Positions 1 to 64,000 of a stretch of DNA of 64,000 nt are shown one piece after another. Under the pieces are notes generated by a model that ran no database searches, had not been told where the DNA came from, and saw only the letters and a program-made list of their open reading frames with translations. The first letter of the stretch is position 1. Each line of letters begins with the position of its first letter. The translations under genes were made by a program, and so were the position numbers. The DNA comes from Phalacrocorax aristotelis (lineage: Eukaryota > Chordata > Aves > Suliformes > Phalacrocoracidae). The stretch lies in the NCBI RefSeq assembly GCF_949628215.1, contig NC_134279.1, positions 84,563,517-84,627,516 of the forward strand, read 5' to 3'.

Positions 1-3000
1 CTGCCGAAGCCCAGCTCACGGCACACCACGCTGGCTGACAGCAGGTTCCAGCGGTCGTCACAGATCGTGCCCCACTCGCTGTTCTTGAGCACCTCGACGC
101 GGCCCTCGCCGACCTTTGCGCCACCCTTCAGCCGGATCCGCGGCTGCAGGGGAGCGGGGTCAGGCCACGGCTCGGGACAGCGCAGTACGGCGCAGTGCTG
201 AGCGGCGTGGCGTGGCACAGCGCAGCATGGCATGGCACAGTGCGGCACGGCACAGTGCGGCACAGCGGCTGCTGGCCACGACTCCTGGGATGTGCAGGGA
301 CAGGACACCGTCCCCACCGCCTGCTCCATGCGTTGATCACCCAGGGGCCCACACACCCACTCTCAGGTGCAGCCCAGGGGACAGAGCACTGCAGTGTCCA
401 GCTGTGGGCCACCACAGGACTCAGCCCCCTCCCTACAGGGCTCACCTGGCCCTGCTGCTGTTGGCGCTGCTTCTTCTTGTGGGCATTGCCAGTGGCAAAG
501 AGGGGCCCAGGCACGCAGCTGACGACAGCGGGCATGCCAGCCCCGCAGGCGGCTGAGGCATTGCCCCGGTAGAACTCGAAGGTGCACATGGAGAGGTGCA
601 CCTCCGTCCCCGTGCAGGACACAGAGTGCAGGCGGTAGTTGAGCTGCTGCCGCTCTGAGAAGAGCCTGCAAGGAGAGAGGAGCCCTGAGACACAACTGGC
701 ACAGCCAGCCGGCAGTGGACGTGTCAACAGCCACGCTGCCTGTCCGTGCCCCGTGCAGTGTCCCCCAGGGCGAGACGTGTGGTGACTGTAGGGTGCCCGC
801 CCCTCGCTGGCTGCCTGCCCCACGTCCCCAGCAGCACAGGGAGATGCATGGCTCCAGCAGCACTGAGCGGGGCTCCTGGCACTCAGGCTCTCCACTGGAG
901 CCATTTACCTCTTCTTGGACCCTATGTCCTCCCTGCGCTTTTGTTTAGGCTGAGATTTGGCCTGCCTGGAAAACAGAAAACAACCGTCAAGGAGCCCAGG
1001 GCCTCAGGCTGTCACCTCCGCTGGCTGCAGTGACACGGGGACCACAGCCTGCCCCAGCTTTCACTGAAGACTGAACTGGGAACACTGGGCTCCCAGGGAG
1101 ACTCATGCACGTCCCCTTTGTGCACGCAAGGGTGCAACGGCATCATCTGCTGCCAGCAATGTGACACAACTGCCCTCCGCAGCAATGATGCAGTTTCCTG
1201 CCCACATCCCATGAGGAAACTGTGCCGGATGCAGCAACATCCCCTGCTGCCTTGTCACACAGCAGAAGATCAAACACCACTGGCAATGATTTGATCTGTC
1301 AGGTCCAAGCAAGGTGTGCCCATGTCCTTGTCCAGACACTAGACAAGGGAGCAAGACACCCAGCAAGCACAGGACCAAGCAAGCAGCAGAGGCAGCGAGT
1401 GCTCTCCCCAGTGCCATGGGGCACAGTGAGACTAGCTGCAGGCTTGAAAGGACCCACTGCCAGCAAGGGGAGCTCCCTGGGCACATGCTGAGTGGTGTGA
1501 GGAAGAGGAGGCTGCCCAGGGCCCGGCATACAAGTGACGTAGGTATGGTCCCAACAAGCACAAATGCTTTGCTTCACTCGGGGAGGAAAATGCTGAGCAG
1601 GGCAAAAATCCCAGGGACCACAAGGAGTGAAGTGTGGAGTGCCCCAAAACAGGGCAGGGGACTGACACCCCTGCTAGGGACAAGGCAAAACCAAGCCTGG
1701 CAACTGACCCCACTGGCCGGTGGCAGGTTCGTGTCAGCCTGTGCAGACCAGCAAGCCCCAGGACACAGCACAGGGCTGCCAGGAACCAAGATTCAAACAG
1801 CTGGACAGAGGGCATCGGTGCCTGTTCACACTCATGAAACCGCACCTCGATCCTGCACCCAGTTCTGGGCCCCCAGTACGAGAAAGACGTCAGCTGAGCA
1901 GTGCGGGCTCCGGGGAGGGCCACTGAGCCAGTCTGGGCTGGAGGAGAGACAGGGCATAGGGCTGCTCCAGCCGGGGGCTGAGATGCCTTCAGGGGCCTCT
2001 GGCAGCAGCTGACCTGCCTCTGGGGAGCCCAGCTCTTCCAGCCGTGGGAGAGAAGAGCACAACAGAAAATAGGCATGGCTGGCAATGCGAGGTTCAGACT
2101 CGGTGCAAGGAAAACTTTTTCCCCACGAGCGCTGTTCAGCATTGGAGTGGAGGCCACAAGGCTGAGGGATCTCCATCCTCAGAGGTTTTCAAGAGCCAAG
2201 AGGATGAAGTCCTGGGTTGACCCACAGCTGTCCCTGCTCCACGCAGGGGGGTGGACCAGGACTCCCCAGGTCCCTTCCAGCCTGGATTAGCCCGTCACCC
2301 CACATACGACTGCAGCTGTTCATGCCCAGATTGCTCAGCCCCAGCAAACCAGCGCATGGCTTTCAGGAGAAAGCTCCTGATCCAGGCAGAGGGAAGGGAG
2401 CAGGCTGCAGCTCCATGGACTCCACAGATCATTTCACCCAGTGCTTCAGGGGAAACACCCACTCATTGGAAAAGGGCAGTCAGCACCAAACCAGACAAAT
2501 AACAGCAGTGAGCAGGACCTGTGGCGGGGGTTTGAGGAGACCCCACAGGCTGACCCTGGCTGGATTTCCATCACCAGTGCAGGGCCAGCTGCAGGAGCTG
2601 GTGAGGATGCCTGTTGGGGACACAAAGCTGGCAACTGTCACAATGAAGAGCTCGGGATGGGTCCAGCGTGTGGGGCACCTTCGTCACCAGGGAAGGTGGT
2701 GTGACCAGGGCAAGGTTGTGTGCTGGGGACAGAGCAATGTCTCCATGCGGCAGTGGGCTCAGGCAAGAGGTGCTATGTCATAGTCCAGAGAGGATGGGCT
2801 CTGGCTTGCTGTACCCACCACCAAATCTGGCAGCCGGGTTCAGGGACAGAGGGAAAAGGCAGCCAGACTATCCCTTGGGACTGGCAGAAAGGCAGCAAGA
2901 GCAAGTGGGCAAGAGATCCTGAGCAGACGCAGCACTCATGGCAAGACCTGCCACACCGTGCCCGTCACACCGGTGCCCAGCACTGCTAGCACTGCTGAGC

Positions 3001-6000
3001 AAGGGCTCTCATTCCCGTGCCAGCCCACGCAGCCAGCCCACCCTGCGGGGAATGGAGGGGCGTGCAGCCTTTCCTGCTTTCCCACTGCTGCTTTCTGCAG
3101 AAAGCAGCCCATTTCCACAGCTCTCCCTCCCCATCCTCCAGGAGAGACAGCTCCACTCCGAGGCCTCCTGGTCCCCATGGGGCCGCAGCACAGGACACTG
3201 CAGCCCTTTCCGCGCCTCCCAGGGGATCCTGCCCATAGCAGGTCTGCAGACCCTGACCCCTGTGCCAGGACTCCTGCCTGGTGTGCCAGATGGGGGCTGC
3301 TCTGCCTGGGGCATGGCCAGCCCGGGAGAAAGACTGTCTCTCATGGGGGATAGGGGACCCCAGCACGCACAGGCAGGTCCCACCAGCATGGCATTCATCC
3401 TGCCTGCCCAGCACAGCCTGCTCCGTCCAGATCCATTTGCGCCAGGATCCATCCTGACGGCAGAGACCGGCGGGGCTGGACAGCCCAGCTCTGCCAAGGG
3501 CTCAGCAGACGGGGCGCCCTGGCCCCTTACCTGCTGCCTGGCCTCAGGCTCCGGCCCTTCATCCTGGCTGCATGCTTCAACCGCCTGCAGGAGCGACACC
3601 GCAGCTGCCCGGTCAGGGACACGTGCAGCGCCAGGCACCGCACTGGGCACCGCGCTGGGCAGCATGTCCGTGCCCACACCCCTGGGCCCCTCGCTCGGGC
3701 CGCGGTGCTGCTGGAGCATCCCTGCCTGGCTGCGCTGCAAACCTCCCCTTGGTACAGGGACCCCCACACTCTGCGCTGGAGGGAAATGAGGAGGTGCGCC
3801 ACTGCCAGGAAAGAAAAGCTGCCCTCTCAGAGCAGCCTCTGCAGTAGTGCATGGTGCAGGTGGGCAGCCACAGCCCCCCAGCCACGGCATGGCCTTGGTT
3901 AGCCAGTGCTCATGTGGCCAGCTGGTGAGCAACAGGGATGGGAGGGGTGCTGGGGAGCCACAACACCCAACAGCATGGCCCCCCACTGTCCCCCCAGCAC
4001 TGCCCCGTGTGCCTGGCACTGTCCCCAGCTCTGCCCCAGCCTCATGCCCCCAGCTCTGCTCTGACACCCCAACCCTGCGGGCTCCTTGACGGCCTCACTC
4101 ACTTGTAGAAGTTCCTGTTCACCTTCTTCTCAGCAGGGAAGCCCATCATGCCACAGACGACACGGCTGTTTTGGCTGTCCCAGCCCTCGTCGCAGATCTG
4201 TGCCCAGCCATCCTTGTAGCGCACCTCCACGATGCCCTCCGTCACTGGCAGCTGCCTCCGGGCCCCAGACACCACCGGCCGCAGGCGGACCTCCTCCACG
4301 TGGCTCTGCTCGGTCTGCAGGGCACAGGTCAGCCCAGGCTTGCACTGCACCCCGCCGCCCCAGCTCCCTGCCAGCCCTTTCCCAGGGATGCCCTGAGGAC
4401 GCAGGCGCCCACAGGAGATGGGTTCCCCAGTCCCAGGTGGGGAACAGGGACAGCCAGGTCCTGCATCCCTGCACGCCACATCCGATGGCCCTGGGTGGCC
4501 AGGGACCTAATCCCATCCTGTGCAGCCAGTGACCCACATCCCCCTGGTGCCCCGGGTGCATCTCCTGGGAGTGCAGCCAGGAGAGGCAGCACTGCCGGCC
4601 TGTCACCTCTGGACCCTGCACCTGGAGGGAGGGTGCCCAGACTGCCCCAGGCACCCACCCAGAACAGGATGGCAGCAGGGGTGCCGGGACACTGGACACA
4701 GACTGAAGGAAATGCAGCCCCAGCCCCCCTTGCCTCACAGGAGACCTGCCGCCCCATGCCCAGAGCTGTGCCATGTCCCACACCCAAGCCATGATGAGCA
4801 GAGCCTCATCCTCCATCCACAGGCACTGTGGATGGAGCGGGCAGACAAGGGCCTCCACTGGGAAGACAAGGGCAGCCACAAGCCCTGATCTGAGAAACAG
4901 AGAGCCTGGAAGAGAATGAGAGAGAGGGAGAGGCCAAGTGTGCCATAGCAGTGTGGCACGGAGGAGCAGGTCTGGGACCAAGGGTCCCTGGCAGGCAGGA
5001 GAAAGAAGAAAACAGGAGAGGTGTGAGACAGACCCCCCGGCTCGGAGAAGCTGCCGGGTGAAGCAGCAGCTCGGGTTGCTCGGGGGAGGCCGTGGCAGCG
5101 CCACGCTCCCATGTGGGGCAGGGGAGGGATGTGCCTGCTGCAGGGTGTCCCACCACAGCACAACTGCTCCCCTCAGCCCCAGAGCCAGGCTGGGCTGGGC
5201 GCACCCCAGGGAAACAGGTGCTTGTGTGACTCAGGGGCACTGTGGGTCTGGGGAGCCAGGGCAGTGGGGCAGCATGCTCCCCTCTCTATGGGGAGATGGG
5301 GACAGCTTCCATGCTAGGGCTGAGGGAAGACACCAGCAGTGTCCCCTAGTCCTGCCCACGGGAGCCTGCCAGTGGGCGGTGGAGAAGCTGCCTCCTGACT
5401 ATTCAGGGAGGACTGAGGCCAGGCTGGGCTGACCCAGAGCAGGGCTGCCTCATGGCAGGGCTCCCAGCAGCTGGCTCTGTGGCATCCTGGGCAGCACTGG
5501 CTGCCCGCCCTGGTCAGCAGCTTCCTCACCTCAATGACATTGGAGTCCTTGAAGCCTGGGATGCGCTCGTCCTTGCAGATGACACCTGCATCTTCCTCAT
5601 GGCTGCAGTCGCTGTTCCCCCAGCCCCGGTGTTTGCAGTCCCCAATGCTCTTCTCACCTCCGGCACAATTCACATTGTCCAGCCAGATCCGCCCTGCCAG
5701 ACACCAGGGCCAGGGGTGAGGGGGGCCCAAGCCCATGCAGCACTCCCTGGGAGCAGGGAAGGTGCCTGTGGAGCACGGCCAGGGACCACACAGGTGTAGA
5801 GCTGGAGTGTGGATGCTGGGCTGGGGGCAGCCCTCCCTCGGCACAAAGCTGAGGCCGGAAAAATGCCAAGAGTAAAGCCCTGAGTGGGGAATCTGCAGAG
5901 GGGAGCTTCCACCTCCCCAAGGGGCTGCTCTGCGAGACACAAAGCCCATGCAACATGCACCCCGGGGTCTGTACAGCATCTCACCTGCAGCACAGCCTGC

Positions 6001-6679
6001 CACACCCCTGCACCGTATGCCCACACCAGCCCAGACCTGCAGCCCCCTACGCCACCCAGCAGCCCTGCTGCTGTAGTGCATGCCTGCAGCCACCTATGCC
6101 CTGGATACATGCACAGCCACTCGCACACAAACACGCAGTTTCCCAGCCCACTTTGCGTACGCCTACGTGCGCACGTGCATGCACGCACGCCCACAGACGC
6201 TGCCAGGCACCCAGCAAACACAAGACCTGCCTGCCCCCACCAGTGCATGCAAACCTGCGGCGGCACACACACCACCCCATGCCAGCGGGCTGATGTGCAG
6301 CCAGGCCGACCCCAGCCCATGCATTACAGGGGGCTGTGCCCACCGCCCCTTTCTTACCGACGCCTTTGCCATACTTGGCACTGTGGGCCCAGCCAGTGGC
6401 GGCCACAAAGCCGAGGTGCCGGCACAGCACATGCGCGTTGGCTAACGTGAAGTCATCGTCGCAGATGGTGCCCCACTCATCGTTGTAGAAGACCTCGACA
6501 CGGCCCTCATTGTGCTTGCGTGGGTAGCCAGCCAGGCGAAACTTCAGCTGGGGTCCGGAGGCGTGTGTGGGGCCCGGGGGGGTGGGCTGGGCACTGCCCA
6601 CCCAGAGCCACAGGCTGCTTAGCAGCACCAGCAGCTCCTGCCATGCCCATGTGCTGCAGCTCCCCATGGCAGCTTGGCT
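1..6679 (-). CDS. LOXL3: Lysyl oxidase homolog 3, 5' portion (partial at the window's left edge)
   Basis: Secreted copper amine oxidase family member with four SRCR domains before the catalytic domain; it oxidises lysines in collagen and elastin. Coding exons read here are 6358-6667 (ATG at 6667), 5530-5693, 4103-4314, 446-665 and 1-143 (continuing off the window); all have AG/GT borders and phases 1, 0, 2, 0 that join. They give 349 complete residues of an expected ~750. Residues 1-27 form a signal peptide (hydrophobic [13 protein letters not shown]). SRCR1 lies at ~43-147 ([26 protein letters not shown]), SRCR2 at ~167-281 ([17 protein letters not shown]), and SRCR3 starts at ~303. The ATG context is strong (GCCATGG). 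A splice acceptor lies 12 bases upstream (exon starts 6679), so exon 1 is non-coding, as in human LOXL3. LOXL3 rather than LOXL2 or LOXL4 is supported by [19 protein letters not shown], by the K/Q-rich linker, and by DOK1/M1AP synteny. Confidence 0.93.
195..275. repeat. Short degenerate GC-rich tandem repeat in a LOXL3 intron
   Basis: In the 302-base intron between the SRCR2 and SRCR3 exons, copies of a GGCACAGTGCGGCAC-like unit and GGCGTGGC/GGCATGGC pieces follow one another. This gives overlapping open frames on both strands that are not genes. Confidence 0.6.
446..665 (-). other. LOXL3: LOXL3 exon carrying the SRCR2 end and K/Q-rich linker
   Basis: This exon ends SRCR2 ([19 protein letters not shown], then AVVSCVPGP) and then encodes a basic/glutamine run, [13 protein letters not shown], before SRCR3. 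Human LOXL3 has an equivalent KKQQQSK segment reported as part of a nuclear localisation signal, so nuclear as well as secreted forms are plausible. The exon ends in phase 0 with donor GTGAGC. Confidence 0.85.
666..4102 (-). other. LOXL3 intron, non-coding except for a CR1 fragment
   Basis: GC-rich intron of 3.4 kb. Apart from the CR1 3' fragment at about 2,050-2,290, I see no conserved coding motif or RNA gene. The several 100-350 codon open frames here lack domain features and result from high GC. Confidence 0.7.
2050..2295 (+). mobile_element. CR1 LINE 3' end fragment
   Basis: This matches the characteristic 3' end of CR1 elements in order: GGTTCAGACTCGGTGCAAGG (usual form: ggttcagatgggatgtaagg), then TCTCCATCCTCAGAGGTTTTC, then a GGTGGACCAGGACTCC block followed by CAGGTCCCTTCCAGCC. 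It is diverged and 5'-truncated, as is typical for old CR1 copies. It lies antisense to LOXL3. Confidence 0.85.
4315..5529 (-). other. LOXL3 intron between SRCR1 and SRCR2 exons, nothing else seen
   Basis: GC-rich intron with canonical ends (donor GTGAGG at 5529, acceptor CTGCAG ending at 4315). No repeat, RNA gene or coding motif recognised. Confidence 0.7.
6154..6200. repeat. Alternating purine-pyrimidine tract in a LOXL3 intron
   Basis: The stretch GCGTACGCCTACGTGCGCAC followed by GTGCATGCACGCACGC is almost strictly alternating purine/pyrimidine, the composition that favours Z-DNA. It sits in the 664-base intron splitting SRCR1. Confidence 0.6.
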
Positions 6680-9600
6680 CTGCAAGGGCAGAAAGGGTCA
6701 GGTTATGCGGGACAGTCTAGCTGTGCCGAAACACCAGCTCCCCTGATCCCGTGCTGGTTAAACCCCTGGCTCAGACGCAGCTCCGCTCAGCGCCGGCGCA
6801 CCCACGCATCTTGTCCCTGTGCAGAGCCACCCCACTCTCGCTGCCCACCCAGCGTCTCCCAGAGGCAGCCCCCTGCACCAGCCCCGTGCCCCCAGGGCTG
6901 CCATCAGCCGGGGTTCTGCCCAGCGCCTCCCTGGCACCTCGTGCCGCTCTGCAAACGGCCACTACTGAAATCCCACCGTGCTGCCAGGTCGCACCTCCTG
7001 CGCCGAAGGGCAGTGATGGCATACAGGCAAAGGGGTTTGCGTCACCCCCAAGAGAGTGAGCTTGAGAGGAGGGGGATCAGCTGCCAGAGCAGAGGGAGCC
7101 AGAACAGGACCAGGGCCCGGGGAAAGCCTGGCTTAGACCATCCAGGAGCTTGATCCACCACGAGCAGAGCAAGGGCTGCTGGCTGTGAGGGGCTGCCAGC
7201 CCACGCCCCTGCCCACTGTGAGGAGCAAGGCAACTGGAGCCTTTCGCATTCCTCTCTGTGCGGCATTCCTCCAGCTCTCCAATAACATGTGTGGCTCCCC
7301 GAATACCTGAGGGATATGTGGTATTCCTGCACCAGCTCCATCATCAAACAATGGTGAAAACACCTCTCTGTGAACCCTTCCCAAGCCTAATCCCATTTAT
7401 CCTGTATGGGACCACTTTAACCCTGTGGATGCCGTGGCAGCCCAGGAACAGCATTTCTGCACGGGCAGTGTCAGCCCTGCTCCAGCCTGGGCTCGCTGTG
7501 CTTTTGACGGCAAAGCTCCGATGCTCATCCAGCACAGCGACCCGCCTGCCTCCCGCCACCACACCACCTTTCCAGCCAGCCCCTTCCACAGGTGAGGAAG
7601 CACCCCCCCAAACCTGGGAGACCCCCAGGACAGGCCACCTTAAACATATCTCTGCCTCCTACACCCCCTGCCCTGAGAGCAGATCCTGCAGGCCACACTC
7701 ACGCAGGCTGTGCTTGTCATTTGGCAACGTTAGAAAGAATAAGGTCTGCCTTACCGACAGGTGGGGGTGATTTAAAATTCCAGTGTTTAGCTGCAGGGGA
7801 AGGAAAACAAATGCAAACCCCACACATGCTCCCAGTGTGGGGCTGTGCCGCAGGGACCCTTCTTGCAGACCCTCCCCATGGTGCCAGCGTGCTTCCTTAG
7901 CCAGCACGCTTCCCTGTACGCCTTCATGGCTGCTCTCTCTCGACTTGCTGCCTGTGTGCCAGTTTGGTGGGATGGCAAGGGTGTGTTGGGGCATCCTCAG
8001 GGACCGCAGCTGCTCTTCAGGTGCTGTGCTGTAGGAGCCCCTTTCGCTGGACTAAGGCCTGTCTGCATGTCGCCCCTTTGCTCCTGGCCCCTTGGCACCC
8101 GTGGGGTCACAGCAGGGTCCCGGCAGCAGCTTTGGGAAGGGGGGTCCTCACAGAGCGAAGGGGCCAGGGAATCCACCCTCGGACAGCACAGCCTCTCCAG
8201 AGCCTCACCATCAGCCTGGCTGCCAGCACAGGGCTGGGGGCTGGCACAGCTGACCCTCTGCCATGCCAGCCCCTGTGGCAGGGTTCCCGCAGAGGCTCTG
8301 CTAGCAGGAATCGGCCCCGTTCCTGCTCTGTTCACTTTTCCAGATGATGGAGGCCAGGCAACCCCTCCACCCTCTGGGAATGCCTCCTGGACCCAAGGCA
8401 AGGACGAACCAGGATGGTCCCCAGAGACAGCCCCTTTTCCATGCCGGTTGCACCAACAAAAACCCCTGAAGGGCCCCAATGCTGCTGCCTGCCTGCCCCT
8501 TCAGGCATGCACCATGCTGGAGGTGACACCAAGCGCAGCGAGTTTCTTGGGATGAGTGCCTCGTGCCCACAGAGATGCTCAGGGAGAGAAGGAGAGAGTA
8601 ACAAGGACCAACACCACAGGTCCAGGCCAATGCGAGGTATCGTGGTGGGAAGCACACCAACCCCCTTGGGGCAATCACATCAGCGTGGGGTCAGGCTCTC
8701 TCCTCTGTCACAGCCTGGGGCACGGGGGACACCACAGTGCTGATGGAGACACAACAGCAGGCAGGAGCACACCCCGGCTCAGGGCAGCCTGCAAGCCCTG
8801 GGGTTGGTGGGACCTGGCTCTGGGCTTGCCACACCTCAGCTGCCTGCTTTGGCACTGCATGAACAAAACAAAGCCCAGCAGGAAGCATATTTGTGGGCAG
8901 GCAGCAGGGAAATGCTTTGCTGAACCTTTTAATCAGCCTGTTATGTCGGGAGAAAGAGGAGGGCAGGCACAAAGGACCAGCCCGGCCCCGCCAGCGGCTC
9001 AGGGAAGGGGGACTCTGGGCTTGCCAGGGGCAGGCAGGGCAGGAACGCATGATCTGTATCTCTGCTCTGCCTAGAAAGCAGTGGGGGGTGAGTTTTCCAC
9101 CTCACAGCAGTAATAAAACCCTTCTTATTCCACCCATCGGTCACTGAGGGGACATCCCTCCTGCCCAAATGAAGCATTATAAATCCTCAGAGTTATACCA
9201 CTTTGCACATGACACAAAAGTTTGGGCCTTCTCCATGCTAATTGTAACACACCTTGGGAGACTGTGAAAGGTGCAAGCACGTAAGGACTAAAGCTTCACC
9301 AGCACTTTTACTGAATGAGCAAGATGATCTCTGCTGATGCGGACTGCAGGCAGACTCCGGGCTGTTTTGCAACGGGGTCAGTGCAACGCTAAAGGACAGC
9401 AGCACAATTAATGCCAATCTCCACAGTTCTGCAGAAACAGCCCGTGTCAGAAAGCTGGTGTGACCTTTTATGAGATCACAGGTTTGGTTAATTGGAGGAA
9501 CTGTGTTGATATAACAGGCTGAGACTGGAAAGCATTCAATTCATCTTGCACCACCTCTTAATGAATAATTAGCACTCAACAAAATCAGTGCACCTTCTAC

Positions 9601-12600
9601 TAACTGGATTAAAACTGGTCACCTGCTGGAACTAAAATGTGGTTACAACAGGGACGTCACCATTCATTGGGCTTTCTGGTGAGGATCACATGCTTTTCAA
9701 AGCAAAACTGTGTCTGGAGGAGGAAAAAAAGACCTCTCCTAGTACAGTCTGCAAAGGCAGAAATGTGGGGGGACTGTGGAGAACTGTGATGGGGACAGAC
9801 CTGGACAGCCTGGTAAAATGGCATCATCCTCGACTACAAGGAAAACCTAAGCCTGTGCGTTTAGGACCAAAGCATGTAGGACCAGAGGCTAGAACACAGC
9901 ACGTGAGAAAGTGCCTGGGCTTTGTGCGGCAAAGTGCCAAGTCCCCCCCAAGCCGCAGTCCCCACCGAGCCCAGCAGTGTGACCTCCAGGACCTGGTATG
10001 CTCAGTCTGAACAGGATCACCGAAATCAGAAGTGTCAGTGAGACCTCTTAGCTTGATGCAAGGTCTCAGCCCCAGCCCTGCAGTGCCACGGGGCAGACCC
10101 ACATGTGCCTGCGGTCTCACAGGGTGCGGCCAGAAGAGCTGATGCTGGGAGGATTTCCATGTCCTGACGTGGTGGTCAGGGTGAGAGCCATACAAACATC
10201 CCCCAGCCCAGGACCCCGACCCTTACAGCAGTGGCAGGAGGTGCTCTGGGACAGGGCAGTGATGTCCTGCTTGATGCCCTGCTCTGTCACCCCCAGCTCA
10301 GCTCCCTCAGCCTCCATAATTTAAAGCTCACTGTGGATTTCTCTTCCTCACAGTCCTTCAGTTGCTTTTGAACCTGCCCAAGCTTTTGCCATCCGTTTCT
10401 GCATTAGCCCCAGCTTGCCACTCTCAGCACTCTTCTCTCGGGTTCTCTGGCTTTCCTCTGCTCGGGTCCAGCGTCCCCCATCCCCACTGCGCTTCCTCTG
10501 CCCTCACAGCTCAGCCTGTCCTCAGCTCCTGCCGCTCGTCTCAGCATTTCCCAGTAAAATGCCCCGTTGAGGTCTGCACGGGCTAACAGCACCTCCTGCA
10601 CCCAGCCTCGGATAGCTGTCGGGCTGGCAGCATGAGCTCCCAAAGGCACAGCAGGAGCCGTTTCCCTGTTTCCATACTATCTCCCTCCCCGAACGTGCTC
10701 CGAGTCTGTGTGCCACGGAGGTCAGGCTAACAGGGCTCTCATTGTCCGATCACTTTTTCCATTTTCTGAAATGCGAGCAGTGCATTTGCTCTTCTCCAGC
10801 CATGTGACGCTGCCCAACTTCCCTGCTCTGCTGGCAGGCTTTGCTCCGGGTCCTGCCTGCTGCTCCTGGCTGGGGAGCTCACCCCAGCCCCGGCGGGGCT
10901 GTCCTGGGGAGCTGCAGCACAGATTTGCAGGCTGGCGGATGGGGCCACTCTGTGTGCAGCATCTCCCAGTTTCAGCCCGGGCGCCTTCCCTCCAGTTGGA
11001 GGGCCATCCCTGACACAGCCTCACGGCCCGTGGTCCTGCCGGCTGGCACAGCAGGAGGGCACAAGATCTGTGCCAGGGCTGGGACACACAAGCTGGAGGG
11101 AGGGGTCCCTCCACCCTGGAGGTGCTGGTCACCCAGCACAAGAGTTCCAAGGGGGATTTCCCATCTCCTTCCCACCTCTTGGCCTTGGGAAGGTGCACCC
11201 TTTGCCCAGCCTCCGTAGGCTATTCCTGCTGAGAGCAAGGGTCCCACAATGGTGACAGCTGCCACCGTATTGGCACACGGGACAGCTGGTGCCACCAGCA
11301 GCACAGCAGGAGGATGCTGGTGCTTTCAGAGGATGAGGAATCTGCAAGAACCGCACACATTTGCTGGAGAGGGCAACAGGCAGAGGTGCAGACAGCCTGG
11401 CCATGGCCAGCCAGCACCTGTGGGAGGGGCAGGGGGCCAGGAATCACCTGGGACAGGGACAGGGTGTCCAGGCATGTCCCCTGGCTGCTGCCACTGCACG
11501 TCTTGAACAGGAGCTGGGCACAGTCCTGCCTGGCCTCGCCTGCTCCAAGCATCCCAGCCATCCTGCTGCCAGCTGCCTGCTCCAGCCAGGGATCGTCTCC
11601 TCTTGGACTGGGGCTCCTGCCAGAGCCGCCAGCCAGCCAGCCTGTGCCGCACTGTGCCGCGCCGAACGTGCCTGCCCCAGCACACAAGTGGGCTCAGATG
11701 TACAGCAGCACTCACACTGCAAGTGGAAAGGGCTCGGGAGGACGGGCTGGCCCTGAGCAAATGCTGGGCATGGGAGCTGGAGAGAGGCCCGGGTCCTCAC
11801 TACTGCCCAGGAAACCTCAGGAATGTCCCAGCTGGATGCGTGCAGGGCCCTGAGCCACCTCCCAGCCCATGGCTCAGCTGGTGCTGGTGGCGGGGCATCC
11901 TAGAGCCCTGCGGGGCTGAACCACCGGGGCTCCCTGCACTCTCCTGGCCTCAGGCCTGCGCTGCTGAGGCTGGTAGGGGAACAGGGACCCTTTGGTGCAG
12001 AGGGCAGGCCTGCACAGCAGCAAGAGCCATGGCACTGCTCGACCTGCTCCCACACCAGTCCCACCAGCTCTGCCTGTCACAGTGGATGACGAGGGCTCCT
12101 GTGCCCCCCAGGACAGAACACCCTGGCAGGGCCTGCAGCCCTCCTAGCCAGGTGCTGCTCCTACCATTGCTCCACTCCCCCAACTGCATCTTGCACAGGG
12201 GCTGTGCCTCATAAGGGGGCTCGGCTGTGCTGGTGGGGGTGAGCGGGCTGCTGGTTCCCAAGGACTGTTCAAATCCGATGTGCCATGTGGCATTCTCTGG
12301 GCACTTGGAGGGACATTGGTCTGCCACAGAGAAACCCCAGTGAATGGCAAACAGACCTCAGGAAAGGGCAGCTCCTGATGAAATGGGGCCCTGGTGCATT
12401 TGATCAGCGTGCGCTAGGGCAGCCAAGTGCAGGGCATCCTTGCCGCACGGGAACATCCCAGACCGCAGCAGCAGGGAAGGGCCAGGCCATGGCAGGCACC
12501 TCAGGAACATGCTTTCTCGCCAGCAGCCTTGGACACACACACAGGAACATGGAGCAACCCAGGCACTGACAACTGGAAGGACGCAGAGTAGAGCAGCACA

Positions 12601-13990
12601 AGTGACTGAAGAACTGGGAAACCCGCCAGCACAAGGAGGAAGAAGCTCCCTCTGTTTATCCTTCCTTGGGAAGGTTAAGGGGTGACACGGTCACACTCTG
12701 CCGAGGCCCACACCAGGACATCCCTGTGAGCATGGGGTCGCGTCCCCAGCACTAGGGGCAGGAGAAGGTCTGGTGGGTCCCATGGCTTCAGGCGCTGGGC
12801 TCCATTCCTCCCCTTCTCCCCAGAGCCCCAGCACGCACAGCCCAGCGCTGGCCCTTTCGCAATCCCGGCTGCCCAGATGGGGATGCTTTGCTCTTCCTGC
12901 TTCCCGCCAGCCCTGGGGAGCCGGGAGTGTGTGCACATGAGCTGGGGGAGCCCCAACATCCCCACCCTGCTTGGGCCAGGACCGTCCAGCTCCCTGCCTG
13001 CAGGGACCCCATGGGATCAGAGCTCCAGGGTGAGCACAGCCAAGGTCTGGAGGGCAGCCGGGCTCCACAGCTGAGCTGGTCTCAGAAGCACCGGGGAACA
13101 GCCCAGGGCCACCACAGGAGCCTGGCCACCCTGACAGGCTTGGTGATGCCTCCCAACACCACCCCCCCCCCCCGCTGGCTAGGAGCTCACTGCCCCTCAC
13201 TGCCCAGAAGGTAGGGTGCCTGTCCCCACCACCCTGCTGCATGACCCCATCCCGGGCAGTGACGGGGACACTGCTGTGGACAGCACGCCCTGGCTCCCGG
13301 GGCTGTCCAGGGTGTCAGCTGAGACACAGCACTGAGTGCACACCAGGGCTGCGCTTCCCTTCCCCTGCTCACTATGGGCCAGCCCCATTGGGCTACCTGA
13401 TGTCCCCCTGTCCTGCTGTCACCATCTAAGTCAGGGCAGGTCACAGTACAGCTCTTTGGGGTTCCTAACACTGCCCAGTTTCCCCAGGACACAGCTGGAC
13501 CCTCGGCTCTGCCAAGGGGCTTGCCTGCTCTGCTCTGAGCTCCCTGTGCTCTGGAGGGGCAGCCCAGGGAGGAACCAGCTGCAGGCAGGAGGGAAAGACC
13601 CCAGAGGAATGTGCAGACGCTGCAGCCATCAGCCACACAGTCTCGACAGCCCAGACAGGCTGAGGGGCAAGTGGTGTGTCTGGGGGGCCCAGGCACGCCG
13701 GAGCAGAGAGGCAGCCTGCTTGGAGCTACTGGGAGATAGGCGACATGCTCAGCTGCCTGCCTGCTCCTCTGGAGAGCAGCTGCGGAGATGCAGGGCCAGC
13801 AGCAAAGAGAGAATTGGGGAGGCAGTCCCCCTAGCCCTCACATCTCTTCATCCATCCTCTCTTCCAAGGGCTACAGCAAATTCTGTCCTCATGGAAATCC
13901 TGAGTCTCCACCAGCCTTTGTAAACCACATGCTCAGCAAACAAGCCTCTGAAGCCTGCACACAGCGCGCCCAGAGATACAGTGTGGCTGC
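6680..13990 (-). other. Probable long first intron of LOXL3; no coding gene seen
   Basis: About 7.3 kb with no recognisable protein domain. The LOXL3 coding exon has an acceptor at 6680 (CCTTGCAG), so the transcript must come from further upstream, and the next CpG island is at ~14 kb. A patch at 9,180-9,640 is AT-richer. A run of 12 C residues lies at 13,162-13,173. An old antisense LINE-like segment at ~10,320-10,830 is listed separately. Confidence 0.55.
10320..10830 (-). mobile_element. Possible ancient CR1/L3-like LINE fragment (antisense)
   Basis: On the plus strand the phrase GAGGTCAGGCTAACAGGGCT followed by CCATTTTCTGAAATGC resembles the antisense of the CR1/L3 reverse-transcriptase motif (TPIFKKGK...NYRPVSLT). 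The minus-strand frame reads CTARISENGKSD at that point. Similarity is weak and based on recall of the family motif only. Confidence 0.35.
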
Positions 13991-13999
13991 ACAGCCCCA

Positions 14000-15350
14000 A
14001 TGCGGCACCCCACAAGCCTGCTGGGTCTGCTGGGCGCCCCTTCCCATCGAGCACGTGGGGAACGCACGCTGCCAGCACTGCCCACACCCTCCCACCCTGC
14101 CACACCGGGACACGCGACACAGCGAGCGGCGTTACCAGCTCCCCATCCACCGGGCCGCCCGCAGAGCGCACAAAGCAAGCTTTCTGCGGCGAGCGCCGGC
14201 CTCCCTCCCTACAACCACGGAAAGGCAAAGCCCGTGCCGCCAGCACCCCGCAGGCACGGCACAGACATGCTCTGACAGCCAGGGGCTTGGGACAGAGAAA
14301 CCCGCACGCCGGCACTGCCCTCGCACGGCGCGGCCCCACGCAGCGCGTCCCTGCCCCAGCGGCGGGGGCTGCACAACCACCGCACATGAGACAACCAGCC
14401 CCCCCGCACCGCGCCAGCACCGCGCCGCCCGCCGCGGCTCCCCACGCACCCCTGCGGCTCTGGCCCCAGCCCCGCGCCGCCACGGCGGGGCCGGCAAGGC
14501 GGCACCTCCGCCCGACATCCCCGCCCGCGGCCCCCGCCCGACACCCCCGGCGCCCCCACCCGCGCCCCTGCTCGCATCCCGACGCGGCCAGACGGGCTCC
14601 GCGGGTGCCGGGCGCGGCTCGGGGCACCCAGCCCCCGCCGCTCCCGGGGTCGGTGCCGGGCCGGTGCCGCGCCGGTCGGAGCCGCGCTCCCCCGCCGGCG
14701 CCGGGCCGGTCCCGCTCGGCCGACGCGGGCCGTACCTCTCGTCCCCGCGGGCTGCGCGGCTGCGGCAGTGCCGAGCAAGAGCGTCCAGCCGAGTGCCGGT
14801 AGGGCCGCGCCGAGCCGTGCCGAGCCGAGCCGAGCCGCCCCTCTCCGCCCCGGCCCGCCCCGCGCCGTGCCCAAGTGTCCGGGGCCGGCCCGCGCCGAGC
14901 GGCCCCGGCCCGGCCCCACACCCGGTACGACGAGGACGGGTCCCGCACCCCCGGCCACCCCCCCCGGACTGGGGTCGGCCCCACCGGGGCCCCCACCGCG
15001 GCTGGGCTCTGCTCCAGGGCCGGCACCGGCCCCCCGGGACGGAGCCCCTGGGGCTGCCCCGCTTCTCCGGGGCCGCTCCGGGGGCCGCTGCCCGCTGCGG
15101 GACGTCAGACCTGGGCCTTCCTCCGGACAGCCCTCCCTGCTCGCCCGTGGAGGGTCCCCGAGCCTTGCGCCCACCTGTGTGGCCGTGGGCATTGGTTCCC
15201 ACCAGCCCAGGGGCACCGAACTCCCTGTCCAGCCTGGGTGACCCACGGCAGCCTCGGGTACAGGGATGGGGCTGCTGACACCCTTCGGAGCGGCTCTCGG
15301 CACGGCAATCCAGAGAGCGCAAAGGTGCAGGGAAGGGCAGGGCTGTACAC
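14000..15350 (-). promoter_or_regulatory. CpG island, likely LOXL3 promoter and non-coding first exon
   Basis: Very GC-rich with abundant CG dinucleotides (for example repeated CCGAGC and GCCGAG words at 14,800-14,860). It lies upstream of LOXL3 on the minus strand and 3' of the OGA-like gene, so LOXL3 is the only visible gene it can start. A minus-strand donor candidate, GAGAG/GTACGG at about 14,735, could end the non-coding exon 1; this is inference. Long open frames on both strands here (up to ~540 codons) are composition artefacts. Confidence 0.6.
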
Positions 15351-15890
15351 CCCGCTCCTGGCCTGTTGCACACCCCTGCCCCAACCTCCTCCTCACACCT
15401 GGGGCCGGGGACAGCCAGCTCTGGAGGGTGTGGAAGAGAAACCTTCAGTGACAGTTTGCTCCTTCCACCCCTCCCTGCCAGCACTTCTCCAGAGGCTGCA
15501 GCAGGATGGCTGGTCAGACGTCCCCCCTGCTTGGCCATCCTGCTTGTCCTGGACGTGCAGTGGCCCCCAGACCCACAAGGCAGCTGTGACCACAGGGAGT
15601 CCCATCCCACAGCCTTGGTGTCTGCCCGTCCCCATGGAGAGCCCTGCTGTGAGCACAGACTGCCAGCGCCTGGAGCTCCCACCCTGGAGCGTGGTGCAGG
15701 GGGTGGCCGAGGCCTGGTGAGCAGCTGGAGAGGTGGATGTGTGGGGAGCTGCTTCATCTGAAGTTACACAGGACCGGCTATAACAGCCGGTGTGAGGCAG
15801 ACAGACAGGGCTGGCTGAAAGGTGGGCATGAGGATGGGAGAGGGACATGCTGGCACCCCAACACTTGCCCAAGAGACAAACCATGGTCAG
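15351..15890. other. Intergenic spacer between LOXL3 CpG island and OGA-like 3' end
   Basis: About 540 bases, GC-rich, with no recognised coding or repeat content. Confidence 0.55.
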
Positions 15891-15904
15891 AGCCCAGCAA
15901 ATGC

Positions 15905-15910
15905 TTTATT
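15905..15910 (-). promoter_or_regulatory. Polyadenylation signal of the OGA-like gene
   Basis: TTTATT on the plus strand is AATAAA on the gene strand, 586 bases beyond the stop codon. It is followed on the minus strand by a GT-rich stretch (GGTTTGTCTCTTGG... TGTTGGGG), as expected downstream of a cleavage site. It predicts a 3' UTR of about 600 bases. Confidence 0.65.
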
Positions 15911-16495
15911 GCCAAGGACAGCACTTCCCTCAGCCCCTGGGCAGCAGAGATGGAGGTTGCCTTACTGTGCCCCACACCAGATTGATCCCTATAGATAGAC
16001 AAGCAGGTCCTTGGTGCCGAAAAGCCAGCCCCAGCCCCAGCTGCCCAGCCTAGGGCCACATGGGATGGCGAGTGCTGGACAGCCCAGCCTGAAGGACAGG
16101 GACACTCCTTTAGCGCTAATACACTGTGCCATGCTCTGAGACCGCCACCCTAAATACTGCCCTTGTGGCTCCTGCCGGGCCTGGTGGTCTGCAGACAGCC
16201 TGGGGATGTTGCTGGCTCCCCAACAAAGGTGGAGGGTGCTCAGCAAGCAGGAACAGCCAGGGGAGGAGTGGAGGGGCCCCGATGCCCAAATCCCCTGAGA
16301 CAGTAGAAATACCTGTTGCCAAGGACCCTCACAGTGACATGCTGCTCACTCCCACACCATGTCCCCCATCACATGTACCTGCCCTGGTCAAGGTGCCCCT
16401 CTGCTCCTGCTCCCTCAGGCCAATGCAGCGCGGGATGGGGGTGTCAGCCTGTCCCATCGCAGTGCCCCCCCGTGCCCGCACCCAGCACAGCATGC

Positions 16496-19400
16496 TCAGA
16501 GGAGACGTCCCAGGAGCCGCGCACCAGGAGAGCTGCCCCAGGCCACTGGCAGGGCGACAAAGCCCAGCTTGCTGTAGAAGCTCAGCTGCTGCCGGTCAGC
16601 GGCACTGACCTCGCAAAACACTCCCCGCGACCCTGGAAGGGAGGTGAGAGGTCAGGCCCCTGGCACCAGGAACCCAGCGCTGGGGCCGGGGGCCAGTGGC
16701 TGTGACACCATCCATAGGGCAGTCAGCCTCTCCTTTGGCACTGGCTGCCTGCGTGATGCCTGGAGACACAGGTTCATGTGTCCCCGATGCAAGGGGAGGG
16801 CACAGTGCCTGGGAGCTGGGGCCAGACTGCGTCAGAAAGGGGATGGGGAGCCTTGGTGAGGGCTACCCCAGTCCCGTGCTGAGACATGGGGTGCAGGTAG
16901 GGCCAGCTTCCAGCTCTGGGCTGGGCAAGGGAGCAGTCAGGATGGGGCTGTGCTGGATCAAGGGGGCCTCAGTCCCCCCCAGCATGGGGAAGTCATGCTC
17001 ACCGTTGGCCCTGAGTGCACTCAGCAGGCAGATAGCCAGGCTGCGACTGGCCCCCACATCCAGCACACGGGGGGCTGTGCCCAGCTGCACCAGGGAGGGG
17101 AAGCGCCGCAGCACAGGCAGGGGCACAGCTGGTGGCTCTGTGTGGAAGAAGAGCAGCGCTTCTTCCAGGGCATCCTGCAGGAGACAAACACAAGTGAGGA
17201 AAACCCTTCCATCCTCCCCATACCTGCTCTCCCCTGCTCCAGCACCCCCTCACCTGTCCCAGAACCGGGGCACCTGTGCCCAGGTCTCGGGGGTATTTGT
17301 GCCGTATGGCTGGCAGCCAGCTGCTGTCTCGCTGTTGCAGGAAGCCTTCGGCGCAGAGTGCTCCGGCTGCATAGCCACATGGACCACCCTCATCCTCCAG
17401 CACAAATGTGTACTCGGGGCTCAGGCTCAGGAAGCTGCCCAGCAGCCTGCCGGCCAGAGCAGGAGCACTGCTGAGATGCCACCCGGAGCCCAGCCTGCCC
17501 CCGGGAAAGCTCAGAGCAGCCAGCCTCCTCCTTCCTGCCCCAGTGGGACAGCACCCCAGTGCCCACCGGACCATCCCTTTGAGACCCCCCACAGCAGAAG
17601 CCCTCGGCCAAGGGGAGCCACCGCAGGCCCCCCTGCAGCCAGGTTGGACAGCGCGTCCATCCCCACAGCAGCTGCCAGGACCCAGCTGGACATTAGCGCA
17701 GGGACTGCCCTCCCTGCCCCCTCCCGCCGTGGTGCAGGCAGAGCTGGTCCCTGCAGGGATGCGAGGAGAGGCCACTGCCTCACACCACAGCGCTGCATCG
17801 CCCAGCACACGGCCAGGCTCACCACACGCCTGGCAAGAAGGAGCCCTGGAGGGGCCACATCTCACCTGTCACCGAGGAGATCAGGGTGGGCTGCGAGGAT
17901 CTCCGCGACTTTGGGGTCACAGTCCAAACTCTCCTGGCACATTCGGTAAAGCTCTCCCTGGAAGACCCAGATCCACCTCAGCCCTGGCTCTGCCTGCCCT
18001 GCCCAGCCCCTGCCCCACTGCCGCCCCTGCCACAGCCCCGGCCGGAGCACGGTGTACCAGCAGCTGCCCAAATTGACCATTAGGAGGGACTGCGACCGGG
18101 GCTGTGGCCTCCAGTGCGTCCTGGCCAGGGGAAGGTATGAAGGTATGTGCTTCGGCTGTCCAAGGGTGCTGGCATCTGTGCCAACTGATGCACCGTGCAT
18201 CGCCTTCTGCTGGCCTCTGAGGCTCGTTGGCGCAGCACAGCAGCACTTTGAAATGAAAAATTGGCATTCCAGTCAGGCACCCCAGAGCAGCAGCTGCTGA
18301 AGAAATGCTGCTCGCCCCAGGACGGAGCGTGCTCAGAGCAGCCAGAACCGCAGCGGAACCAATACTGAAACACAAGTCTCCACAGAGCATGTGCAAAGGG
18401 GAACATCTCAAAATTTCCCATCTTGGTCAGATTTCAGTTTGCTGCCACTCACAGGATTAGCAAAAAGAACATCCTGGTAAAAGCATTGCTTCGCAAAGGA
18501 AAGGCTGCCCTGATCACCGAGCGACGAAAGCGGGATAGTGCCCTTCTGAGTGCTATTCCCAGAAGGGGCTGAAGTGCTTAGCTGGATTTTTCCCTCAAAG
18601 TTTCACTGGATACAGACATTCAGCTTGTTCAAGTTTAGCCTGATCAGACGAAATCTGACAACAGGCGATTGAAAACAAGCTTTTGCAATGGGAACTGCTG
18701 GCAGCTGCAGTCTGGTATTATAATCTGCTCTCATGTGCTTGCTGTTATTTACTCCTCTGTTATTTACAAGCGCTGCAGCTGTGCATCGCCGGGTACTGTA
18801 TTTAGCAGGGATGTGCAGTTGTGTCCATGATGGCGGGATCTGCAGCATCAGCATTTCCTATAGGTAGGAGAGGCAGCTGGGTGAGGGAGCGGGGTGTTCG
18901 CTGCAGGCTGTGTGGTACGTGGGAACCCAGGGCTCTGCTGGATTTGGCAGCAGTTTGTCTTGTGTGTCCACCCACTTCCACATTCTCCTTTTCCCTCCCC
19001 AGCCCACTGAACTGCTGGGACGTCAAACAGGGCGGGGGGGGCTGGCAACAAGCAGGTCACGGCTGCCTCTCCAGTGGGGAATCATCCTGTAAACTGGATG
19101 AGTGAAGGAGGGACTGATTTGGACATGAACCTCAACAGGCTCAGGCTGGAGATCAGGGTACTCTGGAGGTCGCCCTCGCAACCTGGCGACCCCATGTCTG
19201 TGCCAGTTTATCTGTGGCTGTGCCTGCCCCTGCTGAGTCGGGTGTCCCTCTCCTGCTGCTGGCGGCCAGGGAGGGGCTCTGCCCAGGCACTCGTCACAGG
19301 GAGGTGGGTGATGGTCCCTGCCAAAGCTGCTGGCCACAACACCCGCTCTCCAGCCCAGGGGCTGACACACTGCTGGACACAGCCCCCAGTGATCTGCCCC

Positions 19401-22400
19401 AGGCTGGCCTACTTCGAGCAGGGACTGGACCCCAGAGGTCCCTTCCCACCCGCATCACCCTGCACTGCAAGCTCAGTCTTGGGGTCAGCAGCAGACGAGC
19501 ACGTATCTCATTAGCACACATACAGCACAGGCCATGCAAAAGCGAGCTCTGGCCTGAGTGGTGCAGGCCACCCCTTTGGTCTGTGGCTCCCACCTTGTCC
19601 AGGGGCAGCAGCGGGCGCAGGAGGTACAGCTGGCTGGATGGGAAGAGCGGAGGTGGGTGGTAGAAGAGGTCACAGCTGTTCCCCACAGGCAGCAGTGCCT
19701 GAAAAAGATACAGTCCCTCAAGGAGCAGGCTGTCCTGGCTCCAAACCTTGCCCTGCAGCGGGCGCAGGAGGGTCCCTCTAAGGCGCCCTAAACCCCAGGA
19801 GCCGCAGCCAAGGTGCAGAGGCCTGGTGCAGCTCTGCCTTCCCAGGCTTGCAGCAACCCAATGAGCAGCAGCTGGGATCCTGGCTTCCCAAGAGCTCATT
19901 CACTCCCCACAGGTATGGGCATGCTCTCACCTGGAATTCTCCAAAGAGGCCCCCACGACGTGCCCAGGGCTCAGCGTCTCCCCCCAGCAGGATCGGGGCA
20001 GTGATGCTCTGGCACCCTGGAGGCAGCAGGAGACAGGTGTATGCAAGGTGAACAAAAACCTTCTGGTCCAGGGGGAGATCAGCCTCCATCACACAGCTAC
20101 TTCATGATCCACACTGGTCACAGCTCCAAGGATCTGCCCCCACAGCTGTGCAGCCCAGGCATGGGACCTCGCCTGGGCTCAGGCAGCAGCCCCATGCATT
20201 GGGGTAGCAACACACCCTCTGCAACAGGGCTCAAAGTGGGGGAATGGGGAAAGGAATGATCCTGCCAGCATGAAAGGTGTAAGCTCCTGGCTACAGTGGA
20301 AAGATGCAGCCTGGCACAGAGCAGTGTGCTGCTTTGCTGCCCAGCCTGCCAGCTCTGCAGCACCTGTGGGAGCTTGCCCTGCACGCAGCTGCTTCCCTGC
20401 GGAGGTGGTCTAAGGCTCACAGCCCCATCTCACACTGAACTTGGAGACTGTCTCAGGTTGGCGTCTTGTAACAGTTGTTGGTTAGCAACCAGGAAACCCT
20501 AAAACAGAGGAACAGGGGCTTCCAAAGTGATGCACGGGCATTCAAAATCCAACCTCACCTCTGTCACCCAGGGCGTTACTGCTCCCAGTGGCCCATGGAT
20601 CCCTTGTACCAGAAAGGGTAAGGGGTCCTTGCGTTAAGAGGGCTGAGGAACCATGTCCTAGAAATAGGTGTTCCTTCTAGACTGTGAGAGATGGTGAAGA
20701 GCTGCTCCGATGACTGCCCTGTCCCCAGCAGCAGTGCCGCATCCTGCCTCGGTGTGTCAGGGCGCGCAGCGGTGCCAGCCTTTCCGTGGCCATTCCCGCT
20801 CCGCTTGGCAGGCAGAGCATGGGAAAGGGCAGCCCAATGGCGAGTGCTGGCTGCTGCTCCGGGGCTGGAGGTGACGGAGGGCAGCAGCCAGGGCCCCACC
20901 ACCCAGGCAGCACTGGTACTTACAGCCAAAGCAGCTTCCCCAGGTGCCCTTGGGGTCAGGGTCGCAGAGGAGGTGGCCATCTGCAAAGGAGGTGAGGTGG
21001 TGAGCACGGGGCATGGGTCAGCGGTGGGGATGGTGTCAAGGGGAGGTGCACTGCCAGGAGAGACCCTAGCACACCTGGCTGGACACAGGGACCGCCTCCC
21101 AGAGGTTGGGGTCCCAGAAGCCTTCATCTATTTAGGTGGGGAAACAATGGATCACCACAGACAAGCTTCAGATGACCTGTGTGTGTTGCAGTGCGTGGGA
21201 GCCCCTGCACTTCACCATGGCTGGATTTGGCCAGGGTGCGAATATGTGCTACAGGGCCACAAGGGCTTGCTTGGGGCTGGCATCAGCCACATACCCAGCC
21301 AGAGGATGAAGGCACTGGCAGCCAGCAGCATGTTGCGGATGTCCCAGAGGTAGGGGTGGAGGTCGTAGAGCAGTGCCCGTCCGGCGCTGCTGACGAAGCG
21401 GCTGTGCAGGCGGCATGTCTGAGCACAGAGCAGCTGGAAGGACTGGGCTCGGCTGCGCCACTGTGTGCCCTGTGGATGGACCAGGTGTCAGCGCAACTGT
21501 GACAGGCACCATCCCACAGCAACGCCCGGGCCAGCCTTACCTCGCCGGCATCGGGTGCCGTGGCTGGGACCCCCACACTGAGGCTGTTTGCTCGGAGCCA
21601 CCGAAAGTGCTCCAGGAGATGCTGCGCCAGTGGCCCATGATGGTAGGGCAGGTAGAAGAGCTCCACCAGCATGCGCACCTCCCCCAGGGTCAGTGGTGCT
21701 GTGGAATTGGACCTGGCCTCCTCAAGGGTCAGCAGTGCCGCAGGGACAGACCCAGTCTCCATGGGGGTCATTGATGCTGTAGGGCTGGTTCTGGCCTCCT
21801 TGGGGGTCAGTGGTACCATGGGGCCAGATCCAGCCGCCTCCAGGGTCAGCAGAGCCATGGGGCTGGACCTGGCCTCCTCTGGGGTCAATGGTGCCATGGG
21901 GCCAGGGCTGGCACCAGCCCCATCAGTGAGCGGTACTGGGGGGTCAGGGCTGGCACCAGCCCCATCAGTGAGTGGTACTGGGGGGTCAGGGCTGGCACCA
22001 GCCCCATCAGTGAGTGGTACTGGGGAGCCAGGGCTGGCACCTGCCCCAGGCCCTGGGGGTGTGTCAGCCCTGCTGACCTCAGGCTGCATACTGCTGGGGG
22101 GCTGGGGGGAGCTGCCATCCCCTGTCCTGGCATCACTGGTGGGTAGGGGAAGGTTCTGGCTGGTGTTGGCCCCACTGCTGCAGCACATGGGTGGGGCTGG
22201 GCTGTGGAGAGTCTCCGTAGCCACTGGGGTTCCTGCAGACTGGGCACTCCCAGCCACAGTAGGCAGAGCAGAGGAGGGCTCACAGCTCGCTCTGCTCTCC
22301 GCGGTGAGCTGGTCCCCATCCCCTGTAGGGCTTTGCCGACTGCCAGCGGGTGTCCTGCTCCCACTGCCCTTCTTGGGCTCCGAGGTCACCTTCCTCATTC

Positions 22401-25400
22401 CTTCTCCTGGTGCCACGCTGCAGGGCTCAGGGCCATGCTGATCTGCCCCACTGGGAACAGAGTTGTGGGGCTGGGGGTCAGGCATGACCTCCTGTCCTCC
22501 CTCTGTGCCAAGCTGCAGCCTCGTTCCTCCCTTGAGGCTGATGCTGGGGTGTCCTGGGGTCCTTCCTCCTGGCAGAAAGGAGCAAGGGGGCAGCCGCTCT
22601 GGCACCTGCATGGAAATGGCTGTGGGGGCAGGACAGCCCTGGGGGTGGTCATGCCAGGAAGCTCCATCTCTGAGCTGGCAGGGACTGGGGAGCTGCCAGG
22701 ACCATAGACTTTGCATTGCTCTGTGCTCTGGAGCTCAGGTCTCCATGGCTGGTGAGGCCACAGGCATTGCAGAGGCAAACATTGCAAAACACTAAGCTTG
22801 CACCTGGCTGGACCCCCTCTTCCAGAGCCGTACCACAGCCCCAGGCTCCCAAGCTGCCAGATGAGGAGACCCCCTCTGGGATGTGTCCAGGGCAGGAGCA
22901 CCCATGGGGCAGTATGGCGCAATGGACACCCATGCCTGCCCACCACAACACACACAGACACCGCTACCGCACCAGCCAGAGCAACCCATCCAAATGGGCA
23001 GGGCATGGGGCTCCCTCACCCCACTGAGCTCCCCACAGAGCTGGTCCAGTGCTCCAGAGGGGGTGAGGGATGCTACACAATGCAAGTTCATCACCTACCT
23101 GGCTCCAAGGCCTGCTGGTTTATCTCTGCCACCCAGTCATGCAACGCCAGCTCCAAGGCCTCCTGGGAGCTGTAGCTTCCCTCCGGTGGGCCTTGGCTGT
23201 CTCCCAGGGCTGCCGCAGTCTCCATCCCTAAGGAACTGGAGCTCATCAGCCTGGGCAGCCCCACTCTTTGCTTGATGGAGTTATCCCATGCCACACAAAG
23301 GGTGGGCAGTGTCCCCCACCCCTCCCCACAAGGAGATGCCCCAGGATGGATCCCATGCCCTGGGATGCCGTGTGGTGCCCAGCCAGGTGAGACGCCTCAC
23401 CCAGGCTGCCATGCAGGAAAGCCTTCAGGGCCATGGCAAAGATGGGCAGCGATGGGCAGGGCTCTCCCTTGGGTGCACAAGCTCACTGCCGGCACCGGGG
23501 CCCCACATACAGAGCTGCCTGGGGCGCTGAGGCCAGATACCTGTGTGATCAGCATGAGCACAGCTCCCCAGCTCGCTCTGAAACCAGCTGCCCAATGTGT
23601 GTATGGGGATGAAGTTGGCCTGGAGCTCGCAGTTGGGGTTGAGGAGCAGCCCACGGAGCCTGGGCATGAGGCCGGGGGCACGTCCCGTGTAGGGGCCCAG
23701 GAAGACACGTCTGCAGTCATAGTCATTGGCATACAGGTTGTCCCAGATGATGGGGCGGCGCTGCAGGACACCCTCCACCTCCTCCAGCAGTGTGGCTGAG
23801 AGCTCCTGTGACACCACCTTTGGGCCTGGAGCATCACGGCACAGATGTGCGTGAAGCACACAGGCAGCACAGTCCATCATGCACACGCACAACCGGGACA
23901 TGCACACATGCACTGAGCATGGAGATGAGGGTCGAGTCACCCCACTCTCCCTAGGCAGATGGAGAGCAGACCCACAGCCCGACCCGCTGCCTGCCTGCCT
24001 GGGGCTCCACACCCTAATGCTGAAAGGCACCACGACGGGCCTCTTGCTGGCGCCTCTCCTGGGATGGAGCCCGTGGCTGCAGGGTTTGCAGACGCCGGCT
24101 CTCACTGGGAAGCTGCACAGGGCCACACACCCCACAGAGCCGGGCCAGGCGCTCACCTGTCCAGATGACACCAATCCCTGGGAGCAGCTCCTGGCCAAGG
24201 GTCAACAAGTAGCAGGACTGGCTGGGGCTGGGAGAGCACAGAGAACTGCAGTACTCTGGGGAGAGAGCACAGAGCATCCCTTGAGGAGCAGAGAGGCTGG
24301 GAGAGGAGAGGCTGCCTGGGACAGGGGCTGGGGAGATGCATGGTGCAGCGAACACAGCATGCACGGCTGCTGAAGCACCAGCCCATGTGCAGCCTGGTCC
24401 TGTCCTAGTCCTGAGATCCCCAGGGCTCCCGCAGGAGCATGAGGGGGCTGAGGGGAGCCATGGAGGCTGTCAGGGCAGTCAGCTCTCAGCAGACACAGGT
24501 GCTGGGTGCAGCCAGCCAAAGGGCACCCTGGTCTGCTGAGGGGTGCCATGGCTGGCCAAGCGCCGGGCTCCCAGGGGCAGGGTGGCTGGGGCCACACGGC
24601 TGCAGGCAGTACCTGTAGGGCAGAAAAGGAAGACGGAGGGTTGGCCCAGCTCCTGGTACACCTCGTTGGCCACAGAGGCCTGAGCCTGTGCCAGGGAGGG
24701 GAAGACATCTCTGTCAGCTTGGCACATGCAGGGGTCGATGTCGTCGAAGAGCAGCGCGAAGGAGTGGCACCCCATGGCAGCCACCTGCAGGAATGGGCAC
24801 AGGCTGCTAGGATCCCTGGGCAGCAGAGAGAAAGGAGGCAGCGAGCCCCAGACGAGCCCCTGCTGCCTGGGCCCCGTAAGGACAGCAGAGGTCTGGGGCA
24901 CCTGGACAGATGGGGTGCACCCCCCATGCCTGCGCAGCGGATGCTGCGCACAAGGCCCAGCTGCTCTGCAGGCACGCGCCAGTCCAACAGCCACGGTCCC
25001 CCTCACTCCAAGCCGTGGGCATGGCCATGTTTGCCGTGGGCCAGGAGCCCTTTCACACCAGAGTTCGTGCTGTAGTGGCCCAGAGCCTGCTCCCACTGTG
25101 TCAGTGCCAGGCAGCCCCACTCGCCATCCACCACATCCGCTCTCCCCGCACCGCACCCCTGCATAGCCCTGCAGCACTGGGAGCCACGCCGCAGGAGCGG
25201 AGGCCAGCAGAGCCTCAGGAGGAGCCTCACCGTACACCCAGGCAGGTGCTGCCTGCACCAGCGCTGGCTGGGGGCAGCTGGAGACGTGGCTGGGCACAGC
25301 GCTGCCTGGGCTGTGCCGTGGGGAGGAGCAGCTGCCACGGAGCAAACCCTCCGTGCTGGCGGCTCTTTACCTTCCCTGGGGACCAGGGGCTCAGCACCAG

Positions 25401-28400
25401 CCTGCACCATGCTCCGGTGCTGCCCAGCAAGCTCTGGGGCTTGGCCAGTCCCTCTCCTGCCCCCAGCACTGCTTGGTAGCAGTCGGGCATCCACAGAGCC
25501 CTCGGCTCTCTGTCACTGTGACAGGGACAGCATGTCTGCCACTGGGCACCCCACAAAGCTGCTCCCTGATGCACAGCAGCAGGAGGGGTTTACAGCCCCA
25601 CACCAGCCTTTGGGGTGGGCATGGGGCCCACACACAAGCATGCATACCCCTCGCCTGGGAGCAGTGGGATGAAGGAACGGCCCACGGTACCTGCCTGAGT
25701 TTTTGCTGCAGCAGAAGCCGATCCCCGGCACTTGAAAACACCATGTCCTGGCCAGCAGAAATGGCAAAAACAAACTCCACACCCTGGTCTTGGGCAGCTT
25801 CGATGAGAGACCGCATACAGGCTGGGGACAAAGCAGAGGGGGTGCTGTGAGCACTGGGAGGCAAGGGATGGAGGGAGGGAGTGGGAACCACAGCAGCCTG
25901 AAAGGAAGGAGCTACAGGCATCAGGAGGCATGAGGGAGCATCTGGAGGGGAGACAGCTTCCAGTCCCTTGGGACACAGAGGACTCTCCACAAGGGTCTGT
26001 GGGTCCCAGCATATTTGAGCATACTGACAGAGACCCACGTGGGGAGCTCCCCATGCTGGGTAGAGTCTTAGGCTGTTCCATGTGATGGGCAGGGTCTGGG
26101 GAGGCTCCTTGTACCAGGCAGGGTCTGGGGGTCTCCTTGCACTAAGCAGGGCCTGCAGGGCTCCATGCAATGGGCAGGTTCCTGTCAGGAAGAGTGGTAA
26201 CAGCCAGCCTGACCCTGCCTGACATGCAGGCCACGCTTCACCCTTGAGGACCTGGGATGCTTGCAGCCCACCCATGCTGGGGCCCAGCAGAGCCGCTACC
26301 TGCCTCATGCTCTGTGTAGGGCTCTCGCCAGAGCAGCCGGTGCTTCAGCTCATCCTTGGGCGCATACATGTAGCAGTTCAGTCCCCAGCGTTTCAGCCTG
26401 TGCAGCAAGGACAAGGGGTCACACAAGGGTCCAGACCAGCTCTTTGCAAAGAGGCATCCGGACACGTGCCAGCCCACAACACCAGGAGCTCCTCAGCACA
26501 CAGTGCCCTCTCCTTCCCCGGAGCTGCACTGTGCCCTGCAGCCTTCCAGCCTCTGCTCCCCCAGAGCGCGACAGCTCTTCCCCTGCACAGGGAGCCCTGC
26601 CCTGCGTACTTTCAGTGGCCGCACAGTGCTGAGCCAAACAATTTGTGTTGTTTAGGGATCTCCAGAAAGACAGTGCATCTGGATGAGAAAGCCTTGGTGA
26701 CCGGCAGGACATTGCCTCCTGGGAGATGGGTTGCGTTAACACCTTTGCTGTGGAAAAAGCATGTCTGAGGGCCCAGCTTAGCCTAACAGCCTGTTTTAAC
26801 CACTTGATCAGACTGCATCATCATAAGGCGCTTTCTGGCCTCAAAAAGCACAAATTCCTTCCAGAATCTCCCCAGCAATTCATGACTCACTGGAAATTAT
26901 CTGGAGAGGGCAGACACCTCCCTAGACAGCTCTTTTGGCACTCCTGTATGAAAGCCATCTGATATATTAATTTATTTTTATTTATCCTCCTTAGTAGACG
27001 ATGTTTTACATTTTCCCACAATGAACAGACTGTGAAGCTCTTCATGTACCACGTGATACAAGTGCCTCATCTTGTTTCTTTCCAGAGAAGAAAAACACCA
27101 ATGAACATACCGCTCACAAGTGCAAACACGTGAATATAATCCCAGTATAGTACCAGACAAGACCATCATTAGACCTCCTCATTCCTAATATAAATGTCAT
27201 GAACATAAATGTGATAAACATACTAATATAGATGTGATAAACATCACATCTTGCTTTCCTTCCTGAGTGTTTTCACCAAATTTTCTAAGCTATATTTTTC
27301 TGTATCTGCATCTCTGGTTCCTGCACTATGGTCCGTACTCCCATTGTGACTGCTCACACTGTCACCAGTGCACTCTCACAGCACGGCTGGTACATTTCCT
27401 GCGCAGTGCATGGCTGCCAGTGCCATCACCTGCAGTCACCAGCACATGGCCCTGCTGCCCCTGGTCCACTGCCCAGCCACCACAATGCACTGCCCACGCT
27501 GTCACCGGTGCTCTGCCCCTGCTGTGACTGGCACGCTCTCCACACCATCCCCAGTGTGCTGCCGATGCCATCACCAGGGCAGCACCCACACTGACCACGG
27601 CACCATCTAGGCTGCGACCATCGTGCTGCCCATGCCGGACGCCCCATGGGAGGCCTCACAGGGCCCCAGTCTGTCGGTGGCAGGTCCTGTCAGTGCAGCT
27701 CATCCCACTGACGGCCAGTGCATGGGCACCAGCTGCTAGGAGAGGGCTTTTTCTCTCCTGCATGGATCAACTCCCATCCCAAGGTGATTCTCACAACCAG
27801 TCAGTGACAAATTCCGCCCACATTCTTCTGTCACAGGGACACATGGTGACACACAGACATACGTGGGGACTCACAGGGCCACAAGGGCCACCTCCACACT
27901 AGGCAGGGGTGGCAGCCTCAGGGTAAAGTGGCCACCTGTGCCCATGGCGGAGTGATGTCAGTTTGCTGTGCCGTCTGTTTCCACAATGATAAGCCCAGCT
28001 CCAGTGAGGCTGGGCTGGCTGGAAGCACCTGCCTTGTGCCCTTGCTGGGAGTGCACGGCAGAGGGGACGGTGGCCCCGGGCAAGGCAAGCTTGCTGCTGG
28101 TGGCAGTGGGCACGCGGCATGCTGTCCTGCAGCCAGCACACCCACAGGGGCTGGTGCTGGCTGGCAGTGCCCAGGCCCACGCAGTTCAGAGATGAGGCAA
28201 TGGGCGCTTGTCCTGCCAGGTCGGCGCCCGAGGTGGGCTTCCAGACTGCTGAACACGCCACGTTCTCTCTTACACTGATCTGACTTCCCATTTCCAGCCC
28301 TAGCCCCTCTGCCTGATCCCTGACACCCCTTCTGTGCACGGGCTGCCCTAGCCGACCCACCCCTCAGGGCAGAGCAGCTTTTCTGGTGCCTCCAGAGGCG

Positions 28401-31400
28401 GCATTTTCAGGCTCGCGCAGCCCCCACGCTCCTCTCCTAATGCTTCCCAGCTGCCATCGCCCCTCCCACGGCACGGGCAGCAGAGTCCGACCCTGTCCCA
28501 CTGACAGCTCCCTGTGGGTCTGCGCCCTCATGGGAGCTCCCGTGCCAGCTGCGCGGTGCCAGCACAGAGGCACTAGTGCCCACCCAGCCCCTTCCAGGCC
28601 CCATCCCTAGACCCCACTGCCTTGGGGCACCCAGCCCTGTCCCGGGCCCCCCAGCCAAGCACATCTGGCTGCAGCTGGGCTGTGGCAGAGTCCCAGCACC
28701 ATCTACTGGCACAGGGCAGTACAGCCCGCATCTGTCTGGGTGCCCTCGGGCTGCCCATCCATCCCGCAGCCACCACACCCGGGCCCAGGGCGGGGGAGTC
28801 TTCCCCCGGGCTGGACCCAGGGGTGCAGGAGCGCTGGGACAGAGGGAGCACTGCAGAAGCAGCCCTGGGAGAAGCATGAGCCCCCTTGTCTGCCATCGCC
28901 CCAGCATCCCAAAGGCAGGCCAGGTCTAGGAGCTTCCCTCCAGCACATTATCCCTCACTGCTTCTGCCTTCACAGCACTCTGGCTTCCACCTTGTCACTC
29001 TGCCACAGGCTAGTACCTTCAGAGAGGAAAATTCAGAGTACTTGCCATTGAAAGAGAAGTTTCCTCTGTTCCATAGACCATGGTCTCCCATAGAAACCTA
29101 TAAAAGGAGGAAAAAGGAAAAAAAAAAAACACAACACAAAACACAGTTGTCAGTAACTGCCTTAAAACACAGTCTCTCTCTGTACTATTCCTAAGTGCCT
29201 GCTCTTAAACCCAGAGATCCACCAGTTGCTCACTTCTGGGTACCTCAGACGTCTGTCATCCTGCTATGACCTTGCTGGGTATTGGTATTCAAGCAAGTGG
29301 GTATAATGTCTGTGCTTCCATCCTTCCCAGAAAGAAGCAGCTGGGAAGAATTGCACAAGGTAGCACTTAACCTCAGCGGGGGAATTTGCGCAGTAAAAGG
29401 CAAGCCTAGAGGACACAGCTGAGGATGGACTAGGTTATAGGGCTCTCTACCATGACCTTGGGGTGCACTGAAGCACAGAGCTATTGTACATCCATCCCAG
29501 AGTTTTCTGCCTGGGGATTTTCTTCTTTACAGAGACCAGCTGTGTGTCCCTCTGCATCTCTCTCTGTGCAATGTCAGGCTGTGTCAAGCAGAGCACTGTC
29601 ACTCCTGTATGGGCTATAAAAGTTGCTCTCTCTATCTTTAATCACTGCACAACTCAAACTGCACCAAAATTGCTCCGACACAGCTCTCCCCTGCACCCTG
29701 CAAACACATACCTACATTGCAGGAGGGCAGGACTTTGAGGCAGCATCCCTGTCCCATGGCAAGCTGTTCAGACCAGGGACACACAATCAACCCATAGGGA
29801 TGCCCATGAGTGCTGGGACTGTGACTCCACAGGACATTTCACAGACACCTTGTCTGTCCCCCACTGGAAAACACCGTCCCCACAAGCTTGCAAACAGAAA
29901 ATCCAGGGAGGGAAAGCACACCAGGGAGCAACCTTACCAGCTGTCTGCTAACAAAGACACTCATTAATGAGCACCAAGGCTGGCTGCAAGGACATTGCCC
30001 TCCCAGAAGGTTCACATCAACAAAACCAAACGCAGGAAATACAGATCTGGAGTCAGCAAATTTCCAAGTGTTTCTTAACATTTCCACTTCTGCTGCTTGC
30101 AGGCTTTAGGTGGTTGTTGGGCACCAGTGTCTGACACAAGCTTGAGGCTGCAGCACCACAGCAGCTGATAGTCTGCCCTGTGCTCTGCATGGCAGGGAAC
30201 CAGTCTGTGACTGGATATAGTGAGTGGAGCACTGCCGGACATGCAGCAGCCATTCCCCTTTTGGGACCTCTTTCAAGGAGGAGCCCTTCCCATTTCTGCA
30301 TGTAGGAAGACCTGGGAGGTGCAAAGTTGTCTGCAAAGCCAGCGAGAAAGAATACCCAGTGGAAAGCAAGCCAGTTCACTAGGGGACAATAGAGAATAGG
30401 CAGCTAAATGGGTTTGGAGAGATGCAGATTTGACAGCTTCTTAAAAGGAGGTTAAGGGGAACCTGTAAGTGTTCCAGCACAGACCTGAAATTTAGCAAGA
30501 GAAGAATCTTCAGTCACTTCAAGTCTCTGCAAGATCTGGCAGCTGCAATGTGAAGTCTCACAGAAAATACATTACATCTTGAAGAGTGATGGCAATTAGC
30601 CAACAAGGCAGCTTTCCAGTTTCGGATGGGCTCTGCATCACAGGCAACTTCTAAATCAGTCAATGCACTTTCTGGCAGACAAGGCCAACAGGAGCAGATA
30701 TTCAGGGAAGCAAACGCATTCGCTGAACTGGGTGGTGCACAAGGGCAGATCGCAATTACTTTGTTAGTCTGGGAGAAAGGACCAGCTCTCAGCGTCTGGC
30801 ACTGATACCAAGCATCACCAGCATTGCCCAGCATTTCCCCAAGACACCTGAGTGCACCAAGCTGGCCTGCCTGGGAGGGGACCCTGATGCCCTGCTCCCT
30901 TTGGCAGGAGCCCACCCTGCAGCCCTCAACACCAGCCTTGGGCAATGGTGCGGTACGTTGCATCACAGCACACACTGAACATTACCTTCTTTGCAGATAG
31001 GTCTTCTACCTGCTTGAGCATCTACACAGTCATTCCACCTATTTTGAAATAATATGTATTCACCTTACTAGCGATCCCCCACCGTGCATGGGGCCAAATC
31101 TGTGGCCACTCAAGGATCCTAGTATTTCCGTGATAAATAGATTTTCCATTTCTATAGGAACTCCTGCTCAGCTCACAGTGAGGTCCCAGGAGTCTCTGTA
31201 CAGCACCTGCCTGCAAGTGCCTCACTCACACTTTGCTGTGAACTGACACTGCCTTGCAAGCATGACACTCACCCCATACACACTCCCTGCCAGCAGCGCT
31301 CTGTTGAAAATGCCATCCTAGTGTATTCTGCCCACTGAAGTGGCTTAAACTGTACCAGCAAAATCTCTATCTGTGGCTGCATCTCCAAAGGAATGATGTT

Positions 31401-32728
31401 GGTGCTCTGCTTTTCTGAAGACAGATGAGCACTGATGAGTGATGCTTTGCGTTTGTACCTCAGCCCTCCCATGGCCCACATCACTACATCAGTAACATGT
31501 CACAGCACTACTTGCCAAACTCTGGGCCATCTGAGATGTCCCTCAGCAATTTCTTCACAACTGTTAGCAAAGTTCTTATGAACACATTGGGAAGCAAAGT
31601 CCCTAGGCCACAACTGTTCCTGAGCCCCTCTCCTGTCCTGCGTGCAGGTCACCCAGAGGCACCAGTCCGTCTGCGCATTGTGGCTGCTGCTAGCAATGTC
31701 CTGAGCATCAGGAGGGAGCAGGGGGCTCTGTGTTGGACACACCACTCCTGGCCTGCCTCGGCCCTGCTACAGCTGCACCCTGCTCAGCAGCCTGCCTGCC
31801 GCAGCACTGCCCTGTGTTCCCTGCCAGGGCCCGTGCTACCAGGGTGAGGGATGCCTTTCCTTCCTCACTTTCTAGGGACCTCCTCCTCCTGGACTGGCTC
31901 TGCTGGCAGCATCTGTGTCCTTCTCTTTCCCAGGTCAGCTTTCCTATATCAATGATTCTTGTCTGACTCATATTTCTTTTTACTATCAACCTCCCTATCT
32001 CTGCACTTTCTATTTATTTTGTGTTTATTTGCATGGTGCTTTCGCTTCCTCCCAGGCAAAGCAGTGGGCAATGGGCTTCAGCGGGGTACTGTGCTGCCAG
32101 GAAAAATGGAGATGCTTCTGCCTAGTGGGTGCCAAGCCTGGGTCCAGAGGTGTCGTGCTGCAGAAAAAGGAGTCGAGGGCAGGAAGGGGCAGAAGGACAG
32201 GGCCGGGCCGTACAGAGCTGCCATGAGAGACCAGGCCCTTCCTGGCCAGCTCTGGGCACGGCCCAAGACAGCATTGCACTGCGGGCAGGGAGGCAGTAAG
32301 AGCACACACAAGGATGCTGCTCCACACCCAGGGCAGAGAAAAAAACCACTGCAGAGTGCTGGAGATGGAGATGGAGACAGAGCAGTGGGTCCCCATGACA
32401 CACTGCAGCGGGGGGGGGAGGGGGGCTTGGCTGTGCTGGGATGGCTGCGGGGTGCAGTAGTGCTGTGGAGAAGGGCTGGGGAGCATCAGTGGGGGGTGCT
32501 GGTCCCACACCCGTGGGCAGAGATAGGGTGCTGTGCAGGGGTCCCTGCCTCCCCAATACCCGGGATCCCGGGCACAGCTCGGGTCCCGGTGGCCCTTCCC
32601 GGCCCCTGCTCGCTCTGGGTGGACCGGGCCAGCCCTTGCAATGCCCGGGCGGGGCACCGGCCCCAGCCGCGGCCCCGGAGGGACCTACCTTCCACCACGC
32701 CGCAGAAGAAGCGCGGCCGCCCCGCCAT
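16496..32728 (-). CDS. Protein O-GlcNAcase-like paralogue, complete 16-exon gene (997 aa)
   Basis: Predicted GH84 beta-N-acetylglucosaminidase removing O-GlcNAc from Ser/Thr. Exons: 32689-32728, 29046-29097, 26300-26397, 25691-25821, 24613-24784, 24157-24255, 23541-23825, 23099-23227, 21541-22568, 21295-21469, 19931-20016, 19594-19698, 17866-17957, 17254-17446, 17003-17174, 16496-16632. They total 2,994 bases, phases all agree, and the frame ends in TGA. The catalytic domain (~10-300) aligns to human OGA at a constant offset of 53: G14-F15-Y16, K45, D121-D122 (FALLFDDID), Y166, W225, N227, D232 and N260 match the human active site. A linker at ~336-623 is repeat-rich; the stalk follows ([24 protein letters not shown]); the acetyltransferase-like domain is at ~766-997 ([21 protein letters not shown]). 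Human OGA is 916 aa. The N-terminus is only 9 residues before FFCGVVEG. It is a paralogue, not OGA itself: identity is moderate and the LOXL3-DOK1 location differs. No inactivating change was seen. Confidence 0.92.
17003..20016 (-). other. OGA-like exons for the acetyltransferase-like C-terminal domain
   Basis: Exons 11-15 plus exon 16 (16,496-16,632) match the human OGA C-terminal domain in order: [77 protein letters not shown] and LGRLL-stop. In human OGA this domain is regarded as a pseudo-acetyltransferase without confirmed activity, so it may serve binding or stability. Confidence 0.88.
19340..19470 (+). mobile_element. Degenerate CR1 3' end fragment in an OGA-like intron
   Basis: GAGCAGGGACTGGACC followed by CAGAGGTCCCTTCCCACC resembles the CR1 3' end (gagcaggaggttggactagatgacct...ggtcccttccaacc). 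It is short and old, lying in intron 12. Confidence 0.5.
21660..22045 (-). repeat. Coding tandem repeats in the OGA-like linker
   Basis: In exon 9 a 42-base unit recurs at 21,904, 21,946, 21,988 and 22,030, encoding about four copies of [14 protein letters not shown] (first and last diverged). Adjoining it are about six diverged 39-base units (13 aa), such as [26 protein letters not shown] and [13 protein letters not shown]. The last one, [13 protein letters not shown], runs directly into the stalk domain. All units keep frame. The mirror open frame on the plus strand is a shadow. Confidence 0.88.
24613..24784 (-). other. OGA-like catalytic exon with the Asp-Asp pair
   Basis: Encodes [17 protein letters not shown] and on through SVFLFCPT. 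The DD pair (residues 121-122) corresponds to human D174-D175, the residues that polarise the N-acetyl group and act as general acid. Borders are CCTGCAG/GTGGCT and ACAG/GTACTG. Confidence 0.92.
26398..29045 (-). other. OGA-like intron 2, with simple-repeat patches
   Basis: GC-AG intron of 2.6 kb. It holds an AT-rich patch at 27,185-27,250 with two to three copies of AATATARATGTGATAAACAT-like words. A degenerate 24-base-scale tandem repeat lies at 27,330-27,645. No coding exon is recognised. Confidence 0.65.
27330..27645. repeat. Degenerate minisatellite in OGA-like intron 2
   Basis: Words like GCTGTCACCAGTGC, GCTGTCACCGGTGCTC, GCTGTGACTGGCACGC and GCCATCACCAGGGC recur with roughly 22-30 base spacing, pointing to an old expanded tandem array. 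Unit boundaries are uncertain. Confidence 0.5.
29046..29097 (-). other. OGA-like exon 2 (active-site loop) with a GC donor
   Basis: This 52-base micro-exon encodes [16 protein letters not shown], equivalent to human OGA FYGRPWVMEQRKELFR, which includes the substrate-binding Gly-Phe-Tyr at the mouth of the barrel. The acceptor is TTTATAG. To keep phase with exon 3 (which starts G-CTG-AAA), the donor must be TG/GCAAGT, a GC-AG intron. The nearby GT (CAA/GTACTC) would break the frame. Confidence 0.85.
29098..32688 (-). other. OGA-like intron 1, no other feature recognised
   Basis: A 3.6-kb intron between the initiator exon (donor G/GTAGGT) and the FYGRPW exon. An A-rich tract lies at about 29,104-29,131. 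I see no second gene or confident repeat. Confidence 0.6.
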
Positions 32729-33450
32729 CCCCGCGCAGGAGCGGCCCTGCCGGTGCTGGGGCGGGCGGAGGGGTGCGCGTGGGGATGGAGGGGTGCGCGG
32801 AGGGATAGAGGATGTGCGGAGGGATGCGCGGAGAGATGGAGGGGTGCGCGGAGAGATGGAGGGGTGCGAGGAGGAACGGAGGGGTGTGAGGAAGGATGCG
32901 CGGAGAGATGCAGGATGCGCGGACGGAGAGAGGGATGTCAGGAGGGATGAGGGACGCGCGGAGGGACGCGCGGAGGGTCAAGAGGAGGCGCGCAGGAATG
33001 GAGGAGTGAGCGGAGGGACTTGCGGGGGAGCGGCTCCACCGCCTGCCGCCCCTCCGCGGAGACGCGCCCGCCGCAGCGCAGGGGGCGGCCCCGGCGGGTG
33101 GGGCCGCGGCGGGGCCAGGGCGCGGGGCGGGGCGGGGAGGCAAAACCGCCCCGTGGTGGGCCGGGTGCTTCAGCCTTCCCCGGATTTCGCCCGGGGAGGA
33201 GTTGCCCGAGCCCCTCTGCTGGAGCGGGGCCGCGGCCCGGGACGGGCCCTCAGCAGCCCCCTCGGCAGTCCCCCGGGCCGGAGTCCCCGGCGGGCCGGAG
33301 ACCCCGCCGCCCCGGCCCCCGGGGGGGCCGGCCCGGGGCAGCGCCTGGTCCTGACCAGCAGCCCGGTGCCGCCCGCGCTCCCGGCGCCCCAGGGGCTGCC
33401 GGCGCTGCACAGCGGGGCTGCAGCTGCCGCCACTCGCTGGCACCGGGGCC
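32500..33450 (-). promoter_or_regulatory. CpG island promoter of the OGA-like gene
   Basis: Dense CG dinucleotides surround the initiator ATG at 32,728 and extend upstream of it on the minus strand. The gene starts within the island, so transcription initiates probably just above 32,730. The long plus-strand frame across 31,959-33,683 is a composition artefact. Confidence 0.65.
32760..33020. repeat. GC-rich minisatellite at the OGA-like promoter
   Basis: Immediately upstream of the initiator exon are about ten imperfect 20-25 base units built on GGAGAGATGGAGGGGTGCGC and GCGGAGGGATGCGCGG. The strand bias is strong, G-rich on plus and C-rich on minus. Confidence 0.7.
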
Positions 33451-33479
33451 CAGGCTGTTGCCCCCGCCAGCCCCCTACC

Positions 33480-36470
33480 CCGTGTACCCCGGCGTCCGCA
33501 GCTGCGGGTGTTCTCCAGTGCAGGCCGAGGGCAGTTATTTCTCCCTCCTTTGCAGCTTCCCGGGACCCAAAAGCCCCAGGCCCCAGAGCTGTTCCCGCGT
33601 GGTTGGGTGTCATTATCCCCTCATATTCATCACTGAGCTGGCACCTTCCCCACCGGTGCCCGCATGCCGGGCCCAGGGTGTGATGCCTCTCTGGCTCAGC
33701 AGGTCCATGATACCAGGACTGTTTCATGTGCTTTGCCTGTGACTCACCTGCTTGCATATGTCAGGCTGCTATTTATTTGCCTGTTGTCACACTGCTTTCA
33801 GCTGTTGACATGTTTGGCTCGTGATCTTCTCTGTCCCACAGGTTCTGTTTTGCAGAAGTGCTGCCATGTCATTAGTTCCCTGTCCTGCCACTGCACAGTC
33901 ACTGTGGTACCTGTCTCCATGCAGGACTGTGTGTTTGATGTCACTGAATCGCTTTGCTCTTTTTCTGACCACTTTTCTTGTTTGTCAGTCTCATTGTAAG
34001 CAGGACCTGTGTTCTGCATCATCCCTGCAGCTTTCCCCAGCTAAATGGCATCATAACCCAGACAGCAAGTACATGGCTTTGTTACCATGCAAGTATGAGG
34101 GATGGAGCCAGGAGGGAGCAGAGGTGCACTCCTCCTGCAGCGAGGCACTGCCAGGTGCCCTCCCAGCAGCTGTCACAACCTACAGCTATTTTATCTAACC
34201 ACAGGCATCGGCTTGCACATAAACTGTGGGCATCAGAGGCCTAGAAAATCAGGATCTGTGGCATCTCCCTCTTCCCTCTGCAGGGTAATTTACTTCTGTG
34301 AAGGCAAGTCATCGTGTCTGGGCCATCAAAGCAGCAAGGAGTCCAAGAGTGACTGACCAGCAGTGACCTGGCAGGGAAGAAGCCATCAGAGTGCTTTGCG
34401 GGCTAGTGAGGTCTGCCCAAAGGTCAGCAGTATGGCATGGAGGAGGCTGTGCAAAGCAAGGAGAGCCCAGATCACTTAAAGCCTCAGTGTCTGAACAGGG
34501 GTCTCATAACCAAACCCACACAGAGCAATAAAAACTGTGTGCTGGGTGCAGGACAGACAATGACACTGTGGGAAAGCCAGCTCAGTGCTACCACGTTGGG
34601 TTATTCCTGTGCAGGGAGCAACTGCTGGGGCTTGCTGGGCACAGGCCACGCTCATGCTTGCTCTTTGCCTCACGGCCTGCACCAGCCCCTGCTGAGTTTT
34701 GCTGCTGGGGAACACTGAGTTCAAGCCTGGCCCTGGAGAAAGCTGTTGGGGCAGGTGGAGCAGCCAGCCATGGCAGGGTACTGGGGGAGCAGCCCAGTAC
34801 ACCTGGAGTGGCCACAGTGCCCAGGGACACGGCGTGGTTAGAGGTAGAGAGGTGTGGATGACTTTACCCTGTCCACACAGACTGTCAGGGAAGGAAGTCA
34901 GGCAGGGCTGTGCATATACAGGTGTGTTTGCTGGGATTCTTCCCCTTCCCTGTTGCCTCTGGGAGCACCTTTCTATTTGCCCCATGGTTTTCTTGGACTT
35001 TGAAGTTGAGCTAAGTGGCCTCTAATTCTTCACTTCTGTTTTTTTCTCCTATCAAAGACAGGCACCTCATCCATCCTCTACCGGTTCTCGATATTACCCT
35101 AATTTATTTCAGTCCAGCCAATCTGATCCCATTTTCCCTTTTCTAGCATGAACATACGCTTCTGTCACTCATGTTAGTGGTGTTAATCATGCGATTGCAG
35201 CAACCCTCCTCAGTGTAGCCTGAGGGGAAGAAGCCATTGAGCACTCAAGTCCTGTCACCTTCTGCTGTCCTTCCCAGACTCATAGGACAGTGGGACACAT
35301 GGGCTGCTCAGCATCCTCCTACTGACACCTTCCTTTTTGAAGGTTTTCTTGCAATCCATATTGTTTCTTTCTGGTTACAATTCGTCTCATACTTTGGCTT
35401 CCCTGATATTCTGGTTTGTTTTTTTCCTGTTCCTCCCTAGTTTCTATTTTTATGCCCTTCCTTCTGAAGTTTCAGGTCATTATCTGAACTATGAGGCCTC
35501 CTTTCCCCAGTGCTGGGATGGTTTCCATTGTGCACTATTGCTTATTAAAGCCCTGCCAGATTTTCTGAATGCATTTTGTTGGATGTCACGTCTAGCTCCC
35601 TGAATTCCTTAAATTTTCTCTGAAAGGCACTTTGAAGTTGCTCTCCACTTTGACACCCTCGAGTGCTTCCTCTCTTTTTTCTAGAGTAAAATGTCTGGGA
35701 GAGCCTCCCCTGGGTTTCCTGCACTCCCCGGCCCAAAGGCCTCGGCAGCCCAAGCCCATGCAGGCAGCCTCAGAGGATGCCTGGCTGCGGGGGTTGCGCA
35801 GGAGGCTGCTTCAGGCAAGGGGCCAGGATAGTCCTGACCCTGTGGCAAGCTGGTTTAATCCCTCTCCTTCCCCAGGTGACCTGCCTTCTGGAGGTCGGAG
35901 CCACTCCATATCTAGGGCGTGCCCAGCAACATCCTCCTCTTCCGTGTTTGTTCTTTATTGACAAGCTGCACCCCTAATTCACAGGCCAGTCCTCAGGGTG
36001 TGTTACGCTGGTCAGCTCATCTTTTTAGATGTCTACAAAGACCTCCCATTGCAGCTGTTTGCTCCCTGCAAAACCTGCATAACTGCCCCGGTACATGGGG
36101 CAAGGACCATGCGTGCTGGGGGTGATGGCCCAGGGTGCTGATCTCCCAGGGCGCCTTGCGGGCTCTGGCCACAAGCTGTGGCTCACAGCACCCACTCTGA
36201 GCTTGACCTTGCTCAGCAGCTGCTGTCTTGAGATGTGAAAGCTGCAGGGTGGGAAGGCTCCCACGGCTGGCGAAGGGGTAACAGGGATAAGGCCAAGGCT
36301 CCATCTCTTCAGGACAGTGTGGGACTTGTCTTCTGACGGCTCTGGAAGCCAAGACCTCTCATGTGGGATGCAGAGAGCATGGCAGAGCGGAGCCAGCCAC
36401 AGCAGGGGCCAGCCCCTTCCCCAAAAGGGTGCAGCTTTCCCACATCTGCCAGGGCACGGTCTGCCGCTGC
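33480..36470. other. Intergenic region between OGA-like and DOK1 promoters
   Basis: About 3 kb between two divergent CpG islands. It holds a possible antisense LINE relic at 34,980-35,700 and otherwise nothing recognised. Confidence 0.6.
34980..35700 (-). mobile_element. Possible ancient CR1/L3-like LINE (antisense)
   Basis: AAGTTGAGCTAAGTGGCCTC followed by TAATTCTT, then ATCAAAGACAGGCACCTCAT, resembles the antisense of the CR1/L3 reverse transcriptase end seen in many amniote genomes. TACTTTGGCTTCCCTGATAT further on fits the same strand. The match is very diverged. Confidence 0.4.
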
Positions 36471-36479
36471 CTGTCCTCC

Positions 36480-37350
36480 CGCACGACCCTGGACGGAAGC
36501 CGCACCCCGGCACCCAGGGCCGTGGGGCACCGCACCGGAGAGCGGTACCTGAGCACGGGCGGTAGCGGTGTGCGGCACCACGCGCACGTGCTCGGCGCGC
36601 GCACCCACGCGCACCCGCACGCCCAGTCTCGCTCCCCCTCCGCCACGTGCGTCCCCCCCGCGGCCCCGCCCCGGCCCCGCCCCCGGGGGCGCGGGCGGCG
36701 GCGGGCGGAAGCGCGCGGAGTGTCGCGGCGCGCGGCGGTGCGGGATGGACCTGCCGGCCAAGGAGGGGCCGCTCCTCGTGCAGCACAGCCACAAGTTCGG
36801 CACCAAGGTGGGCGGCCGCGCGCCTCTCGGCGGGTCGGGGTAGGGGGGGGAAGGGCCGGGTCGGGACCGCACGCCGGGCCGGGCCGGGCCGGGCCGGCTC
36901 TTTTCCTCCCCTCCTCCCTGGGGCCGTATGGTCTCCGTACCGCCGCCGCGCCGGGCCCCCGCCGCCCCCTCCCCCCGGCGCCGCCGTCGCCCCCGCTGCC
37001 GCTCCCGCTGGGCGCGCTGCCGGGCCGCGGGCGCCGCCCGGAGATTGGGGAAGTGGGGCCAGGGCCGGCGGCCGACAAAGCCCCGGCCCCGTGCCCGGCC
37101 GAGGGGTCCCGTTTCCGCCCCTCCCCGCCGGGGGCCGGCCCCGAGGGGCCCGTCTGAGCGCGGTCGTGCCGGCGGGCGCGGTCGGAGCTGGTCTTACGGG
37201 GCGCCCGGGCGGAGGGCACCCCGGGGCCGCCCCCGGCGAGCTGCCGGCCCCACCGCCGCGCCCGGCGGAGCATCCCGGGCGCCCTCATGGGAGCCTCCCC
37301 TGCGCCGCGCTGCCGCCGGGCCCGGCCCCGTGTGACCCCGCTGCCTTGCA
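36480..37350 (+). promoter_or_regulatory. CpG island promoter of DOK1
   Basis: Dense CG content over exon 1 and intron 1 of DOK1, with GGCCGGGCCGGGCC runs at about 36,877-36,897 and CGCGGCGCGCGG just before the ATG at 36,745. The island covers the likely transcription start a few tens to hundreds of bases upstream. Confidence 0.7.
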
Positions 37351-40300
37351 GAGGTGGAAGCGGAGCTGGTTCGTGCTGTACCCGGCCAGCCAACACGGCG
37401 TCGCCCGCCTGGAGTTCTTCGACTGCAAGGAGCCGGCGGCGCCGCCCGGGCGGCTGGGCACCAAGCGGCTGGACAAGACGGTGGTGCGGCTCTCTGACTG
37501 CACCAGCGTGGCCCCCGTGGCCGAGAGCGGTCCCCGGCCCGGCACGGCCGTCTTCCGCCTGGAGACCAGCGACAGGAGCTACCTCTTTGCAGCTGACAAG
37601 CAGCAGAGCGAGGAGTGGGTGGCAAAGCTGTGTGAGATCGCCTTCCCGGTGAGTCCCAGGGTGAGCAGAGGGGCATCCTGGGCACCTTGCTGGGGCCACT
37701 GCTGCCCCTGGGGAGGGGGGGAAGGCATCAGAGCACGTGCAGTAGGAGTGGTGCTGCCACCCCTTCCTACCCAGCGGGAGGGCCTGGTGGTGCAGGGAGG
37801 GGGACGCTGGCGCACGCGTGGGTGGTCCCAGGTTGTCAGAGCACCTGGCCCTGGGACTGTGGCTCCCTCTCCATAGCTCCTGCCATGCCAGCAGCCAGTT
37901 GGGTTATGGGACTTGGCAGCATGCTGTCAGTAGTTCCTGGCTGCAGCTACAAACTTCAAGTCAGGCTCTCCTCCCCCAGTGTAAAGCCTGTCCTTGCCCC
38001 CTCCAGAGACCTGGCGGGGGCTGGGTGATGGCTGAGGAGCGTTTCCTCTTGGCCCAACCACCTCTGCCTTTCCTGTCACAGTAGCAGCGGAAGCAGAGTC
38101 CCAAGAGCATTGCAGTGCCTGGCTCTGGGACCCACCTGGCTCCTGGGTGGCAGCACCAGCAGCTGCAGGGCCAGCGCACCCCCTCGCCTAGCCCTGGAGC
38201 TCGCCTCTACCTGCACCCCACCAGTGCTGGGCCTGTGACACAGCCCTCTGGCTCCCCCATTCTCTGCCCGTGCCCTTGTAGTAGCTCTGCAGCCTTCCCT
38301 GGAGCTTGTGGTCAGCCAGCACAACACCTCCCTGCGAAGGCAGTTTCTATAGTGGGTGGCCTACGAGTATGATTGTCTGCACCGCTCTGCAAGAGCAGCC
38401 CGCACCTGCCCCGCCCCATGGGTCCCCTGCTTTCCCTCCTAGGAGATGTTTGCACACCCCTGGGTTGTGCTCTAGCCAATTCCAGGCTTTGAGTGTTTGG
38501 CAGAGCTGCCTTGCAGGATGGATGGCTGCACAGCTGGTGATCGTAGGATGTTCCCACAAGGACCTGGGTGTTTGCTGAGTGTGATTTACCTTAATAAATA
38601 AGCCTTTTTTTGTCCCTGCTTGCATCTCCCTGCAGCCCGCTGTCAGGCTAAATGTGTCTGTGCAGCAAGAGTCCTGCTGACCAGGCCAAGAGGCACTGGT
38701 ATGGTACTGGAAATTACTCCACGTCCATGCCCGTGTCTGTTTGGTGCAGACAGTGTTGCAGCCTTTGTCCTGGAAATGGCTTGCGGAGCTGAGCTAGGGA
38801 CACTGTATATGCCTTTGGAGTGGTGCAGGGCAGTGGCAAGGCAGGGAAACATCTGCTCAGAGCACGGGTGTGCTTGTAGCTTCCTTCATGTGGTAGCTGT
38901 CAGTTGTGTGCTTGAGGTCCGAAAGCAAGCTGCCAGTTTAGGAAGCGTTGGGCAAAAGGCTGCAAGGATGGCAGGTGTCCTAAGAAAGGCCTGGCCTGGA
39001 GCAAGAGGCACAGGAGCTGGGTGTGGCCTCTCTGCAAAAAAGCTGAAGATCCTCAGTCGTGATTTCTGGTCACCTGTACGGAGAGCATGATTTTGTGTCA
39101 TGTTGTTTGTTGCTGGCCAGAGGGTAAGCAGGGTCCAGGAGCTTGGGAACTGAGGCCAGAGATCATTCAGAGTTCAGAACAGAATTTCTTTTTCTTTTGA
39201 AGATGAGGGAAAGTGCAGTCAAACAGAGACCTGAAGGGCTCTGGAAGATCAGCTGGCCCTTGACTTCCCAATCCTAGGCTGGAACCCTGCTACATTAGAT
39301 GCTTTTGCTGAGCAGGCACTGCTGCTGTCAGCATTAAGGACAGTAGCTTTTAGCAGGTCCACATTCTATTTAGGAGCCAAACAAGAGGGCCTGATGGCCC
39401 TTTTTGGGCCTTGCCTCTTGTTAAGAAGCTCGTGCGGCTAGGTTTTAAACTGAAACTGTGACAGCTTGCCTTCTGCAGGACGTACACTCTGCTGCAGCCC
39501 CATCCCACATGGGAGAAACAGCTTCCAGCTCCCATCGAAATACAGACCCTCATACAATGGTGCAAAGTCTGAAGCAGCTCTTGCAGGGCATCTGTGAGCC
39601 TTTGATTTGCATGGGGCTTCCCTGGAGGAGGATCTTTGTTATTTGGTGGTACCACCAAGGGTGCATCCCACACACAAACCCTTAGGGGACCCTGCTGCTG
39701 GGACACGGTCGCTGACAAAGTGCATGCGTTGCACTTTCAGTTCTGTATGCACTAAAATAGAAGTGCTTGCTTCCCTTCTGCGGGCTGTGCACTGATACTG
39801 ACACCACCTTCCTGCCTGTGCAGAAGCAGGACGCAGACCCTTGCGTTACTGGGTCATCTCATCAGCTCCCTCCCTTGTCCATACTGCTGGGAGAGTGTGC
39901 CTGGGCCCATGTGATGCTTTGGGCGCTGATGGCACCTGTGCTGGAGTACGTTGGTGAGGAAGCAGAGCTGTTCCCTCCCTGGGCACTAGGGCACCTGCAT
40001 GGGCATGCTATAGCAGTCAGATGAGAAGCAGTGGAGTAGGCACTTGAGACCCCCAGGTGCTGCCCCGCAGGAGGCCGTTGTCTCAGTGCTGGTTTGTGCT
40101 GCACTGGGGAGCAGGGTCTGGAGGACAGGGCTGCTGGGATTAACTGCTTGCTTCTGCACCCTGTCCACTGCACAGCCCAACTAGGGCCCAGGGTCCTGCC
40201 AGGAGCTCCAGGGAAGCCCCTCCTGCATTGCCTGGCCCTGTACATCCATGTCCATGTCAGCTCAGGGTAGGGGGGACCCTGGGGTCTGTTGCTGGCTCTG

Positions 40301-43300
40301 GGCAGGGAAGGGCTTGGTATGGCTGCAGGATGGCCAAGCTGTGTGGTGCTGGAGTAGGCCCCTCAGGGAGGGTGGCTGGGGGGCCAGTGGCTGCAAGGGG
40401 ACTCAGGGCCTGATCTGCTCTCCCTTGTCAGGGAAATGGCCCCAGCAATGCTGGTGTGGTGGCCCGGCGTGGCAAAGAAGGCAGCGAGGAGGTGCCAGCC
40501 CTGGAGATGGCTGTGAACTCCATCTACTACTCAAGAGATGAAGGTGGGACCTGCCACTGCCCTGACTTTGGGCCACCTTCTGCGGGCCCTGTCCTGCTGC
40601 CACCCCATCACTGGGGCTCCAGAGGGCAGGGTGAGGCCTCAGCTGGAGCTGGGGACATGGCTTCCTCTGCCCTCCCCTAAGCATCCCTGTCCCCACAGTG
40701 AACACCTTCTGGGTGACGGTGCAACGGACTGAGGCTGCAGAGCGATGCGAGCTACGTGGCACTTATGTGCTCAAGGCTGAGCGTGACAGCCTTGTCCTCA
40801 AGGACCCACGGACAAATGAGATCCTTTATGTCTGGCCCTACCGGCTGCTCCGGAGATACGGCCGGGACAAGGTAGGGAATGTGGGGACCCCTCGTGCCGT
40901 GTGCTGAGGCCTGTTCCCCCTCAGGCTTTCCCTTGCCGAAGGGTAAGGAGCTGATGTGCCCGATCAGTCTGTGGCAGCCGTGCAGTGGGCCCTGCCAAAT
41001 GCCGGAACTGCTACAGCTCTTGGCAACCACAGCCGGGTCCCCAGGGGCATCTGTGATCCTGTCTGTCCTCAGCTCCCGCCTGTGTTGCCACGCAGGAGCC
41101 TGGGCTAGCAGGACACCTGTTGCCACTGAGGGTATGGCTGGGCAGAGCCCCTCTCTATGTGGTCCTTGCCCCACTCCCACTGGGGGCCACTGCAGCCCCT
41201 GCTGGCCCTTCTGCCGGACATCGCAGCGGCTGGCTTGCCCCCATTCTCTATCCCAGTGCTCCCCAGCCCATGCTGTGGGCAGGCGTGCTCTCCCCAGCCT
41301 CTGGGGATCTTGGCTCCCTGCAGTCCTGGCTCTGCCCTGGTTTCAGTCCATCACTCCTGAAGGATGGTGGCCAGAGCAGGAGGGGCTGTTTGAGACACTA
41401 GTTACTCTAGATTTCTTCACCTTACGGGCGGCATTGCTCTTAGCCTGGCTGACCTGCGTAGGTCCACACAGAGGAGCCATGTGGTGTGGGGAGCAGGCAG
41501 CTACACTCACAGGTCCCTGAGCAGTGATAGGTTGGCTGTGCTTGTGTTTGGTAGCATTGACCCACAAAAGGAAGTCTGGCCCCAGAGGCTTTTGCAGCAA
41601 CCCCAGAGACTGCTGCTGCACATGAGAGAGCACCAGTGAGGCAGAAAATGTCATATGGATTCAGGGACTGAGGTTCAGGAAGGGTGTGGGCATCTGCTGG
41701 TGGGAACCTGTGCATGAGTGTGTGTTCAGGCCTGAGGGACACAGCCTTGGTGCAAGACTTCTCTTTAAATTACATTATACCATTAACAGAGTAATGCTAC
41801 TAAGGCAAATGCTCTGCTTACTATTGGTAGCCAAGCTGCTGCTTCTGGCCCTTCTCCTGTAGAAAGCTGTGTTCCTTTGCCTTGAATCTCCTGCCTCTGG
41901 ATCGCTTCCCTTCTGCTTGACCAATGCTGACTTACCCAAGATGCCCATAATAGTTTCCCCTGCTGAACTGTCACTCATCTTCTCACCCTACTCTATTCCC
42001 AGTGCAAATTGCATATTATTTCCTAGACTATCGGGTGTCAGTTGTTGACCCTGCTGGAGTTGCTCACGTAAGGCACCAGGTCTCCAGCAGGGCCTTCAGC
42101 TTTGGGCCTGGAGCATCTTGCAGTGATGTATTCTCAAGTGTGCATCTTGCTCCAATTTCCTGGCTTGTTCTGGGCTGCTGGGCAGCGCAGCCTCCCCCTG
42201 CGCAGGCGCTGTGCAGTTGCTGAGCGCAGCATGCCCCTGGGGTGGTGCTTGCTGAGCTGTGGCCCTCTCTGCCGGGAGCAGAAGGAGCAGGATGTTCAGT
42301 GAAGTCTCTCCTGTAGGATGTGCAGGATCAGCAATGCAGCCGTGTGCCCCTCAGCAGGAAGCACAGCCTGCACGATGCACTCGGTTGGCAGGTGCTGGGC
42401 AGGATGTGACCCTTCCGCTTCCCCTGCAGGTGATGTTCTCCTTCGAAGCTGGCAGGCGCTGTGACTCCGGCCCAGGAAACTTCACCTTTGAGACCAAGCA
42501 GGGCAACGAGATCTTCCGCCTGGTGGAAGCCTCCATCCGGGAGCAGAAAGCGCAGGTGGAGGAGAACCGGCAAAGCTGTGACTCGCTGGATTCAGACAGC
42601 CCCAGCGTGGTGCTGATCCGCCAGGCCCTGGCCGACTCCCTGAGCCTAGAGCTGCCCGTGGAGGGGGATGACACCCTGGTACCCAAAGTGGGGCTGGCGC
42701 CCAGGCCCAGTGCAGCGGCAGAGGAGAGAGACGCTACGTCTCTGCTGAAGACCCGGACTCTGCCAGAGCTGCCTGTGCCACAGGCCAAGCCCACGGTCCC
42801 AAGCACACCCCCACGCTCCCCTCTACCAAAGGCGTCCCGTGCTGTGCTGCCAGCTGAGGACCCATCCAGTGTGTACTCAGAGCCCCTGGACTCAGTGAAG
42901 GGCTTCCGTCCCTGGCTGGACACACTCTACTCAGACCCCATAGACAGCAAGCCTGTGAGTGGGGCCAAGGTGCCCAGCAGCATCTCGGATGAGATGAAGT
43001 TCCGGCTGCCGGTGCCGCTATACTCGGGCACGTATGAGCAGGTCCGGGCTGAGGGATGCAGCCAGGCCCCCACCGTGCCTGGGCAGAAGGAGCATATCTA
43101 TGATGAGCCCGAGGGTCGTGCTCCCCGCTCGCTGCCGACCCCCAGCTGCATCTACGATGAAGCGCGGCCCACGGGCGAGGCCTGGCGCACCCAGGGCCAT
43201 GACGGCAGGGGTGGCTATGAGTATCCCTACAACCCCAGCACTGATGACTACTCGGTACCTGCCTTTCAGGCCAAGGCCAAGGGCCCCAAGCCGGTGCCTG

Positions 43301-43542
43301 CCCCCAAGCCCCAGGCAGCCTTGATCCCTAAAGGTGCCGAGAGGAGTGGGGACCCTGGCAGGCGGCGGGGGAATGCTGTCCCTGAGAAGGCGGTTGTCAA
43401 ACCTAGCCTCAACAGCAGCAACAACAACAACGTGGAGGTGCTGTACAGCCAGGTGGTGAAGCCCCAGCATGTGCAGAAGAAGGAGCAGTCTGTGGATGAG
43501 TGTAGTTTGTCACCTGTCTACGAAGACTTAGGAGAGATATAG
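36745..43542 (+). CDS. DOK1: Docking protein 1 (complete, 585 aa)
   Basis: Membrane-recruited adaptor that is tyrosine-phosphorylated and dampens Ras/MAPK signalling through RasGAP. Exons 36745-36807, 37352-37648, 40432-40543, 40699-40871 and 42430-43542 have canonical borders and compatible phases. A PH domain spans ~1-118 (MDLPAKEGPLLVQHSHKFGTK, LYPASQHGVARLEFFD). The IRS-type PTB domain spans ~160-262 (FWVTVQRTEAAERCELRG, WPYRLLRRYGRDKVMFSFEA, the last spanning exons 4-5). The tail has tyrosines in YSEPLD, YSDPID, YDEPEG, YDEARP, YEYPYNPSTDDYSVP, YSQVV and YEDL; YDEPEG matches the human RasGAP-SH2 binding site. At 585 aa it is longer than human DOK1 (481), mainly in the tail. Position next to LOXL3 and M1AP confirms orthology rather than DOK2 or DOK3. 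Confidence 0.95.
37649..40431 (+). other. DOK1 intron 2, nothing recognised
   Basis: A 2.8-kb intron separating PH and PTB coding exons. No coding motif, RNA gene or confident repeat. Open frames here have no domain features. Confidence 0.65.
40872..42429 (+). other. DOK1 intron 4, nothing recognised
   Basis: A 1.56-kb intron that interrupts the PTB domain between GRDK and VMFSFEA. No further feature seen. Confidence 0.65.
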
Positions 43543-43987
43543 TGTGCTGCTGCTCCGTACATGCCTGGGAGAGACTGGGGGGCCCAGGCCTGTTTGTGAG
43601 CAGTGCTGGCTGCTGTCCTTCACGGGTCCTGTGGGTGGCTTGGGGCTGGGGACTCTTCTGGCTCAGGCAGAGCCCCTCTTGCTCACCAGTGCTGAGGGGC
43701 TGTGTTTCCCTGGAGGCCTTTTCCTCAGCAAAGGCAAGAGACTTGTGGCTGGTGCAGGTGCCAGCATGCTCCTACGGCTCTGGAGCTGACTCTGCTGCTG
43801 CCTCCTGATCCACTGGAGGGCTGGCTGTGTCACCCTACGCCTGCTGCTCTGGCCTTGCTCTGGCTTCCTCTCTGACCAGGCTGCAGGGTTGGGTTGCCCG
43901 TTGCGGTGCATGGAAGACTGGTTGCCTTCAGTCTCCAAGAGTATTTTTATACAAAATTATTTTAATATTAAAATCTGTCTGTCTCAG

Positions 43988-43993
43988 AATAAA
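43988..43993 (+). promoter_or_regulatory. Polyadenylation signal of DOK1
   Basis: AATAAA lies 446 bases after the DOK1 stop codon, following an AT-rich run, and is followed by TTTGCCTGTGGCATGTCTGG, a plausible GT-rich downstream element. 3' UTR is about 460 bases. Confidence 0.75.
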
Positions 43994-44019
43994 ACATTTG
44001 CCTGTGGCATGTCTGGGCT

Positions 44020-45570
44020 CTCAGGCATATGGATGGGGAGATGTTGGTGCAGTGCTGCAGGGCAGCCCAGATGAGCAGCGTTCACACACTGGCATATTCA
44101 TGTCTGTGCAAGAGCTACTGAGCTAAGAGGAAACCATGAAGAAAAGCATATGCCAAGTTCAGCTGTGGCTGGATGCTGTGGTGCTGGGGGATTAAGGAAT
44201 ATGAGAGTCAGGCTCAGCGATACCTTTATGTGCTGATGGGGGTGCAAAATGTGATGGCCTCTAAGCGTAAGGCTGGGCAGAGCTGGCCTCCAGCTCTGCT
44301 GCAGCTCAGTGGCTGTTGATTAGCCACAGGATATCTCTTCCACCCTGATCCTTCTGCTGCTCTTGAAAGGTCTGGGATGGCCCAGTCTGGATATCCCATT
44401 GACTTCAATGGCAAAAACTGTCACCTTGCTGTGTGGTCTCAGGCTAGGGGTTTGCCTGTGATTGCTGTGTGGCCAGCCTTGGGCAGAAACCTATGCAGGG
44501 GAAAAACAGGTTGGCCTTTTGGTGCTGGTAATGGTTTTGGTAGATCTTTTTTTGTCCCTTCTGTGTGGGGCTACCCTGGCATTGGTTGTCCCTGAGTTTG
44601 GACAGGGCTACTGATGACTTCTGCAGGTTTAACAGCCTATTGATGTGGATAGCAGTAAGACAGCCAGCTGACAAGCAGCACTGTGAGGTACCTGTGCAGA
44701 GGACTAAGCATGACTGCTGCAGCCCCCGTTCAGACCCAGGGAACCACGAACCATTGGGGAAGTATGGAGGATCAGGTTCAGGTCTGCAGACTGGTGAGAT
44801 GGTGACAAGGTGGTGAACTCTGACTGGGCATTTGTCTGATGCCCAAGTTGCAGGGGGGGAGCCTCAGTCCTGTAACAATACAGCACAGATGTAGGCAGGA
44901 CTAATTTGTGGCTGTTGTTCTGTGCTGGGTCCTCTTCCCCACTGGGGTTTTGCTGCAGGAAAAGGGAAAAAGCCTAAGGGGTTTTGGGAATCTGAGGGAG
45001 TCCAAGGTGGTTCCTGCCTGGGATGAGAGGCACAAGCAGCAAACATCTGCTGCTCATGGTTGGCTGCTGGGTGGTCCCGTGCTTGTGTTCCTGTCCATGG
45101 CAGGTCCCTCTACACATCCCAAGAGCAGTTCTGCCTGCCTGCTCCAGAGAAGAGCTCTGGACATTGCTTAGCAGGGTCCCAGGCCACCTGCCCGTAATCC
45201 TTGCTTATGACTCCAGTGTGAGGCTCCAAGACTTAAACAATATCAGCCTCCCAGGAGCAGAGCCCCAGGGTTCTCCCTTCCATATGACCATGGGTGTTTG
45301 TGCATCTCTATCACTGTGGTTGCTGTATATGCTCTGTCCCATGGAGCTGAGCATGGTGGCTAGCAGGGCCTGTTAACTGAGCTGGGATCCCAGGGAAACG
45401 AGATGGCTCTGATGGCTCTGCTCTCCTGCTCTAGCAGTCCTCCCAGGAGCGTGATGTTTGCATCGTGCCCTTGGTCAACTGCAGCTGTTTCTCAGGAAGT
45501 ACAGGTCAGTGCTGGGATTGCTGCATACAGTACACATTATAAACTACAGGCAGTAGGTGAATGTTATGGT
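44020..45570. other. Intergenic spacer between convergent DOK1 and M1AP 3' ends
   Basis: About 1.5 kb, moderate GC, with no recognised coding sequence or repeat. Confidence 0.6.
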
Positions 45571-45577
45571 AGATAAC

Positions 45578-45583
45578 TTTATT
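45578..45583 (-). promoter_or_regulatory. Candidate polyadenylation signal of M1AP
   Basis: TTTATT on the plus strand reads AATAAA for M1AP, about 790 bases past its stop codon. I saw no better candidate nearer the stop, but I did not test every variant hexamer. Confidence 0.45.
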
Positions 45584-46374
45584 TTGAAACCACTTGTCAG
45601 AACAGAGTAAGAAGAACACAACCCCCTGCTGGTGCTGTGTTGGCTTGCAGAAGAGCCCTGTAGGCAGACAAGCCCTAAGGAGGAAAGCATCCAAGCAGCA
45701 GCTGGCTGGGAGAACGGTGCTGTGCTGCAGCTCTAGCTGCAGTGAGCTGTCGCTGTGTAGCAGCCAGCCAGGGCCTTACGGCTGGCTTGGCTCTTGCTGC
45801 AAACACCTTCCTGAGCTGGGGAGTTGGACAGTGAGACCAATTACAGAAGCAAGAAAATCAGCACCGTCGTGGGTAGTGCTGCTGTCAGGAGGGCAGCATT
45901 CTGGGCTTTAAATTCAAAAGCCCTGCTGAACCTGTTCCTGCAGGATGAGGGCAGCTTGATGTTACTGCTTACTTTATCTGTCTGTCAGACTTCCTCACAG
46001 CCTTACGCGCAGCTTTTCTGCACCCACTGACAGCAATCTGTGGTTTGTGGTCTGTACTAGCCTAGTATCAGAAACTGAAATTTGAGGCATGCTGGTGATG
46101 TGTGCTGGCAAGAATGGGAAACATGGGGTGTTGCGGGGGATAGCCGAATCTCTGGACAGAGGGCCCCAGAGTAGCAGGCTTCCTGCAGACTGACTTGGTG
46201 ACTAACAAAACCATAAAACAAGAAGGAGGAACAAACGATGGGAAGTGCCTGTCTGACCAAGGCCAAGTTTAGTGTCTTGCCTGACCGCTTCCGGCCCAGT
46301 GTGTAAGGCTTGGCAGCTGAGCAAGAAGCCAAGCCGTGACTGCATGTGAGCAGGCTCAAGCAGTGCCTTGGGGT

Positions 46375-46515
46375 TCACTGCAGGAACTCGTCATACTCTT
46401 TGGGGAGCAGGGAGCGCTCACAAGAATCTCTCCTTGTCGCTGCTGGTCTGAACGCTTGGAGAGGAGGAGGAGCCATCAGAAGGGGTGCCACCGTAGCTTT
46501 GGCTCTGCTCTGATG
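46375..46515 (-). other. M1AP: Predicted last coding exon of M1AP
   Basis: Reads HQSRAKATVAPLLMAPPP and continues to SLLPKEYDEFLQ-stop. It is the only frame downstream of the SALNNLEVEVAYNPLH exon with a phase-0 acceptor (pyrimidine-rich CCCCTGTATCGCAG). The C-terminus of M1AP is poorly conserved, so an alternative ending is possible. Confidence 0.6.
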
Positions 46516-49500
46516 CTGCGATACAGGGGCAAAATATGAATGCACCATGTGGAAGGAGGCGCTGGCTTGTCCAACAGCACACTGTCTGATTGTGTCTGCA
46601 CGTGCCAGCTGTTCAGCATCCCTCTCCTCAGCTGCATGAGCTTATGCTGTGCCCATCCCTCTGCTCTGTCAGTGGCAAGTGAATGTTGCCTTTGCCACGT
46701 GCTGCCTTCCTTCCCTGTACCACTAGGTTGTCAGGGAGCTGCCCTCAGCCCTTCTGCAGTAAACAGACCAGAAGGCAGAACAGAGACTAGGCAAGTCAAA
46801 GGCAAGAGACATACCTGCTTGGGTTGATGCCGCTCTGGTCGCTGGTCCCTGGGCTGGGCCTGCTGCCTGTGCAGAGGTTTGTACAGCATACTCTTCAGGT
46901 ATTTGTAGAGGTTGCTTTTTAGGTGCAAGGGGTTATAAGCAACTTCCACTTCCAGGTTGTTCAGGGCACTCTGTTCAGACAGAACAAAGAACCTAGTGGC
47001 TATGAGATATGACAGGTAGAGGCTGTGGGGTTTGCTTGGGTTTTTTTTGTTGTTGTTTTTAGTGTCGAGGCCTTTTTTTGGAGGGATGAGTGTTACAGCC
47101 GCTCCATGCCACTGTGCAGTGGTGGAAGAAGGGATCTTTGGCTGTGCTGCTACCCACTAGGACCACTCTTAGCTGTGTATAGAACAGGAGGCATCTGCAA
47201 CCAGGTCTTAATGGATTAACGTATCCCCTTGCAGGATGCAGTCCTATTCTCCCCCATGCCCAGAATTGGCCAACAAGCTGGAACACCCTTTCCGGGCACC
47301 GTCACCCTCAACTCTCTGCTTCATAAGACCTCTTCCCCTTCCCCCCAACAGAGAAGCAACATTGCTCCGAAGGACAGGCATCTGCCGTCTGTGAAGAAAG
47401 CTGTGGGATATATTGGCTGATAGGAAGCAGTTTTGGAGTGCTCCATCATATCCCAGCTGTCACTAGACATTTTCAGAGCTGTTTCCTTTCTACTCATCTG
47501 CTAAGACATATAGTGAGGTTTCTGCCCTTCCTGGCACCACCTGAAGCAGAGGCAGACAACTCAGGAGAAGAACATATGGATGCACAACAGGAAATGCAGA
47601 AGCCTGAATCTATTGGAACAAACTTTATGTATTTATTTATCTTGTGCCTAAAGCACTTCTGCAGTCTGAGGAGATCCATGTTCCCAGCAATGAGGGAGCT
47701 AGCTACATCTTCAGCAGCAGCTGCATGTCCTGTGATAGAGGCTGCTCATTATTCTGATCCCTGCTTGTACAACTGGGATCCTTTCCATAGGTATTTGTGC
47801 AGGGCTGTCAATGACTTACCTCGATAGGGCCATGCACTCTCTCAGGATGTTCAGCAAGGAGGGCTGGGAAGGTTGACGGCAGCAAGAGCTCCCTGATGGC
47901 GACTGCTTTGACAAGTAGAGTGGCAGAGTCAGAAGGGACAATGATGTAGTAGGCATGCACCATGGTATTCCAGTTTGGACTAGTGTTCTGTGGCTCACGT
48001 TTGGCCAAAAGCATCCACTTCCTTTTCTAAATAGCAAAAGCCAAAAACAATGTGAACAATGGGCAACAGCCACTTCCTTCAGCACTTTCACTGTAGGGGC
48101 TGCTCTGGATTCAGGAGCAGAGACATTCATACACATCAGAATAAGAACGCCATTCTGCATTATGGTTGAGGATAGTGTGTTGCTTGGGATTTTTGCTTTT
48201 GGGTTTGTTTTTTTTTTTTCCTAATTGAATGCAAGGCAATTTTTAAGAAAACATCCAATTTTGCTTTATTACTTGTCAGTAAAGGAAAGACCTCCACATC
48301 CTCAGCCTTTGTTAATTATTTTCACCATTAAAGATGCACATCTAATTCCAACCCTGACTTTGCATTTCATACCTCCAAACATTTGATTTCTGATAGGCTA
48401 GAGAGTCTTCTCTAAGGTTTGATGTGCTGTAGCGTCTTCGCAGTGGATGCATTGGCTGGAAGGATTTACAAGCCTAACTCTGGGCCATAAGATGAAGCTT
48501 CAGCTTCTGAAACATGTTTTCTGGTGCAGGCTGGACAGGTCTTATTAGATGTGCACTAACTAGGCCGTTCTATGGCAATCCCTCCCCATGAGACTGCAAT
48601 TTTCACACACTCACCAGAAGACTCTGACACAGAGCATGGAAGCTGTGCTGGTTTATCTCCAGTTCATCCCAGTCTAGCTGCCAGCAGCTTGTGGGCTTGA
48701 TGATGAAGGGCAGGCCATACAGTACAGACTCACAGACCCCTTCAGACTTCAGAGCCCTGCGAATATACAGCTCACGTGAGTGAAGCACAGCCAACATGAA
48801 ACCAGAAAGGCCATCTACCAGGAGGTGCCTGGCTCAAGTGGCTATGGCAGTTATCAGCTGCAATACTTCTGCAAGCAATTTATGTCTGTATTGCTGTGGC
48901 CTGTCACACTGAAACCTTGCAGAAAAGTCCAATTGCAGCGAAAAGAGGCTTTCTTGCTGATTTCCAGATTCCTTTCCACCTGCACCAGCAAGAGCAGGCC
49001 AAGAAGCAAATCCAGTGTTCATGCATTTTGTGTACAAAACGGATTGTTTATCTGGCCTCCTGGGCAATAGCTCACCCAGGCAATTACATCTCTTCCTAAG
49101 TGATTTTTGCTGGATTGTGGTTCTCTTTCCAGGGAAAAGGGAAAGTGATGTGTGCTCTACTCCTGCACAGAGCCAACATCCCACCACAAACACTACTACA
49201 GACTTCGTAGTGCTTGACATTGCCTGTCCGTAGCACACTTCTGCTTCACGGCAGGGCATTATTAAGTAGCTTCAGTGCTTCGGCTGTGGGCCATTTATGT
49301 GCAATTTCTGAGTGTTCTTCAGATATTGACAGGATGCAAATCATTTTAAGAACGACTGTATAGTTCAGAAATTACACAAAACTTTCCCTATAAATAAACC
49401 TCAGAAAAGACACTAAAGAGCATCACTCTTCTTGTTATGCTCGGGGCTTACCAGCCATAGACTGCTGATGGGAAAGTGAATAAATTCTTATGTGAAGTCA

Positions 49501-52500
49501 CACAGCACTATGAGGCTTTGCTTGCTTTTTTTTTTACTACAGTCAACTAGTTATCTCAGGCTCTGGCATCCAGCTTATTGCTGTGGCCTCATTAAGTAGT
49601 GAGAGAACAGCAGAATTACATATGGAGCAGTGGCTGCAATCTACAGAACTTCATACTGGAGGGAACGAATAACATAGCATGAATAACATCTATGGCGTTA
49701 CACTCAAAAAGTGCTAGTGTCACGGTGTCATGCTCTGTTCCCGGATTGTTATCTGCAGTGAGCCAGATTTTGTCTGTTAACGCGCTTCACTGACGAGACG
49801 CCAGGCGGTTAACATATACCACAATTTTATTATATTTTCCACTGTCCTTAAGCAAGTTATTTTAACCTATATAGTAAGCCCAATACATGATAAGACAGAA
49901 GTTGGTAGAGCAAGACACATGAAATTGGAGGAAGGGGAATATGACCTGTTCGGTGTTCCAGCAGTTCACAGCAAGGTCAAAGGTGGTGGGGGTCTCGGAT
50001 CAGCTGAGAGGGAGCTCCACTGAGTTACCCCCATGATCCGATTTTATAGCTGGTTTGAAGGCCCTAGGCCCCACATATCTTTGTATCCAGGGTTTTAATT
50101 GCCGCAGCACGCCCTGCTACGACTCTTGGAGGTGACCGGGCAGTTTGGGTAGATAAATGAGGGGCAAGGACGGAGGAAGGCCTCATGGTTTAGCAAAAAC
50201 ATTCACTCTTCTATAATTTAAAGGAGCCACACAACTAAACCCTCAACCACAATTTGTGCTTGTGATTAGTGTTTAGTTGCGAGTGGGTGACAGCTTCTTG
50301 ATTTGGTTTAAATACTTCCCCCAAGGTGTTCTCTCCGGGCTTTTGACATAAGTTTAGCCTAATTTTCTGGCAGCTGGTAAGCAGCGTAGGGAGTGGCAGA
50401 GCCATGTTATCAGTGTCTGCACAGTTGGGGCTGGGGGCTAAGGAAGCGGTGACCTAGTCGTCATCTAGTTCCACCCCTCACCTCGGCCTCATTGTAGCGT
50501 TCCCCTCTTCAGCAGACCCCTGATATTAGTCCGGTCCCAGGGTCAGGGCCCCACACGTGGTAACACCGTTTTTGACTCTGCACTCCTGTCTGCATATGTG
50601 GGACGTGCTGTTTGGTAACACTAAGAGTTACAGGCGTTGAGGGTATCTTAGGCCAGAATTTTGCTAACTAGCACTTTGAGTCCCCCAGCGCTTTATGGTG
50701 ATGTTTCAAGATCCTAGTTGAAATTGCACAGAAAGAGTGAAGGTTGCTATTATACCAGCCTTCCAGTTACCAAGCACAAATCACATAACACCACTTACTT
50801 TACAACCCGGAGTTTATACAGCACTGTAGTCTGCCAGGCTGCCATCTGGCACGGTGAATTCAAATCTGCTGCTCTCACTGAGCCATCAGCAGTCCCAGAA
50901 AGTAGAGCTGGGTCAAGCAGTCTCTCCTGCAAATCGCACTTCAGGCACACTAGGAGAAGGAGATTGGTTTAGATTGTTGGAAATGGCAATGTTTAGCACA
51001 TGACATGCTCAAAGCACTTACTAAGTTAATATTTTCTAGCAACAGCAACTATTAAGGGGAAAACAACGCTAAACCCTGTGACAAAAGGCAACAATCTATC
51101 CCCATTTTACACAGAGAGGGAAATACCACATGCTTGGCATGTTAATGAAACAATGGTTGGTTGGTAAATGGGCAGACAAGTTCCAGTTTTGGTGATGAGT
51201 GGCCAGCTATAGAGGGAGCAGAAGCTCATTCCCCAGTGCCATACTGGGTTCAGGGCCACACATTTCCTGCCAACTTTTCTATCTGTGTTGTGGAGGAACC
51301 CAGCACACTGATGACACTAATTCTGGTATAATTTGATATATAGCTCCATACAATTTCTCTGGCCTTCTACAGATTTCTTGAACGTGGGAAGGTGAAAAAA
51401 CCTGACTGCAGCGTAACCTGGTTTGTCTTGCTAGCTATAATAAGACAATGCATCAGGTATGAAATTCAATGCTACGATGAAGGAAAAAACACCTTTCACA
51501 AAATATTATAATTGCCTGTGCTGGTCTGCAGGCTATTACAGTAGCTACTACATAAATAAAAAGTCACACCAGGCTTCCTGATCTGCTTGCTATGGAGGAT
51601 ATCTGCAAAAGCCACCAGAAACTTTCTATGAGCTTTACTTGCAGTCTGGAACTGGCCTGTGGATCCCCAGAAGGAAACAAGTGTGCTTCTGCCGCGATGG
51701 CAATGGGAAGCTGCATGTGGGGACCATATTGCGGTGGCATATAGTATTGTATTGGAGAGGCGTGGGAAGAGGATTGCCAGAACTGCATGTGCAGATTCCT
51801 GTGCCAGTGCAATGGTGATAACAGAGTTAACAACTTACAGGAAACACCTATGTCTGCTGTAGCTGTTGGTGTTTTCAGTGCTCACCCGAGGATGGATTAG
51901 GGATTTGGACTTAAGACTAGTGAAGAAAAAAAATTAAATATTCCTTATAAATTTTCCCATGTGTTATTATAACTGTTGGCAGCTCCAGGTAGAACATTAG
52001 CTATTTTAGTGCTAAATCAATGGATATAAATACAAGACAAGTCACTTTGTAAGACAGTCTTTATTTAAACGCAGCTCTGGCACAGACTTTTAGTATCAAA
52101 GACAAGGAACACAATTTTTAGGACTATACAACTGAGCCAGAAGGTCCTTGGCTCTCAGTATGTAAAGACCCTTTTACCTTGACCAAGTGGCTGTAAGGTC
52201 ATACACTCTTCAAAGCACATTTGTGCTGTAGAATGGAAATTATTTATAACATCAGCAGCCACAGGACATGGTAGCAACCTAGAAGTATTCTAAGCAAATG
52301 GCCTCTCTTAGCCTGAGACAACAGAAACTCCACACAGCTTTCAAAGTCACCTAGAGACCTTACTTGGGTCTCTAAATGTGAGGGAACAGGCCCATAGGAC
52401 AGGCCTGAGTAATCTTTAAGGCTGTGGGATTTAGGAGCACCCTGCAGAGGGGGAGAGAAAATGAAATACTTAGGGTGGTCTTGGGTGCACTGGCATGGCT

Positions 52501-55500
52501 GAAGCCTCCCGACGGAAGGAGGAGATGGAGTTGTTCACTCTCTGTGCCATAGTCATGTAGCCACGTTTTAAACAGCATCTCCAAGCTGATGACATTGTCC
52601 TCTATGGTTTGCACATTGATGTCTATTCCCAGGATTGCAATATCTGCAGGAAGAAAAGGTGAAAAGACACAAATATTTTCAGCCATAGAAAAGAACATTG
52701 TTTTGCATTTTCTGCTACACTAATCCCTCAAGCGCTTTCACATCAGAAGTACTTCAGAAGCCATTACCATGAAAATCACAGCACAGGGCTGTGATCCCTG
52801 CCCTTCTAAAAGGACACTGATGGAAGCTGAGCTGCTCCACAGGCCACACCAACACCTGTCTTGTCAATGGGGTGGGTGGACTGGCTACTACCATCTTCAG
52901 AGGACTAGCTGTGACTGATGCAAACCATCCTCTGCTGTGGTCATCTTGGCACTGGTCTCAGAGACTCTTCTCACAATTTTAAACCATTTCCTCCATTTCC
53001 CTAAGCAAGGGACACTGGCTATGTGGTGCTATGAGAAATGAGAGACTGAAAACCTGAAATGCTATGCTAGTGGGGAATTCTGTAGTCACAACGGAAAAGT
53101 ACTACTCCTCGTACAGAAGATGAATGTTACTTTGCAATATGGCCCCATGACTACATTGCTAACCATCCTCACTGTGTGTTTAAAGGGGCAGCTAGTCACA
53201 GACCTGAGAACAGAAGCAAAACTTGACCTGGACCTGACCAACACAGAGGACGCGTTTCAACGTATTACTGTTGAAGCGCTACTTGATAACACAGCAATCC
53301 CACGGCAGAACATCTTTGCAGATACAACAACAGCCAAAACTATCCACCAACATTACATTTCATTTCAAACAGTGAAATGCATCAAATTTAGAGGCTTGTT
53401 TAAAAGAAAATAAAAGGAGAAAGTAAAAGTGTTTGCAAGGACACAGCAAGTATTCAAGCTACCAAGTTGGAAGTGCAGAGCAAATGCATATGATCTAGCA
53501 ACAGCATTTAGGAATGGGAAAGTGTAGGCTGGACAGCAGAGTTACGGAGGTCATAAACCTGTGCTAAGGATCTTAAAATTCCTGGAGACCTGATATGCAG
53601 AGCCATTTATTGCTCAGCGGTCTGCAGAGTGATATAGAAAGAGGTTTGCTGTAACTTGCAGAAGACGGGTATATGTTCATATATACATATATATGGCCAG
53701 AAGCAACAGTGGGAGATTTAAACGTGGCTTAACTGCCAGCAGACCTCAGTGTGTGAGGAGCACAGCGGCGGCAAGGGCAAGTCCTGTGGCTCAGCGCTAG
53801 GCTGGGGCAGGCAAGGCGGTTCCTCGAACCCGAGAAGCCCAGGGGTGAGCGGAGGGACCCACCAGGAGCCGGTGGCTCTCCCGAGCGAGGCTGACGCGCA
53901 GCTGACGTGGCGTGGAGTGTTGCCAGAAGCAACGGCAGGAGATTTAAACGGCCCCTAGGGAGCGTGAGCCACCGGGACGGGCAAACAGGGCGTGGCGCCA
54001 GGGTGTGGTGCAAGGGCGTGGCGCGGCAGTTCGCACAAGCAGGGCGAGCAGGAGGGACTCCACAGCCCGCTTGTAGGTCTACAGCTCAGGCAAGTGCTTT
54101 GGTCTCTGGTGAAATTGTGGGCACTCGCCTCAGAGCTGAAACCACTGTTCGTGCAGCAAAAGCCCTGAGACGTCAGACGCATCCACCCAGACGGGTCTGG
54201 TAAGAAAGGACACACCAGTACAGGCCGTGGGTTGCGGCAAATGCCCCAAACCCTCTCCTGACGAAAAGGTAAGTACCTGCACGAGGTGTGCACAGGTTGA
54301 TGGCCTGTTACATCAGGCGGCCGAACTGCAGCAAACAGTTAAGAGGCTGCACAGTGTTAGAGGAGCTGAGGCAGAGATAGACAAGTGGCTTCAGAATCAT
54401 GTTCCTGTGGCAGACACCGCCGAGAATGAGGCACCACGGACCCTGGTGACTCACAGGAGCAGGATTCCCCATCAGCCTGCACCCTCCACCATCACAATCA
54501 GAAACAGATAGGAAGCCTTAACAACTGAGGACACCCATGAGCAAGGTCTGCAAAGTCCCCTGCAAGGGGAGACTGTACCAGCAACACACAGTGGCCATCA
54601 TAAAAAGAAATGATGAGTGCTCGTGGTGGGTGACTCTCTGTTGAAGGGTACTGAGGCACCCATCTGCCGGCCTGACAGGGGGTCACGAGAGGTGTGCTGC
54701 CTCCCAGGAGCCAAGGTTCGAGATGTGGCCAAGAGGGTGCCACAACTCATCAGCAGAACAGACTACTATCCACTACTACTATTTCATGTAGGCATGAACG
54801 ACACCGAGAGCTGTAACCTGGGTAAAATCAAGGAAGAATTTTGAGCCCTAGGGAAGCAAGTGAAAAATATTGGCATCCAAATTATCTTCTCGATTTTGCC
54901 AGTTTGAGGGAAGGGAGCAGCAAGAAATAGGCGCATAATGTATATCAACTCCTGGCTACGTGGCTGGTGCCATCGTGAGGCGTTTGGCTTTTATGACAAT
55001 GGGGTGTTCTTCAATGGCTTCAATGGCTACAACATGCCATTGATGCCACGGATGGAACTCACCTGCCCAAAAGGGTTAAGGGAATCTTCAGCAGTAGGCT
55101 GGCTAATTTGGTGAGGTGGGCTTCAAACTGAAGGACTTGGCTGGTGGGATCTGTTGTGGAAATGCTCACACCAGCACGTCCAACAGGGGAATAAGTCAGG
55201 CCAAGCCATGTGGTAACATATGTTCCTTAGCTGTCTCCCAAGATTTGAGACAGAAGAGTAATCACCTCCAGTGTATGTACACGGATGCACGCAGTCTAGG
55301 TAACAAACAGGAGGACCTGGAGCTCCGTGCCCACTCAGAAGGGTACGACATCATAGGAGTAACTGAAACACGGTGGGACAACCCAAACGCCTGGGGGATC
55401 GTGGTGGATGGTTACAGGCTCTTTCATAAAGACAGGCAGGGTAGAAGAGGCGGAGGAGTTGCACTCTACATTAAGGAAAACCTTGAATGTATCAAAGTCA

Positions 55501-58500
55501 ACTATGGTGATGGCGACTGCTCTGCCGAATGCCTCCGGGTTAAAGACAAAGGGGTCTTTGCAAACTGTGCTTAAAATTTCACTTCCACATCTCCTTAAAT
55601 AGTGTAACCACACATAGTGAAAGAAATTACCGGCTTGTTTTTGAGGTTTGGAGAAAATAAAACTCAGCACTACTGTCGCATGCAGAAGAACTGCCTGACT
55701 GCACTAATGTTACACCTGAGTACTTACCTGTTACTTCCTTTCAGGGAGTCTGCCAGTAAAAAAACTTGGGTCATTGGGTGAAAAAAAAACCAAAACCAAA
55801 ATTCTAGTGATAATCAAGAGCTACAGCTTTTCATTTTTTAGAGTCAGTCCACACTTCTACTGCTTCTAGACTTGACATTCATGCTAATGGGTGACTGTTG
55901 CTGGTCTATAACAGACTTTTCTCCACCTTATTTCTTTACCTTAAAGCTAGATGCCTATCTAAAGGTTCTTTCCAGAAACCATGGGCTTGATTCCGAAATC
56001 TAATAAAAATGTACCCCCGTGTTATAAAGGGAACAAAATTAGGTTGTATTCCTGAAGTCTGTCAGTATTTAAAAGACAAAACAAAAAATCATTCACTCCA
56101 GTTGTGTAATGGCCAAGAGAGTTATCTCACAGAGGAAATATGACACACAGTCTGTTAAAAAAAATAAAAAATTAATGCATCCAAGTTAACTGGGAGAGAA
56201 AGGTGAAACACCAAACAGACCATTCTGGTCTATTCTACCAAGGTCCAGGTCAGTCATTACAGACAGATAGTGGATGTATTTAGGGAATACAGGTGAAGCT
56301 GGGAAAATAACACGTTCCTGTTCTCCTTCTTGAAATCAGGAGTCATTGAATATTAAGTCAGGAGAGAAACAAAACCTTGATTTTACGTATGCTTTAACAG
56401 AAGGTTCTGGAGAAGCAGAATGTTGCCCTTAGGGAAGAACATGTAAGGATTACTGCAGTGAATGTCAGAAGTCAGATACAGAGGCACTCAGTGCCTTCAT
56501 ACCCAACAAACATCCACACAAGGGAAAGGGGAGAAATGCCAGTAACTGCTGCCTCCTACCAACCCTCCTGCCTGAAAGGCTGTTTTGAAAGTAACACCCA
56601 GAACAGTTGGATAAAAAAATCAATGTGTGGTCTGGTCAAAAGGTGCATTGGGCAGTAGAGCTTCCTGATTTGGGGACCAGATTTAAACCATCCCTTTTGA
56701 AAATTTGGGCAGTGAGAGGAAAGAACTTTGAGGAAGTTTGGCTAGCAGGACACAGCTAACTGATCCTTACAAAGCTGACATGAGGTCCAGCAAAAAGAGA
56801 CAGAAGCCTACAATAGTACAAAGACTTTTCATGAAACCCAGTAAGAAAATATTTCCATTCTCATTAGTATATATGGAGACAATTAACTATTAAGACCTCA
56901 AAAAGAGGATGATAGGGCCAACTAAGCAAAGAGCTCAAACTCTAGCAATCTAACATTAAAGCCCTAGAGCAAGTCAGAAGAGTTTTTTAGAGCAATTTAC
57001 CAAAGACATTACAAATAGGTTAATTTTTTTTCAGGTTAATCGGATTCATAACATTTTAAGATCTCTGAGCTCCATGGAAGAGCTATGTAAAACAATAACA
57101 AAAAATAAATTGGAAACTGTCATTTGCTCCCAATAAGCTGAGATGGAGAGGGTACAAAATTAAATTCGCAGGCAGGGGATTTTAAAAGAGATGATTTCTC
57201 AATGTGCTACGAATACAAATGCAGGATGCAATATCTGTTTATTGGGTGAAAGGGCTACACAACTCCACTTTTAAAAACAATATGGTTGAGTTTTGCAGGC
57301 TGTAAAGCAGTCCTGTGTCCAAGAGGCACACAGCATCTCCTGTTCTGTGGTGTCTAGCTTTCCAAGGCTCGCCGCAGGGTTCTGTGCAGCACCAGCTTGA
57401 TGCAAAGTCTTTACAATAATCCTCCTTGCTTGAGAAGCCACCATTTTCAGCCACCCAAAATACTGCTCTCTTCCCATATGGACAAGATCGGTGCTTTTAA
57501 TTAAAACCTCATCCATGGAGCTGTAGGCAATGGTTCCTTCCACAATTTAGTAACTCACAGTTTTGGTGCAGTTTTGGCATATTAAATTAATTCTGAAGTC
57601 ATGTCAGAGTAACAGAACCTTATTCCTCTTCCTTAGGAATCACTGTTCCCAGTGTTAGTGGTCAAGGTGCTGGCCAGAAAGAGAAGATGCTCCCTTTCTC
57701 CGGACAGCAGTTTTACCTGCAGACATGAGTGCTCTCCCTGAGGCCTCTGCTCTCAAACAGGCAGAGTCCAGAATAACCAGCTGTGTGTCATTGAGGAAGA
57801 CTGTCCCTTCAGGGCAGGAAGTTCTGAACGGGTAGTAAGAGGGTTGATATACCTCTAAGTGCTTGATTATACAACTTAGTGATTGATTTGCTCTGCCACC
57901 AGACTAGTGGGTTACAGAGGCAGCAGGGAGAGCAGCCATCCTCTGTAGCAAGGTGCACCTACTCAGTGCTGCACTGCAGATTGGGGAAAACCAGGGTAAA
58001 CTCCTGCTATTTAACAGTCATTTTATCAGCCTCGAGAAAGAGCTGAAATAACTGAGCAGATTTGGAAATTAGGTAAAACAAAACACAGAAATTAAATCCG
58101 CAGGTATAGCAGCATTGCAATGTACAGGCTTCTACCACTGAACCGCTCTGGTATTGGACTTTTGATCACCATCTGACTGGTTTATTTAGAGTCTGCTCAG
58201 CACCTTTTGCTTTGAAACAAAAAAAAAAAAGCTCAAAACAGGAGCTAGCAGGAATTTCTGTTTCTGGCTTTCTCATTACTATAGCTTAAATTCTCACTGT
58301 TGAAAACTGTTAGATTAAGAGAGGAGTTCTTCAGAGATATGGCCAGGAAAAATAACATTCAGCATCTGAGATGTACTCGCTCTTTCACTAATGGAGCATG
58401 TGGCCAGGTGTGCGAGGGACAGGGCAAAAGGGGATCTGCGATCCACCTAAACATTCCCAACTCCCTACTCTGCCAATTAACCAGAAATTTGCTACTGCAA

Positions 58501-59741
58501 CCAGAAAAGAAGAACAGCTAGAGACAGTTCAGACAACAACATCCAACACTACCTATCATTCAGTAAAAACAACGTTATCATTGCTAGTAACTGGCCTTCC
58601 ACAAACTTTGCAAGGCATCAGGACTCAGGTTTTTAAGCTTGTTATCACCTCTTTGTGACAACTTGCTGTGTGAACCAGAGCTTGGTACCAGGTGTGTCTT
58701 GTTGATGGGGAGTTTAAGTGTCAGCAGTATTTAAAACGGAGGCCTGGATTAGAAAACAAAGGCTTCAGGGTTATAGAGAGCTCCTTGATAGGCAATTGCT
58801 GGTTACTAAAGAAGTACAACCTCAAAAGCTCAAGAGAAACTGCCCTAGCCATAGAGGAAAAGAAGCAGCAGCCAAGTAAGGATTATATCAGTGACAAAAA
58901 ACCAGCTAATCAACAGTGTAAGTACTTGATTTGGTCTGGGAAAGTAACTTTTACTTGCATTGTGCAATATGTAGCCTGGGGGAAAGGATTAAAGGCTAAG
59001 AACTGTCTGGAAACCAAACATATTGTAAAAGGACAAGACCTTGAGTTGGTGAGGGGGAGGAGAGGGTTATCTCTGTAGGATCATTGAAACTGCTTCTCCT
59101 TCCCTCCTTTCTGCTTGTCTGCCTGCTTCTTTCTCCCCTGACTACCTGCTTCAAGGGTTCTGGTTGCCTCTGCCCGCTCCTTTTGATCCATCAGTCACTT
59201 GTCCAGGGTGGTGTCCAACAGCATGTGCATATGTGTGTCTGACAGTGTGTTACCCCCATAAACTCTACATGTTTGTCTCTTTAATCCCTCAATAAAGCTG
59301 TATTGCACACTAAGGCAACTGTAGGTAATACCAAGAGATGCAGTAATGCACGGAGCCTATATGTTAATTTTGCCCAAATGTGATAAAACAGCAGAGAAGT
59401 GCTGTGGTACAAACTTATTGCTGTCCCTCTGGGCACAGTAGTTCTCACTTATATGAGTGACACTAAATAGTACAAAGTGGCATATATTGGACCAAAGCAA
59501 GAACTAGTGATTGTCCTGCTGTCCAAAGCCATAACTTCCCCAAGTACTCTGTCTTATGCTCACCATTGCTGCTGGGCTCTTCTGCTGGCATGCACTGTTC
59601 TATGTCCTCAGGCTCCAGAAAGTCCCTCTTCAAAACCTCAATGACTTGTATACTTCGCAGACTCACAAGGTCTACATCTTTTAAGTTCTTTTCCAGCTGC
59701 TTTACCAGTTCTTTGCCGGGCTGGCTAGTCAAAATTGTGAT
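46375..59741 (-). CDS. M1AP: Meiosis 1 associated protein, C-terminal seven exons (5' end outside window)
   Basis: Germ-cell protein needed for meiotic prophase and spermatogenesis; in mammals it is reported to associate with the SHOC1-TEX11-SPO16 recombination factors. Exons 59564-59741, 52470-52643, 50799-50949, 48615-48756, 47820-48026, 46815-46970 and 46375-46515 have matching phases (1, 1, 2, 0, 0, 0) and total 382 codons plus TGA. Key matches to human M1AP are ITILTSQPGKELVKQLEK, LGIDINVQTIEDN, MCLKCDLQERLLDP, SCWQLDWDELEINQ, LLVKAVAIRELLLPSTFP and YNPLHLKSNLYKYLKSM. The last exon (acceptor GTATCGCAG/CATCAG, ending LLPKEYDEFLQ) is less certain because I chose it by phase. About 140-150 N-terminal residues are missing to the right; no such exon is visible in 59,742-64,000, so that intron exceeds 4.2 kb. 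Confidence 0.92.
49730..50568 (-). mobile_element. Solo LTR of an endogenous retrovirus (fossil)
   Basis: Read on the minus strand it begins TGTTACCACGTGTGGGG and ends GAGCATGACACCGTGACA, so it has TG...CA ends. A TATAAAAT box lies near 50,045 and an AATAAA signal near 49,830, the spacing expected of U3-R-U5. No gag, pol or env sequence adjoins it, so it is a solo LTR. Family not assigned; about 840 bases. It lies in the M1AP intron between 48,757 and 50,798. Clean target-site duplications were not found, so ends are approximate. Confidence 0.6.
53690..53965 (+). repeat. Direct repeat in the CR1 5' UTR
   Basis: GCCAGAAGCAACAGTGGGAG followed by ATTTAAACG at 53,696 recurs as GCCAGAAGCAACGGCAGGAG plus ATTTAAACG at 53,929, a spacing of about 233 bases. 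This suggests two 5' UTR monomers, of which the second continues into the ORF1 leader. Confidence 0.65.
53690..55575 (+). mobile_element. CR1 LINE with preserved 5' region, ending inside ORF2
   Basis: From 5' to 3': a GC-rich 5' UTR (53,690-54,225) and an ORF1 N-terminal part with Cys pairs (CGKCPK, CTRC, about 54,230-54,510). A second ORF1 part follows at 54,617-54,844, of SGNH/esterase type (GDSLLKGTEAPICRPD, YYPLLLFHVGMNDTE). The start of the ORF2 endonuclease is at ~55,260-55,560 (YTDARSLGNKQEDLE, IIGVTETRWD, GYRLFHKDRQGRRGGGVALY). ORF1 is broken by frame changes and at least one stop, so the copy is dead. Sequence stops matching inside the endonuclease, so reverse transcriptase and the 3' tail are absent. 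It lies antisense to M1AP in an intron. Confidence 0.85.
55576..58680 (-). other. AT-rich M1AP intron, nothing recognised
   Basis: Part of the 6.9-kb intron between the ITILTSQPG exon and the INVQTIEDN exon. AT-rich with A and T homopolymer runs. No coding exon or RNA gene recognised. Confidence 0.6.
58680..59320 (+). mobile_element. Possible LTR relic (fossil)
   Basis: The right part, CTCTTTAATCCCTCAATAAA followed by GCTGTATTGCACAC, resembles an LTR R/U5 with its polyadenylation signal, and a pyrimidine-rich tract precedes it. The left end is not defined and no internal genes are seen. Family unassigned. Confidence 0.3.
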
Positions 59742-60621
59742 CTGAAACACAAATCAGAGTGTGCAAGAGCTGCCTCTGCCTTACTCCTCTCTTGATAGGT
59801 GATGATGCCTGGTCTGTTTGAATAGCACAGGTCCTGCTATGGACAGAGCAGAGAAATCTTGCTAAAATATCTCATTTATTTAAAAGCATTCTTTTTTGAG
59901 CTTTGCCTTATACTTAAGCCAATAGGAAATGGATTGAGATGTTTACTGTAGGAACACCAACAGGTTTTGTGCCACTGCTGGAAGAAGATGGAACAATGTA
60001 CAACTTTCTTATGTTCTATACTTTACACTTACAGTCAGTGAGCCTGTGTGTGCATAGGAGGGACTCTGCCTGAGGCTTTCTGAGGGACAAAGTGCTACTT
60101 CCCATTACTGCACCAATTATAGTTCAAGCAGACTAAATTTGGCCATCTCACTTGAAGGCTGAATGGGAATTTTGTTTATAGTATATGGTCTATCCTGAAG
60201 ATGTTTTTTAAGAGACCAATGGCAGGTGTGATTCACACCTCCCAGTTCTGGTATAATATTAATTAAGTGACTGCAAGAGCTTTTTCATCACTGACAATCA
60301 TCAACAGTTTCTAGAAACATGTCAGGCATGTTTGACACCAGTTTCTACCTTCAAAGAGTAGTTAGCTAAGAAAGTTTCAAATTCTGACCTTGCCAGATAT
60401 TTAGTGATGAAGTACTGAGCCTTCTCAGCACATCTGCTCATTGCTCTGAGGGACTATTTAATAACTCTAAATAAAAGATAAGGTGTATTTTAGGTAAGGC
60501 TGCTAACAGATATACTGTAGGGAGCATTTGGGGAAACATTATGGTAGACATTCACAGATGACTTCTACTACAAAGGTATTAGATAACACCAACAGAAATG
60601 ATAGTTCAAGGGTTACAGATT

Positions 60622-60676
60622 CTTTTCTTTTTTTTTTTTTGGGGGGGGGGGGGGGGGGGTGTGTGTGTGTGCGCAG
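60622..60676. repeat. Poly-T / poly-G / GT simple tract
   Basis: A T-rich run (60,621-60,640) is followed directly by 19 G residues (60,641-60,659) and then alternating GT to 60,671. Such a tract can form G-rich structures and is prone to sequencing error. Confidence 0.85.
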
Positions 60677-60699
60677 AAGGCAGGGAGTATACTCCATCC

Positions 60700-60900
60700 A
60701 GATTTATTCTTAGTGTTTATCTATGAGCTATTGAGAATGAAGTGGTGATTATGATCTCCTTTATGTACTGGCAAAAGCAAATAATAGGAACTGTTCTGGA
60801 CTTGGGTGGAACAGAACCATCTAAAGATATTATTATTCTTTTATACAGCTATGGATTAAGTATTTCCTACAGCAGTATACCTTAACTTCATGAAGACCTT
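60700..60900. repeat. Left copy of a diverged ~190-base direct duplication
   Basis: GGAACTGTTCTGGACTTGGG, then CATCTAAAGATATTATTATT, then CTTCATGAAGACC match in order to 62,125-62,310. The two copies flank the GC-rich block at 60,905-62,101. Confidence 0.6.
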
Positions 60901-60904
60901 TAGG

Positions 60905-62101
60905 TTATGTGGTGGAAGTTCATCTGCGCACCCACAAAGGAGAACAGAGACACAGTGACAGGCAGAAGAGCCCAGGTTATGCCCATCCTGGCTACTGCCC
61001 TCAGCCCATCGAAGGCCCATTTCCCCAAGCCTAAAGGAGCACAGGGGCAGGGTGTCAGACCAGGAAACCAAACTAGGGATGGGAGGAAGGGACACCCTCC
61101 CGGGGCCGCTGCCTGGGCTGTCCCCAGAGAGCTCCTGTCCAGGTGTGAAACCCAAAAAGAGGAGTCAAATCCCAAGCACCTTTCTGACCGAGAGTGGGTT
61201 GCTGCCATGGGGTGTGGGACACATTATGGGGTGCGGGGGAGGAACAGCTGGGGACTGCACAAGGCTTATTATGTTTAGGGGAGGAACCAAAAGTGGGCAG
61301 AGGGATGGAGCTAGGTGATTTGGGAAAGAACAAGTGTGGGGAAAATAGAGAGGTGAGGGGCTAAAAAGAGCCAGTCCTGCGTAAACAGTTGGCTGGTCAG
61401 TATGCTTGTCTGGCCAGGCCCTGCCCGGACCACCACAGTCTGTCCCATCTTCTTCTTAAATTCCTTCCCAGCTCTGCCCTGGGTGAGGGCTCCCTTCTGT
61501 GTGCATGGCGGGGTGTCTCGCTGCAGCAGCTGGAGCCACACCATGGGTTGGAGGCCCATGTGTCTGTGGTGCAGCGGCTGGAGCAAGCGTGAGTGAGCAG
61601 GTGATCATTAGGAAAGGTCAAAATGGACCAGCTGGTGAATAGGTGAAATGGCTTGGGAGCAAGGGGGTCTCTAAGGGTGAGACCATGGGAGGAGGTGGCT
61701 GTTGGAGGGAGGAGGGGAGCTCTGGCCAGCTCTGGGGGAGGCTGGGATCCAGGAGCAGCTACTGGGCAGACAGAGTGCCTGAGCCCAGCTGCTGGAGAGA
61801 TGCACATTGTATGTACAGAGATAGGGGTGTGTGTATATATATATTTCTGCCAGTGGATCTCCATCCTGCTCAGCCAGAGAGGGGAGCAAGCTGAGGCCAT
61901 TGGAGCCATCTATGTTTGTGTGTGTGGTCTGAGTGTCTGTGATCTGTGAGACCAGCCACATGTGTATGTTTGTGTTCTATAGATGTGTTCTGTGTGCATC
62001 TGCCTGCCGGGAATACATGCTCAGCCTCACAACTGGTTGGGCCTGGGGACATGGAGCTGTGGCAGCCTTGCTGATGTCAGATCAAGCCGGATTCCCCTAA
62101 C
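60905..62101 (+). mobile_element. GC-rich block, probable solo LTR relic (fossil)
   Basis: A GC-rich ~1.2-kb block inside AT-rich intron, opening near TGTGGTGGAAGTTC and ending CGGATTCCCCTAACA, with similar short sequences outside each end (AGGTTA left, AGGTAT right) that could be an aged target duplication. The segment GACCAGCCACATGTGTATG to GAATACATGCTCAGCC resembles LTRs I associate with bird genomes; that family call is from memory. No retroviral genes are present. Confidence 0.4.
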
Positions 62102-62124
62102 AAGGTATACAGCTCCAACCAAAC

Positions 62125-62310
62125 TTATCTCTAATGTTTGCCTTTGCGTTCCTATTACTATTATGGGCTCCTTTTAGGAACTAATAAAAATGGCTAACAG
62201 GGACTGTTCTTGAGCTGGGGATAGATGAACTGTCTAAAAGACATAATTATCTTTTGCAGAGCTATAGACAGAGCATTTGCCTCACTGATGCACCTTTATT
62301 TCATCAAAAC
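62125..62310. repeat. Right copy of the diverged direct duplication
   Basis: GGGACTGTTCTTGAGCTGGG, GTCTAAAAGACATAATTATC and TTTCATCAAAACC correspond in order to the left copy at 60,700-60,900. Confidence 0.6.
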
Positions 62311-63850
62311 CATAGCTGCATTACATCTGTAGCCTATCGCCTCCAATTTACCCTTTTCACAACCTGAGTCATACTGGCACATGCTGGTCAGACACCAGGA
62401 GAAATATTTTACCACATACAAAACCTGAGGTAGCTACTCTGACTTCCCTTCATATTACCACAGTTTCTAGATATAACCCCTTCATGCCATTTTACTTCCT
62501 AATCTGACAAAAGATGGTCTACTATAACCTGAAAAATGCTTTTCATCCTGTTGCAGATTGGCCACATTTCCTGCCCTGTATTTGCTGCTGAGACTTAGCT
62601 TTGCTGATGCTGGTGGGTTTTCCCCTCTGAAGTCAGGATCTCAGAAAAGTAAGCATTTTCAATACTTTGGACAAATTCTTGCATTTTAAATGATTGCAGG
62701 TTGTATCAAAGTCTGCCTCCTAGACTTTCTAGTCGTCTAGGAACATTCTTGCCTCTGTGCTTTAACTGTTAGCAAAATGCACATTTGCCTAAAGACTAAT
62801 CTGATTTGCACAAGCAAAATGCCAGTGGTGCTCTTGCACTATAAATATCAGCAATCATGGTCTTATGCTAAAGAAACTGTACTTGCAATGTAACTGTAAT
62901 ACCTCCTTAAGCACTTGTGTTTCTGCTAGCTCACATGTAAGCACGCTTCATCAGCACCTTGACATACTATGTTTCTTCATCCTACTGCTGCTCATAGTCC
63001 TGTCCTGCCCTTCCTGCCTCTTCCTCCTGAGCTGCAGCTGGCGTGTGCGCGGCTGCCTGCAGCATGCTCCCCTGCTGCTGCACTCCAGGTTTTGCCCGCG
63101 GTGGGATGGTGCCGGAGACGGTGCAGCAGCCAGGTGTTCCTGGTGCGCAGCTCCAGAGTGGTCTCCTCCACCCGGATGGAAGCATGCGGAAAGCTTTTTG
63201 GTTTCACTTGTAGTCTTTAGAAGCGTAACAGCAAAAGCTGAAAATGCTCTTTTTTTGAAGAGAAGGCTTCACAAACAGAACTGGTAACTTTGAGACGAGC
63301 CAGTGCATCTTGGAGAGGTCTGGCCCCTTGCTGGCTGCCTTTTCTCCTCCTGCCCAGCTCTGCGTGCTTCCTCTGCTAAGCATCTTCCCTCTGCTGAAGG
63401 ATTTCAGAGAGTGATCTTGTTCCTAATCATTTACTCCTCAGTTGTTTACTGACTGTAATTATATGCCTGTAATTTGCTGTTTCAGCCAGCACCCATGGGT
63501 TACTGTACCTCAGTAATAGGGCCACAGAGATGTCAGTTTGGCAATCGGGCATTGATGCATCAAAATGACATAAAAAGCATTAAATTCTGATGAATAACAA
63601 ACACTCCAGATAAGCCTTATGTTAAATCTTAACTGCAAAATGCTGGAATCAGCTGATTTATGAGGGCACTTAACTAAGGCATGAAGGTCTTGAAACAGAA
63701 GAAAGAAATTGTATTGCTAGAACCTGACATTTGTCCAATTGAAAAACAGATGAAACTAGAGAGTTCCAAAAACTTGATAAAGTAGGGCTTATTTTCTCTT
63801 GTCCGTGCCTTACAGTTAAATGCAGAAATACCTCCCCTAATATGTTTTCT
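62310..63850. other. M1AP intron, AT-rich with one GC-rich patch
   Basis: AT-rich intronic sequence. A GC-rich patch at 62,990-63,190 stands out but carries no recognised domain on either strand. No M1AP exon is seen. Confidence 0.55.
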
Positions 63851-63851
63851 A

Positions 63852-64000
63852 ATCGTAGAATAGTTTGGGTTGGAAGAGAGACCTTCTTGTCTTGTCTTCT
63901 TTGCAATAAGCAAAGACATCTTCAACTAGATCAGGTTGCCCAGAGCCCCGTCCAACCTGACTTTGAATGTTTCCAGGGTTGGTGCACCTACCACCTCTCT
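63852..64000 (-). mobile_element. CR1 LINE 3' end fragment, running off the right edge
   Basis: ATCGTAGAATAGTTTGGGTT followed by GGAAGAGAGACC, then CTAGATCAGGTTGCCCAGAG and CCCCGTCCAACCTGACTTTG AATG..., is the reverse complement of the standard CR1 3' end. The insert is antisense to the window and in sense with M1AP transcription. Confidence 0.9.

Follow-up and report, generated by a model that had tools for sequence, protein, structure and literature searches.

The window, a 64,000-nucleotide stretch of the Phalacrocorax aristotelis genome, carries on its minus strand, at 32728..16496, an intact paralogue of the O-GlcNAcase gene OGA, here called OGA2, which encodes a GH84 domain, a stalk and a pseudo-acetyltransferase domain. 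From sequence comparisons we consider it rather likely that OGA2 is ancient, that it acts as a second O-GlcNAcase whose choice of substrates has changed, and that it arose by an early duplication and was lost in mammals. The gene is already annotated in databases as "protein O-GlcNAcase-like" (e.g. chicken LOC430422, the same gene), where the entries listed give predicted names only, and its age, the changes in its cleft and its cassette exon are absent from them. No description of a vertebrate OGA2 was found in the literature searched. Papers describe vertebrates as having a single OGA, whereas OGA2 appears to be an old, intact second gene in birds, crocodilians and some other groups.

Gene model and domain architecture

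The presence of an intact OGA paralogue, proposed in an initial annotation, was confirmed, as the CDS is open, the splice phases agree and the translation is identical to a database protein, P0001 (P. aristotelis "protein O-GlcNAcase-like"). The 16 exons described there without mention of the strand (2994 nt, 997 residues, a single terminal stop, phases in agreement) are valid as one splice form, but lack a conserved cassette exon at 20924..20980. The 17-exon translation comprises 1016 residues and equals P0001 letter for letter. Intron 2 has a GC donor, and all other introns are of the GT-AG type. The open frame is more than a chance product: when the CDS was shuffled 1000 times, the mean number of stops was 27 and the minimum 13. 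A 1014-residue model with another exon 9 acceptor and without exon 11 was dropped; P0001 and the condor protein P0002 show the downstream acceptor and exon 11. The features are as follows:

16496..32728, minus strand: OGA2 gene (protein O-GlcNAcase-like), 17-exon coding span, translation equal to P0001
32689..32728, minus strand: exon 1, start codon, [13 protein letters not shown]
29046..29097, minus strand: exon 2, followed by the GC donor ATG|gcaagt
26300..26397, minus strand: exon 3, K45 (human K98)
25691..25821, minus strand: exon 4
24613..24784, minus strand: exon 5, catalytic D121-D122 (human D174-D175)
24157..24255, minus strand: exon 6, Y166 (human Y219)
23541..23825, minus strand: exon 7, W225, N227, D232 and N260
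23099..23227, minus strand: exon 8
21541..22568, minus strand: exon 9, long linker of low complexity containing short tandem repeats, followed by the first part of the stalk
21295..21469, minus strand: exon 10, stalk helices, residue 727 (human S652)
21323..21325, minus strand: codon of Leu727 (human Ser652), position derived manually from the exon coordinates
20924..20980, minus strand: exon 11, 57-nt cassette, phase 1 to 1, in-frame
19931..20016, minus strand: exon 12, arm region with the Trp that corresponds to human W679
19594..19698, minus strand: exon 13
17866..17957, minus strand: exon 14, pseudo-HAT domain
17254..17446, minus strand: exon 15, pseudo-HAT domain
17003..17174, minus strand: exon 16, pseudo-HAT domain
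16496..16632, minus strand: exon 17 and stop codon
32501..33500, no strand assigned: CpG island over exon 1, presumptive own promoter (GC >0.6, CpG o/e >0.75)

The encoded protein matches the Pfam family NAGidase (PF07555, GH84) with an E-value of 2.8e-74 and the solved human OGA (6hki) with an E-value of 2.8e-219, the latter match spanning the catalytic, stalk and pHAT regions. After the disordered linker, the stalk was matched by phmmer to the solved human stalk chain 5uhk_B (E 4.5e-44), and a predicted monomer model places stalk helices at residues 676-706 and 709-738; parts of the active-site loops have a pLDDT below 50 in the structure model. At the C-terminus, the alignment to human OGA reaches human residue 914 within the pseudo-HAT domain, and 6r45 matches residues 803-1003.

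OGA2 resembles human OGA (MGEA5, NCOAT; GH84) in its domain order and in its catalytic residues, which follow the human numbering minus 53. K45, D121, D122, Y166, W225, N227, D232 and N260 were all found at the positions previously given for them. The offset of 53 was reproduced by phmmer, which pairs residue 3 of the encoded protein with human residue 56, and the first alignment gap lies near residue 285-290, beyond the named residues. The Trp residues at human positions 645 and 679 are also present. Unlike the human protein, OGA2 is devoid of the N-terminal extension of ~53 residues, and its linker shows no clear alignment. Its GH84 domain is only 54% identical to that of bat OGA.

All eight active-site residues are present in 138 of 146 OGA2 proteins, while five of the remaining eight have gaps at active-site columns and three have a changed residue (P0253, P0258 and P0259). 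This conservation bears on a non-enzymatic role, in which OGA2 would bind O-GlcNAc proteins or pair with OGA as a regulatory subunit and hydrolyse little by itself. The retained stalk and pHAT domain and the altered residues near the entry would suit such a role, but a mere binder needs no Asp pair, and we regard it as very unlikely.

Of the gene's flanks, named LOXL3 and DOK1 in the initial annotation, the latter is backed by a PTB half with docking protein 1 as best match (E 3.4e-15) and by a PH domain. The name LOXL3 was left unconfirmed: the frame on that side contains an SRCR domain with best PDB matches to CD163 and other SRCR proteins, and matches LOXL2 with an E-value of 2.1e-17.

Distribution and age of OGA2

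OGA2 is found in ~97 bird species from ostrich to passerines (our own count from one listing) and, according to database listings, in crocodilians, caecilians, coelacanth, gar and Polypterus. Hence, the earlier view of a gene special to this lineage is too narrow, and the duplication is older than bony vertebrates. In limited searches, the matches listed included no OGA2 from turtles, lizards, frogs, teleosts or sharks. Among the fetched proteins, at least six other species have both OGA2 and ordinary OGA.

OGA2 evolves much faster than OGA, and does so in every domain compared. Between hawk and dipper, the GH84 domains are 93% identical for OGA2 (Buteo buteo, Cinclus cinclus) vs 98% for OGA (Buteo japonicus, Cinclus mexicanus), and the pHAT domains of the same pairs 90% vs 100%. 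Within OGA2, identity between cormorant and ostrich amounts to 88% for GH84 and 85% for pHAT, compared with 55% for the linker, which, together with the residues kept across the OGA2 set, supports the proposed constraint on the catalytic domain. Many of the database entries bear numbered isoforms, which annotation pipelines of this kind usually build from RNA-seq. A gene that is decaying or unexpressed in birds and intact by chance in this species could account for the fast evolution, for the 5 of 120 listed bird models flagged LOW QUALITY, a flag that can mean assembly error or decay, and for the vertebrate groups in which limited listings contain no OGA2. Considering the models from so many bird species, the slow GH84 domain next to a fast linker and the isoforms, we find decay highly improbable.

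In the phylogenetic tree, the OGA2 proteins of ray-finned and lobe-finned fishes, amphibians and archosaurs form one clade with support of 100/100 (over 862 columns and also when restricted to GH84), which stands beside the ordinary OGA of jawed vertebrates. Grouping archosaur OGA2 with the canonical OGA of tetrapods, as expected for a late duplication, was rejected (p 1e-17). The reading of OGA2 as a duplicate or retrocopy of ordinary OGA that arose recently within one lineage, which homology alone would allow, is further contradicted by the 17 exons with introns and by the low GH84 identity to bat OGA, and we give it practically no credence. The canonical clade including sharks received 97/86, or 94/68 with GH84 alone, with a p-AU of 0.028 for the alternative and assuming a lamprey root, so that the aligned sequences lend moderate support to the split of OGA2 from shark OGA. 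Three OGA2 rows of the tree have long branches, and ten rows have an odd residue make-up, nine of them archosaur OGA2. Brienomyrus P0263, considered as a candidate OGA2, was placed in canonical OGA by the tree and ruled out. The trees place the duplication before the bony vertebrates. OGA2 probably stems from the early vertebrate genome duplications, with loss in mammals; the gene pairs at human 2p13 and 10q24 (LOXL3 region and LOXL4 region) are, we presume, paralogous neighbours.

The substrate cleft and a possible division of O-GlcNAc removal

OGA2 differs from human OGA at the stalk site of Ser652 and by a cassette of 19 additional residues in the flexible arm. The equivalent of Ser652 is Leu in 20 of 20 aligned OGA2 proteins (141 of 146 in the wider set), and all 22 of the OGAs classed as canonical or lamprey have Ser. 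Exon 11 replaces human G662 with [20 protein letters not shown], immediately ahead of the arm. The cassette is recognisable from Polypterus to birds, with 8 of 20 positions identical by eye across the five inserts compared; it is present in 114 of 123 parsed proteins and skipped in nine, while 23 of the 146 were not parsed. F223L was ruled out as an OGA2-specific cleft change and not counted as diagnostic, because lamprey OGA also has Leu. The entry positions 619 and 622 vary in canonical OGA as well and are not specific to OGA2.

In human OGA, the arm and S652 are located at the peptide cleft and the active-site entrance, according to PMC12494797. The same paper lists S652F as a human cancer mutation, said to alter activity and to enhance O-GlcNAc removal from PDLIM7. 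It affects the same stalk site as S652L; Leu is the natural state in OGA2, in contrast to the Phe of the cancer mutant. Ser is not universal among OGAs at site 652: Trichoplax has Tyr464 there, and the entry residues are called non-conserved in that text (PMC12494797).

The variation in Trichoplax would fit a redundant copy, which shares the substrates of OGA and is kept only because of dosage or its expression in certain tissues, with neutral drift behind the differences in the cleft. Unchanged catalytic residues and domain order as well as the faster evolution of OGA2 point the same way, but drift alone would hardly have kept S652L in all aligned OGA2 proteins or the cassette from Polypterus to birds, and we consider redundancy unlikely.

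For an enzyme with altered substrate choice, we envisage that a CpG-island promoter of its own would drive the expression of OGA2 and that the enzyme would share the mechanism of human OGA, a substrate-assisted hydrolysis that uses the Asp pair. It may form a nucleocytoplasmic homodimer, modelled here as a monomer, with the stalks completing the peptide cleft. Leu652 and the optional arm insert may alter which glycoproteins fit, and O-GlcNAc removal would therefore be shared by two enzymes, a general OGA that evolves slowly and an OGA2 that evolves faster and whose specificity could be switched by splicing. We see about an even chance that jawed vertebrates began with two O-GlcNAcases, and that the live OGA2, with its choice set by Ser652Leu and the spliced 57-nt exon, was lost in mammals. 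In descriptions of O-GlcNAc cycling, a single transferase and a single hydrolase act on thousands of proteins (PMC12494797); if mammals lost OGA2, this one-enzyme model of removal would be a mammalian simplification. A second OGA found in nature, which shares the catalytic residues but differs at the entry and can include an additional stretch in the arm, would represent an evolved test of substrate choice, and experiments removing or inhibiting "OGA" in chicken or crocodilians may face two enzymes, given the predicted activity of OGA2.

Two OGA genes in one animal likewise occur in Trichoplax; TaOGA53 and TaOGA54 are reported to yield functional proteins (PMC12494797 and PMC4424335). The HAT-like domain, which OGA2 keeps, is missing from one Trichoplax copy. 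Separately, a canonical teleost OGA, Myripristis P0215, has a 19-letter insert beginning DGRI at the cassette junction, which may reflect chance or a shared exon of greater age.

Gene model of OGA2 and its additional exon

OGA2, the second O-GlcNAcase gene, is real and intact. The 16 exons of the initial annotation translate as proposed, with 2994 nt, 997 residues, a single, terminal stop codon and phases in full agreement; randomly shuffled versions of the coding sequence contain 27 stop codons on average. Intron 2 has a GC donor, all other introns are GT-AG. One conserved exon of 57 nt had, however, been overlooked.

OGA2 features (window positions)
32728 to 16496, minus strand, OGA2 coding span, from the gene model and its translation
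20924..20980, minus strand, additional OGA2 exon of 57 nt, phase 1 to 1, between exons ten and eleven of the initial annotation

With this exon included, the translation comprises 1016 residues and is letter-identical to P0001, the database entry 'protein O-GlcNAcase-like isoform X3' of Phalacrocorax aristotelis. The protein contains the NAGidase domain (Pfam, E 2.8e-74), and a Foldseek search with its predicted structure returned human OGA structures as top matches. A structural model built from a deeper alignment has a mean pLDDT of 66, with values below 50 for residues 741-774 (arm and insert) and several active-site loops (47-50, 201-204, and 230-235), and is therefore little informative in these regions. 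The suggested offset of 53 to the human numbering was confirmed (residue 3 in the window aligns with human residue 56), and the first gap in the alignment appears only near residue 285-290; residues K45, D121, D122, Y166, W225, N227, D232, and N260 are all present. The linker exon (window 21541-22568, minus strand) encodes approximately three near-identical tandem copies of an 18-residue unit and looser repeats.

The 57-nt exon lies immediately before the arm and replaces the equivalent of human G662 by a 20-residue segment. This segment is recognisable in Polypterus (DGHVLSDNHPFGSWRNCFHW), caecilian (DGRILSEQDSLGSWRGCFQW), alligator (DGRILADPDPQGTWRSCFRW), ostrich, and cormorant, with 8 of 20 positions identical across the five by eye count. 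The junction was parsed in 123 of 146 OGA2 proteins; inserts 19 to 28 letters long occur in 114 of these, and a single G, the skipped form, in nine; several of the 23 unparsed proteins visibly contain the insert by eye. Because the proteins of gar, coelacanth, and Rhinatrema, as well as one of the two from crocodile, show the skipped form, the exon can be read, on the basis of predicted protein models, as a cassette exon. A 19-letter insert starting with DGRI and ending with W is located at the exact cassette junction in P0215, a canonical teleost OGA model from Myripristis murdjan. This may possibly be a shared exon that predates the OGA/OGA2 duplication.

Age and distribution of OGA2

In a maximum-likelihood tree built from 45 selected proteins over 862 columns and rooted on lamprey, the 14 OGA2 rows form one clade (100/100), within which ray-finned fishes, coelacanth, caecilians, and archosaurs branch in species-tree order, and 29 canonical OGA proteins, including those of sharks, form a second (97/86); the program flagged three OGA2 branches as long and ten rows, all OGA2, as unusual in residue composition. 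The tree of the catalytic GH84 domain only contains the same two clades (OGA2 100/100, canonical 94/68), with the coelacanth shifted to the base of OGA2. A topology that unites OGA2 with the OGA of bony vertebrates and leaves sharks outside was only mildly rejected (p 0.028), and p values of 0.007 and 1e-17 were obtained for OGA2 with lobe-finned OGA and for archosaur OGA2 with tetrapod OGA, respectively. The two-clade trees and topology tests thus indicate that the duplication predates bony vertebrates. It was probably part of the early vertebrate genome duplications. The neighbouring genes would fit such an origin, with the pairs LOXL3/LOXL4, HK2/HK1, and TLX2/TLX1 connecting human 2p13 with 10q24, the location of OGA.

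The second gene is more widespread, and older, than initially thought. The 120 of 1549 matches listed in a first protein search are all birds by name, ranging from ostrich, rhea, and kiwi through passerines (about 97 species by our own count), with five of the 120 models flagged LOW QUALITY. Among the 120 of 1480 matches listed in a third search, covering proteins up to about 940 residues, were OGA2 proteins from alligator and saltwater crocodile, from two caecilians, and from coelacanth, gar, and Polypterus; none of those listed was an OGA2 from turtle, lizard, frog, teleost, shark, or mammal. None of the 120 of 5025 matches listed for human OGA stretches was classed as OGA2. The 284 fetched proteins comprise 146 OGA2, 136 canonical, and two lamprey proteins. 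Both genes are present in at least six species (Athene cunicularia, Coturnix japonica, Catharus ustulatus, Microcaecilia unicolor, Polypterus senegalus, and Latimeria); in Microcaecilia and Polypterus, the longest contig listed for one gene is not the same length as that listed for the other.

Two articles describe several OGA isoforms from a single gene in vertebrates (PMC12494797) and a single oga gene in metazoa except Trichoplax (PMC4424335); the only paper found on two oga genes makes its statement for Trichoplax. The literature searched, mostly non-subscription, yielded no description of OGA2 among the entries listed (as MGEA5L, O-GlcNAcase-like, LOC430422, or ohnolog/paralogue, and in 20 of 5,515 entries of a general search), which may exist elsewhere. 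The gene is already annotated in databases and hence not new there; it corrects the printed simplification of one OGA gene and represents a natural experiment on substrate choice by OGA.

Constraint and the substrate entry

The eight active-site residues listed above are all retained in 138 of 146 OGA2 proteins; the other eight, with gaps (five) or a changed residue (three), were taken for truncated or misjoined models. Between cormorant and ostrich, OGA2 identity amounts to 88% in GH84, 72% in the stalk, 83% in the arm region, and 85% in pHAT, versus 55% in the linker. This contrast is the pattern that purifying selection on a working protein would give, in line with the initial proposal. The constraint is weaker than on canonical OGA, for which hawk and dipper share 98 to 100% identity in the same domains.

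When 20 OGA2 proteins were compared with 22 others (canonical or lamprey), 28 positions were found to be fixed or nearly fixed within each group (at least 18/20 and 21/22) yet different between the two. Among them is S652L, with Leu in 20/20 OGA2 proteins (141/146 in the wider set) and Ser in 22/22 of the others. According to PMC12494797, the human arm (665-685) contributes to the peptide cleft, and Ser652 matches one entry residue observed in Trichoplax OGA; S652F, a cancer mutation, is described as changing activity and as increasing O-GlcNAc removal from PDLIM7. The same text describes the entry residues as non-conserved, with Tyr at the 652 site in Trichoplax, hence a change there is not exclusive to OGA2. 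What stands out in the alignment is rather the constancy of Leu652 within OGA2 versus the constant Ser in the vertebrate OGA proteins compared. With the cassette exon also placed just before the arm, OGA2 thus appears to have retained the catalytic site and remodelled the entry, which leads us to favour an active enzyme that differs in its choice of substrates, rather than a pseudoenzyme or a redundant duplicate.

Neighbouring sequence

A CpG island at window 14001-15200, between OGA2 and the SRCR gene, contains long open frames on both strands, one of which was examined and had no Pfam match; it could represent a 5' end of the SRCR gene, the putative LOXL3. On the other side of OGA2, a CpG island and a PH-domain frame (window 36301-37700, plus strand) mark the start of a DOK1-like gene.

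DOK1-like gene (window positions)
42256-43539, plus strand, PTB half, from a domain match

An open frame at window 55107-55571 (plus strand) weakly matches endonuclease/exonuclease/phosphatase (E 4.3e-05, narrowly missing the Pfam cut-off) and is presumably a piece of a CR1-type retrotransposon.
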